Source: Arenicola marina (lineage: Eukaryota; Annelida; Polychaeta; Arenicolidae). From it: 64,000 nucleotides of DNA. Shown here in pieces: positions 1 to 64,000 of this stretch; within the stretch, counting starts at the first letter, position 1, and every line of letters starts with the position of its first letter. Location of the stretch: positions 15,135,911-15,199,910 of the forward strand of contig OZ025256.1 of assembly GCA_964019135.1 (NCBI GenBank). Reading direction: 5' to 3'. The notes under the pieces are model-generated. The model was not told where the DNA came from and made no database searches. It worked only from the letters and a program-made list of their open reading frames with translations. Made by a program: the position numbers and the translations under genes.

Positions 1-1056
1 CCACCCCCACCTACACCCCCACAGTCCCTGTCTCTAAGCTATCATCGCCGGCATGCCCGTCATCCGGGTGTGGCTGTCCCGCCGGGTCAGTGCCGCCACC
101 CCCACCTACACCCTCTCAGTCCCTGTCTCTAAGCTATCATCGCCGGCATGCCCGTCATCCGGGTGTGGCTGTCCCGCCAGGTCAGTGCCGCCACCCCCAC
201 CTACACCCCCACAGTCCCTGTCTCTAAGCTATCATCGCCGGCATGCCCGTCATCCGGGTGTGGCTGTCCCGCCAGGTCAGTGCCGCCACCCCCACCTACA
301 CCCCCTCAGTCCCTGTCTCTAAGCTATCATCGCCGGCATGCCCGTCATCCGGGTGTGGCTGTCCCGCCGGGTCAGTGCCGCCACCCCCACCTACACCCTC
401 TCAGTCCCTGTCTCTAAGCTATCATCGCCGGCATGCCCGTCATCCGGGTGTGGCTGTCCCGCCGGGTCAGTGCCGCCACCCCCACCTACACCCTCTCAGT
501 CCCTGTCTCTAAGCTATCATCGCCGGCATGCCCGTCATCCGGGTGTGGCTGTCCCGCCGGGTCAGTGCCGCCACCCCCACCTACACCCTCTCAGTCCCTG
601 TCTCTAAGCTATCATCGCCGGCATGCCCGTCATCCGGCTGTGGCTGTCCCGCCGGGTCAGTGCCGCCACCCCCACCTACACCCCATCAGTCCCTGTCTCT
701 AAGCTATCATCGCCGGCATGCCCGTCATCCGGGTGTGGCTGTCCCGCCGGGTCAGTGCCGCCACCCCCACCTACACCCTCTCAGTCCCTGTCTCTAAGCT
801 ATCATCGCCGGCATGCCCGTCATCCGGCTGTGGCTGTCCCGCCGGGTCAGTGCCGCCACCCCCACCTACACCCCATCAGTCCCTGTCTCTAAGCTATCAT
901 CGCCGGCATGCCCGTCATCCGGGTGTGGCTGTCCCGCCAGGTCAGTGCCACCACCCCCACCTACACCCCCTCAGTCCCTGTCTCTAAGCTATCATCGCCG
1001 GCATGCCCGTCATCCGGGTGTGGCTGTCCCGCCAGATCAGTGCCGCCACCCCCACC
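1..1056 (+). repeat. 95-bp minisatellite made of the NNT exon end plus splice donor
   Basis: Eleven near-identical 95-bp units; the ATGCCCGTCATCCGG core recurs at 53, 148, 243 and so on to 1003. Each unit holds 45 nt reading IIAGMPVIRVWLSRQ, followed by GTCAGTG and 50 nt of intron-like sequence. From memory, vertebrate NNT reads IIAGMPVLEVWKSKQ immediately before VIVMKR, and VIVMKR is what the next exon at 1125 encodes. The unit is therefore the end of the penultimate NNT exon plus its 5' splice site. A pyrimidine-rich stretch ending CTCTAAG precedes the exon-like part, so each unit also resembles a miniature exon. Some copies keep CAG/GTCAGT and others read CGG/GTCAGT. The true penultimate exon may lie before the window. 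Unit length is not a multiple of three. Confidence 0.9.
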
Positions 1057-1124
1057 CCACTCCCATCCCCACTTAAACACCTAAAAACACCAACATTTCA
1101 TTTGATTTCCTTTCTGCCGGCCAG

Positions 1125-1277
1125 GTGATTGTGATGAAGCGGACTCTGGGCGTGGGATACGCTGCCGTCGACAACCCCATCTTCTTCAAGGACAACTCCA
1201 GCATGTTGCTAGGCGACGCGAAGAAGACGTGCGACGCTCTGTTGGAGAAGACGCGGAGCTACTACAGCGACAAATAA
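1125..1277 (+). CDS. NNT: NAD(P) transhydrogenase, mitochondrial: last coding exon
   Basis: The final 50 codons and TAA stop of proton-translocating NAD(P)+ transhydrogenase, an inner mitochondrial membrane enzyme that uses the proton gradient to reduce NADP+ with NADH. The exon follows an AG at 1123-1124 and starts [20 protein letters not shown]. It continues with [15 protein letters not shown] and ends SYYSDK. This is the C-terminal NADP(H)-binding domain III, where the GYAAVDNP and GDAKKT segments are highly conserved. Only the C-terminus is in the window; the rest lies upstream. The preceding intron is filled by a minisatellite that copies the end of the previous exon. It is convergent with the DUF885 gene. 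Confidence 0.95.
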
Positions 1278-2440
1278 CCGCCGAGAAACGTCTAGCAGCT
1301 ATCATGTATTAATTTAGTCTTTGACGAAACGTCTCTAAATGTCTCTATTTCTCCTGTTTCTGCGGTCTATAGGGAACTAGAGTACACGTAGTTTCTTCCA
1401 TAGCTTTGGCCGTGGTGTCCCTTGTTAAAGTTCACACGGGTTTGCCGGGGTCAGTCGTTGTCCTTGTGAGATTCGCTTACGCAAGGTTGTTTGACTTTAA
1501 TATTTTTGCTGATTGCGCACAAATTTGTGACAGTCGATCTCCTTGCAAAAAAAACCCAAACTGCGCTTGGATACCTTGGAAGTAAGGCTTGTTATTGTTA
1601 TAGTTCGTGTGTCACTGATATCAGTTACTTATCCGGCTTCTACCGGGATGGGTGTTGTCGGTTACAATCATGTCATTCAGCAAACAATAGAAATAACAGA
1701 AAATTGTTTTCGCAATTTTGGTTTCGATATGAACTGTAAGAAACAAAAATACATAAGGTCACCATTTGCACATCACTGTATCGTTAAAAACGGCTTTGAA
1801 AATCAAGTGGGTAAAATGTATTCGGTGGCATATTGTGGTCATATTGGCTGTCACGGGTACATTGGGAGTGTTCACGGCCAGCGTATTGCTGCTAAGACGG
1901 TCAATGCTCGTTGCTAAGACGGTTAAAGCCGTTGCTAAGACGCCAAGGCTTTTGCTAAGACAGTTATGACCGTTGCCAAGACATTCGTCGTTGCTAAGGC
2001 CATTGGTTGACGGATTGGCAGGGTCCAGTGCCGTACATCGAGGCAGAATCATGTCACGTGATAAATGTATTAGATACTTAAATTATTTGAATGTCACACT
2101 ATTGCCGTCTGACGTAACTCGCATTGTGAGTCTTTTTTTTTGGGATAACCTCATATCGTGGAGGTGTTTATTTGACCAAACCATTGTACAGCACTATTGA
2201 AGGGCTTGCACGGGGCAACATCCGAGGTCCGCCCAAGATTTCTAAAGAGCAACAGAAATAAAATCTCTTTCACACTACAATTATGCAGAATCTGATAAAG
2301 TATGAATGGACGGTGAAGGGCGATAAAGATCTGAGATATCAGGGAAAGCAATGAGTAAGATATGGACAGGTAGACGTCTAACTGTTTATCTGTTGTGTGT
2401 CAGAGAGTCGGGAATTACGAAGTTAATAAAAAATATATTT
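1278..2440 (+). other. NNT 3' UTR / downstream region
   Basis: No coding sequence is recognised after the NNT stop. Poly(A)-signal-like AATAAA hexamers occur on the + strand at 2257-2262 and 2425-2430, so the 3' UTR could run about 1.0-1.2 kb. Short ORFs here have no recognisable features. Confidence 0.5.
1888..1997 (+). repeat. Degenerate short tandem repeat in the NNT 3' region
   Basis: About five to six imperfect copies of a roughly 18-21-bp unit with core GTTGCTAAGAC. The core is variously followed by GGTCAATGC, GGTTAAAGCC, GCCAAGGC or AGTTATGACC. If the NNT transcript reaches the downstream poly(A) signals, the repeat is transcribed. Confidence 0.6.
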
Positions 2441-3160
2441 TAAAATGAGGATTTCACGCTTTGTCCTTATTTCTGACAATTATTGTGTAGTGTGCTAGTA
2501 AGTGATTGAAATTATAATAATTTCGAGAAAAAATTCATTATTACGCAGAACCAGACCGCACAAAATTGCTTAACGCTGAGTTGCAAACACATCCGGACTG
2601 TTTTGTCGGCGAAAAACTACAAACACGTTTTGGAGATTGGGAACTATTTGTAGGGCGCATGTTCTCTGTTGAGTATGGCAATCTTTGTCTGAATGTGGCC
2701 CGTGCCGTTATCAACCAATCAGCGGGCCCCTTCCCTCCACTTTATATTAGTGGGGACTTGTGATCAAATGCGCGCCATTTTCGAGTTGTCGCCAATAAAT
2801 ATATTGTTTCAAATTACACAATTTTGTGCAAAAGTCCCATTGAAGCGGACCTCCGTGGTGTTCAGTGTGCCAACACATGCGTCGATAAAACTAGTTTTAT
2901 TTCCTCATGAGTTTAGAGGTATTCTAATTTAAGTACATGTAACAATTACTTTTCTAAATTCTACTTAATTTTATAAGGTTAAATTTAAATTATTTACAGG
3001 TTCATTTTAAATATCTTGTAATTCCTTCAAATCAATTGACGAATTCGTTTATTTAATTTCTGCCGTATTAACGTTACTTTACGTATTTGAAGATGGCCAT
3101 AACTCCTTTCCGTCTGTTATTAAAATATATATAACAAAATACATTACACTTCTCACCGCC
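2441..3160. other. Intergenic spacer between two convergent genes
   Basis: AT-rich sequence between the probable NNT poly(A) site and the stop codon of the minus-strand DUF885 gene. Only the minus-strand poly(A) signal at 3048-3053 was recognised. Confidence 0.4.
3048..3053 (-). promoter_or_regulatory. Poly(A) signal of the DUF885 gene
   Basis: TTTATT on the + strand is AATAAA on the minus strand, about 108 nt past the DUF885 stop codon. This is a usual distance for a short 3' UTR. Confidence 0.55.
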
Positions 3161-6100
3161 TCAATGCATAATGGCTAAAGTAATGCATCCCATAACAAGA
3201 AGTATTTTATTAGCAAACTCGATACGAGTTGCTCCGGACATTTCTGCTTCGATCCAGTTGTTTATGTGATCCTCGATGATGGAAAGTGGAGCCCGGGAGA
3301 AATCCAGAATCTTGCTGTGGAAATCTCGGATGTCGAATTCATCGCCTTAAATAATATCAAAGTAATAACTTATAATAATAGTTTGTAAATTGTACATAGT
3401 GTCACTGATATGTTGACCGAATTAACTTGTGATCACTGGGGTTGTCCATTGCGAGTATTTCATGAAGAGAAAGGAATCAAATTATGCTAGTGGAAATGCT
3501 TGGAGCAATTGCGGGGTGGGGGGGGGGGGGACTGAATAATCTAGGGTCAAATGTCACATGACCGTATCAAGGTTATTTCTTTCCACCGGTCTTCCAAAAT
3601 GGAGCCTTTTAATCAAGTACCAAACGACGTACGCAGCTAAGTTAAGCTACGCTAAGTATCTGAACAAGAACAAATTCAATCTCTAACTCATACCCAAGGA
3701 TTCTTGAGCTCTTTTTTTCAGTTCCTTGATCTTCAGCTCCCCAATTTTGTAGGAACACGCCTGGAAGAAATCGAAAACGAAAACATTAAAATAATAATCA
3801 TGACATCACGCGAGAGGAGAGGCACCGGTGTTACATAGACCTACTGCCCAGAACCACATTGTTAAAGTGGGACGCTTTGAACTCTGAACTCTGAACTTTG
3901 AACTGTTGTAGGTCACATCGCGACAATGAGAAGGGTCAAGGCACACATGAGCCATATGAGCCATGTCCCCGGGCGTAACCCAGGGGCGGATCCTGGGGGG
4001 GGGGGGGGGGGGGTTAGGGGGGTTCCCCTTGGGAACCAGAACATACAACATACATGTTACTATACATGTTAAAACCCCAAGTCTTCAGAGAGCACCCCCC
4101 CCCCCTTGGGAAACTGAACATACACTGTTAAAGTCGGGTTCTCCAAGGCCCCCCCCCGGTCACAAGTCTTCAGAGCAGCCCCCCCACCCCCGGTCGCAAG
4201 TTTTTCAGAGAGCACACCCCCCGGTCGGAAGTTTTCAGAGAGCAATCCCCCCCTTGGCAAATTCCTAGATCCGCCCCTGTAACCCCCTATTCATTGCGAA
4301 GCAAGACATGGGATTTTTACCATGCACCTGCAAGGAGACATTTGCACAGCCATGTGGGATTCCAAGCATGTACCCGGCGATGGGACTGGCCTACCAGAGC
4401 ACACTCGACAATAGCCGAACGCGCTACCCACTGGGCCACGAAGGGACCCCTCTGCACAGTTAAATGGCGCATGAGCTACGTAATGCCACATATAGATGTT
4501 ATGTGACACTGTATCATTGTTACGTGACACTGGATGTCATGTGACACTGTATAGATGTCAGGTGACACCGTATAGATGTCAGGTGACACTGCATAGATAC
4601 AGAAATCAGCAAACATTTTACGGGCTCCCACTTCGTTTTTATACGTTTATATCGCGATGTTAAAATACCTTTTGAAGATTTCGTTACATGTTCTTCGATG
4701 TTATAATGATATCTTATAAATGAAAGAGCACCTTGACAGGAAATATTGGTGTTACAGCATTTACAAATGTATATATATCTCTTTACAATCAAAATAATAT
4801 GATTACTCAGTAGCTTGTTATCAAAGGGTGCTAAATTTCCAAGTATGACGTTTGGTCCCGTTAAATCAACATTGAAATTACAAAGCGAGTCAAACACAAT
4901 ACTAAGCTCAGTCCATACAGCATTTACAACCGGACACTCCCAGAAGATATGTACGATTGTCTCAGGTTTATCCGCGCAAAAGGTACAAGAATCAGTGTCT
5001 AATATATTACATTTCTTAAGCCATAGTTTCGTTATCAGTGTTCTAGTCAGTATTAAATATTGGAAACTCCTCAATTTACTTTCTATTGAACATAGGTATG
5101 GCAGTTTATACATCTGCTTCCAGTTGATATTTGCCATGTTAAGATCTTGTTCCCACCTCTGTTCATTATTGCACGTGAATGGAATAGTCCGTACACGGTG
5201 TTGGTAAGCAAAAGAACATACTTTGGGAACTATCATAATTGACTTTAGACATTCACAACCTTGATTATTACTTTTAAACATTGAACCTGCTTGCAGTGGT
5301 ACGCTTCTAATCAGTGTTTCGTAATCTAGAAAGTTCATAGACATATTAAAGTTCTTTTGAAATTGTGACCAAGTTAAGAATGAGCCATTGTCATCTAATA
5401 AGTCGTTAACATACATGACACCATGTTCGATAAATACCTGTTTACGCGAAACAATATTAGAAGATGTGATAAAACTAGAATTCCATAGTGGGTATTCAGG
5501 TACGGTTTGCTTTGATAATACAAGTTTATGTTTATACCAGGCGTAAAACACTTCTTTCCAAAATGGGTTTTGGGTCTTGTCTCCCATGTGTTTAAGGGAG
5601 ATTTCGTCTAATTCCCAACATAAGTTTTTTTCCGTGCAGACCACACTGCAGAACAGTTGTTGCCATTTCCCATCACCTTCGATTAATCGCTTTATCCAGC
5701 ATATTTTTAAAGCATCAATAAATATCAACAAGTTTGTTAACTTTACACCTCCAAATTCAATATCCTGAGCCAATCTATTCAAAGAAATTTTACATTTTTT
5801 GCCCCAAATAAATGTTTTGAAGATGTTTTCTAATTTCGTTATCACTGCACTCGAAGGGGATGGAAGCACCGATAATATATGTACCAATTTCGGGATAAAA
5901 AGTGATTTCACAATTGTAACTTTCCCGTGTAATGATAGCTTTCTTTTAGCGTAGATATTACAAAGTCGTGTTATTTCTTCCAGTTTACTATCATAATTCT
6001 TAGCATACATGTCATCCATATGGGCAGAGAAAGAGATTCCTAACAATTTGAATTCTGATACCCACTCTAGAGATTCATCTATACATACTTTGAACTTTGG

Positions 6101-9100
6101 CTTCTTTCCCAGCCAAACAGCTTTGGTTTTAGATAGATTCAGTCTTAATCCTGAGCATCTTTCAAAGTTATTAAAGAGCGTAAGTGCTGATCTTAAACTG
6201 TCTTTCGTGCCGTCCAGTAGCAGAAACGTGTCGTCAGCGTAATGGCCAATCTTGTATAGAATATTTCTTATGCTGATACCTTTACACGATGAACAGTTTT
6301 GTACAGCACGCGAAAGTGGTTCAATCGCTAAAAGAAACAAGTAAGATGATAAGGGGTCCCCTTGTCTACAACCTCTAGTTATGGTAAAAAACTGAGAGAA
6401 AAATCCGTTATTTATAACACAGCTGCGAGAATCTTTCATACATAGATCGACATAAGACAAAAAATTATCACCAAAGTTATGGACTTGCAAGACTTTTCTT
6501 AGGTAGCGCCACTCTATCGAGTCGAAGGCCTTTTCAAAGTCAATTAATAAGAGCATACCAGTCATGTTTTTCCTGGATAATTCAAACATAACATCGTAAA
6601 TTAATCTGGTATTTTCGCCTATGTATCTGCCCTTAAGAAATCCCTTTTGACAATCACTAATCACAGATGGTAACACCTCCTTTAATCTCTTGGCTATCAC
6701 TCCCGAAATTATTTTATAATCTGTGTTAAGTAATGTTATCGGTCTCCAGTTTGCCAGGTGCTCTCTGGCCTTGTCTCCCTTTGGAATACAAGTTATAATA
6801 CCCTGTTGTTGAATAGTTGATAACTGTTTATTTTTTACAGCGTAGTGTATACTTCTTACTAAGAAATGTCCCAGGTCTCTCCAGAAAAAAATGTAAAATT
6901 CTGGTGGAAAACCATCTGAACCTGGAGTTTTATTTCGTTTCATCTTTGATAAAACGTCCTTAATATCGCTATCATTTATATCAGAATCTAGCTGTTGTTT
7001 TTGAGATTCGTTTATGGGTTTGATATTTTCAGGGCATAGAAATTGTTCTACGATATTTGCATCCGTCTTGCGCGAAGAATATAGTTGTTTATAAAACTTC
7101 ATTTGTTCCTGAAGAATTGTTTCTTCATCGGCAATAGTTTTTCCATTTATATTTACCTTATTAATGACCTTTTTGGTGTAATTACGTTTTTCTAAATTGA
7201 AGAAGAATTGCGTAGGTTTTTCACCTTCTTCATATATATGTGCTCTTTCCCTCAGCATTCTAAATTTGTATTTGCTGAGTCTAAGTGTTTCTAACTCATT
7301 GTGTTTGATTTGTAGCAGATTACCACAATCATTATCGCCTCTCTCTAGATCCTTAATTTCGTTTTCAAGTCTACTCTCTTTCTTATTATCTTCTCGTTTC
7401 TTGAACGAAGCATATGATATGCTCTTTCCTCTAATTTCCATCTTGAGTGTTTCCAAGAATATCTGATCATTAATAAAGAATGGGACATCTGGTGATAGAA
7501 TGTCGTGCTGGGGCTGAGCGTATTGTTTAATGGCATCTGTTATACAAGTTTTAACGATATTAACATATTCTACATCTCCTAAAAGTGATGTGTTTAGCTT
7601 CCAAAAGCCTTTCCCCCTTCTAAATTCTGATCCCTTTAGCCTAAGTATTACACATGAATGATCAGTTCTATACCCGGGGATGATGTCACATTTTATCGTT
7701 AAAGCGGAAATATCTTGCGTTACAAGGAAATAATCTAATCTCGATCTCTGGGAGGTTTTCTTGGGGTTAATCCAAGTAAAGTGCCTTTTTTTGGGATGTG
7801 ATAGCCGCCAGATATCAGATAGTTCAAAAGCCTCTATCAAGTTTAGCACCTTTTGCCTAGCTTTACAATTGTTATTTCGCTTATAATTGATCGTATCAAG
7901 TTTATAATCTTGAACAAGATTCCAATCGCCACAGATTATGATCGAAGCATTGTCGAAATTATTAACTTGTCCTTGAAATCTATCATAAAAATCGGGTCGG
8001 TCATTATTTGGACCATATAACGTGACAAGCGTAACCCTTAGCTTACCTATTGTGACATCTAGGATTATATAATTACTTTCAGGATCAATAACAGAGTCAA
8101 ATATCTCATATTGAGCATTCTTAGAAAACATTATAGCGCACCCTCTGCTTTCCGTCGAATTGCAGCTAAATATACATTCATTTCCCCAGTCATTCTTGTA
8201 CGTCTCTTTCAGATTCTCACTAATATGAACATCTTGTAAGCAGTATATAGAAGCTTTTTTGTCATATAGCCATTCAAAAACATCGATACGTTTTTGTCTT
8301 GTGGCTAATCCCCGTACATTCATACTATATATTTCAAATGTATCAGTCATTAATTATAAATATATAAAGTTTCCAAATTGCCTAATGTACATTGAATATT
8401 GAAAAGTTTGCGTGCATGCATTTTCACTGTTGTATTTAAGCTAGTCTCCATAGAGAAGAAGATGAATATACAAATAACCTGCATTGACAAGTGTATAAAG
8501 GGAGAAGGGAAAAAAAGAGTTTAATTTAGGAACAAAGGAAACAAACAGAAAAGAATTTAAACTTAGCTATAAGATAAGAAAAGGATGACAAGAGAAGAAG
8601 AGAGCAAAAGGAAAAGAGAAAAAAAAAGAGGAAGAAAGGTGTCAAAAAGCGTGTGACGAAGAAAGAGAGGCTACTTCGTCAGTGTAGCTTCACCCGTTGC
8701 AGCCCATAAAATAACATGTCGACGGGCGCAAGTGTTAGCTCTGCCTTAAATTGAAATGTATAACAAGAACTTAATTCGCGAGGTGTACTCGATTTCTCAA
8801 GCTCACTGCACAGTCTCTTTCTTGGCCCACACGGCCAGTGCTCTTTCGGTGGCCTCGTCTATCTACTGTATAGATGTTATGTGTCACTGTATAGATGTTA
8901 TGTGACACTATAGATGTCAGGTGCCACCGTATAGATGTCAGGTGACACTGTATAGATGTTATGTGACACTGTATAGATGTTATGTGACACTGTATAGATG
9001 TTATGTGACACTGTATAGATGTCAGGTGACACTATAGATGTCAGGTGACACTATAGATGTCAGGTGACACTGTATAGATGTCAGGTGACACTGTATAACT

Positions 9101-12100
9101 GTCAGGTGACACTATATATTTCAGGCTACACGGTATAGATGTCAGGTGACACTATATAGATGTCAGGTGACACCGTATAGATGTCAGGTGACACTGTATA
9201 GATGCTATGTGACACTATAGATGTCAGGTAACTGTATAGATGTCAGGTGACACTGTATAGATGTCAGGTGACACTGTATAGATGTCAGGTGACACTGTAT
9301 AGATGTCAGGGGACACTGTTTAGATGTCAGGTGACACTGTTTAGATGTCAGGTGACACTGTTAAGATGTCAGGTGACACTGTTACGATGTCAGGTGACAC
9401 TATAGATGTTCTGTGACACTGTATAGATGTCAGGTGACACTAGATGTCACGTGACACTTTATAAATGTTCTGTGACACTGTATAGATGTCAGGTGACACT
9501 GTATAGATGTTATGTGACACTGTATAGATGTCAGGTGACACTGTATAGATGTCAGGTGACACTATATAGATGTCACGTGGCACTGTATAGATGTCAGGTG
9601 ACACTGTATAGATGTTATGTGACACTGTATAGATGTCAGGTGACACTGTATAGATGTTATGTGACACTGTATAGATGTCAGGTGACACTGTTTAGATGTC
9701 AGGTGACACTGTTTAGATGTCAGGTGACACTGTTAAGATGTCAGGTGACACTGTTACGATGTCAGGTGACACTATAGATGTTCTGTGACACTGTATAGAT
9801 GTCAGGTGACACTAGATGTCACGTGACACTTTATAAATGTTCTGTGACACTGTATAGATGTCAGGTGACACTGTATAGATGTTATGTGACACTGTATAGA
9901 TGTCAGGTGACACTGTATAGATGTCAGGTGACACTATATAGATGTCACGTGGCACTGTATAGATGTCAGGTGACACTGTATAGATGTTATGTGACACTGT
10001 ATAGATGTCAGGTGACACTGTATAGATGTCAGGTGACACTATATAGATGTCACGTGGCACTGTATAGATGTCAGGTGACACTGTATAGATGTTATGTGAC
10101 ACTGTATAGATGTCAGGTGACACTGTATAGATGTCAGGTGACACTATATAGATGTCACGTGGCACTGTATAGATATCAGGTGACACTGTATAGATGTTAT
10201 GTGACACTGTATAGATGTCAGGTGACACTGTATAGATGTTATGTGACACTGTATAGATGTCAGGTGACACTGTATAGATGCCAGGTGACACTGTATAGAT
10301 GTCAGGTGACACTGTATAGATGTCAGGTGACACTGTATAGATGCCAGGTGACACTGTATAGATGTCAGGTGACACTGTATAGATGTCAGGTGACACTGTA
10401 TAGATGTCAGGTGACACTGTATAGATGTCAGGTGACACTGTATAGATGTCAGGTGACACTGTAAAAATGTGACCATATAAGTCATGTAATTGCAATATGA
10501 ACGTACAAATACATTTACAAGTAATGTTACTGGGTCAATTCTGAGAGCATTGCATCGGAGCGTTATTTAGAAATTCCCCAATGATGTCACAAGATTGACA
10601 GGTGAGCTGTGATGCAGTCCGTAGGCATCTGTTGTCGAGGGCGTGTATTGTTCCCATGGTTGTGTTTTTCGAGTTCAAGCCATCCTATGAGCAGAGAGAA
10701 TCTTGAGTCTCAATGAAAAAGCACATGCGTTTGTATAAAAAGCACATGCGTTTGTATTCCCCTTTGACGTAACTTTCCTCGCTCCCAGAATTTAAATCGG
10801 CATGCGCGAAAACAAGTGGAAAAAGTATTTCCTTCTACTATTTGGGGCATTATATAGCTCGATAATATAAGCGTGGAAGCACAGAAGAATAATGTGAGCT
10901 AAAGTTAATATGAGCTAAAGTTGTTTTGGCGTGGCACCAACTGGCATTTTCAGATTACCTATTTCGTCATGACTAACATAAAGCAAGCCACGAGGACTGT
11001 AGAACATGACGCCTCATTCACAACGATTAAATGTTTGGCACAAAACAATGTTCGATTCCAACTTTTGGAGAATTCGAAAGCGCACTCACTTGACCCGGCC
11101 AGCTGATGTACCTGTTGACCTCATTCTCTATTTCCATTGCACTGAGTGTCGTGTGATTGGCCATGTACTCCATGGCTCGCGGCTTACCCCACCTGGCACA
11201 TGAAGGTATGAAAGGGAGCTTGTTCACATGGAGATATCTCATTGTCATCATTACATTATAATACTAATGATAATACAATGACACTTATTACACTAAAGGT
11301 ACTAATGATAATACAATGACACTGATTGTACTAAAGATACTAATGACAATACAATGACACTGATTGTACTAAAGATACTAATGATAATGATAATAATGAT
11401 AATGATAATAATGATACTTATGATAATAACGATACGAATGATACCAATGATGCGAATGCTACTAAAGATACAAAATATACTAAAGATACTAATGATACTA
11501 CTGTTACTAAATAAGCTACTGTTACTAAGATACTAATGATAATGATGCTAAGATACTAATGATATTGATACTAAGTTACTAATGACACTAAGGATACTAA
11601 TGATACTAAAGATAATAATGATGCTGAAAAAACTAATGATACTAATCGCATTAATGATACTAATGATATTAATGATACTAATGACACTAATGATACTAAT
11701 GACACTAAAGATACTAATGATAACGCTAATGATACTAAATATACGAAAGGTACTAATGATACTACTGTTAATAAAGATACTACTTTTACTAAAGATACTA
11801 ATGGTACTAAGATACTAATGATACTAAAGATAAACTAAAGATAATAATGATACTGAAGAAACTAATGATATTAATGATATTAATTATACTAATGGTATTA
11901 ATGATACTAAAGATACTAATGATAACGCTAATGATACTACATGTACGAAAGATACTAAGATACAAAGATACAAAAGATACTAATGGTACTAAAAATACTA
12001 TTGATACTAAAGATACTAGCTAGAGATACTAATGATACTAGAGATACTAATGATAATAATGACAATAATGGTAATGATAATGGTGTTATAGCGAAATTAT

Positions 12101-15100
12101 CCGTAATACTGACAATAATAATACAACTGATAAAAATAATAATACAATTGATAACAGTACTAATAATTATATTTATTGCAATAAATACAAGAATAAGCAA
12201 ATAAGTCGACTTCATATGCTTAATATGTTGGATTTGCTTCACAGAAACAGAGATTTAATCGGCCTCGTAGCCAACGGGTCATAATGTGCTTAAAGCGCTT
12301 CTTAATATTTAACTCGCTAAAACCTGAAAATCGAAATCTTACCGGTAGACATGAATGCCTGTGTCCACAACGAGACGGACGGCCCGGAACATTTCAGAAG
12401 CGTAACTGCCAAACCTGGCATAGAATAGCATTCGTTACAAACACCCAATGATATACTTATTTCACCATACATTAACAAAGGAGATTATTTATTTTCAGTA
12501 ATCAAGGAATCTATTATACGTTATAAGTGAATCTACGTTTTTTTCAATGTGTTAACATGTCTTCATCTCTTAAGATTCAACCGATCTATGTTCAAACATT
12601 TCTTTGGTCGTCTGTGACCTGGATCTATGCCCAGTATAGCCAGCCTAGCACCGAAATTACCCTTGTTTCGTTCTTAATAATGTCCAGATTATCGCGTGAC
12701 GTCACAAGTCAAAATTCAAACTAAACCGACAGAGAAATGCAAAAATATTTTTCGAAATATAAGAAGACCATTTTTCGAACCGTAATAATACTATTGATAA
12801 TAACTGGGCGCCATTAAAGGGATGAATGATCGCTTACAGTGCGTGAGGTGCGTCATAAGCACCGAGGTCTTTGCCCAATGACTCGGCATACAGCGCCCAT
12901 CCCTGTGGAACCAGAGGAAACACTGTATATACATGTATTACATAGGCTCTGACACATTATATATGATCTCATAACACAAGGGGAACGCAGTATTTTGTAA
13001 ACAGAAGTTTGAATTTTAAGCGATCAATCTTTATCCGTTCTCCGTCAATTTTCAGTGCTACTTTTTCTTAATTATCTCAACTGTCACAGCGTAAATTTTG
13101 TTTTTCCTTTTCTCAAATTTAGCCAAGAAACATCTTTTTCAAAGAGGTGTTGAGGAGAAGAGGGGAATCGGTCTCACAAAAATTGTCACAGGCTAAAGAC
13201 CGTTCGCGATATTTATCTTAATTGTCGTGTACGAACGACCATTGTAAATGCCAAACTCCCTCTGACGGACGCATATTCTACGCACTTGTTAACGCTAATG
13301 AGCGTCGACAAAACGCATAAAGAATATGAAAATAGCGCGAGTTTGCGGGGCGTTAGGCAATTTTATTGGCCCGACATCAAGCTGTAGCAGCCCGCCAATT
13401 TTGATTATCGGCGGATAATGAAAATGAAGGGCTGCTACAGCTTGATGAAGGGCCAATAAAATGTCTAACGCCATGGAAAACTCGCGCTATTACTATTATT
13501 ACGAGTTCAATCTAAATTTAAGGTGTTGACTTGTCTCTGCTTCTTTGGTTTAATTTCCGCATGCAACGACCAAAGTAAAGCATTTTGGGACGGATTGTCC
13601 GCAAATCGCAAGCCTTTCGACATATAGTTGGCCAGTCGCCTTTTCATACGATATATATCGTTGCCAAGAAACATGGCACGTGCAACTAGGCAACTAGGCA
13701 TGTAAGCGGGCCATTTAAAGCTATAACTACAATTCTTTTGTGCGTGACGTCATGTTTCATTGTTCTATGCAGCGTCGCTATGGCAACGATTGTCGTTTGC
13801 ATGGGCAGCAGGGCGGTTCGAGTCAGAATACAGCATTTTAGCGGCCTTCAGATTTAATGCTATTGTACTAGTTAAGGTCGAGAGCGGGTGGCGCCTGGCG
13901 GATTTTTTCAGAACTAAATTCAATTTTTTTTTTTTTTTTTAGGATTAAATGGCAACCAATATCAATCTATGTCACATCAAATAATATTTCCTCCACCAAA
14001 TTTGCATGTATTTGATGTATTACAAGCAAATACCAAGATATTTAGTGATTGCACATATGTGCCGAAAGGCACAATTGTGACAATTCGTCCTTTTTGGCCT
14101 ATTTTATAGCCTATTTTGGTTACAAAAGAGCTCATAGAACAAAAGTTAGTTCAGTAACATATCGTTTTTTTGTTATTTTTGTATTCACCATGACGCTAGG
14201 CTTCAGCAGGCAGTTTTTTGTGGAAGTCTGTCGACCAGTTTTTATAGGGGATTTTAAAACATGGAGAAAAAAACACATTTATAGGATTTTCCCATTGACC
14301 GCCATGTTAAAGCCAATTTGACAAAAATGCCCCAAACTTTTTTTTTAGTGAAGTGACATATATTTTTTATTACATTTTCAGGTAGATCCATACATGATAC
14401 TTATCTAGAGAAAAAATAAAAAAAATCTGTCGACGAATTTTTTTTGACCCCCCACCCGCTCTCGACCTTAACATGACCACCAACTCGTAATAATATAACA
14501 ATATAACGCGAGTTAGCGGGGCGTTAGGCAATTTTATTGGCCCGACATCAAGCTGTAGCAGCCCGCCAATTTTCATTATCCGCCCGAGGCCGCGTAGGGG
14601 CCGAGGGCGGATAATGAAAATGAAGGGCTGCTACAGCTTGATGAAGGGCCAATGAAATGCCTAACGCCATGCAAAACTCGCGCTATTAATATTATTACGA
14701 GTTGAATCTAAATTTAAGACGTTGACTTGTCTCTGTTTCTTTGGTTTCATTTCCGCATGCAACGATCTAAGTAAAACATTTTGGGGCTGACAGTCCGCAA
14801 ATCGCAAGCATTTCCACATATAGTTGGCCAGTCGCATTTTTGATACCATATATCGTTGCCAAGAAACGTGGCACGTGCAACTAGGCAACTAGGTAGGTAT
14901 GCGGGCCATGTAAAGCTATAACTACAATTATTTTGGGCGTGACGTCATGTTTCATTGTTCTATGCAACGTCGCTATGGCAACGATTGTTGATTGCATGGG
15001 CAACAGGGCGGTTTGGGTCAGAATACAGCATTTATCGGCCTTCAAATTTAAGGTAAGCCACCCATAATGAGCCTCGGCGATTTTGAGCAGACCTCGGTAA

Positions 15101-18100
15101 ACATCGGCAAACATCGGCGGGCTGTAGCCCTGATATTTTAAGCAGTCTTAATAAAACAAAGCACGAATAAAACACAGCAAAAGAAGTGGTGACATAGGTA
15201 AAATAAATAGAACATCGTATAATAAGCTTCGGCGATTTAGAGAAGACCTCGGTAAACATCGACAAACATCGGCGGGTGTCAGTGAAAGGGGAATCCCTAA
15301 CTCGTTACGTCATTCACAGGGAATCCTCAATTCGTGACGTCATTCACAGGGTATTTCCCCGAGAATGGCTCTTCGTGATAAATTCCGAATATTCAAAAAA
15401 AAAACATGGAGAAAACGTGTAAATAGTTCAGAAAACATTCGTGTAGATCATAATTATATCGGAAACCATTATATATAACCAGATTTATTGAAATGTGAGC
15501 CCAAGGCGTAAGTTACTGATAATTGGTGCGAAATAAGCTGCTTCAAAAAATATTTCTGAAATAACATTTTGAAGTTTCAGGACGTGTTTCTCGGGAAATT
15601 TGCACGGCTACCTATATTTTTCTTAATTTTTGTTACAAGAACTATGTCTTTAGAAGTTTTTAAACGTGGTTTGGTGTCAAGATTTTCATTTTTGATGAAA
15701 TTATAGCCAATTTTGTAAAGGTGATGATTTCGAATTTTGGCAAAAACGGTCCTGTTTTTGCATAACTGCACTTTATTATTGCCATTCTGTTATTTTTTGT
15801 GGCTACTATTTAAATTGTTGAATATTATTCCTGTATTGCACTAGGTTTAAGCTTTCCAAAGAGCTCTTACTGATGATAATGACTTAATATTGAGCTGAAT
15901 TGTAGCAAAATTACATATTCGTGGTAGGTGTCAAGTTTTGATCATTTTGTGAAATGGGGGTATACTTGGAAAATTGAGAATATTTTTTTAACGGGACGGT
16001 AAAGTATGCTAAAAAATCATCAGAAGGTGTGTTTTGGGGTATACTTTCATAAAATAATCACAAATACAGAGTTTTTTTTACCTTGCTATTATGGGTGGCT
16101 TACCTTAATGCTATTGTACTAGGTAACATGACCACCAACTCGTAATAATATGACAATAGCGCGAGTTTGCGGGGCGTTAGGCAATTTTATTGGCCCGATA
16201 TCAAGCTGTAGCAGCCCGCCAATTTTGATTATCGGTCCGAGGCCGCAAGGCCGAGGGCGGATAATGAAAATGAAGGGCCAATAAAATGCCTAACGCCATG
16301 CACAACTCGCGCTATTACTATTATTACGAGTTGAATCTAAATTTAAGGCGTTGACTTGTCTCTGCTTCTTTGGTTTAATTTCCGCATGCAAGGACCAAAG
16401 TAAAGCATTTTGGGACGGACTGTCCGCAAATCGCAAGCCTTTCGACATATAGTTGGCTAGTCGCCTTTTCATACCATATATATCGTTGCCAAGAAACATG
16501 CCACGTGCAACTAGGCATGTAAGCGGGCCATTTAAAGCTATAACTACAATTCTTTTGTGCGTGACGTCATGTTTCATTGCTCTATGCAGTGTCGCTATGA
16601 CAACGATTGTCGTTTGCATGGGCAGCAGGGCGGTTCGGGTCAGGATACAACATTTTAGCGGCCTTCAGATGTAATGCTATTATGCTAGTTACATGACATG
16701 ACTACCAACTCCTAATAATATTGAATAGCGCGTTTACACGATTTCTCATACTCACCTCACTCATTGCGGTGAAGAACGGGAAGTTGAAGGGAATAGCATA
16801 GTATCTGCGGTACTCCACCGGGAACTGAAACGGCGTCAGCTCTGCTTGCTGTAGCCGAGCTATTTCCATTGTTGCCTGATAGTGACACATGAACGTCTTA
16901 TGGTAATAACAATCAGTAACATTGGGACTGTTACTGGCCAAAAATAGTGCAACTGACACTGCCTGGCAGGAAACAAAAATCTTCAACAACCCGTGGAGAT
17001 TTATCAGCAGGATCAAGCCAAGTGGGCATGTGCGAAGTATAAAATACGATCATATGCCACTTGTCGGACACATTGGCGGGGCAGGGAGACGGTGGAGACA
17101 GGCAGGCCCCGTCGTTGGTATCCGTCTGTCCTCGCACTAGATGGTTTAGCAGTTTGGGGAATTTCATATTCTTAGAGAACTGATAAAATGGTGATATCAA
17201 GTTAAGTGTAACTTACTCAATAACATCTCAATAAAATGTACGCAAACGACTTAGAAGCACAGACTACGATGGAGGATTTGTCTTCAACAAGTGACGACCC
17301 CGTTGCTTTCAGTACGCGCCAAAAAGTAACAAAAATAATGTTGCCTATATCTAGAAATTGTCTATACATCCCTACGATCAAATGTATGATGTTCTACCGA
17401 CTCTGCTAGCCGACCTTTCCAATACGCCAGCTTGTGAACTCCAAATTTGACCCTGCGGTCCAATGTTTACTTTTTGTTGTAATAATTTGAGCTGTTAGCT
17501 GTGTAAATATCGGCGTCCCGACCCACCATGAGATGATGCCCTGGCTCTGCCTCGTGGAGGGTTAAAGCCGCCATGTTGAATTTCGGTCTGCAATGGTAAA
17601 GAAATACGGAATAGAAGAATCGAAACAGTGATTGGATATAATGTACAACTCACGATATATTTATGGGCCCACTTAAATGTTTTTAAATTGTATCGATTTA
17701 AACCTACTTTGGCAAGAGTCCGTACACGTTAGCGATGGAGTAGCCAGACCTGGATCCGTCTCGATATAAACTTACTTAGCCCGGTGTCCGTACACGTTAG
17801 CGACAGGGCAGTCAGACCTGGATCAGTCTCGATATAAACTTACTTAGTCTGGTGTCCGTACACGTTAGCGGTGGAGTAGCCAGACCTGGATCCGTATCGA
17901 TATAAACTTACTTAGCCTGGTGTCCGTACACGTTAGCGATGGAGTGGCCAGACCTGGATTCGTATCGATATAAACTTACTTAGCCTGGTGTCCGTACACG
18001 TTAGCGATGGAGTAGCCAGACCTGGATCCGTCTCGATATAAACTTACTTAGCCTGGTGTCCATACACGTTAGCGACAGAGTAGCCAGACCTGGATCCGTA

Positions 18101-21100
18101 TCGATATAAACTTACTTAGCCTGGTATCCGTACACGTTAACGATGGAGTAGCCAGACCTGGATCAGTATCGATATAAACTTACTTAGCCTGGTGTCCATA
18201 CACGTTAGCGACAGAGTAGCCAGACCTGGATCCGTCTCGTTATAAACTTACTTAGCCTGGTATCCGTACACGTTAGCGATGGAGTAGCCAGACCTGGATC
18301 CGTATCAATATAAACTTACTTAGCCTGGTGTCCGTACACGTTAGTGATGGAGTAGCCAGACCTGGATCAGTATCGATATAAACTTACTTAGCCTGGTGTC
18401 CATACACGTTAGCGACAGAGTAGCCAGACCTGGATCCGTCTCGTTATAAACTTACTTAGCCTGGTATCCGTACACGTTAGCGATGGAGTAGCCAGACCTG
18501 GATCCGTATCGATATAAACTTACTTAGCCTGGTTTCCGTACACGTTAGCGATGGAGTAGCCAGACCTGGATCCGTATCGATATAAACTTACTTAGCCTGG
18601 TTTCCGTACACGTTAGCGATGGAGTAGCCAGACCTGGATCCGACTCGATATAAACTTACTTAGCCTGGTTTCCGTACACGTTAGCGATGGAGTAGCCAGA
18701 CCTGGATCCGTATCGATATAAACTTACTTAGCCTGGTTTCCGTACACGTTAGCGATGGAGTAGCCAGACCTGGATCCGACTCGATATAAACTTACTTAGC
18801 CTGGTATCTGTACACGTTAGCGATGGAGTAGCCAGACCTGGATCCGTCTCGATATAAACTTACTTAGCCTGGTATCCGTACACGTTAGCGACGAAGAAGC
18901 CGGGTCTGGATCCGTCCCGGGCAGGGTTCGAATATCTCCCAGTGGGATTCTGACGGTTGCTGCTGGCTATCACTCTGTCAGGCAAATCAAACTAGTCTCA
19001 GTTATCACAAAGTTGCGAAAGAAAAGCAATTGTCCGAAAAACCCTACTAGACTTGCCATGTAAAGTTTGTTTAGACAACCTCGATCTTATTTGCATAAAG
19101 CACATGGTCACTGTTATGCAAGGTATAAATAACAGCATATTTTTATTATTTGTCCCATTATGTGGCATTTCTAACGAATTCCTGACAACTGAAATCAACC
19201 CGAGGTCAACATTAATATGTGAATTCGCTGTTGTGAACCTCGTAAAATGAATAAGTTTATATAAAAAAAAACTAAAATAAATTAGACAAAGCTATGGAAT
19301 TGCAAACGTTATCCACAGTTTTCGCATAGTTACTACAGCTTCTTAGTCTATTAATATATATTATGTAGCTTGACCTACACACAGGGGATGTCAAGGACAT
19401 TGTGAAACAGTTTATTCATATTCTTGTGGGTGGCCTTGACAATTTCCTGATATCCGGCAATCATTTCTTCCTAAAAGTAAAATATAGTAGAGAATTGTAT
19501 AATATTTAAATTTATATTGAGCACGGTCTTTATGTGAATGAGGAGGGGGTCACCCGTTCAGTCCTCTGATTAAATAACGGTGAGAGTTAGTTGGTTACCA
19601 TATAATTATAAAATAAATAACATATGTATATAAATCATTTGATTACCGGATAATTCTAGAAGGAGCCACATGTACTTACTCCTGATTGATAAAAATTCTC
19701 AGGTTGACTTAGTAGATGGTATTTGTAAGAGAGCAGGTCGCCATGGAAGCCATCACGCTCCTTTTCCTGCAGAACAAATCCCAAAAAATTTCAGTCGAAA
19801 ATAACTGGCTGGTTTGTATTTTAGTCAATTTGCTGAAAGGCCATTGAATATACGCGGACAATGAATGTTTTGGATAAAATAGGCCGACATTAGATCACTA
19901 AAAGCTGGGTTTCCAACTAGGGACATAATTCATCTTCAGTCAAGTATGTGTTCTACCACTGAGCCATGGAAGCTCCACCTCTATCCAGAATAGACCTCTT
20001 ACCTCTGTCATAAGCTCTGTAATTCTGGCGACTTCTTCCAGTCCAATTTGATGAACTTGCTCCGCAGACATATCCAGGGTGAGATGCCACTTGAGACACT
20101 CTCGGTAATACTGGCTCCCGCCATCCAGGGACCACACGCCGACATCCGGTCGCGTGTGCGGGGCGTATTCCTGGCATAGACACGTAGTAAGGTCACGTGG
20201 TCAATCACGTGATCAATCCCAGGATCGGTGACATGGTCAGTCACGTGGTCAGTCACGTGGTCAGACACACGGTCAACCACAAGATTAGTCATTGGGAAAT
20301 TGGGAAATAACGTGATAAGTCACTAGAGGAGTCATTGATCATTATGGCGTCCTGTGGCAGTTATATGTCCAGTAAAGTGGCCACTCATGTGGCGGTCACG
20401 TGATCGCGCGTCTAGTTATTGACGTGACCAGTCAGGGTGCAGTGGTCGTGTTATGGCATCAGTCGCGTGATCATTGGGTCAGTCACGCAGCCATGGCGTC
20501 AGTCACGTGGCCATGGCGTCAGTCACGTGGTCATGGCGTCAGTCACGTGGTCATGGCGTCAGTCACTCACGTGTTCATGGCGTCAGTCACGTAGTCATGG
20601 CGTCAGTCACGTGGTCATGGCGTCAGTCACGTGGTCATGGCGTCAGTCACGTGGTCATGGCGTCAGTCACTCACGTGTTCATGGCGTCAGTCACGTAGTC
20701 ATGGCGTCAGTCACGTGGTCATGGCGTCAGTCACGTGGTCATGGCGTCAGTCACGTGGTCATGGCGTCAGTCACTCACGTGTTCATGGCGTCAGTCACGT
20801 AGTCATGGCGTCAGTCACGTGGTCATGGCGTCAGTCACGTGGTCATGGCGTCAGTCACGTGGTCATGGCGTCAGTCACGTGGTCATGGCGTCAGTCACTC
20901 ACGTGTTCATGGCGTCAGTCACGTAGTCATGGCGTCAGTCACGTGGTCATGGCGTCAGTCCCGTGGTCATGGCGTCAGGCACTGGCCATGGCGTCAGACA
21001 CGTGGTCATGGCGTCAGTCCCGTGGTCATGGCGTCAGGCACTGGTCATGGCGTCAGTCCCGTGGCCATGCACGTGTAATGTAACGTATAGTCCTCAGTTA

Positions 21101-24100
21101 ACATCAATATATATATCCGGCAGCAGGGGAAATCACGTAACAATTCACCTGTGGCTGTGGCTTATTAACGTCACCACTGAGATAGCTAGTGGCATATATC
21201 GATCATCTCATGACGGTTTTAGGGGTGGTTTAGAACGATAACACGAATAGTCAAGTATTAAACCATCTTGTATTTTATTACCGGCTGCTTAATCACTTAC
21301 GCTTCATAATTGTTAATAATCTTGATATTGGACTTTATATAATTTAGCTAGCTGGTCCAAGCTTCGTTATGAAATAACTCTGGATAATGGTTCAGTTTAT
21401 GAGGATATTTACTAAATAAAAAGATAAGATAAACAACCTTGAAATAAGTTCCAATTGGTTAAATCATATTTTTTTTTATCAAACCTCGGACAAGAAATTG
21501 GCAAATTTCAGCAAGGCAGGAAAGATGGCGCCTTCTATTATGCTGGATCCGTTTTCCATGATTTCAGATCTGTGAAAAAAACAATTGCATTTAAATCGTC
21601 GCACAAAACAAGAGTCGGGTGGTGTGTGTAAAGGGGGTGGGGGCGTAACTATGTATTTTACAACCAATTACCTTGGCTTTGGCACATGGACAGATCAGCC
21701 TCATGCGTCCTGAAAGAAATCACGGGAGAATCCTAACTCACCTCGTTACCATGTCGATACTCTCCGGAATATCCAGAAAGTACTCGAAGACCGCTGCCTC
21801 TCTACCGCTGGCTACTTCAGCAACCATCCTCTCCGCCACTCCCGTCTGGAAGGCAGGTACGTGTGCGGTTGTGAGATTTTGTTGCACTGTTATAACACGG
21901 GGAAATAAATGTTATATGGACGCGAAGATGCATGATTTACCCCTTCATTTGTAAGGCATGAGATTCGGGTGAATTACATATTAATGAACTTATCCTCCGC
22001 AATACCTTTCTTACATGCAAGATGGATATCTCTTCAATGCAAGAGAGGTCTCTTGAATGCGAAAAGATCTTCTCAAATTAAAGATAAATATTTCGTGAAA
22101 AAAGATCGATTTTTCTTAAAGGCAGGATAGATCTTTCAAAAATGCGAGGTGGATCTTTCAAAAATGCAAAGTGGATCTTTCAAAAATGCGAGGTGGATCT
22201 TTCAAAAATGCGAGGTGGATCTTTCAAAAATGCGAGGTAGATCTTTCAAAAATGCGAGGTAGATCTTTCTTCATTGCAAGATAAATGTTTCTTGAATGCA
22301 AAATGGATCATTCTGAAATGCAAGATACGTTTCTTAAAGACATATAGATCAAGCGTATGGGGGGAAGACCCGAAGCCACATGCGCAGTAGTGCCTCATGT
22401 TACAAATTGCAAGATACGTGAAGAAATTGTGAGACTGAAAAATCAGCAATACCTTACCAATGATGCGTTGTGCAGTGTCTGCCCAGAGCGAATGGATTCG
22501 CGCATCAGTTGAATGGTCTCATTTAACTGGTAGATAAAAACGTTAGCCATCATTGCGTTTATAGGTAGAAAACATATAGCGGCTTGCAGTTCACAGAATG
22601 GACCACTGTAAAGCTCTCTGAACTAAGGTAAGGAGCAGCATAGGTGGAAAACGCCAGAAAAAGACTGCCAATCGAATTTCCTAATGTGTCCACTTTCTTG
22701 ATAACTTACTTCGCTTATATGATATATATATATCTATATATAAATCACCAGCATTTGAACATATAAACTTCGCATCTATGCACAGCACTAGCATACCTTG
22801 CGGGGGACTTGCGCCAGCCTGGTCAGTAACAACCTGTAGTCATTCTCGGTACTGGACGCCATATTTCTCAGGGTTGAGTGGAGGTCTAACAGTGGGTCCC
22901 CCATGGGTGACACCGGGTTATATTGGCTCATCCTGTCATAGCAACAACATCTCCATACCAACGGACGTGTATAGCAACGGATCTAGCACTGCTAGCTTAA
23001 CGAAACGAAGAAACTATAAGTACATTTATTATTACCGTTTGCCGAGTGACCGTTGACTTATCGCCTTCGTGCCCTACTCCCCGTCTACCCAGAAGTCCCA
23101 TAAGATATTCATTGACTAAATTACGAATCAAGAAGCCTCTACGGATGTCTGATCTATACCTTCTGTATGGAAAGCCGTTCACAAATGTTTGAAGGGTGTA
23201 TTTCAACAGCGCCAAGGTCACACGAGTGTCAGCATCAAGGTCATCGTGGGCGATATTGGAGGCTTCCTGCAGCATCTCGTCCGCGACGCCCTGTTTCAGA
23301 ATCAGAATCACTTTAGATAATTTGTTAGATACACATGGCTATGATATCCTAGATCTAATTGAAAAATATTCAAGAATCTGCAGGAGTGAGTCAAAGCATT
23401 CCTACTGGCGGCGGCTAGAGGGATCACCCGTTAACTCGAAGAGATAGAGTGGCTATCTCAAATTTAACTGCCGCTAGCGACCAAACCGGCCCCCGCCGTT
23501 ACAAAGAGGATAATTACATTCCATGGTCTATGCGTGTCCCCGATATGTTGTAAATGCATACATAAAAGTCTATATGCTATTGTAACTAGACGGTCAAGCC
23601 GAGCTTGAGAAGGAAGACGAAAATTGTGGTTATGGGACCAATTCGACTATGTTAAGACCCATTTCATGACGTTGGCATGGCACGCCGTCAGTCATTTGGC
23701 GTATGGAGGTTTTATAACGGGCTTGGACATGTTAAAGTGTGATTATTTGCTAGCGTCGAAACTACTAGCTCGATTTCGGTTGCATTTGGCATACATGATG
23801 TCAGTAATATGGGTACATATTCCATCACATATGAGTCATCTACCTCCATTTATGTAGTCACAGCTAATTTTTTGCTCTTTCGGCAATATCAAAATTGATC
23901 ATCTAATAACTAAAAAAAAACTATAGATGTGAGGTGACATCTGAGAGCAACTACCTTTGCGCCTGTCTCTGAAGAATACTCTGAAACAAATCCCGAATCT
24001 CCAGACCAGATATTAACGAAGTTACGCGGGAAAACATGTTTCGTAACCTTGACCTTGATATGACCTTGACCTTAGAAGCGCGACCTTGATCAATATAGTA

Positions 24101-26442
24101 CTTTGCGCCCAAATACTAATGTCATGTCTCACGCAAGGTGTCGTTTGTCTGACATGTCCCCTTCATGGAGCAATTGGGGAGGCCATTTTCCCGCCAAAAT
24201 TTCTCCCGTAGGGTTCCATGTTAACTTTTGGGAATTTTTAGCGGGAAAACTATTTGGGCGATTTGCACAAATGAAAGACGATATAGAAGGTACTAATGGG
24301 CCCAATATGTGAAATAATTTGCAGCGTGATTTGCGCCTGTCTCTGAAGAATACTCTGAAACAAATCCCGAATCTCTAGACCAAATATTAACGAAGTTACG
24401 CGGGAAAACATGTTTCGTAACCTAGACTTTGATATGACCACGTCTGAGATGAGATCACGTCTGATCCAGGGCTTAACAATGAGATCACGTCTGATCCAGG
24501 ACTTAACAATGAGATGACATCTGATCCAGGACTTAACAATGAGATGACATCTGATCCAGGACTCCGTAATGAGATCACGTCTGATGCATCACCTAACAAT
24601 GAGATCACGTCTGATGCAGGACTCCACAATAAGATCACGTCTGATCCAGGACTTAACAATGAGATCACGTCTGATCCAGGACTTAACAATGAGATGACAT
24701 CTGATCCAGGACTTAACAATGAGATGACATCTGATCCAGGACTCCGTAATGAGATCACGTCTGATGCATCACTTAACAATGAGATCACGTCTGATGCAGG
24801 ACTCCACAATAAGATCACGTCTGATCCAGGACTTAACAATGAGATCACGTCTGATCTAGGATTCCGCAATGAGATCAGATCTGATCCAGGACTCCGAAAT
24901 GAGATCACGTCTGATCCATGACTCCACAATGAGATCACGTGTGATCCATGACTCCACAACGAGATCACATCTGATCCAGGACTACACAATGAGATCACGT
25001 CTGATCCAGGATTCCACAATGAGATCACATATACCTTCCTTCTCTGGAAAGCTTCCTCTGTAAGTTCTTCTAGACGGTCCTCGTAGTCCCGGATCTCGAT
25101 TTTTGTCCCGTATTCCGGACTCTCCTGCAGCCTCCAGCTCCAGAAGCGTTCCACCAGGGCCTTCAGCTGACCTTCCGCTGAGTCCAGAAGCCCTCCCGGA
25201 GAGTCTGGATTTGATGCAGAAGAAACGGAAGAAATATGACGCGTATGTGTGCATGGAATGCAGAGGCAAATGTATATTACAATAGCAGACAGGACAAGTG
25301 GAAGGGGGGTGGGGGGGTATTAAGCCATTCCCCTACCCCCAACCCAGTCCATTTACAGACTTTCAATTTGTAGAGAGCCACGCCCACACGCCGCCGCCTT
25401 CAGACTTTTTGGCGAGCTCGATCAGTCCACCTGAATTGTCTCGAAAAGCGCGTTCGTGACAGTATTATGCAGATACTGATGTAAATGCAGCTGCATATAC
25501 TGACGAAAGTGATCAAGTGTTAAACGCGCCCAGAACCTACGGTAATGGTCACATAGACGAGGATTCAATTAAATTTATACTTTAGAGCGAAGGAGGGGGG
25601 GGGGGGGGGGCGGGAGAGGAAGCAAATGAGATATACGTTCCTCGATCCGCAGTCGGCTGATTTGCAATTAGTGCTTTCAGGAGCGGATCTTTATCATAAG
25701 CAGAATAATAGCCTATTATACTGTTCCACATTTGACTTCATGCATTTTGTTGCGCATACCGAATCCCTTTTTTTGTAACTTTTGCCGTATTCATACATGA
25801 TGGTTATACAGATGTGGGTATGTTAAACCCGGGGGGGGAGTGGGGGGTGGGGGGGGGGGGCGCGCACTGTTATACGAATCTGGTGGGGGGTTCCGTTGGT
25901 GCTCCTTGATGCGACCCGGCGGGGGGTGGGGGGGGGGGGGCTCTGAAAATGTGCGTTCATAGTTCACATAATCCCGCCGGGATGTTAACGCAGGTATCCT
26001 TGCACCAACGTGAGCAAAAAAGAGTATTCTTTATCTTGAACGCGTCGGGCATGTCTACCCCGAAAGAATTATTGTGATACAGATGATTCCTTGACAACTA
26101 TCGCGTACTTTCGCTTATATTTACGATAATAGGCTGCTTTGCTAGACGAGAGTGACGTTAGCCCCATTAGCAAATCACATGTAGCGAAAACTTTTACTCT
26201 TGTGCTTTTATTATTTTTTAGACGCCATATAGTTCAAAAGATCAAAAGGGCACTTAAGAACCTCAGGTTAATTGCTAACCCGCTGATAAAGCCACCACTG
26301 CCATCTCCCCGGCATGGCGCCCCTGGTGGTAGAGATCGTCTTTAAAAGTCACTGCCTCACCTTGGTCACGACCTTGCACTCCGCGCAGCAGCCGATCTCC
26401 TGACGCGGTTATGCATAGCAGATACAGCAGGAGCGCTGCCAT
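3161..26442 (-). CDS. Secreted DUF885-family putative metallopeptidase, 18 exons, 635 aa
   Basis: Exons in transcript order: 26442-26361, 25204-25035, 23290-23160, 22932-22797, 22526-22458, 21845-21742, 21569-21485, 20170-20003, 19766-19680, 19470-19379, 18974-18864, 17587-17527, 16875-16756, 12902-12838, 12414-12343, 11192-11090, 3760-3694, 3345-3161. Each has GT-AG ends, and phases join into one uninterrupted frame of 1908 nt. Residues 1-15 (MAALLLYLLCITASG) look like a signal peptide. DUF885 landmarks as I know the family: YYREC near 336, DGSRPGFF near 394, HEAEPGHH at 423-430 (probable metal-binding and catalytic site), EGWALYAE at 472-479, RLVVDTGIH at 507-515, YISWPGQ to 552, ACSYKIGELKI from 553 and FDIRDFH near 577. 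The C-terminus is hydrophobic (ILLVMGCITLAIM), perhaps a membrane or GPI signal. The family is mostly bacterial, its substrate unknown to me; peptidase activity is inferred from the motif. Many introns carry minisatellites or transposons. Confidence 0.92.
3346..3693 (-). other. DUF885 intron 17
   Basis: A short intron with a run of G near 3516-3530. Nothing else recognised. Confidence 0.6.
3982..4278. mobile_element. MITE with AGGGGCGGATC terminal inverted repeats
   Basis: The left end reads AGGGGCGGATCC and the right end GATCCGCCCCT, forming terminal inverted repeats about 297 bp apart. GTAACCC flanks both sides (3975-3981 and 4279-4285), a probable 7-bp target duplication. The interior is a G-run followed by degenerate repeats with long C-runs (GGTCGCAAGTTTTCAGAGAG type). 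It lies in DUF885 intron 16. Related sequence is seen near 44620 and perhaps 39660. Confidence 0.75.
4311..4450 (-). mobile_element. tRNA-derived SINE-like sequence
   Basis: On the minus strand, GTGGCCCAGTGGGTAGCGC resembles a pol III A box. Next come GTTCGGCTATTG and GTGTGCTCTG, and a weak B-box-like CTTGGAATCCC. The segment GCGTTCGGCTATTG followed by TGTGCTCTG recurs near 27510 and, more diverged, near 56600, so this is a dispersed family and not a tRNA gene. Confidence 0.55.
4499..4597. repeat. 21-bp minisatellite, left flank of the LINE
   Basis: About five units of ATAGATGTCAGGTGACACTGT type, the same repeat as the large array at 8863-10463. The LINE between them splits what was one array. 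Confidence 0.85.
4520..8350 (-). CDS. LINE ORF2: endonuclease and reverse transcriptase
   Basis: A 1276-codon open frame starting MTDTFEIYSMNVRGLATRQK. The N-terminal third is an APE-type endonuclease, with CLQDVHI, CGDWNLV, SRLDYFLV and YRTDHSC. The middle is reverse transcriptase, with ANWRPITLLN, LLIDFEKAFDSIEW (motif A), GCRQGDPLSSYLF (motif B) and the YADDTFLLL active site. A CTFC-H-C zinc knuckle (TFCADKPETIVHIFWEC) lies near the C-terminus. The layout resembles Tx1-group ORF2. The last 20 or so residues (HLTSIRCHLTS) come from the flanking minisatellite, which supplies the stop at 4520. No internal stop is seen, so the copy may be recent. Confidence 0.92.
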   Translation of the reverse strand: MTDTFEIYSMNVRGLATRQKRIDVFEWLYDKKASIYCLQDVHISENLKETYKNDWGNECIFSCNSTESRGCAIMFSKNAQYEIFDSVIDPESNYIILDVTIGKLRVTLVTLYGPNNDRPDFYDRFQGQVNNFDNASIIICGDWNLVQDYKLDTINYKRNNNCKARQKVLNLIEAFELSDIWRLSHPKKRHFTWINPKKTSQRSRLDYFLVTQDISALTIKCDIIPGYRTDHSCVILRLKGSEFRRGKGFWKLNTSLLGDVEYVNIVKTCITDAIKQYAQPQHDILSPDVPFFINDQIFLETLKMEIRGKSISYASFKKREDNKKESRLENEIKDLERGDNDCGNLLQIKHNELETLRLSKYKFRMLRERAHIYEEGEKPTQFFFNLEKRNYTKKVINKVNINGKTIADEETILQEQMKFYKQLYSSRKTDANIVEQFLCPENIKPINESQKQQLDSDINDSDIKDVLSKMKRNKTPGSDGFPPEFYIFFWRDLGHFLVRSIHYAVKNKQLSTIQQQGIITCIPKGDKAREHLANWRPITLLNTDYKIISGVIAKRLKEVLPSVISDCQKGFLKGRYIGENTRLIYDVMFELSRKNMTGMLLLIDFEKAFDSIEWRYLRKVLQVHNFGDNFLSYVDLCMKDSRSCVINNGFFSQFFTITRGCRQGDPLSSYLFLLAIEPLSRAVQNCSSCKGISIRNILYKIGHYADDTFLLLDGTKDSLRSALTLFNNFERCSGLRLNLSKTKAVWLGKKPKFKVCIDESLEWVSEFKLLGISFSAHMDDMYAKNYDSKLEEITRLCNIYAKRKLSLHGKVTIVKSLFIPKLVHILSVLPSPSSAVITKLENIFKTFIWGKKCKISLNRLAQDIEFGGVKLTNLLIFIDALKICWIKRLIEGDGKWQQLFCSVVCTEKNLCWELDEISLKHMGDKTQNPFWKEVFYAWYKHKLVLSKQTVPEYPLWNSSFITSSNIVSRKQVFIEHGVMYVNDLLDDNGSFLTWSQFQKNFNMSMNFLDYETLIRSVPLQAGSMFKSNNQGCECLKSIMIVPKVCSFAYQHRVRTIPFTCNNEQRWEQDLNMANINWKQMYKLPYLCSIESKLRSFQYLILTRTLITKLWLKKCNILDTDSCTFCADKPETIVHIFWECPVVNAVWTELSIVFDSLCNFNVDLTGPNVILGNLAPFDNKLLSNHIILIVKRYIYICKCCNTNISCQGALSFIRYHYNIEEHVTKSSKGILTSRYKRIKTKWEPVKCLLISVSMQCHLTSIRCHLTSIQCHMTSSVT
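4598..8862 (-). mobile_element. Tx1-like (L1 superfamily) LINE inserted in a minisatellite
   Basis: A non-LTR retrotransposon on the minus strand, bounded on both sides by the same 21-bp minisatellite. Its 5' end retains only the last codons of what looks like ORF1 (EATERALAVWAKKETVQ then stop, about 8862-8804). A spacer of roughly 450 bp follows, then a full-length open ORF2. The element is 5'-truncated in ORF1. No 3' UTR or poly(A) tail is visible: ORF2 runs straight into the minisatellite at about 4598. It lies in DUF885 intron 16, in the same orientation as the gene. Confidence 0.9.
8863..10463. repeat. 21-bp minisatellite, main array, about 75 units
   Basis: Units of TATAGATGTCAGGTGACACTG with variants (TTATGTGACACTG, CACGTGGCACTG). 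Higher-order structure is present: the roughly 372-bp block from 9427 is repeated almost exactly from 9799. The unit is a multiple of three, so long ORFs of heptapeptide repeats appear on both strands; these are not genes. It lies in DUF885 intron 16. Confidence 0.95.
10464..11089 (-). other. DUF885 intron 16, part next to exon 16
   Basis: No gene or known element recognised. AAAAGCACATGCGTTTGTAT is duplicated in tandem near 10719-10757. Confidence 0.5.
11245..12200. repeat. AT-rich tandem repeat of ACTAATGATACTAAAGAT type
   Basis: Nearly 1 kb of degenerate 6-9-bp motifs (ACTAATGAT, ACTAAAGAT, GATAATAAT) filling DUF885 intron 15. It is strand-asymmetric, and isoleucine/leucine/methionine-rich ORFs through it are artefacts of composition. 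Confidence 0.9.
12415..12837 (-). other. DUF885 intron 14
   Basis: An ordinary intron between the HAL and FGSYASEM exons. Nothing recognised inside. Confidence 0.5.
13876..14467. mobile_element. TTAA-flanked MITE (592 bp) nested in hairpin unit 1
   Basis: TTAA (13872-13875) precedes GGTCGAGAGCGGGTGG, and the right end is its inverted complement followed by TTAA (14468-14471). Units 2 and 3 show the empty site (TACTAGGTAACATGACC and GCTAGTTACATGAC), so insertion with TTAA duplication is directly visible. No coding capacity is seen. It may be a non-autonomous piggyBac-like element; that assignment rests only on the TTAA target. Confidence 0.85.
15052..16104. mobile_element. TTAA-flanked element (1053 bp) nested in hairpin unit 2
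   Basis: TTAA (15048-15051) precedes GGTAAGCCACCCATAAT, and the inverted copy lies at the right end before TTAA (16105-16108). Unit 1 preserves the empty site (CAGATTTAATGCTATT). The left part holds short repeats around CATCGGCAAACATCGGCGGG. There is no transposase ORF. Its termini differ from the 13876 element but also begin GGT and use TTAA. Confidence 0.85.
16876..17526 (-). other. DUF885 intron 12
   Basis: Lies between the exon ending HEAEPGHHLM and the exon starting ATMEIARL. No repeat or gene recognised. Confidence 0.5.
17695..18916 (-). repeat. 68-bp minisatellite made of DUF885 exon 11 end plus splice donor
   Basis: Eighteen copies at an exact 68-bp period; the CGTACACGTT core runs from 17721 to 18877. 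On the minus (coding) strand each unit has 53 nt matching the end of exon 11 (DGSRSGYSIANVYGHQA plus AA), then GTAAGTTTATATCGA. The copy at 18849-18916 is continuous with the true exon 11, which reads DGSRPGFFVANVYGYQA. Every copy keeps the strong AA/GTAAGT donor. An in-frame TAA overlaps each donor, so translation through an unused donor would stop at once. The array fills nearly all of intron 11. Confidence 0.93.
18975..19378 (-). other. DUF885 intron 10
   Basis: AT-rich intron between exons 10 and 11. Nothing recognised. Confidence 0.5.
19905..19975 (-). mobile_element. tRNA-like remnant
   Basis: On the minus strand, CATGGCTCAGTGGTAGAACA matches a tRNA A box, and CTAGTTGGAAACCC resembles a B box about 30 nt further on. 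No cloverleaf can be drawn convincingly. Probably a tRNA-derived SINE head in DUF885 intron 8. Confidence 0.4.
20195..21070. repeat. 20-bp minisatellite ATGGCGTCAGTCACGTGGTC
   Basis: About 35 units, with periodic variants carrying TCACTCACGTGTTC roughly every 104 bp as higher-order structure. Each standard unit contains CACGTG, a perfect E-box palindrome. It lies in DUF885 intron 7, upstream of exon 8 in transcript direction. ORFs across it are composition artefacts. Confidence 0.93.
21846..22457 (-). other. DUF885 intron 5, with a 21-bp repeat
   Basis: Contains about seven to eight copies of a roughly 21-bp unit, AAAAATGCGAGGTGGATCTTT (about 22125-22285), with flanking degenerate copies built around AGATCTTTC and TTGAATGC. 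No coding sequence. Confidence 0.75.
23956..24437. repeat. Direct duplication of about 105 bp in DUF885 intron 2
   Basis: The segment from GCGCCTGTCTCTGAAGAATA to TTCGTAACCTTGACC at 23956-24060 recurs at 24325-24430 with only a few differences. About 265 bp separates the copies. The second copy abuts the 30-bp minisatellite. Confidence 0.85.
24438..25028 (-). repeat. 30-bp minisatellite just inside the DUF885 exon 2 donor
   Basis: About 20 units of GAGATCACGTCTGATCCAGG plus ACTTAACAAT, starting within about 10 nt of the exon 2 splice donor (GTATAT at 25034-25029). A six-unit (180-bp) higher-order block is repeated. On the minus strand the repeat stays open in the exon 2 frame and would translate as decapeptides of VISLLSPGSD type if the intron were retained. 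The unit contains no exon sequence. Confidence 0.92.
25205..26360 (-). other. DUF885 intron 1
   Basis: First intron, between the signal-peptide exon and exon 2. It holds several long G-runs (about 25597-25610, 25845-25860, 25921-25940). No other element recognised. Confidence 0.5.
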
Positions 26443-26497
26443 CGTCTGGTCTGGTCTGGTTTCGATAAAACAAAAGTATGAGGGAGGCCAGAGCAGA

Positions 26498-26504
26498 TAT
26501 ATAG
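26498..26504 (-). promoter_or_regulatory. TATA box of the DUF885 gene
   Basis: TATATAT on the minus strand (in GAACTATATATCTGCTC), 56-62 nt upstream of the DUF885 ATG. This would place the transcription start about 30 nt before the ATG, with a very short 5' UTR and no upstream ATG. Confidence 0.5.
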
Positions 26505-26509
26505 TTCTA

Positions 26510-28365
26510 TGTACGCTGGAGCCGGGTCGGTGTGGTTCACACTACCTGCTTCCCAACATTGGAACTAAAGCCCAGTATCTATGCCGATAAATCAGCTTGC
26601 GTTGACGCTGCTTCATGCTTGTTTAGCAGTAACTAGTCCACTGTCTCGGAAAATCGTTTCCCTGGTGCACCGGTAAAGCACGATGGAGATGCTAACGTTG
26701 AACATGGATAGCAAGTCGCATTTTACTGATATTCATATGACGTTTTATATAAATATTACAGAGAAAAATGTCTCTGATGTAAATTTCAATCACGGGCCTC
26801 TTATTGACATGACCTAAGCGAAGGCCGATGTTTTGACATGGTCTAATGGCCAAGATCTAATTAATATTTTATAGAAACAAAAACGTTTAAATAACCCTTT
26901 TATTTCATTACATGGCATCAATGACATGTAGATAACCGACAGTACAGTATTTACGCGACAAGACATCATCCCGATGATTGTGGGTGAAAGCCATAACAAT
27001 TATTGTGCCAGGTGGCTCGATTCTGTTTCACACATGTGAACTGATATGTATTGTTTTTCCATTCAACTTACTCACCTGTGAATGCAGTTTTCGTTGTCGG
27101 TCGAAGGCTAGGGGCAGCAGCTGACTGTTGCAGCCGGTCGGAGCAGTGTTAATGCCGGATCAGGCGCTAGATGCATGAGCCGGGCGCTCAAAATAGCATT
27201 AGGCCCCATCAACCCTGGAGATGAGACACGGAGTAAGGCCAAGGCAAATCCTAGATATGTGAAACTGCACCTTTGGTTACATCAATGCACTACCCTGTGG
27301 TCTTGACTATTGCTCGCATTCAGCTTCTCAGTCTGTGTGAGGTATGATGTGTCTCTCTTGTCCAAACAGATCTCACGGGTGTAAAGATCAGCGTAAACTT
27401 AACATCCCGAAGATCACATTAACAGATTAACATTAATGATTATTAATTTATCATTCCTTTCTTGCTAAGCTGGCTGAAGCATAGCGGGTAGTGCGCTCGG
27501 CTATTGTTGGATGTGCTCTGCTCAGCTAGCGCAAGCGGCATGTGCGTGTGGTTCGAAATCTGCCTAAATTTTAATCCTTACAAATGACACTTGCAGCTCT
27601 TTGCAGCTAATACAGACAAAACAAGTGATTACAGGAACAAGTTCTAATTGTACGCTAAGAAAAGCAGTTTGTAATGTTATACAGAAAGTCTATTTCTAAT
27701 GTTATACAAAAACAACTATTTCTAACGCATTTTGCAAAAGAGCCAGTTTCAAATTTATATCAAATAGACAATCGAAAAGCGGGGTCGTTGTGACTAATTA
27801 TTGCGAGGTGTGGGGTTTATGAGCAGTAGGTGGGGGGGGGCGATAGAGGAAGAACCCGCCAATGGTGGTAATGGGATAGGGACGCTTATGCCCCCCCCCC
27901 CGCCCCCCAACTGCAATGTGGCCACCGGCTTCTATTAACACAACCGTGCAAACGATATTATAACTGTTTCTACACAGCTCGCGTACAATAATCCGTGTGA
28001 TGGACTCCCTCTACCATGGAGCATGGCCCCACACCGCTGCGGTATAATAAATAACCAGTGCCTCATGCCCAGGACACAAACATTCCTCTTCTCGTGGCCT
28101 TTATTCTCGCCCGGGGCTCTCCGACTGGTGTCAGTGGAGATTAACGCGCGCCGGTAAATATTTACCTTTGGGCTGCACTTGTGAAGTGATCCCCGACTGT
28201 TCCGCATTATACAGAAGGGGAGGGGAGATACGTAAATAGGGCGCGGGGGGGGGGGGGGGGGAGGTAGTTGTAAGGCGGTGTGAAAGAGTTAAGATTGCAG
28301 AAGCGCTTTCAGGAACTCCGGATAGATCAAAACAGAAGTTGTCTACATTCTGTGATCCACTATTT
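26510..28365. other. Intergenic region upstream of the DUF885 gene
   Basis: No exon recognised on either strand. It contains the SINE-like sequence at 27475-27600 and poly-G/poly-C runs near 27830-27905 and 28245. Confidence 0.4.
27475..27600 (+). mobile_element. tRNA-derived SINE-like sequence
   Basis: TAGCGGGTAGTGCGCTCGGC resembles an A box, and GTGGTTCGAAATCTGC 50 nt later is a near-consensus B box. The part GCTCGGCTATTG followed by TGTGCTCTG matches the minus-strand sequence at 4311-4450, indicating one family. Confidence 0.55.
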
Positions 28366-28369
28366 AAGG

Positions 28370-29640
28370 CGGGAGGGAAGGGATGAGGAAGGGAGGAGGA
28401 AGGGAGGAGGAAGGGAGGAGGAAGGGAGGAGGAAGGGAGGAGGAAGGGATGAGGAAGGGATGAGGAAGGGAGGAGGAAGGGATGAGGAAGGGACGAGGAA
28501 AGGATGAGGAAGGGATGAGGAAGGGATGAGGAAGGGAGGAGGAAGGGAGGAGGAAGGGATGAGGAGGGGATGAGGAAGGAATGAGGAAGGGAGGAGGAAT
28601 AGAAAAGGAAGGGATGAGGAAAGGGAGGAGGAAGGGATGAGGAAGGGATGAGGAAGGGAGGAAGAAGAGAGGAGGAAGGGATGAGGAAGAGATGAGGAAG
28701 GGAGGAGGAAAGGATGAGGAAGGGAGGAGGAAGGGATGGGGAAGGGATGAGGAAGGGAGGAAGAAGAGAGGAGGAAGGGATGAGGAAGAGATGAGGAAGG
28801 GAGGAGGAAAGGATGAGGAAGGGAGGAGGAAGGGATGGGGAGGGGAGGGGGAAGGGAGGAGGAAGGGATGAGGAAGGGAGGAGGAAGGGAGGGGGAAGGG
28901 AGGAGGAAGGGATGTGGAAGGGAGGAGGAAGGGATGGGGAGGGGAGGGGGAAGGGAGGAGGAAGGGATGAGGAAGGGAGGAGGAAGGGAGGGGGAAGGGA
29001 GGAGGAAGGGATGTGGAAGGGAGGAGGAAGGGAGGAGGAAAGGATGAGGAAGGGATGAGGAAGGGATGAGGAAGGGAGGAGGAAGGGATGAGGAAGGGAG
29101 GAGGAAGGGATGTGGAAGGGATGAGGAAGGGAGGAGTAAGGGAGGAAGAAGGGAGGAGGAAGGGATGAGGAAGGGAGGAGGAAGGGAGGAGGAAGGGATG
29201 AGGAAGGGATGAGGAAGGGAGGAGGAAAGGATGAGGAAGGGATGAGGAAGGGAGGAGGAAGGGATAAGGAAGTAATGAGGAAGGGAGGAGGAAGGGATGA
29301 GGAAGGGATGAGGAAGGAGGAGGAAGGGAGGAGGAAGGGATGAGGAAGGGAGGAGGAAGGGAGGAGGAAAGGATGAGGAAGGGATGAGGAAGGGATGAGG
29401 AAGGGAGGAGGAAGGGATGAGGAAGGGAGGAGGAAGGGATGAGGAAGGGAGGAGGAAAGGATGAGGAAGGGATGAGGAAGGGATGAGGAAGGAAGGAGGA
29501 AAGGATGAGGAAGGGATGAGGAAGGGAGGAGGAAGGAAGGAGGAAAGGATGAGGAAGGAAGGAGGAAAGGATGAGGAAGGGATGAGGAAGGGATGAGGAA
29601 GGGATGAGGAAGGGATGAGGAAGGGATGAGTAAGGGATGG
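28370..29640. repeat. 1.27-kb polypurine tandem repeat (11-bp GGGATGAGGAA type)
   Basis: Almost pure purine on the + strand except for periodic T. It is made of alternating 11-bp units GGGATGAGGAA and GGGAGGAGGAA. Larger blocks are duplicated, for example 28813-28900 and about 28920-29005. The minus strand is open for 445 codons (PHPFLIPSSSL type) purely through composition. It lies between the DUF885 promoter and the SDR-A 3' end. Confidence 0.95.
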
Positions 29641-30375
29641 GGGATGAGTCGTTGCAGGCTATGAGGGCGCGCGGCGGCCTCATATGTTCATTACCATCCA
29701 ACGCTACTTGACCCCCCCCCCCCCCGGCACCCTTTCTTCTTGCTCTATTGATTTGCCAAATAACTTCGGCGCCAGTTATAAAGCTATTTCATTAACTCTC
29801 AATCCAAATTTCTAGTCCAGTCATATTATTCGCTGAGACATACGCCACACATAGGGGTGGATATAGAAAATCTGGATAGTGGGGGCCGGTTGCAGGGTCG
29901 GATCCAAATATGCTGGATAGGGGTGGGGGTGGTTTCGGTTTCCATATGTTAAATAGTATAAATTTCGGCCCTAAAAGGGGAGATCGGGGTCGGGTCGGCC
30001 CCCCTTGGATCCGCTACTGACTCACAAAACTATAGCAAAAATTTGTATTGCCGGAATGTGACTCACACTTGTAAGAACAAATCGATATGAGGGTTATGTC
30101 ACCAGGGCTGTCACCCGGGATGTCACCCGGGGAGTCACACTGGATGTCACCCTTGTCCCATATCTGTAGTCACACTGGATGTCACCCGAGTGCACCACCT
30201 GATGGTTGTCACCAAGACACCCCACTAGGTGGCAGCACTTCACTCATCTTTTGTCTCCTTGGCTGGTTTCACGCTGTTACAAACGTCTAGGTTTATATAT
30301 AAGAATGTTTTATTTACGAATAGGCGAATTATAGACATTGCCAGATAATGTGATCGTCCGCTACAGTGAAGTTAA

Positions 30376-30775
30376 AGTTGCATGTCAAGTTCTTTCCCGC
30401 CAAAACTAAGCCCAGGCGAAATTTATATCAAAATTTGCAGAAAACTCGATTGTTCCATTCCATAAATTCAGAAACCTGATAAACCTCGCCGTTTCGGCTG
30501 TGGTGTGGCAAACGTGTCTATCCCGCGACACCACAGCACTCTGTCGCGGCACTGCTACTTATAACAAAGCATCGCGAAGCACTCAAACTGATGACGTTTA
30601 CCACTGAAATGAAAATTTGTGGTAAATTGATATCACGGGCAAGGCTAAGAGACACTATTTGGCGGTCTGGCATGGGTGGAGTATAGACAAAACTAATCTT
30701 GAATGATTCAAGGACTGATTCTTATTTGTATTTTGACCTCTTTAGTTTTGGCGGGAAAGAGCTCCACATGCAACT
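30376..30775 (+). mobile_element. TTAA-flanked MITE, copy 1 (400 bp)
   Basis: TTAA (30372-30375) then AGTTGCATGTCAAG and TTCTTTCCCGCCAAAAC. The right end is TTTTGGCGGGAAAGAGC then CATGCAACT and TTAA (30776-30779). Terminal inverted repeats are about 35 bp and imperfect. No ORF. Copy 2 at 44008-44391 is in inverted orientation. Confidence 0.88.
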
Positions 30776-30779
30776 TTAA

Positions 30780-32041
30780 ACATAAAATTTAACTGAAATT
30801 CTACAAGCACAGTGGCTCCAACGCGTGAGTGACATACGCTATATTGGAATGCGTTTGACCAGTTTGGGGCTGAGCAAGCCAGACCTGGTGGCATCTTGTC
30901 GTCTCAACTTGGCCATATCGCGGCCAAATTACCCGCCAGGTGGACGCACTGCTCAAAGTTTGCCCGTGTCGATGCAATTGCCCGCTAAGCTCACCCAAAC
31001 CCTGATGTATAGGGCTATAAAGTCTCGTTCGCTTAGACTTCCGGTTTACTAATTTTGGGGACAAACAAACGAAGCACGTGTTCGGAACGAGTTTAGAATC
31101 TCTGCGCACACTGGTATCCTGACTATCTGTGACGTAGGGGTGACGTGTATGTTACGCAAAGAGAGAGACTGGGAACCAGACTACCTGCGCAAAAGCCAGG
31201 CGCCGAGGGGTGGGTCCATTGCGGAAGGCCTAGCGCTATGATTAAGAATATTTAAAAAATATAGCTTCACAAAACTGATAGATGACATATTTTTTATTCG
31301 TTTGCGCCATCACAATGACGAATATTTGTTACGACGGGACAATACGACTGAGAAACTAACGTTTTTTTGCATTTCCTACGAAAACGAGGCATTATGACGT
31401 CACACGAATTCTCCTCGGTGACAACGTTGGTGCCCCGCTTCAAACAGAAAACTTAAAAAATGAAGAAACTTGGTCTTTTCGTCATCCAAAACTGATACAA
31501 AAACATCCAACTGGTCTTATTTTATCTTTACCATGTGGTTTAATGACGCACCCGTGTGTTGTTACTCCATGCACTGCACATTTTGACAGCGGAATGGTTA
31601 AGTCGATTACTTGCTCTCGCCATTTGTGTTACCGCGGAGGCACGTGAAACTCTGTGACGTCACTCGCTGTTTGGTGAACTTGCGAAAGCCCGGGTGCAGG
31701 GCTAAATTTAGAATGTTATTTTTAGCTTTCGAGTATTTTGAAGACGGATTTTTCCTTGCATACTCCCAAAGTTCTGCGCGTCATTGCCTCCAAATATTTT
31801 AACGTATATATCCCATAGCCATGTTTAGTGAAATGGTACTCATAGTCTTTAGAATAAACCTGGAAAGAAATTGACTTATAGCTGCCTATACTTCAACATG
31901 GAGCACGTGTGTTTGTTTGTCCCCAAAACTGAAGTCTCGCGGCCCGATCGCGAGAACTGTATAGCCCTATACGGAAGCCCACTGCCATATGTATACAAGA
32001 TGGAAGAATTCCCAACGCGCAAGGCTTCAGGGATATCTGCT
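30780..32041. other. Intergenic region downstream of SDR-A
   Basis: No coding exon or transposon recognised on either strand; the short ORFs have no support. Confidence 0.4.
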
Positions 32042-32047
32042 TTTATT
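32042..32047 (-). promoter_or_regulatory. Poly(A) signal of SDR-A
   Basis: AATAAA on the minus strand, 89 nt past the SDR-A stop codon. Confidence 0.5.
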
Positions 32048-32135
32048 GATACTATCTCGATTTTAACAGCCATAACAGTTTGTTTCGCCTCTTGTGGCGT
32101 AAGTGACTTTACGTGACGGATGTACGACAATGACG

Positions 32136-35100
32136 TCACTTCTCTTGGGTTGGTTGAGTGTTGGCGGGTCGTGGCTTGTTCGGCTTGTTGCGCATACCGC
32201 CATCTATCGGGAAATTGTAGCCAGTGACGAAGGAACAATTGTCTGAGGCCAGGAAGACCACAGCCTTGGCAACGTCATTCACCTTGCAAAGTCGGCCCAG
32301 CGTAGCTTGACTCTTCATCCGTTCGAAGAACTATGTAGACATATGATGGTCACATATTAAGCAGTGCAAGCTTAGTATAAGGAATTTTACAAAGAATATG
32401 TGGCAATGCCATATTTATGGCATCTAGTTATTTTAATTATTGCATACATATTAGATACTTATATATTACCGTCTTTAAAGAAGCATTGGGTGATCAGCCA
32501 TGCAACATCGTATGTAACATACTGGGCAGATAATTAGCAAAATGCACCAGCTACAAGCTGGTGGCAAACGTTTGTGTACTGAACTGTCACCGGGCCAACC
32601 ATGGCAGAGTTTTAATATATAGTTGGAGTAACCATAGAATTATGACCTGTTTTATATCCACACTTCTTATATGGGACTAAATCTTTGTCCAGTATCTGCA
32701 GCTAGCTGAGATAATGTAAGTAGGGGGGTTTGGACGAGGTAAATCACGACACGCGACACAGACATATTTGAGAAATCGACATTCAACATTGACCGCCAAA
32801 TTCCGACACTGAGGAGCTGAAAAAGCGACATAGACACAGATTTCGTTAAAAAAAATGACACTAAACGTAGCCAAAAAGCGAAACGGAACATCGTGAAAAA
32901 TCGACAGTCGACACTGAGAGTTTTGGAAGAACGACACTGGACTGTGGACACTGGAGCCCCTTCCAGACCCCTGTAAGTGAGCCGCCAAGTTAACAATTCA
33001 TACGCTGTATCGTTTTAACTGTGATATAGATTGATGGTGTCAGAAAAAGAATACGAGGTTTGGATGATTAAGAACACAATTGATTCACGCTGTTCTCTAC
33101 AATTATTACCGGAGCTAGCTGACCCGGATTCCAGTTAGCTCCTTCCTTGAGCCAGATGTCCGTGTCTTCAACTGTATCCGGACTGCAAAGAAGCAAAATA
33201 AATCATCAGTACACATCCTTAGTACACAATGTTCAGTACACATCCTTAGTACACAATGTTCAGTACACATCCTTAGTACTGTGGTGAGTCCAGCTAGGGC
33301 TGGCTGGGGTAGGTGGGACACACCCCCACTCCCTCCCTCATACCCGCCTGGCCTGGCCAGGACGGACCTCTACTTTGAGGTCCGGACCTCTAGTTTGAGG
33401 TCCGGCTCCCAGTGGCTGGGGTGGGACACATTCCACCCCCTCACTCATACCCGCCTGGCTTGGCCAGGACGGACCCACAGTTGTGGGTCCCGCACGCTGT
33501 AGTCTGCGCGACTACCTCCCCCTCCTCCCTCACCCGCCTGGCTGGGCCAGGACGGACCCACAGTTGTGGGTCCCGCACGCTGTAGTCTGCGCGACTACCT
33601 CCCCCCTCCCCCCGCCCTCTCTCATGACCGCCTGGCTTGGCCAGGACGGGCCCACACCACACGCTGTAGGGTGCGCGACTACCTCCACCCTCTCCCCCTA
33701 CCCGCCGGAGTTGGCAAGGACCCTGACCTCTAGCTAAAGACGAGGGCCGGACCTACAACTGTAGGTCCGGACCTTCAACTGTAGGTCCAGACCTCTAGTT
33801 TTGGGTGGGGCTATCCCGTATTTAAGGGGCCGGAATCTGGTAGAAGGGGGGAGAAGAAGGAAAGGACTGACCGGGACTTATCGAATGGACTTATACTCGA
33901 TGGATATGAAATGTGCATGCGGAATAAATACAAGAAAAGAGACCAATGCTGTTTGTTTCAATTGAATAAAGTAACCGGATGAAGATAATCGTGAACCCTC
34001 GACAGGGTTCTCCACAAATGGTGTCAGAAGTGGGATCCAGACTTTAACACGCGCTTTCATCGGGAGTGAATGGATATGATCGACCATATGGATATTAGGA
34101 TGACAGTGCGTTTCGGCTAGGCTACGCAGGATAAACATGGGGATTTGTGTGGTGTTAAACGTTCATAAGTGTCGTGGCGACTGCCACGCTTTATGGCTTT
34201 TCCCATGTCACCCACATGGGTGTCCAGGTCATCGAAAGTGAATGAATTGATAAATCGGAGTGAACATGCCGCCCAAGAAGGATATCAGGGAGGCAAGTGG
34301 GGATGCGACCGGCACGCAAGCAGGGGCACGGCTGAGAGCCGAGATGGAGGCTCTCCGGTTGGAACTCATTGAGGCGAGGGAAGCCGTCATCGCCGCTGAG
34401 GCAGAGACAGCAGACCAACACCGACAGAAGGAGAGGGCCGTCAACGAGGCCAAGAAGACAGTGGCTGAAGCGGAGGAAGAGCGTCGGGAGGCGGTGGAGG
34501 CGGCAATTTACCGTGTTGGCGAAGCGGAAAAGAGTCTGGTGCAGGAGAAGAATATATATGCGGCAGCGAGAGACGACAGCCGACAGGAAGCTGATACGCT
34601 TATGCGGAGGGCGCAGGCGGCGGAATCCCGAGTCCGAGAGTTGGTGGCACAACGGCCGACGACCGTCCCTCCAACCGCCAGTCTCGGCCAGCTCGGAGGC
34701 GGTGGGGGTCCGGTCGGAGGTCGAAGCCTTTATTCGCCGCGCTCCAGCTCGGCCGACGGACTGTCAGCACGTTGGATGGGGAGCGGCGGGTATAGCGTGC
34801 CCTTGCCGAAGCAGATGACGTTCGACGGGACCCAGTCGTGGGAGACCTTCATGCAGCCGTTTCAGGCTACGGCGACGGCTTGTGGCTGGGACGACGCCGA
34901 GAAGCTGTTCAGGCTGAGGAGCAGCGTGAGGGGCGAGGCCGCTGAGTATGTGTTCGAGCAGCTACCTGATGACGCCACGAACTGTTTCGAGCAGTTGGTC
35001 ACGGCATTAATGGCCCGTTTCAAGGAGAGGCGAACCGCATCTTCCTTTTTGGCGGAGCTGGAGGCCAAACGGATGGTCCACGACGAGAAGCTGGTGGATT

Positions 35101-38100
35101 ATGTTGCGGATATCAAGCGGCTGGTCCGGAAGGGCTACCCTACGGCTGACCTCAGGACTAATGACACAATAGCCCTGAGGCACTTCATGAAGGGGCTCCC
35201 CGATCAGCAGATGGCCGTGGCTATCGGCATGAAGGAGCCACAGACGATCGAGCAGGCGCAGCAGGGGTATGAGGCGTACCGGAGTCTGGAGGACGTGGCG
35301 GGACGCGGACATAAGCTGCGCGCTGTGAAGGCCAGAAGTGACGAGAGTTACGTCACCGAGAGTAGGCTCTCGGACTTCGGTAATCGTCTCATGGATAACA
35401 TTGATGCCAAGCTGGACCGCCTGAGCGCGCTGCTGCAGGAGAGGGTTAGTCAACAGGATCGACCTAGCCGTCAGACATGGGCTGATCGACCGCGGGGTGG
35501 AGCCAGGCTGACGGAAGTGCGCTGCTTTGCCTGCCGGGAGCTCGGCCACTACGCGCGTTCCTGCCCGAGCTATGGCAATGGCGATGTGGCGCAGCCGGGG
35601 ACCCAAGCGTCTCAGCGCGACGTAGAGAGCACAGCGGATCAGGGAAACTAGAAGGGGCCGGCACTACCGGCCAGTCGTCGGCCCTTGTTGCGGAGGCGTG
35701 TGTAGAGAGGCACGAGTTGTGGTCGTCCTTCAGGGAAGTAGACGAGGTTACACCACTAAGGGCACGGAGGGTCGGCGTGTCACAAATATCGGAAACGCGG
35801 GCGTACGGCGCAGACGAGGCGCGTCCCGTCGGGAGAAGTGTTTTTGTTGTGTTGTTGATGTGGTGGTGTGGCGTCATGTCGTGGTTGAGATGTGGCGGCG
35901 ATGAGGGTGTGAGGAGTGGCGCCGAGGGAGGTGGCTGGGTGTGGCGGCTCTGTCGTTGGAGTCAGGTCAAGTGGCGGGGTATGAGGCGCAGGGAGCGCGA
36001 TGTGACACCCCGAGGACCCACTCCGGCCTTAGGTGGGAGATCCACCGCGGAAGAGCGCCACAAGCCGCGGAGTGAAGCGGCGCTGCTGAGCGACCGGGTT
36101 AAATGTCGGAGAGTGACGCGTGGGGAAAAGGGCGAAATGTCCGAGTACTCGCAGCGATCTTTTAGTGGAAGATTATCACTCGCGGCAGAGAAGGCACCGG
36201 TCAGCGATATGCCGAGAGGTCGAGTGACGTATGGGGATAAGGTACTGGCTGAGTTGCCCTGCGGTGGGTGCGATATTTGTGTGCGGAAACACAAACTGTG
36301 GTCGTCATTCAATGGAGTGGATGACGTGAAGCCGCGGGGAGCTCGAAGGGTCAGTGTGTCCCAGACATCGATGTCACAGGTCGGCAACGGCAAGGGGAAG
36401 CGCGCTGTGTGGGCTCACGTCATGTCTATGGTGCGGATTTGGCTGTGTTGCCTAGGTCGGTGGGTAGGACCCAGCGGCCGGAAGGCGAGAGATGGCCAAC
36501 AGGAGGATTGGATCAGTCAAGCCCGAAGGTGTTATGGATCCATTCGGCGGGGTTTGAGACGCATGAAGCGTGATGTGACACCCCGAGGATCGGCAGCAGC
36601 CTTTGGTGGGGGATCGGCCGAGGACGAGAGCCATCTACGGAAGCGGGATGACGCGGACCAGCGGTTAGAAGACCCAGGTCTGCCCTTAGGTCGGAGATCA
36701 CAGCCCAAGTCAGAGCGACTCGTACCGGTACAGGGTGCCAGGGAGGTGACGAGGGGGCTAGGCGGTCTCGCCTTCAAGCCGCTTCAACCGTGTCAAGGTC
36801 GGCGAGTGGCAGGGGGCAGACCCGCAAGGGGTAGTACTGCCGGGGGGCGAGGCCCCGGGGCGCCCAGGAATGTAGATGCCATGCGGCGGGGGACGCGAGA
36901 ACGAGTTCCACCCGACAGGCTACCGCGGGGAGGTCAAGGGTGCCAGAGGAGCTGCGAGGCTGCCACCGAGATTCGTGACTGACGTTATTCTCAAGCTGGA
37001 GAGCGGACAAAGGACCCTGCGGTGGATTGCATGCGTCTAAAGACATTAGTTAACTGAAATTTACTTTGAGTTGTGTTATTTTTAACGTCTATGAGTTGTC
37101 AAATGTAGAAACATGTCCGCAGGAGCGGCCATCCTGGTGGGAGATAGTGTGGTGAGTCCAGCTAGGGCTGGCTGGGGTAGGTGGGACACACCCCCACTCC
37201 CTCCCTCATACCCGCCTGGCCTGGCCAGGACGGACCTCTACTTTGAGGTCCGGACCTCTAGTTTGAGGTCCGGCTCCCAGTGGCTGGGGTGGGACACATT
37301 CCACCCCCTCACTCATACCCGCCTGGCTTGGCCAGGACGGACCCACAGTTGTGGGTCCCGCACGCTGTAGTCTGCGCGACTACCTCCCCCTCCTCCCTCA
37401 CCCGCCTGGCTGGGCCAGGACGGACCCACAGTTGTGGGTCCCGCACGCTGTAGTCTGCGCGACTACCTCCCCCCTCCCCCCGCCCTCTCTCATGACCGCC
37501 TGGCTTGGCCAGGACGGGCCCACACCACACGCTGTAGGGTGCGCGACTACCTCCACCCTCTCCCCCTACCCGCCGGAGTTGGCAAGGACCCTGACCTCTA
37601 GCTAAAGACGAGGGCCGGACCTACAACTGTAGGTCCGGACCTCTAGTTTTGGGTGGGGCTATCCCGTATTTAAGGGGCCGGAATCTGGTAGAAGGGGGGA
37701 GAAGAAGGAAAGGACTGACCGGGACTTATCGAATGGACTTATACTCGATGGATATGAAATGTGCATGCGGAATAAATACAAGAAAAGAGACCAATGCTGT
37801 TTGTTTCAATTGAATAAAGTAACCGGATGAAGATAATCGTGAACCCTCGACAGGGTTCTCCACAGTACACAATGTTCAGTACACATCCTTAGTACACAAT
37901 GTTCAGTACACATCCTTAGTACACAATGTTCAGTACACATCCTTAGTACACAATGTTCAGTACACATCCTTAGTACACAATGTTCAGTGCACATCCTTAG
38001 TACACAATCTTCAGTATACATCCTTAGCACACAACATTCAGTACACTTCCTTAATACACAATCTACAGTAAAAAACATCCTTAGTACACTATCGTTTACT

Positions 38101-41100
38101 TTCGTTTACTGACCAAAAGTTGTATTCTTTAGGAAAAAAAATACGAAACAAAACACAAGTCGTTGTCCGGAAGTGCCCTGATCACGACGAGGATAGGGAG
38201 TCAGACCGATATTAAGTATGTAAATAATGGGGGAGAAACCGATGGTAAGTATTAAATAAGGAAGTCAGACCGAGAGTAAGTATGTAAATAAGGGAGTGAG
38301 ACCGACAGTAAGTATGTAAATAAGGGGGTGAGACCGATAGTATGTATGTAAATAATGGGGGAGAAACCGATGGTAAGTATTAAATAAGGAAGTCAGACCG
38401 AGAGTAAGTATGTAAATAAGGGAGTGAGACCGACAGTAAGTATGTAAATAAGGGAGTGAGACCGATAATATGTATGTAAATAATGGGGGAGAAAGCGATG
38501 GTAAGTATTAAATAAGGAAGTCAGACCGAGAGTAAGTATGTAAATGAGGGAGTGAGACCGACAGTAAGTATGTAAATAAGGGAGTGAGACCGATAGTATG
38601 TATGTAAATAATGGGGGAGAAACCGATGGTAAGTATTAAATGAGGAAGTCAGACCGAGAGTAAGTATGTAAATAAGGGAGTGAGACCGACAGTAAGTATG
38701 TAAATAAGGGAGTGAGACCGATAGTATGTATGTAAATAATGGGGGAGAAAGCGATGGTAAGTATTAAATAAGGAAGTCAGACCGAGAGTAAGTATGTAAA
38801 TAAGGGAGTGAGACCGACAGTAAGTATGTAAATAAGGGAGTGAGACCGATAGTATGTATATAAATAATGGGGGAGAAAGCGATGGTAAGTATTAAATAAG
38901 GAAGTCAGACCGAGAGTAAGTATGTAAATAAGTGAGTGAGACCGACAGTAAGTATGTAAATAAGGGAGTCAGACCGATAGTAAGTATGTAAATAAGGAAG
39001 TCAGACCGATAGCAAGTATGTAAATAAAGGAGTGAGAGGATGAGGAGGTGCTGCCGCCAGTACCAAGCGTGCTCTCATACTTACTTTACACTGTTCACAT
39101 GGACTCCGCGCGGCCCCAGTTCTGGAACGGTAAGTAAATGGCGATGACATGAGACCCGTACAGGTATACCCGCGGCAATAATATGGCTCAAGCGTATCGG
39201 CTTGCCATATCCATATATATATAGTTACCTTCTTAAGTCATGTAGAATATTATAAATGCGCCTTCCATCCTTTGTGTTGCCTATGATAGTTGAGATATAA
39301 TTGCGTATCTGGAGGCAAATATATAACAGTACAGCAAGAAATGTAACTCCCATTATGGACAGTGGACTGATAATTACAATGGTCTATATAGTACTATTAA
39401 TTAGGTTTATATTACTACACTGTAGCGACAAGCAGACCGCCAGCTCCATTGAAGACTGACACAACTAGTTATTGATGCTTGTAGAGATTGTCGGTGTACA
39501 GATCTAGATCCTCTCGCCGTGAAAAAAAGAAGTTTTGAGCGAATAAGCTTCGGCTTCCGTTTCTTTTTTAATTAGTATTAGTCTTTTTTTTATTGATGCG
39601 ATATCAATATCTTTTTTTATTGATACGATATTATATATATGTTATTAGTAGATCTACTGTCATGGGCGTGTCCAGGGGCAGGGTGGGGGGGCGGGGTGCA
39701 GGGAGGGGCACGTGCTGCCCCCTTTCAGACCCTAAAGTATATCTGTGCCCCGTCTTTTCAAATTCTGCGCCCCCCTGGGTCGTCAAAAAAAGATGGATCC
39801 CTTGGTCGCAATTTTTCCAACCACCGCCGGTCGCAAGATTTCATTGTGCCCCCCCCCCCCCCCCCCCCCGCGCCTGACCGTGATTTCGGCCATAAAGATT
39901 TAGAAATAAGAATAACCCAGAGGTCACGTGACGTACCCAGAGCCAGCGCCTTCGTCATCATATCCATAGCGCGCTTGGTGACGCAGTACGGAACCATGTG
40001 GGGGTTCTGGAAGGAAACAGGTAATCTTAACATATTGTCTTCAGAGCTTTACTCTCCGGCAACGATACCGGCTATTATTATAACTTAATGTGTAATGGTG
40101 GCAGTGGTAACTCCAGGCTCCGTCATCCGATCGTGTCAACCCATGCGACACTCACTTTCCTTTAGATGACATAACTTAATGTAGAACAATATTATAGACT
40201 GAGCTACTTAGCTATCGCTATATATAAGTATGTATGCATCTTGATCGTTCTCTAGAACCATACTTTACGAAGGAAATGTTGGGTTCTAACCACTACCGAT
40301 GAATACCAGTGCTATTTTCGTCGTAACATCTATCACATGAATAGCATAGTGCTATCTAATGTAACAATAACATAACAGAAGATTTGCGTAGACCAAGTCG
40401 GGTTTCATAACACCTCCATAGGAGGTGTTTAACCAGGATGACTCACCGCTCTAAGCCCAGCCACGCTAGAGACGTTGATGATGTGTCCTGTAAAGAGACG
40501 AATAGCACCAAGGAAAATAAAGAACGTGCAAAATATAACCGAAAAGCTCGATAGAATTTAGGCACAATTATTGATATTTTCCTAGTATATTTCACAGACG
40601 AGATTCAGGTGCCTTTACCTTTGTTTTCAATGATGTATTGGACAACCTTCTGTGTCAAGACGAAGGCTGCCCGTAGGTTGACCTCTATGGCCCTGTCAAG
40701 GTCTTCGACCGGGCCGTCCGTCACGCTGCCAACCATTGGGATGCCCGCGTTGTTGATCTAGAACAAAATTAGCAGATAGTTTGAGTTAAGGACAAATCAT
40801 GACGTGATTACGGTTTTAGCTACAAGTTAGATCAAACTATAATGAACTTGACACAGGCGAAACAGATAATATGTTGGTGGGCCCACGTTGCGTATTTCCT
40901 TTCACTTGTAATAAATAGTTTGCTTTGGTTAACTGTATTACCTCGATATTACCCATCAATCCAAATAATCCCAGCTTGCTACATAAAATCTAGCATAAAG
41001 CCAGAGGATTGTCGGGGGGGTGGGGGGCAAACCCCTCAATTAAAATATTAAAATTAATTAAATTCTCCCCCGCGACCCCCCCCCCCGTTTCCGCCACATA

Positions 41101-42577
41101 GGCTTGAAGATCCATGAAAACTTTCTAATGATAAATACCGCCCCATCAGACCGAACCCGTAAAATTGTCGATTTTACGATTCATATAATATCAAACTTAA
41201 TGAAAATCCTTCTTCATGAGGGTCGGCTAATACCCCATTTCCAGTTTACAACGAATTATTTTCCTCATTCCCATTTCACGGTGAAATGAAAAGCCCATCC
41301 ACGAGGAACGGAAAAGCCCTTGCCCCCCCCCCCCCATTAGTATAATATACTTGCATTACATACACCTCATCCATCTCGTTAAATTATATGGTGAGTTTCT
41401 TTTCTTGAAAGCTGTTGACTTTCCACCTTCGTTAACTTCACCGTCATTTCGATGGACAAATATAAGATGCAAGCTACAATTTAACATTGGAGACTACATT
41501 GGGGAGTCACTCTCTGTAAGTTATCTACTCACCAGGATGTGGATTGTACCGAAGTTTTGGATGGCCACGTCGACCACATTGTCAAGGTCAGCTTCAATCG
41601 TGACGTCAGCCGTGACGTAGACAACCTAATGATATATATGTAGACACCACATAAATTATAATTGTTGTCCTTTTGTTCCGTGAAATAAGTTTTGCCAATT
41701 AATCTGTTTGAAGTGGTTGCATGGCATCCATCTCTCTTGGCATGACACTTTATCTCTTATCCCTATATACATTATGTATTGTTTAAACAATCAAGGAACC
41801 CGAGATGAACAATTATTATAAGGATACATTTTAAAGTGATTGAATGAGTCCTTTTCAATATAGCCTTTTTTAGTGTACAAAATGGCGTTGGGGTGAACAT
41901 GATTCAGTTATCATTTAAATTCTTAATTGCAATACCGAACTGTGCAAACCGTATTGTACAATACGGCCGATGCCAACCATTTACAGTGACCCATCCGTAG
42001 AGGGCAGACTTGTAAACTACTTATTAGCTGCCTCCACCAGATGGCGCCACTGCTCCATATCTTGTCTATGCTATTTGGCATCGAAATGAATCCTGACCAT
42101 CCGCCATGAATGTTACACCTCACATTATAGGACTGCAACCTATGCTGCAGCTGTGTGATAAACTGCACCCATATTTAAATGGGTACATTTAACTGATTTT
42201 AATATTTTGCTCAGAGCGCCTCACTCAATCTACTACTCACATTGTCGCTGGAGGATGCAGCGCGACACTGGGCGGCAACGGCCTGTAACTTTGTGACGTC
42301 ACGTCCGGTCAGAACTAGTCGCGCCCCCAGGCGTGCGAATTCCAAAGCAGTTCCTGCTCCGATCCCACCGCTGGCGCCTGATAAACGACAGAAAAGTGGG
42401 TTACAGCGCAGAAAGGTGAAAACAATTCATCCTAGTGTAAAATAATTCCAATAATATAGCTTCTTTTGTTGTAAAAGGATCCGCTGTCATTGGGGAAACC
42501 ATGAAGATAGATCCAGGTTTATGAAAAACCATTCACTCACCTGTGATTAAGACCACTTTGTTCTTTATACTGTCCAT
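32136..42577 (-). CDS. Classical short-chain dehydrogenase/reductase SDR-A, 9 exons, 273 aa
   Basis: Exons in transcript order: 42577-42541, 42377-42241, 41625-41533, 40757-40619, 40487-40447, 40006-39937, 39121-39085, 33182-33110, 32330-32136. All have GT-AG ends and join into one frame of 822 nt. It is an NAD(P)-dependent oxidoreductase with a Rossmann fold. TGASGGIG at 12-19 is the cofactor glycine motif, NNAG is at 91-94, N116 lies in EVNLRA, and the catalytic set is S143 (NVSS), Y156 and K160 (YCVTK). The Ser-Tyr spacing is the classical 13. The end (VVFLASDNCSFVTGY, then DGGMRNKP) is typical of the FabG-like branch. There is no targeting signal, so probably cytosolic; the substrate cannot be told. 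SDR-B is its divergent neighbour, with identical exon phases. Intron 7 holds an LTR element and two minisatellites. Confidence 0.95.
32331..33109 (-). other. SDR-A intron 8
   Basis: A 779-bp intron with no recognised element. Short degenerate motifs of CGACAnTGA type recur around 32750-32950. Confidence 0.5.
33205..33279. repeat. 27-bp minisatellite, left of the LTR element
   Basis: Units of AGTACACATCCTTAGTACAC plus AATGTTC. The same array continues at 37865-38085, showing that the LTR element inserted into it. Confidence 0.9.
33280..37864 (+). mobile_element. Gag-only LTR retrotransposon in SDR-A intron 7
   Basis: LTRs at 33280-34016 (737 bp) and 37148-37864 (717 bp) begin TGTGGTGAG and end TCTCCACA. 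They look nearly identical apart from a 20-bp length difference in a small internal repeat, so the insertion is recent. GTAC flanks both ends as a 4-bp target duplication, typical of Ty3/Gypsy-like elements. The primer-binding site from about 34019 (TGGTGTCAGAAGTGGGATCC) resembles the 3' end of tRNA-Leu. The interior has one gag-like ORF. A region at about 35700-36980 contains two diverged copies of a roughly 580-bp segment without recognisable domains. No protease, RT or integrase is seen, so it is non-autonomous but looks structurally whole. It lies antisense to SDR-A. Confidence 0.9.
34260..35651 (+). CDS. Gag-like protein of the LTR element
   Basis: 463 codons. The N-terminal 110 or so residues are Glu/Ala/Arg-rich and predicted coiled coil. 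A Gly/Ser-rich linker follows, then a retrotransposon-gag-like capsid segment (about 180-350, with WETFMQPF, LFRLRSSVRGEAAEY and LMARFKERR). A single CCHC zinc knuckle (CFACRELGHYARSC) lies near the C-terminus. The order matches Ty3/Gypsy-type Gag. It appears open, and no pol frame follows. Confidence 0.85.
   Translation: MNMPPKKDIREASGDATGTQAGARLRAEMEALRLELIEAREAVIAAEAETADQHRQKERAVNEAKKTVAEAEEERREAVEAAIYRVGEAEKSLVQEKNIYAAARDDSRQEADTLMRRAQAAESRVRELVAQRPTTVPPTASLGQLGGGGGPVGGRSLYSPRSSSADGLSARWMGSGGYSVPLPKQMTFDGTQSWETFMQPFQATATACGWDDAEKLFRLRSSVRGEAAEYVFEQLPDDATNCFEQLVTALMARFKERRTASSFLAELEAKRMVHDEKLVDYVADIKRLVRKGYPTADLRTNDTIALRHFMKGLPDQQMAVAIGMKEPQTIEQAQQGYEAYRSLEDVAGRGHKLRAVKARSDESYVTESRLSDFGNRLMDNIDAKLDRLSALLQERVSQQDRPSRQTWADRPRGGARLTEVRCFACRELGHYARSCPSYGNGDVAQPGTQASQRDVESTADQGN
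37865..38085. repeat. 27-bp minisatellite, right of the LTR element
   Basis: About eight units of GTTCAGTACACATCCTTAGT plus ACACAAT, degenerating towards 38085. Continuation of 33205-33279. Confidence 0.9.
38195..39035. repeat. Higher-order minisatellite: about 128 bp x 6 of four 32-bp subunits
   Basis: Subunits of GTAAGTATGTAAATAAGGGA plus GTGAGACCGACA, in four recurring variants. The GATGGTAAGTATTA variant recurs about every 128 bp from 38241. It ends about 50 bp from the SDR-A exon 7 donor. The + strand carries many GTAAGTAT motifs, but these are antisense to SDR-A. Confidence 0.93.
39122..39936 (-). other. SDR-A intron 6, with a possible poly-C MITE
   Basis: The segment at about 39660-39890 has GGCGTGTCCAGGGGCAGG, a G-run, CGTCAAAAAAAGATGGATCC, GGTCGCAA motifs and a long C-run before GCGCCTG. 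This resembles the interior of the element near 44640-44760. Clear inverted termini were not identified. The rest is AT-rich without features. Confidence 0.4.
40007..40446 (-). other. SDR-A intron 5
   Basis: Ordinary intron; nothing recognised. Confidence 0.5.
40758..41532 (-). other. SDR-A intron 3
   Basis: Contains a G-run near 41015 and C-runs near 41078-41090 and 41323-41334; no recognisable element. Confidence 0.5.
41626..42240 (-). other. SDR-A intron 2
   Basis: A 615-bp intron; nothing recognised. Confidence 0.5.
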
Positions 42578-42645
42578 GCTCGCGGGTTTAGTCCGATTCG
42601 ATCAAGACACTGTAAAATAGGTCCAATGTAAAGCCACCTTTAAGC

Positions 42646-42662
42646 GATGAGATCTCACGAGA
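42646..42662 (-). promoter_or_regulatory. Conserved SDR promoter motif, SDR-A copy
   Basis: On the minus strand, TCTCGTGAGATCTCATC ends 69 nt before the SDR-A ATG. It matches the SDR-B copy at 16 of 17 positions. TCTCGCGAGA is a known metazoan core-promoter element, bound by BANP in mammals; SDR-A has T for C in the centre. Confidence 0.7.
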
Positions 42663-43024
42663 CCAATGGACGAGAGTGGAAATAAATACCCTGGCGCTGC
42701 CGCTGAAGTGGTTTGACAGAGCCACAATCAAGCGGGCGATCCATGTAGGTTCAGCGTACAGTGCAGGTATAGTATCGCCATCATTTCATTGTACTTCCCG
42801 CATCTCTCTCGCGCGCGACACGTGACTGGCTGGTCCCGCATACATATATACCAACCTACGGCACCAGGTGGTCGTGCCGCTAATGCCTGCCTGGCTGTTC
42901 CCGCATGTCTTGGTCCGCGAAGTCTGCCATTGAAGCCGAATGCAATCAACGCGCGCAGACACGCGCGCAAGATGCGGGCGCTCATGTATAGCCTGCATCT
43001 TCGTATAGCTGCTTCTTCCATCAG

Positions 43025-43225
43025 TGGGGCGAGGGGGCCTCCCTGGTGTAGCGGCTATCGTAGGGGCCTCTCTGGTGTAGTGACTATCGTAGGGGCCTCC
43101 CTGATGTAGCGGCTATCGTAGGGGCCTCTCTAGGGTAGTGGTAGCTTAGGGGTCTCACTTGTGTAGAGGTTAACGCACTATTGCGAAGACCAATATATCC
43201 TGGGTTCGCATCCGGCCCCTGGGAC
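43025..43225 (+). repeat. 36-bp tandem repeat running into a tRNA-like sequence
   Basis: About three to four units of GTAGCGGCTATCGTAGGGGC plus CTCTCTGGT. A tRNA-like stretch follows, with A-box-like GTGTAGAGGTTAACGCAC and B-box-like GGGTTCGCATCC (about 43163-43215). The repeat unit may be an amplified A-box part of a SINE. It lies between the divergent SDR promoters. Confidence 0.6.
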
Positions 43226-44003
43226 CTAATCCACACGATACGTTTGCGGTCACAGAGGCTAAATCGAGAAATACGTTGCGCGGTCTGCGGGGTTTGCTCG
43301 GAGAAGGTTATAAGCTCTCTAGCTCTCAGAACTAGGCGGTCACGAGTAAACATCGGACCCAACGCGGTAAAACCCCGTGTGTCACCACCACAATTCGCTC
43401 GGACGGGGCGTTTTAAGGCCATCAGCCGCTTGGTCGTCGCGTTTTACCGCCTGGAAAGGGGTATTTTCGCGGCACCCCGCTCTATGAACGCACATTGTCA
43501 GAGTTTCCTCCCCCCCACCACCGGTCGTAAGTTTCAAAATATACGCTCTATAAGGGTATTTTTTTCATCACAAATATCCACTCTCTCAGGCATCAAGGCC
43601 CCCCCCCCCCAACCGGATTTATATAATAGTCCCCCCCCCGGGATATAAATATACCTATGCACATGGCATGCATGTCTGTATTGCTTGCATTTTTGCTGAA
43701 GTGGAAAAGATGTGTATAATATCAACAAAATGTCTGGTTCCATTTCATCATTTTAACGTCATTATCCCGTTGGGACTGTTTAGCGCATACGGTGGCCGGA
43801 AACACAGTTTTATCCTAAAAGGTCCATTTTCCTATTTTCCCACAACGATGACATTATACTTGACGCTGGCACGCACTCTGAACTCAGACACTTGTGAATG
43901 GGACCGGCCTACATCCCAGTGATATACACGAGGAAAACCGTTAAAAGATCCCTTTGCCCTGAAGCAGTTAAAACACCTGTACATCACTGCTCAACGACAA
44001 AAA
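43226..44003. other. Intergenic spacer between the SDR genes
   Basis: No exon recognised. C-runs occur near 43600-43640. Confidence 0.4.
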
Positions 44004-44007
44004 TTAA

Positions 44008-44391
44008 AGTTGCACGTGGAGCTCTTTCCCGCCAAAAACTAATGAGGTCAAAATACATATAAGAATCAGTCCTTGAATCATTCAGGACTTCTTTTATCTA
44101 TACTCCACCCATACCAGACTGCCAAATAGTGTCTCTTAGCCTTGTCCGTGATATTAATTTACCACAAGTTTTCATTTTAGTGGTAAACGTCATCAGTTTG
44201 TGTGCTGCGCGATGCTTTGGTATAAGTAGCAGTGCCGCGACCGAGTTCTGTGGTGTCCCGGGATAGACACGTTTGCCACACCAAAGCCGAAACGGCGATG
44301 TTTATAGAATGAAACAATCGAGTTTTCTGCAAATTTTGATATAAATTTCGCCTGGGTTTTGTTTTGGCGGGAAAGAACTCGACATGCAACT
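44008..44391 (-). mobile_element. TTAA-flanked MITE, copy 2 (384 bp)
   Basis: Flanked by TTAA at 44004-44007 and 44392-44395, with ends AGTTGCACGTGGAGC and GACATGCAACT. Internally it is the reverse complement of 30376-30775, including the CGAAACGGCGA and GCCAAATAGTGTCTC segments. Non-coding. Confidence 0.88.
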
Positions 44392-44619
44392 TTAAACATA
44401 CATCAATGCACCAAATACCCGAGACATCGGGTGAATACATGTCAAAAATATTGTACCCCGAATACTTTGCATTTATCTGTATTCGTACACACATATTGCG
44501 ATGCATATGCCTCGCTCAGACCGCACGTGGGCTATGCTGTACTGATTTCCCCATCGTCACTTACTGCGAGCCTCTGCCGAAGGGGGGGGGGGGGTTATCC
44601 TATTACCTGATCAAGGGCG

Positions 44620-44785
44620 GATCCTGTTTTGAGGAAGAATGCCCTTTTCCAAGGCAAAATTTACCCCCCCACCGCCCGTCAGTCGTCAAAAAATCGGTGG
44701 TTCCCCGGTCGCAATTTTGTTCCGAGCCCCCCCCCCCACTGGCCCCTGGACACCACCCTTTTCAAATTCCTTGATCCGCCTCTGA
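44620..44785. mobile_element. Possible GGCGGATCC-ended MITE remnant
   Basis: The left end AGGGCGGATCCTG and right end CTTGATCCGCCTCT resemble the termini of the 3982-4278 element. The interior has GTCGTCAAAAAATCGG, CGGTCGCAATTTTG and C-runs. Target duplications are not evident. Confidence 0.5.
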
Positions 44786-45329
44786 AAGTCGGTGTCTTTC
44801 TTTTTCCCACCCGTCTTCCCCTGTAATCAGGTTGTGTATCTTGTTTGTTGCCTTTAGGCTTGCCATGACGGTGTGCGTGGACTTCAAAACCCCCCTTTGA
44901 TGGGGTCACTTAAGTTTCTAACCGTCAATAAACATGTTATTGGGCTTTCCTAACATACATGCTTGTAATTCTTTACCCGATCAATCTAGCTTCAGTCCAG
45001 TGATATTCCAACATACGGCACGCCCACATTAAGTGTTTTTTGGCGTATCCTACACTGTGTGAGACACTGTTCTGTTGCCTACCATCGATGGTGATCGACT
45101 TCACGGCATTCTCTCAAGTTTGGATTACCCACGTTGTGAGATGCTGGAGATTACGGCAAACAGTTGCCATATTTCTCCACATATCGTACACAATATTTGA
45201 CATTCAAGCATTCGAATACGAATAGGCTACTTTGACACGGCTAGCAGAACTGGGAAACTTCATCTACCAAGCAACAAATCACCATACTCGGGTTATTGGT
45301 TAATTGCGTTAATATCATAATATATTAAT

Positions 45330-45396
45330 ATGTACATGTTGTACTATGGGCCGAAGGCCAGCAGTACGGAATAAACCTTTACCTTACCTTACCTTG
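45330..45396 (+). mobile_element. Non-LTR retroposon 3' tail
   Basis: GGGCCGAAGGCCAGCAGTAC, then GGAATAAACCTTT and an (ACCTT)n microsatellite. A short hairpin followed by a tandem pentamer tail is usual for CR1-like LINE 3' ends. No coding part is attached. Assignment by resemblance only. Confidence 0.45.
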
Positions 45397-45883
45397 ACAA
45401 TGTATGTGAAAACGATTACACAATGTATTCGAATCCGAAAACTCTCAAATAGCTATAGTTGGACGCATTCAATTTTAACGAATGCATAGGCAGTGTCGTA
45501 CCAAAGGAGGGGAGGGGGGGGGGTGTCCCGGGGGTGTGCCCCCCCCCCCCTTGAGCGAGGATACAGTTTTTGCACTGAAAAATGTATTCTATGTTAGGTG
45601 GACCCCCTCCCCCCCTGTTTATAATAGATGACCTCCAAAATTATGCGCCCCGCCCTTCATACCCCATGTCTGCCATATATACAGACCTCACGTAGATCAT
45701 ATAGATAACTGATATTAATCTGCGGCAGCAATTTTGTACGTTATTGTGATCACCGGCCCTCAACATATATTTGTTGGCCAAACCGTGCACATGCGGGTGA
45801 CACAATGGAAAATGATACATCAAATATGACGTGCCGGCTCATTCACGGCTTTCCCAATCAGAGTGGCCGTGTCTCGGGATCAG

Positions 45884-45900
45884 TCTCGCGAGATCTCATC
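45884..45900 (+). promoter_or_regulatory. Conserved SDR promoter motif, SDR-B copy (TCTCGCGAGA)
   Basis: TCTCGCGAGATCTCATC, ending 80 nt before the SDR-B ATG and shared with SDR-A. A CCAAT-like CCCAATCAGA lies about 30 nt upstream (45853-45862). No TATA box is evident, consistent with a housekeeping-type promoter. Confidence 0.75.
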
Positions 45901-45980
45901 ACACGGACTCATCGCTACGTGTTGTTAATCGACACACATACTGCGCATAGTAGCGAGGGGTTGAACAGTAAACGCCAAGC

Positions 45981-48900
45981 ATGGAGAGTGTAAGGAACAA
46001 GGTGGTCTTAATTACAGGTGAGTATGCTGGTCTGATTGGGACACTGTTGAGGTCAGGCGCGAGTTCAGTTCCATTTATTTTTTATTTATTTTTTAAGTGA
46101 TTTAAAAAAATGTAAACATCATTTCTTTCACGAGGTTAACCTGAAATGGATTGCCATCTAGCAGAGTCACCTCAATAAATAAAACAACATATAATAACAT
46201 AAAATACATTCGTTACTTCTATTGTGATCATTTAAGATGGAATGGTTAAGCAAATAGCATTATATATGATAACTAGTCATATTGTCAGAATTATAATTGT
46301 ACAATAAGTTCGTGCCCTAATAATAATAATATTATTAATGAACATCGATGCTAAACAGTAAACCGACCAGAATGATCGATAATACGCTGGAACGGAATAC
46401 ATAGGGACAAGTTTTTCCGGTGAAAAATCATTTGATCCTTAGCGCAATAGCGCTTCACAGATATCCATGTTTGTGGGAATCGCGACTATTTCAGAAATAT
46501 TATTAAACATGATAGCCCTGGCTCCGTATGCTGGACAATGAATCACATACTGTGGCGTAATTTCTATGTTTGCATCACATCTTGAGCAGGCCGAGTTGTT
46601 AAGAATGCTATATTTATTTCGATGAGAGTTGAGGGCGCTTAACCTATTCGCAGCCGTCCATGGTTAACAGCTTCACAGCCCGAACCACTGGAATCGTAGA
46701 GTGACATGGGCGGGAAAGACATCGTAAGATGCGTTGTCAAAGAGAAAAGTGATAACGAATCATATGACCGTGGCATTCGATTCCAGTTATTATTAGTTGA
46801 TCGGGAAAACGATTTTTAAATTGCTGATGGCACCTTCTTTGGTTGGCTTTCTTCCGTGCATCAGGTAGCTTATTAGTATCTAGGGTAATGATCAGCGTCA
46901 TCAACATCGTCAAATAATTCTGTACCTATAGTTAATGGAGTTGTAAAATTGTATAATTAATGGAGGTAAAATTATTTTTAGGCCTTCCAGATCAGCCGCG
47001 GAATAATGCTAAATTATTCGCTGGTATGGCCGTTCTTTAGGATAAGTTTTAATTTACAATAATCCGCGCTGTGGTCTAGGCTATATACCGGCGGCAGTGT
47101 ACCGGTGTCCGTTACATGAGGCCCATTTCTTTGGCAGCCCGGGTATATCCCCAAGGTAACCCGAATACGCACATTACGCACCCGGGTCGGGTGCGCGCGC
47201 ATCCGTTCGGTATGCGAATGTATCCCTGTCAAAACAGCACGGCACATTCGGGAGACGACAACGGCTGATTGAAAAGTGACTGTCTAGGCTGGTTCCATTG
47301 CCCATAAATTAACCGGACATGGCTCGTGTGAACAATTCGTTGACATTCGGCGTAGCCCTACCGGCAGGTCCGGAAGAGGCTGCGTAACCGGGCGGCCTAC
47401 CGGTCCTTGCCCAAAGAAATGCGCCCATAGGCAGGGCGTCAGTTATTACCAGATCTAATATATACCCACCCCAGTAAACCTTGTTGGTTTATAATCAGAG
47501 ATCATTGAAATCACCCACAAAGACACAATTACATATGGATTTTGCATAAAGGCACATCTATGGCTTTATTCTCGATTTTATATAGCGAGCTAGGATTTTG
47601 GGGTCTGATGGTTAATTTCATAAGGTAATACAATGATTCGTATGTAGCACCTGGAGGTCTATAGCAATATATAGTCTATAGTATATAGCAATTGTTGTTT
47701 ATCTCAATGTTTAACCACACCCCGTACAATTTCTTTCGAGATCATAACGTCTTACAGAATGTAAATTATCCTTTACATCAATCGCAACACCCCGACCTCG
47801 CGTCACTCTATTACATCTAAATAATAATAATCGTTTATACTGCTATTCTATTAATCAGCGTCAGAAATACCGGTTTCACCAAACTCATGCTTCGTTATGT
47901 ATGCCTGGTAAATTTTATCTAGTTTGGTTAGTTGCTCACTGCAGGGTGCCGGGTCCCCCGAGCGGTCGCCCCTGATGCTCACCGCATATTTGGTTTGAGC
48001 TCTCCCTCCATTTGTGCAAAACAAAATTTAAATTTAAACTAAATTTGCCTAGGCAAAAGTGGCAAATATCTATCTCACTGTACCGCACTTTATTAACTTA
48101 ATTGACCCACTTCTGGCAATTCTGCTTTAGATCAGTTGACGGATTTGTATTATATGTCACACGGGTTCAACCCGGCTCGCATACACCGTTCCAGGCGGTC
48201 AATCATTCATTGACGTCACTTTTGCTTTTATCCAATCATGTAGCGAAAAAAGATCTTCCACGTGCGTTATGTCGGTCAAACAAGTCCGACAAACAAAGCA
48301 GCATGTCACTTTCTGTTCAGTTTCAGAGATGAGTACTTCTCACTTTTACCTACCGTAAGCTATGGTTGTCCTACTGTCCTAATTTCCTACTCACGATTAA
48401 CGCGTGGGCGGGGCTTAGCTCGGAGTGCGGAACTGTGCATTCGGCCATTCGCTTCTGTTTTTTATCAGGCGCCAGCGGGGGAATCGGAGCAGGGACAGCT
48501 TTGGAATTCGCCCGTCAGGGGGCGCGACTAGTACTGACCGGACGTGACGTCACTAAGCTGCAGGCTGTCACCGAAAAGTGTCGCGCTGTGGAATCAGGTG
48601 GCCCAGAAAGGGTAATAAAGTCGAAACCACCCAGTCACGTTGAATGCCATGTATTCTTCTATTCTATTCTATATTTCTATTCTTAAACGAGAAAGGTTTT
48701 GTTTTTCCCAGCATTAAAGGTTTTTGTTCGTCCCGGTATTAAGTAAAGCATTACTTTCATTTGTAGCTTTTATCCTGTTCATCCCATATGTTAAGAGGCC
48801 AAGTTTGGTTGGTATTTTCTATTATATGGGACTATCATCCCCAAGCAGTTTTCTGTACGCCAACTTGCCAGAGGTCATTGAAGGCTTCACCAGAAACCAA

Positions 48901-51900
48901 GCCGGCATAGGTTGGAGGATAGGTGTTTCAGACCCAAATCACACTAGATGGACACATGGTGTACACCAACAAAATACGGGTAGGTTACACTAGATGGACA
49001 CATTGTGTACACCAACAAATTACGGCCTCACAATACTTACGCATCTGTATATCATCAGGTTGTCTACGTCACGGCTGACGTCACAGTTGAGGCTGACCTT
49101 GACAATGTTGTCGAAGTAGCGATCCAAAATTTCGGGACAATCCACATCCTGGTGAGTATTGACGGTTACTTTTCCTGGTGCCATGCCAGAACAGCGCAGC
49201 ATGCATCCTCCCCACTGAAAGCTGCACGCACGCTTGAATTAATACTTTATCTATTTTTATGTATGTACGCTTTTAGTAATGCACGATTTTGAGTATCAAT
49301 TGATTTTGCAATATCCAAAACTTCTAATTTTATTCTAGGTGAATAACGCGGGTATACCAATGGTTGGAAACGTGACGGACGGGCCGGTGAAAGACCTTGA
49401 CAGGGCCATAGAGGTCAACGTGCGATCAGCCTTCATGCTGACACAGAAGGTCGTCCATCTTATCATAGAAAACAAAGGTAAAGTCAGTGTGGCTCTGTGT
49501 AGCGAACATTACAACGACATCAGCGGTATCTGAGTCTGAAACATCACGGCAGAATATACCGACATGCTGCACTTCTCATGTCCTTAGAGAATGTCGATAA
49601 AAAAAACTTTCTCTAATAAAATAATTATCGTATCCTGGCCGATGCCGTGGCTACGCCCCTCGATACCCCCTTTTTATTAGTATGTACTCCCCCCAGTTGC
49701 CCATATATTCTGAGTAAATAGGTGGTTATATATGACGACATTATTATACTATGGAAGCGAGTCAAGGAAAGCCGATGGATTTCGAATGTTAAAAATAACG
49801 AAATTGGTGTTGGGAAATGATGTTATTATAATAATCTTTTCTTTCTCGTGGTAATTGAATATGTGTTTTGTGATATGTCGAAAATCATAAAATATACTTC
49901 AACCTGTTGTCACGCTAGGCAATAGGTAAGAATAATGGACTCATATAATATAAAAGTGATATAGCAGCCAACGTTTATATTAGGAAAATAACTAACCACT
50001 TTCATCATTTGATTCCTTCCTTTCAGGCCATATTATCAATATCTCGAGCACAGCTGGGTTGCGAGCGGTAAGTGGACATAAATCTTGGTCATTAAACCGC
50101 CCATGATATTTGTGGAAAAGAGTAAAAAGGGGGACTAGATATGCGGAAAAGGTAAAATTAGTAAAAACGTAATTTTTGAGTTTGTGACTCCTGAGTGAAA
50201 ATGGTGCAAACGTAGTTTTTAATATAGATAATCTGAAAGCATTGTTTAAGAATGCCTGTTTCCTTTCAGAATTCTATGATGATTCCGTACTGTATCTCCA
50301 AGCGTGCTCTTGACATGATGACCAAGGCCTTAGCGCTGGGTTAGTCATGTGATACTAAAGTTATGACGGTTAGACATATTATGTATAAAGATGGAATACC
50401 AGAAAAGGTAAAAATCTTGGCAGCGGGGACAATGCGTGACATTTGATAATGCGTGACATTTTCCAATGAAAATAACAGTGTCTTTTTAAAGCACTATATT
50501 CTGTAATTTTTTTGTATTACCAACCTCTTCCCTATGTCCAATAAGTACACTTTGTCTTGAAATTAAATCCTGAAAGCCTGTGGGCTATCCGAAGAGAAGC
50601 CATTTGGTCACCGGAGCAGAAGTTGGTGGCCGGCTTTATATCACTACGCACCCGGTATATTGTGTGTGATGTGACTGCGGCTCGCTATCACGTCCGTGCG
50701 CGATATAAATAAACCGCGCAGCTTTATGTTGACATTGTTGTTTTCCGGACTCTCATAGAATATAAAATATATATGCATCATCATGTTGAGATACTTTTAG
50801 TCTTGATTCTAAAATGTAAAAAATTTAAGATGGCGAATGTAAGTATATTGCTTTAAAATGTAATGCAACACGGATATATGACATATCTATATTGTTCTCT
50901 GTCAAGTTAACTGATTAATGGATGATGCAATAACTAAATAATAAAATAATAATCATCTTTGGTTACTAACCATTTCAGAATTGGGTCCGCGCGGCGTTCA
51001 TGTCAACAGTGTGAAGTAAGTACTAATGTACGTTTGATATACATGTAACTTTTGCATAATATATATTGTGCATTGTACATTAACTATTAGTGTGACCTTC
51101 GTTTCCTGGAGTAACCGACGAAATCAGAAGCATAATTATATGTACGTAAGTAAAAAAAATTCCAATGACGCTTCCATATTTCATAATATACCCCCCCCCC
51201 CCCCAAATCCCTAAAAAAAGCCAACTTACAGATAGGATGAAAACCCATACTACGGCATTTCTTCGTGACATAGGCAGTGTGTCTCGGTAACAAATGTATT
51301 ATGCAATATCCTGGACATTAATTCTGTTCACATACCTATATGATTTGAATGTAGGACATGCCATATATAATCAGTGTTCATTTCTATTGAATACTATTGC
51401 CTTATTCTACCATATTATTTAGATATATAAATTCTAGATCAGTCATATCTGTGAATTTCTGGAAAGAGCCTTGAGGCTACGAGAGGAAAGAGACTAAATA
51501 AAGGACGCGCAATATCTTCTACGCGGTTTCATCTGAACAACGGCCGCTGAGTGCTTACTTATGTTATTAAATTACACTACGCAACTGAACAGTGTGTCGT
51601 TGCATTTTTGCAACGATTGTGTAAATGACAATCCTATTCTTGCAAAGCCACAGAAATGGCCAAAAGGGGAAAAAAATAGTCCTGTCAAAACATTTTAATT
51701 ATGTTGCCTGGTAGGCAATGTGTTTGCGGTGTTCAGGGAAGTAATAATTTTATTTGAACGTTGACTCCCATGAGCCTTTGCGCGGGGATTCGCGGACTCG
51801 CTCCCGACGCGCGTTCCCGCGCCACTTGCTCTAGAGGAACTGAAGGGAACAGACACACTGTTTGAATGCTGGAATCGCTTACGTTTTATCCCCGGCCACG

Positions 51901-54900
51901 ACACTCCCGGATCATTGGTTACTATGATTTAATAATAAAGGAACGAAAGATCACACCGTGTCCGTGGGTTAATTAGTCATAGAAGCTTACACCCACAACA
52001 TGCAGTCGGCAGGATCATCTGAAGCAAGCCAAGGTGTTAGTAACGCCGTGATCCGGGAGATTGGATAAAGGAGGATGTCTGATGACGAGGCCGTCACCGT
52101 GTCCGAGCTGCTGGCACGAGTCAAGCAGCTGCAGGCAGACCAAGCGAGGAGCGACGCCGCTCTTCGTGTACTTAAAGCCGACAGGCCTCATCCGCAGATA
52201 ATCCACGTCCCGCGTGACCGGAAGATATCGAAATACGGTGGATATGACGACTCCGAATACGATGTAGAGGACTTTGTAATTGACGTGAGACACGCCATTC
52301 AGGCCCGCGGCCTGACGGACGTAGAGGGCGTGGATTTCGTGCTGGCCCATCTGGAGGGCCCTGCCGGAAGGAGGTACTGCTCCGACCTTCGCCGATGCGT
52401 CTGGCTAGCGTCCTTGACGTACTGACGTCGGTTTTTGGGGAGACGCGCTCTGTTGCACATCTGATAAAGGCGCTATACGATCGCCGCCAACGGGAGGAAG
52501 AGTCCCTGCGGGCTTTTTCGTACGGTTTGTCCTCTTTAGTGACCAAGGTGAAAGGCCTGGATCCGAGCGGTCTTTCCAAGCCGGAGGTGGTGCTGCGCGA
52601 CCAGTTTGCGGACGGCGTGGGCGACCCTCACGTACGGCGCCACCTGAAGGGCGTCATCCGGGGGTGTCCGCAGAACACATTCCTTGTCCTTCGCGAAGAA
52701 GCCATCGCATACAGCGAGGAGGGCGGGGGAGTTTCGGCCACACATCATGCGGTCGAGTGCAACACCATTCGATTTTCGACGAGAACGCCACCCCCGGTGC
52801 AAGCCCCATCTTTGGCGGGGTATATGTCAGAGACTTCGGCATTTGTGATGGCTCCACGTGCTCAGGAGAAGGCGTTGCTGAGCCTGACTGAGATGATCCA
52901 GCAGATGGCGGCCACCCAGGCTGCCGCGTAGGCACACCTGGCGTCGAGTAACCCACACGGACTGTTGACGCCACCTGGCGGCCCAGAGACGCATCGGCGG
53001 GAAACCCGCCTTTGCTGCCATTGCGGGCAGGTTGGCCACCTGGCAGAGGTTCGTCGGCGGAAGAGCCAACCTTCACAGACGGCACAGCACTCGGAAAACT
53101 GCCACCTCGCGCCGCAATGAGCCCGGCGGTGACAACCGGGGAAGCAGGCTCGAGGAAGGCGGTCAGCCCATCAGGCAGTTTCCTTCGCAGGACGATCGGG
53201 GAGGGTCAAGGAGCCAGTGTTGGCCGGTGTTTTAATTGTAAACGTGCTGGTCACGTTGTCAGGGACTGCCCGTCGCATAGGCGCGTTCATAGAGGGGCAT
53301 GCTACAGGTGTGGCCAGCAAGGCCACTTGAAACGCGACTGCCCTAAACAGAACCAGCGGAAGTGTTACCGCTGTGGTAAGTCCGGCCACCTGCTTCGGAA
53401 CTGCACTAACAACAGAAGGTCACGCGGAGGTGGAAGGGAGACGCCGGTCAACACACGATGGGCTGGACCGGCTCAACAGGAGGACGACAGCGAGCGTCCC
53501 GGAGACGATAGAGCCCCAGAAGGGAAGAGACTGAAGCAGGTCAAACCGAAGTACGCCCGGGACCACCCACCCCCGTGGCCTGGCGCTGACGAGTCCGACG
53601 ACGACGAGACGGTCGTGGTCGCTGTCACGGGTCGCATGCCGGGAGGCCAACCGCCTGTTGCGCCGCCACCTGTCAACGGTGGTCCTGGCCAACCTGTCGG
53701 GGACGGGGAGCCGGCTAGGAGACTCCCGCTTATCGACGAGGCCGGAAGGCCGGAACGGCGGGCAGAGGTTACCCAGCCTGACCGGGTGGTTGACATCCCG
53801 ACCGGAGAGGACGAGCGGGATGACGGCGACGCGGACAGGGAGTCCAATACCCCACACCGCCAATTGTCCCCGGGGATACGGACCAATCTGTCGGACACGG
53901 GGAACCAGACAGGCGACCCCCGCTTAACGACGACGCCAGAACACGACCGCAGCGGGCAGAGGCTCACCGCCTGAACACGGCCCCACAGCAAGGGGACGAC
54001 CACGGAGAGAACGCCGCGGACACGAACGGGGAGCCTACGGTTGGTGCACGGCCGCAGGAAACGGCACTGCCAGCTCGCCGCTCACAGCGACGCACTGCGG
54101 GGCAGCACCGAAACCCGACCAACGTCCCTCGATCTGCCGCGATCAACCGGCAGGAGCCAAGGATTTGCGCCGTTGACCTGGCCGCTCGGCCTTTTCGGGA
54201 AACCCTTGCCCTATTATATTGAGTGAAATTATTTGTGTGTTTCATAGTATTATCGTTATTCTCATTGTTGTGGGGTAATGCCTTGTCATTGGGCGTGCGC
54301 TACGTCACAGAGGGCTGTGACCTAAAGCGGGGGAGAGTGTTGCCGGGTAGGCAATGTGTTTTCGGTGTTTAGGGAAGTAATAATGTTATTTGAACGTTGA
54401 CTCACATGGCCCTTTACGCGGGGATTCGCAGATTCGCTCCCGACGCGCGTTCCCGCGCCACTTGCTCCAGAGGAACTGAAGGGAACAGACACACTCTTTG
54501 AATACTGGAATCGCTTACGTTTTATCCCAGGCCACGACACTCCCGGACCATTGGTTACTGTGATTTAATAATAAAGGAACGAAAGATCACACCGTGTCCA
54601 TGGGTTAATTAGTCATAGAGGCTTACACCCACAACATTTACATATCTGTCAAGTCAGCCGCCATCTTTATCTGTATTGCTCGATTTTTACTGACTACTTT
54701 GTTCGTTACAGTCCAGGTGTAGTTGAAGACACGGAGATCTGGATCAAGGAAGGAGCCAACTGGCATCCGGATCGGCTAGCTCCGGTAAGGATTGTGTGGA
54801 AGAGGGCGGACTGTTCCCGGTCCCACGGCTGGTTCGACCCCCAGAATGCCCCCCCCCCCCCGAGTCGAAAACACATTATCGGCACTGTCTCACTGTTTCA

Positions 54901-55756
54901 CCAGTTTATATAATCTAAAAAACGGTAGATAGCATCTGCGTTCAGGCCATATGATATTTTGGAAACAGGGAGATGACTTGTGCACCTCTTCTCTTTGGGC
55001 ATATGTTAGTTTTGGCCCAATCATGAAGAAAACAAGAAAGAAAGAAACATGGAAGCTAACATCGTACCCTCCTTGTGTTTATTTCAGGACCATAACTTAG
55101 GTATCTATAATAGGGGGGGGGGGGGGGGGCAATGGGTCTATACGTTTCTTTTCAATTCACAGTGACTTGGGAATGAGAAAAATAATTCTCCGTTAACTGG
55201 GAATGGGGTGTTAGCCGACCGTCGTGATTAAGGATTTTCATTAATCGTGAACTGAGAATTTTAACACTAAATAACCGTGAATATGGAAATCGCCAATTTA
55301 TATCATGTATATCATGCGGGGACTTCTCCTTTTAATTCATCATGACCTGGGAATAAAGAAATTTGTTCCTCGTGATTTGTGAACACTACCCACCCCCCCT
55401 TGCCCCCCCCCCCATAATAAGGAGTACGTCGACAACTTGTTTCCCGTAAGCAAAGTAACGTATCACGATTCGCCCTGCTACTATTCCTGGAGACGCCCTG
55501 CATATGATTCAAATATTATGCTGAATGCTGATATTTCGAGACAAACGTTACATCCACGCAGTTCTACGAACGGGCAAGGACCAATGCGGCGCTGGGCCGA
55601 CTTTGCAAGGTGAAGGACGTTGCCAAGGCGGTGGTCTTCCTGGCCTCAGACAATTGTTCCTTCGTCACTGGCTACAATCTTCCGATAGATGGCGGTATGC
55701 GCAACCAGCCGGTCAAGCCAAGCCTTACCTCCATCTTTCAGGCGAAAGGGAAGTGA
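45981..55756 (+). CDS. Classical short-chain dehydrogenase/reductase SDR-B, 9 exons, 275 aa
   Basis: Exons: 45981-46017, 48469-48611, 49059-49151, 49339-49477, 50027-50067, 50270-50339, 50979-51015, 54712-54784, 55562-55756. All splice GT-AG and join into one frame of 828 nt. It is a paralogue of SDR-A with the same nine exons and phases, differing by two codons at the end of exon 2. TGASGGIG is at 12-19, NNAG near 93-96, and the probable catalytic residues are N118, S145, Y158 and K162 (YCISK). The end reads VVFLASDNCSFVTGY. The exon 6 donor (GTTAGT) is weaker than usual. It is probably a soluble NAD(P)-dependent oxidoreductase of unknown substrate. The gene is divergent from SDR-A and convergent with the chlorophyllase-like gene. 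Intron 7 holds an LTR element in sense orientation. Confidence 0.95.
46018..48468 (+). other. SDR-B intron 1
   Basis: A 2.45-kb first intron holding a LINE C-terminal fragment (46439-46690). The remainder is AT-rich with no recognised exon or repeat. Confidence 0.5.
46439..46690 (-). pseudogene. 5'-truncated LINE ORF2 C-terminus
   Basis: On the minus strand a frame reads AANRLSALNSHRNKYSILNN, then SACSRCDANIEITPQ and YVIHCPAYGARAIMF, and ends at a stop at 46439. The C-x2-C, H, C arrangement followed by YGARA is the zinc-knuckle tail of CR1/I-like reverse transcriptase proteins. No RT core is present, so it is a truncated insertion. Confidence 0.7.
48612..49058 (+). other. SDR-B intron 2, with a short direct duplication
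   Basis: ACACTAGATGGACACATGGT plus GTACACCAACAAA (about 48940-48975) is repeated about 48 bp later (about 48988-49020). Nothing else recognised. Confidence 0.7.
49478..50026 (+). other. SDR-B intron 4
   Basis: Ordinary AT-rich intron; nothing recognised. Confidence 0.5.
50555..50818 (+). mobile_element. Dispersed repeat, copy 1
   Basis: Runs from CTTGAAATTAAATCCTGAAA through GGAGCAGAAGTTGGTGGCC and GCGCGATATAAATAAACCGC to GATACTTTTAGTCTTGATT. An inverted, longer copy lies at 55985-56380. The TATAAATAAACCGCGC part looks promoter-like. No ORF, and the class is unclear. In SDR-B intron 6. Confidence 0.75.
51702..54636 (+). mobile_element. Gag-only LTR retrotransposon in SDR-B intron 7
   Basis: LTRs at 51702-52000 and 54338-54636 (299 bp each) run TGTTGCC to CCACAACA and differ at roughly 6% of positions by eye, so this insertion is older than the SDR-A one. 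Just inside the 5' LTR, GCAGTCGGCAGGAT resembles the complement of a tRNA-Ser 3' end. A purine tract (AAAGCGGGGGAGAG) precedes the 3' LTR. The interior (about 52075-53975) encodes a gag-like region ending in three CCHC zinc knuckles, then a proline/charged tail. It looks broken, with about two interruptions. No protease, RT or integrase is seen. It lies in the same orientation as SDR-B. A clean target duplication is not evident. Confidence 0.88.
54785..55561 (+). other. SDR-B intron 8
   Basis: Contains a B-box-like CTGGTTCGACCCC near 54830, a C-run near 54850, a G-run near 55112-55130 and a C-run near 55405. No gene. Confidence 0.5.
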
Positions 55757-55984
55757 CGTCACGTTCCCAAATGCATCCCTAGTCGACGCAGCAGATGAGT
55801 GTCTGTAAATGCCTGTCTCGCAAGGATAATTAATCGTTATCTTTCTTTGAGGATAAACGGTATTCCCAAAGCTTCATGTTTTTTAGTTGGTTTGATGGTT
55901 GGGCGTTGTGCGTGACCGGTAACATATATTCAGCCGAACAGTAATGGTAAATATGTGAATAGTTAACCAAACAGGCATCAATTA

Positions 55985-56380
55985 AAACTCAAGACTAAAA
56001 GTATCTTAAAATTATAATGCATATATTATTTATCCCTTTTAGTCTGTAAAACAACAATTTTAACATAAAACTATGCGGTTTATTTACATCGCGCGCGGAC
56101 ATCCTGGCGAGCCGCGGTCGACATCACACAGCATACCGAAGGGGCCTCAATAAAACGCGGAATACTTGCAGAATACCTGCGCAATCACGCGAAATACTGC
56201 GAAAAATTTCGGAATTACCGCCGCGAAGCAGTTTTCCGAAGTTTTCCGCGTTTTATTGATGATCCAACCGAACAGCGAACAGGCACGTAGGAATATAAAG
56301 CAGGCCACCAACTCTTCTGCTCCGGAAAATAAATTCGCTCTCTCCGGATAGCTACGGGCTTTCTGGATTTAAATTCAAGA
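55985..56380 (-). mobile_element. Dispersed repeat, copy 2 (inverted)
   Basis: The reverse complement matches 50555-50818 at both ends and in the GCGCGATGTAAATAAACCGC core, but has about 130 bp extra in the middle. With copy 1 it forms a long inverted pair enclosing SDR-B exons 7-9. Confidence 0.75.
56149..56154 (+). promoter_or_regulatory. Possible poly(A) signal of SDR-B
   Basis: AATAAA about 393 nt after the SDR-B stop, inside the dispersed repeat. It is the first perfect hexamer noted downstream. Confidence 0.35.
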
Positions 56381-57539
56381 CAGAATATATTAATTTGATA
56401 TGGCGAAGAGGTTGGTACAACAAAAATTACGGAATATATTAATTTAACAGTTTTGTTGTGAAAAAATAGTGGAAACGGTCAGCTGGCGTGGAAGCTGTAG
56501 AGAGGAACTATGTCTTCGAGAGTAACTTCCTACTCGTTGTAAAGAAAGTCATACCCCGACCACAAGGGCTGGCGTAACGGGAACATACTCGACAATAGCA
56601 CTACCTACTACCCCACGGGTTGACACCCGTCCCGTTGTTCAAATGCTACCTCCTCGCTAAAGTAGTCGGGCCTTGTTCGAATTTGGCCAACCTACGGCTA
56701 TAGAACTAGGGCTACTGCTGGATAACGCTGGATATAGGCAACCTCCCATTGACAAATATCACCCAACATCAAACCTTTTGTGATAATTGGTGGTTTTCTA
56801 CTTTTTTTAACATAACTTGTAATGTGAAAAATAAAACAACTGTGAAATCAAAATAGGTTTTTCATCCGCCACAATTTTACAGCGCGCTGTCTTTGTGCCA
56901 TTCTCCGTATTACTCTACAGCTGCTGATAAACTTTTACTAATTAGCAGTTAGTCATTAATGTATTATGTGCCCGACAGCGTTGCTGTCGTTCGTTGCTGA
57001 ATAAATGAAAAGCGGCATGCACTGCAGTTTCTGTTTACATCGATTTATTGATAATTGAGTGGAGGTTACAAAGTCGTATGAAGAGTAACTGTATGAAAGG
57101 CATCCCATCGGCTTATGTAAGACAGACGCGAAGAAGACAGTTCTTAAACAGGTTTCTCCCATTGAAAAAACAGTTAGAAAACGACACCAGGCGGAAAATC
57201 GAATCACTAGTCTCAACAGTTTTTCATAAGCAGTGAATGTTCCTTGTTAGGATAAAGTAAACCACGACACCAGACAGGAGCGATTCGCCATGTGCGCCTA
57301 AATACCGAAATGCAGCAAACGTGCGAAATTGTGTATGTCGCATAACAGTTATCAATAACTGATTGTCAATAGAAATCTATTACTTCAGCAACAATATTAG
57401 GCAGTAGCGATGTCTGGCATATTATACATTCGTGATTAAATGCTAATTAGGAAAAGGTTGTTGGTATTGTCAGATGGATTTTCAGGGTCATTAAAACGCC
57501 TTCGTCTTCGTCACACTCACTCAGCCCCAAAGCCTTTCT
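56381..57539. other. Intergenic region between SDR-B and the chlorophyllase-like gene
   Basis: Contains a SINE-like segment (about 56560-56645, minus; GGTAGTGCTATTGTCGAGTA, related to 4311-4450). A minus-strand AATAAA at 57044-57049 may be the poly(A) signal of the hydrolase gene. Nothing else recognised. Confidence 0.45.
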
Positions 57540-60500
57540 CTAACACGCCACATCCACTTCAAACTGGTCGATGGCCAGAGGGAGGTTGGCCGGGTCTGTC
57601 AGGTAGGTCAGGTACTGACTGGACCCTTGGCTGTAGGTGTTAAACATGGCCGCCATCACGCCCTGGACGAAGTTCTTGTACTGCGGCAGGCCGGATTCAG
57701 GACCGGTCGGACAGCCCATGAGCCTCTGGCAAGCTGTGTGGTGCAATAGCAGAATCCAGAACAGTTATATCCTGGGAGACCTAATTGGGATCGGCTAGCT
57801 GTTAAAGTGTTTGCAATTTTATTTATGGGCACTTAGCTATAGCCTCTCTAACTAAAGACGCTGACGACAACAAGAGATTTGGCCATTGGTAATGCGTGTC
57901 TATGGCCGTTCTTCCATGTCAGGGCGAACCATTGTTTCAGCATAGCTCACGTATTACTCACGCCTAACGTTTACTACAATAATACATTTCGTGGGTTCTT
58001 ACATGGAAGACGGACCGTGTTAAGACCGTAGCTTTCGTAAGATATGCCTCAGCATGTTACCAGCCCCTCCGTACTTGTCCCAGGAAATATCAAATACGCA
58101 TTTGGTGTCCCTTATCACTCGCACACCTTCTAGTCAAGGTTATCCAGCGCAGCGACAAATAACATTGATTACGCTGAATCAAAATGTGTAATAGATGTAT
58201 ATGACATATTCTATATTTGAAAATTACGTTGATTGTATTTATGTATTGATTGGTAGAATGACCGTGTTTGCTCACCTTCCCAAGCTCCAGGGGTCAGAAT
58301 ATCACAATGGCCATAATTCTGAAAGCGACAGAAAGATATGATATGTATGAAGATTTTACTTATCTTGCACGGCAGGTTAACAATTGTAAATTGCAATTAT
58401 TTTATCATCTAAAAAGGATAACTTTTCTCACGACAGATTTGAACGGGATGTTTTTCCTCAGCGAAGGTTATGCTCCAAAGTTTGCCTGGTGGTTAATGGC
58501 TGTATCGGCCATGCCTTTACCTTGTGAAGTAACGACCAAGTTTAAATTTCACGATAAATATTAATACCTGGTGTTGTTAACTGAAAACAACAACATCTGT
58601 ATAAGGAATCAATACCAGCATAGACATATAACATAATCATTTCCAGCTAATAAAATACCCTTCAAACCTATACATCCTCAATACATCGATAATATACTTC
58701 CGGCTGCTCAAAACACGTCTAAAGCCCAAGCCGTTAAACCGCCGCTGCGCTGTAATGCGTAGTGATGCGTTGGCCTGCGTTTATAAATAGCCAAACGGTG
58801 GGCTTCTGGGGCTTGCACATGCACACCGCAGGAATACGCACATAAGGTTCTACGTTAGTCTAGGTCTGCCGGTTCTACGGTAGTCTAGGTCTGGGGGTTC
58901 TACGGTAGTCTAGGTCTGGGGCTTCTACGGTAGTGTAGGTCTGGCGGTTCTACGGTAGTCAAGGTCTGGCGGTTCAAAGGATATATATAATACGTACAGT
59001 CACATCCATAAGGATTCTGGGACAATCCCAACTGTTGTAGAACGCCCGGAAGTCGCCAAACTCGAAGATGCATGTGCCATTGCTCAGCTCCCCACCCATG
59101 AAGTATCCGGGCACAGTGTAAGGTAGAGGCATGACTTGTACCGTGCCACTGAAGGGCTCAAGGTTCGCCACAGCCTGAAGTACGTTAGGATAATGATTAT
59201 AACGTGCGGGTGCTGAATTAGTAGTTTGATTGATTGAATAATGTTTTTGGTATATCAAGGTCACAACATTAAGTATTCAACCAGCTATATCATTATTATA
59301 GGACATGCTTTGATGATGATGATGATTATAATAATAATAATAATGATAATAATAATAATATTAATAATAAAAATAAATAATGTTAATATTAACAGTGATA
59401 AAGCGAAGATGCAGGATAAAAAAGAGAAATTTCACATTAACAAAAATCATAATGTTAAGATACATAAAATAATTTCGTTACCAAGCGACCATCAACGATC
59501 AGCTCTTATTGTTCTAACATTATTATTGCGCTATTATTGTTCTAACATTATAATTGCGCTATTATTGTTCTAACATTATTATTGCGCTATTATTGTTCTA
59601 ACATTATTATTGCGCTATTGTTCTAACATTATTATTGCGCTCATTATTGTTCTAAAAGTGATAAACTCCTGCAATCCTCTAATAGAGGTCCAGAAAATTC
59701 AGATCGAGACTTTAACAATCTTAAAGGAACTTAGCTTTGAAAAATGGTGGTTTGGCAACAACGTGATTTACACTAGTTCAGTTTACATGTTGAACATTTT
59801 TGAGTGATATATATGTAAAGGATAATTAATGTGCAATAGCAAAAACTACTATTGATCACATGCTGCTCCATTATATCGTGGATAGTAGATACGATGGTGA
59901 AGACGGCGACTCAACCGTATCTTATCAACCAACACTTTTCTAAGCTTATATCCATCAGTTTTTTTTTATAAACGGTATATCTTTGGCGTCTAACCGGGTC
60001 GCCACCATAACAAAATATATGTCCTAACTATCGCGGCTGTCACAGGAAATCAACTCAGATTGTCCGTCTCATAGTCTCCAGGGATAGGCGCACCTGGATC
60101 CTCTGTTCGCTGAAGGGGTAAGCCACGATGAGATCCAGAATGTTGTCGCATCCGGCGGAGTTGCAGCCCATGGAGAGGTTATCCCAGGACGCCGTGAGTC
60201 CGATCTGCGCATCCAGGTTGGCCACCAGCTGCAGAGAGAAGTATCAGGATCAGGGTGGTCACCAGCTGCAGAGAGAAGTGTCAGGATCAGGTTGGCCACC
60301 AGCTGCAGAGAGAAGTGTCAGGATCAGGTTGGCCACCAGCTGCAGAGAGAAGTGTCGGGATCAGGTTGGCCACCAGCTGTAGAGAGAAGTGTCAGGATCA
60401 GGTTGGCCACCAGCTGTAGAGAGAAGTGCCAGGATGGTTGGCGCCACCAGCCGACCGACCGACGAGACAATGCTCACTGAACCATTCACGCCGACCGACC

Positions 60501-63495
60501 AGACAATGCTCACTGACCCATTCACACCGACCGACGAGACAATGCTCACTGACCCATTCACACCGACCGACCAGACAATGCTCACTGACCCATTCACACT
60601 GACCGACCAGACAGTGCTCACTGACCCATTCAGACTGACTGACCAGACAATGCTCACTGACCCATTCACACCGACCGACCAGACAATGCTCACTGACCCA
60701 TTCGCACCTACCGACCAGACAATGCTCACTGACCCATTCACACCTACTGACCAGACAATGCTCACTGACCCATTCACACCGACCGACCAGACAATGCTCA
60801 CTGACCCATTCACACCGACCGACCGGACAATGCTCACTGACCCATTCACACCGACCGACCAGACAATGCTCACTGACCCATTCCACGATGGCGATGAACT
60901 CGGGCACGTCAGACCCCGCGGTCCAAGGGGCGGCCACGATGTAGCCGTGGCTGGCTAGGGGGGCCAACACGTCGGCATAGAGACCGCCCGGGATGAGGCC
61001 ATGGAAACCGCCGATGAAGATGTTCATGGCGAAGGTGTCCTGGGTGCCAGCCGTGTCCGGGTAGTAGACTGTAGTCATGGAAATTAGACCATCATTAGAA
61101 CCAAAATATTTGTAAACAGTAATAATGGTTAGAATGGCACTCAAAATGACAATAGTCAATATAGTGATAATACTAATAACAGTGATACTAGTGATAATAG
61201 TGACAACAGTGATAATAATGATGATAGTGATAATTGTGATAATATTGATCATTGTGATAATAGTCCATAAAGTGATAATAGTGATAAAAGGAAGTAGTAA
61301 TGATAGTAAAAGTATTATTATTAAGAGTAATTGTACTAATAATAGTGATAGTGAAATCATAACAATAATAATGGTAATTACAGTAATAGTAATAACAGTA
61401 ATAATGGTAATTACAATAATAGTAATAATAATTGGAGACTTCTAACTATGCGATTTGCTATGCATAATGCTTTTCACTATTACTTTTGCTTCACATTTAA
61501 CGCATGTATTTTACTATCACACTTATGTTTCAGCATCTCAAACCGGTCCCGAAAATTACGTCGCAAACAAAGACAGATCTGAGTTTAGAGAATTCCTAAT
61601 AGTTCAATTCAAGAATAAAGATTCTTGTTTTATTTTTTGATCAAGCAAGCTGAACCTGGTTGGTTATTTCTCGCTCACCCCGGATAGGTACCGGGGCTCC
61701 ATCGCTGGTGTTGAACACCCTGACGGCGGTAGGGAGAGGGCCGGGCAGGTATGGATAACTCTCGTCGATATAGATTCCCTGACCTGTTAACACAAAACAC
61801 ACGTGGCATGATACGTACGTTATCAGATGTTATACAACGCCACGCCACCTGCTGATAAGACACCAGTTGATTAGAACATTTCTTCTGGGTTATCCAGAAC
61901 GAATAAAATACACTGCGATTTATTTATCTTGTGATCATTGAACTTTTGTAACAACGCAAATGGCAGTTGATAGCACTTCAGTATGATCTCAATATAGTGA
62001 GATGGTATAGAGTAGAGATAAGATGGTATAGGATATATCTTGTAACTAAAAGGACAATATAATGGCACTCGCAAAATGTACAAACAAAGAGTAGTAGCAT
62101 ATGAACGAGATTGTGTCACCCATAGGGTGAGGATAAAGAAAAATTAGGCTCATTTCCACTATAATGACCTGGGTCTTAACAATTGACCTTGACCCGTCAA
62201 AAACTAATCACATTATTTTGGAGCGAAAATCTAGTTTTACACGAAGTCTATGCTGCCTACGTCGCATAAGGAGTTTTTCTCTGTGATATTAGATAGGGAC
62301 TTTTAACATGGGAAACCCAACAGGAAAATGTTTCGCCCCCTAGTGGGAAAAGTAAAATATGAAGTATACTATTTTAATTAAGAAACAAGTAAAAAATAAA
62401 ACTAGGCGTCCTTTGCCCTTAATTCCATCTCGATATCTTCAATATTAAGCGTGTTATTAATTTATGTCGTATTTAATTATTTCAATTAATTATTTGACAA
62501 CCTACTTGTCTGTAGCCATTAAAATTGTGGTTTAATTTTCTTCCTTTATTGACACGCAATGCATGTAGCCCCCCAAAAAAAGACTAGATAAGTTGCATGA
62601 TGTTTGTGGGGAGTGGGCCGCAAATTTATGACGTACAGCACACCAAATAAACACAGCGATAAACGTTTTGAAAGTAATGAAATTCATATTAACCAAACAG
62701 TTATGATAAACTGCAACAACATTTGTCATTTACATAATTGGAAGGCTGCTCATGCATGAACCGTCCGTATGATTATGATTTCCAGGACTTTTCAAACCGC
62801 TTCAGAAGATTACGTTACCGCAAATATATATAAATGATTTATTCATTTTTGCGCTAATGTTCAACGAAAAGAGAGCGAGGTGATGTTGAGACAAATTGAT
62901 CAATGCGGGTACCTATCTGCGGTGTATAGCGGCGTTTGTGTGGAGTGCACTATCAACATTCGGCAACCATATATCGCAAAATCGACGTAGCTATAGTATA
63001 ATAATAGTAACAATTTTATTGATTCAGGAGCACTTTAGGCACAATGCCCATGGTATATACATACACTTCACATAAATACATACAAATCAATACATGCGGC
63101 AAGTCTTCTGAAGCCCTGAGGGCTGGTTTCATATAAAATTAGTAGTAGCTATATGCCTAGTAGGTGATCCACTACTGAACGAGTAACAATAATAATTTAA
63201 ATGTTCGGTGTAATTTCTTAAAACGCCTTTCCTAGGTCATCCTACTGGCAGCCGATATAAATGATAAAATATAATCCCCTGAACTTGCTTCGGGTCGTGA
63301 AAAGATGGAGACCTCAGCAAGATTCACATCTCTGAAACCCATTATACTCTGATGTCAAGACTAATTGACCTTGTTTTCGGAACATACTATATTAGTTTAA
63401 AAACAATGACAGATGAGAGCGGTGATGAGATGAGAAATGGATGTCTTACCCGACACGGCAGCAATGGCTACCAGAAGAACAAATATGGCGTCCAT
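57540..63495 (-). CDS. Secreted chlorophyllase-like alpha/beta hydrolase, 7 exons, 296 aa
   Basis: Exons in transcript order: 63495-63450, 61783-61679, 61068-60878, 60228-60094, 59174-58998, 58318-58276, 57733-57540. All splice GT-AG in one frame of 891 nt; the exon 5 donor could instead lie 6 nt earlier. MDAIFVLLVAIAAVSG is a signal peptide, so the product is probably secreted. VYYPDTAG, FIGGFHG, YADVLAPLASHGYIVAAPW, the nucleophile region MGCNSAGCD (S138) and NYGHCD (H222) follow the chlorophyllase order. E165 (NLEPFSG) sits where chlorophyllases carry the acidic triad residue, usually Asp in DPV. The nucleophile elbow reads C-N-S-A-G instead of G-x-S-x-G. Chlorophyllases cleave the phytol ester of chlorophyll; a role in digesting algal pigment is a guess, and another ester substrate is possible. 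Six or more cysteines suit an extracellular protein. Confidence 0.9.
58319..58997 (-). other. Chlorophyllase-like gene intron 5, with 25-bp repeats
   Basis: About five to six copies of a roughly 25-bp unit, GGTTCTACGGTAGTCTAGGT plus CTGGC, lie at about 58850-58975. They start about 20 nt inside the exon 5 donor. The rest is featureless. Confidence 0.75.
59175..60093 (-). other. Chlorophyllase-like gene intron 4, with AT-rich repeats
   Basis: Holds an (ATA/ATG)n-rich tract (about 59310-59390) and about five to six copies of a roughly 27-bp unit, TATTGTTCTAACATTATTAT plus TGCGCTA (about 59505-59650). No exon seen. Confidence 0.8.
60223..60446 (-). repeat. 37-bp minisatellite made of a splice acceptor plus exon 4 start
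   Basis: Seven copies at an exact 37-bp period (CACCAGC at 60223, 60260, 60297, 60334, 60371, 60408 and, degenerate, 60445). On the coding strand each unit reads CTTCTCTCTGCAG, then CTGGTGGCCAACCTG, then ATCCTGACA. That is a pyrimidine tract, AG and the first 15 nt of exon 4. The last copy in transcript order is the real exon 4. Two copies have TACAG instead of GCAG. 37 is not a multiple of three, so use of an upstream acceptor would shift the frame. Confidence 0.93.
60447..60886 (-). repeat. 36-bp minisatellite made of exon 3 end plus splice donor
   Basis: Twelve 36-bp copies. On the coding strand each reads GTGAATGG then GTCAGTGAGCATTGTCTGG and TCGGTCGGT. The exon 3 end is GTGGAATGG followed by GTCAGTGAG, so every unit repeats the 5' splice site with about 8 nt of exon. 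The array joins the exon directly and meets the 37-bp acceptor array at about 60446. 36 is a multiple of three and the exon frame stays open through the array, so use of a later donor would insert 12-residue repeats of VSEHCLVGRCEW type. Confidence 0.93.
61085..61437. repeat. Degenerate AT-rich (GTGATAATA)n tract
   Basis: Short motifs GTGATAATAGT and GTAATAATGGT fill the region just upstream of exon 3 in transcript direction (intron 2). Non-coding; hydrophobic Ile/Val/Met ORFs are artefacts. Confidence 0.85.
61784..63449 (-). other. Chlorophyllase-like gene intron 1
   Basis: A 1.67-kb AT-rich intron. On the minus strand, GGGCATTGTGCCTAAAGTGC followed by TCCTGAATCAATAAAATTGT (about 63005-63050) resembles a retroposon 3' end; low confidence. 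No exon seen. Confidence 0.45.
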
Positions 63496-63612
63496 CTTGA
63501 AAACAAATCAAGTGCTGTGATGGCCCGCCCAGATAATGTGCAGAATAAGCAGTGAATAGCTTGAGTCTGGATGCTGGCTGGCTGTCCGGACTGTATATTG
63601 GGTACTGCGAGG

Positions 63613-63618
63613 TTTATA
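63613..63618 (-). promoter_or_regulatory. TATA box of the chlorophyllase-like gene
   Basis: TATAAA on the minus strand (in CTTATTTATAAACCTCG), about 120 nt upstream of the ATG, implying a 5' UTR of about 90 nt. No competing hexamer nearby. Confidence 0.5.
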
Positions 63619-63619
63619 A

Positions 63620-64000
63620 ATAAGTATCTAATGAAACAGATAAGGAATCAAAAGATATGCTCTTAGATGGGTGAGAGATAAAGGATATGTTTGCGGAGCG
63701 TTTAGATAACAATGCCACCACAACGGCAAATCTAGACTTGGTATCGGCTTTTCGGTTATGAGAAGGTGTTGCTGATATGCGCACAAAAGGTTTGCCTTAC
63801 AGGTTGAAGTTGAACTTATGCATCGACTTATGCAAGTACCAAGTACCAAGGTTCACATATTGTAATTTGCATAATTTGTGTCAGCCCACGGATCTTGTTC
63901 CACTATCCTTGACACGAACCTTGTTGAACTATTCATAATTACGTGGACAACACATTGTACAAAACATAGCGGCTAGATGTGCTCTATTAATCTACGTCTG
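63620..64000. other. Upstream region at the window end
   Basis: No coding exon or repeat recognised. Confidence 0.4.

Follow-up and report, generated by a model that had tools for sequence, protein, structure and literature searches.

The third intron of a chlorophyllase-like gene of Arenicola marina consists almost entirely of tandem copies of its own two ends. Within the window (the whole 64-kb stretch of DNA analysed here) this intron, 649 bp long, runs from 60877 to 60229 on the minus strand, and it is occupied by a 36-bp donor array and a 37-bp acceptor array except for the 2 bp that separate them. The preliminary description of two abutting arrays with hardly any other intron sequence remaining is thereby upheld, as is its claim that both ends of one intron have been amplified, with differing periods. 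Our favoured explanation, which we consider likely, is that the two arrays are neighbouring mirage (exon-stuttering) minisatellites, the outcome of ordinary minisatellite growth that is tolerated where splicing hides the copies.

Both arrays were found by Tandem Repeats Finder, for which the reporting threshold is a score of 50. The donor array (60454..60883, minus strand; 11.9 copies, 94% matches, score 762) is built of 12 units that each join the last 6 bp of exon 3, GAATGG, to the first 30 bp of the intron, and the acceptor array (60214..60451, minus strand; 6.4 copies, 93% matches, score 395) is built of units that join the last 22 bp of the intron, with its pyrimidine tract and AG, to the first 15 bp of exon 4. 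The exon-end copy recurs in all 12 donor units at exact 36-bp steps, in keeping with the dozen donors first described, but the in-register GT (GTCAGT...) is kept in 11 of them, the innermost reading TGG/TTCAGT. A similar correction applies to the acceptors, which had been counted as seven: the exon start is present in seven copies, but the AGs number six, at an exact spacing of 37 bp (60414, 60377, 60340, 60303, 60266 and 60229), and the seventh exon-start copy, which adjoins the donor array, has no preceding AG. Donor units 3, 6 and 9 match the first unit at all 36 bases, and the innermost departs furthest from the consensus (4 differences, with 0 to 3 in the other 11). The innermost acceptor unit, with 2 differences, is tied with one other and is not clearly the most diverged. 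Motifs resembling CTRAY, the branch-point consensus, occur in 4 of the 6 acceptor units, the last among them.

Exon models were built from homology, frame and GT/AG. On the minus strand, exons 2 (61679..61783) and 5 (58998..59174) are placed by the open frame of the joined exons, exons 3 (60878..61068) and 4 (60094..60228) by frame and by Pfam and PDB alignments, and intron 3 (60229..60877), as the span between first donor and last acceptor, by a table of joined frames and the same alignments. Exons 2 to 5 form one open frame when joined. The product matches the Pfam family Chlorophyllase (PF07224; E 1.8e-7, 30.7 bits, cut-off 26) and a solved chlorophyllase (PDB 8fjd, E 2.8e-5), so that the name chlorophyllase-like given to the gene at the outset is well founded. 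One scan for prokaryotic relatives of the protein gave 67 pattern matches, of which none was confirmed.

Frame and homology both support the outermost sites of intron 3 as those that would be joined. When each of the 12 donors is joined to each of the six acceptors, 12 of the 72 products are open, all of them through the last acceptor (60229) and with any of the donors, and the remaining 60 run into a stop. Since 36 is divisible by three, the choice of donor is neutral with respect to frame, and inner donors, each of which would add 12 residues, are excluded by alignment alone. The protein made with the first donor and last acceptor aligns to PDB 8fjd without a gap over the exon 3/4 junction (IVEW/LVANLDAQI), with a 4-residue gap immediately before IVEW, and it aligns to PDB 2fx5 (E 0.0054) without a gap near the junction. 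Against Pfam it scores 28.8 bits as it stands, 26.6 with one extra array unit (a cost of 2.2 bits) and 22.5 with two, in which case the match stops near the insert. Homology thus favours the first donor, if mildly.

The sites themselves do little to explain such a choice. Under a small position matrix derived from 20 sites in the window, the 11 intact donors score equally (5.8), two GT sites inside the donor array exceed the first donor's 5.8 (6.5 at 60711 and 6.3 at 60743), and the six acceptors score from -2.5 to -0.7, with the last (-1.7) amid its five copies, three of which score equally low or lower. The matrix therefore gives no preference to the outermost sites, which are no stronger than their copies, and the earlier picture of many near-identical competing sites stands. 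In leave-one-out scoring the first donor is mid-range (5.8 within 2.7 to 9.3), and the last acceptor (-1.7) is the weakest of the 21 modelled acceptors, the other 20 of which score 3.0 to 10.7. A second GT found 4 bases past each donor (TCA/GTGAGC) was rejected as a candidate site, with a lower score (3.8) and a position that would break phase. Scanning for the first acceptor met would choose the wrong acceptor, and some unseen factor must therefore favour the last one. Folding that loops the arrays out is not indicated, as each of 20 dinucleotide shuffles of the intron folds no less well than the original (z +2.41). Because local site sequence cannot separate the copies, exon definition is perhaps at work, and we infer that it is exon context that decides between them.

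The two ends of the intron were probably amplified independently, because their units have no significant similarity. In the same orientation, the donor and acceptor units align with a score of 10.0, at the level of shuffled sequences (mean 10.1, P 0.60). When the acceptor unit is reverse-complemented, the donor unit scores 15.0 against it (shuffle mean 10.8, P 0.068, two orientations having been tried), a weak inverted resemblance between units (60214-60883) that extends over 27 columns with 2 gaps. The claim of independent amplification therefore holds as far as the same-orientation comparison goes and is left unproved by the inverted one; independence is the simpler reading, and on these alignments a shared origin through inversion is the less probable one.

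Intron 3 is not the only site of such repetition in the window. A DUF885 gene on the minus strand, with 11 modelled exons that encode 404 residues and match PF05960 (E 5.5e-64), carries a donor-junction array (17690..18915) of 18 units of 68 bp, each composed of 50 bp of the end of exon 10 and 18 bp of intron, between exon 10 (18864..18974), the end of which is the outermost array copy, and exon 11 of the gene model (17527..17587). The donors read GTAAGT in 17 of 18 units and GTAGGT in the other. Here the frame does discriminate among donors: it is kept by the first of the 18, and the remaining 17 lead to a stop. The joined protein aligns without a gap to PDB 3o0y across the junction at the exon 10 array. 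Of the 68 positions in the unit, 8 depart from the consensus in the copy that belongs to the real exon, and 8 and 7 do so in the two innermost units, with 0 to 4 differences in the other 15; diverged innermost units, in this array as in the chlorophyllase donor array, are what turnover within tandem arrays predicts. The same gene also contains a 30-bp array of 19 copies (24449-25028) that begins 6 bp into an intron, past the donor AAG/GTATAT, and leaves that donor uncovered.

The third gene, for the transhydrogenase NNT, has a donor-junction array at the very start of the window (1..1056, plus strand) with 95-bp units and 11 donor positions, 10 of which read GTCAGT and the innermost ATCAGT. 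This array extends past the window start and its source exon is therefore unseen, but its copies include the closing part of a conserved NNT exon: when a single copy is fused to the last exon (1125..1277, plus strand, stop codon included, placed by homology and frame), the product aligns without a gap to the solved transhydrogenase 1d4o (E 1.6e-27). When nine of the donors (181 to 941) are joined to the last exon, two of the products are free of stops, one of these being out of frame. Of the three donor arrays, two have an innermost copy without GT: that of NNT, at 1036 (ATCAGT), and that of the chlorophyllase-like gene, at 60481 (TTCAGT).

We propose that intron 3 reached its present form in steps. 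Slippage or unequal exchange would have set off local tandem duplication at the 5' end and, in what was most likely a separate event, at the 3' end; duplication would then have continued until the intron was little besides copies of its own ends. In the RNA, splicing would join the outermost donor to the outermost acceptor, the two sites that directly adjoin the bodies of the real exons, and array copies would be tolerated because splicing removes them all. Selection would maintain these two outermost copies and the reading frame, leaving the inner copies to drift.

Independent growth at both ends had been taken to imply a mechanism that duplicates splice junctions in their own right. Such a mechanism, directed at exon-intron boundaries and linked, for example, to transcription, R-loops or splicing, would preferentially duplicate splice sites, and the presence of four junction arrays in three genes in one 64-kb window speaks in its favour. 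Junction arrays occur in 3 of 19 modelled introns (10 in DUF885, 3 in the chlorophyllase-like gene, 5 in a short-chain dehydrogenase (SDR) gene and 1 in NNT), a count that includes an NNT intron noticed through its array. To set against this is the distribution of tandem repeats over the window as a whole. Removal of periods under 10 and of overlapping rows reduced 57 Tandem Repeats Finder rows to 38 arrays, and arrays with a period of at least 10 cover 16.2% of the window. The modelled junctions were those of the DUF885 and chlorophyllase-like genes and of one SDR gene (48469-51015, plus strand, modelled); NNT was not counted, its junction being off the window. Arrays span 3 of these 42 junctions, a set without the window's second SDR gene or its additional DUF885 exons, compared with a mean of 6.69 in 5000 circular shifts under a null that treats arrays as alike in age and size; 90% of the shifts reach at least 3, and 35 of the 38 arrays span no modelled junction. 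With the 17 strongest arrays the shift mean is 5.88, and 84% of shifts reach 3. The circular-shift test thus finds no excess of arrays at modelled junctions in this 64-kb window, and because arrays cover so much of the sequence yet span fewer junctions than the shifts give on average, no junction-specific process is needed.

The manner in which arrays meet exons also bears on such a process. All three arrays that touch a modelled exon cross an exon edge, intruding by 6, 15 and 52 bp, and in chicken more than 90% of copied exon pieces lie no more than one base from an exon border, according to the available text of PMC12954441. The chance that exon-touching arrays of these lengths intrude by at most 52 bp in total is 0.20, 0.32 and 0.08 when each is taken singly. 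Small intrusions suggest anchoring at exon edges, but selection against arrays within exons would yield the same edge-hugging pattern. Coding bases within arrays are likewise fewer than the random shifts predict (73 observed, with a shift mean of 377 for all arrays, P 0.041, and of 330 for the strong arrays, P 0.074); selection explains this deficit, and a junction-anchored process would too. We regard a junction-aimed process as unlikely; general minisatellite growth together with selection on coding sequence is enough.

A different possibility is that the donor array is used coding sequence, such that inner donors would add 12-residue repeats and give rise to a family of protein lengths. The 36-bp unit is indeed 12 stop-free codons, all 12 donors are in frame with the last acceptor, and a protein with one added unit still scores above the Pfam cut-off (26.6 against 26). 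With two added units, however, the Pfam match ends near the insert, and any insert would interrupt a stretch that is aligned to PDB 8fjd. Moreover, 4 of 11 distinct variants among the units are synonymous, where 24% would be expected without constraint, so that no coding selection is seen in what is admittedly a comparison of little power. On the plus strand, the three frames of the 36-bp array have 3, 4 and 2 of 11 variants synonymous, with 25-29% expected, and likewise give no sign of coding. We judge it very improbable that the array is coding sequence in use.

Tandem arrays are frequently mis-assembled. Assembly artefact, affecting the arrays or their copy numbers, is nonetheless the least probable of the alternatives and a highly improbable one, since the copies bear distinct substitutions and the same kind of array is found in three genes. 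An aberrantly assembled mirage is mentioned in the available text of the globin paper (PMC3087553), but repeats in PGBD5 were confirmed with new data (PMC3902484) and those in PHF8 with nanopore reads (PMC12954441), as the accessible portions of these papers state.

Mirage-type minisatellites, our preferred reading of intron 3, have precedents. Junction arrays have already been published as lancelet mirages and, in 2026, as exon stuttering in chicken, the avian form also going by the name sequence stuttering, and are a known but little-studied phenomenon. According to the available portions of two papers, amphioxus mirages occur in Adh3, the globins BflGb6 and BflGb9, troponin C and PGBD5 (PMC3087553, PMC3902484), the PGBD5 and troponin C examples coming from the 2013 PGBD5 paper (PMC3902484); they are minisatellite-like repeats that lie over an exon-intron boundary, 5' or 3', with copies of splice signals (PMC3087553, PMC3902484), have units of 10-160 bp (PMC3087553) and are reported to permit normal splicing in Adh3 and the globins (PMC3087553). 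The tandem repeats described here likewise span exon-intron boundaries and copy splice signals. Their units (36, 37, 68 and 95 bp) fall within the published range, their exon parts measure 6, 15 and 50 bp, with NNT copies that encode an exon end, and the splice signals are present in multiple copies (GT in 11 of 12 chlorophyllase donor units, AG in 6 of 6 acceptor units, GT in 18 of 18 DUF885 units and in 10 of 11 NNT units). They differ from amphioxus mirages, the 2002 Adh3 paper aside, in that amplification has affected the two boundaries of a single intron, with units unlike each other and hardly any other intron sequence left.

Exon stuttering in chicken, as reported in the available text of PMC12954441, affects 236 introns in 115 genes, with 190 of the 236 on dot chromosomes. 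GC-rich dot chromosomes carry most of the bird cases; the process is linked to high GC in that paper and described there as novel. Here too, exon edges with their donor or acceptor are tandemly copied through an intron, the exon itself being intact (in both the chlorophyllase-like and DUF885 genes), and two clusters can occupy one intron. In PHF8 intron 18, however, one of two independent clusters is exon-derived and the other purely intronic (PMC12954441, available text), whereas both clusters of our intron 3 are exon-derived; the avian exon pieces are also given there as 20-187 bp, compared with 6, 15 and 50 bp here. GC content is 44.7% over the window, 44.2% outside arrays and 47.9 to 66.3% in the four junction arrays. 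Because the window GC is moderate, unlike that of a GC-rich dot chromosome, we do not class these arrays as avian exon stuttering, though they work alike. In the available text of PMC12954441 the words mirage, lancelet, Branchiostoma, cephalochordate and Adh do not occur, and amphioxus occurs once, in a reference title.

Intron gain by tandem duplication, represented by the Rogers model (cited in the available text of PMC3087553) and by a potato RdRp case among the literature matches listed (PMC4974935), also creates extra splice sites in a gene. It is unlike the present case, in which an existing intron has been lengthened and no new intron is shown. The accessible portions of a serpin intron paper and a chaetognath genome paper contain no boundary arrays, and no further junction-array case appeared in the accessible text of the literature matches listed.

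Several other repeats and mobile-element remnants lie in the window. A LINE reading frame (4520-8353, minus strand; endonuclease, RVT_1 and zf-RVT) is located between DUF885 exon matches, and the same 21-bp minisatellite occurs on both sides of it (4491-4598 and 8865-10470), as if the element had inserted into the repeat or carried it. Blocks of repeats with 20-, 27- and 83-bp units (33206-33794 and 37231-38089) flank a frame at 34254-35651 that is gag-like as judged by eye, and the region 33206-38089 as a whole looks like an LTR element. A reading frame at 52952-53974 with three CCHC zinc knuckles is probably the gag of another retroelement. A scan against Rfam gave 0 matches. The second SDR gene is represented by a C-terminal piece at about 32193-32333 on the minus strand (PF13561, E 8.8e-9).

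It is possible to go further than the preferred reading of two mirage minisatellites, although we think the extension improbable. Mirages and bird exon stuttering may be one mutational process that is not bound to GC, that seeds at junctions and that is able to replace whole introns; in the present gene it would have turned an intron of about 50-60 bp (a 30-bp 5' unit plus a 22-bp 3' unit) into one of 649 bp, with the spliceosome choosing by exon context alone. At its least, the present case links two literatures, that of lancelet mirages and that of bird exon stuttering, and a mirage-type case at moderate window GC argues against high GC as a requirement. The present analysis contributes the intron made of arrays from both ends (again with the 2002 Adh3 paper aside), the use of reading frame and homology to identify the required copies, and the density of the arrays, with three genes in 64 kb that contain near-identical competing splice sites. 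Taken together, with an open frame obtained from 1 of 18 DUF885 donors and 1 of 6 chlorophyllase acceptors, these genes provide a naturally occurring test of which cues outside the local sequence mark a real splice site.
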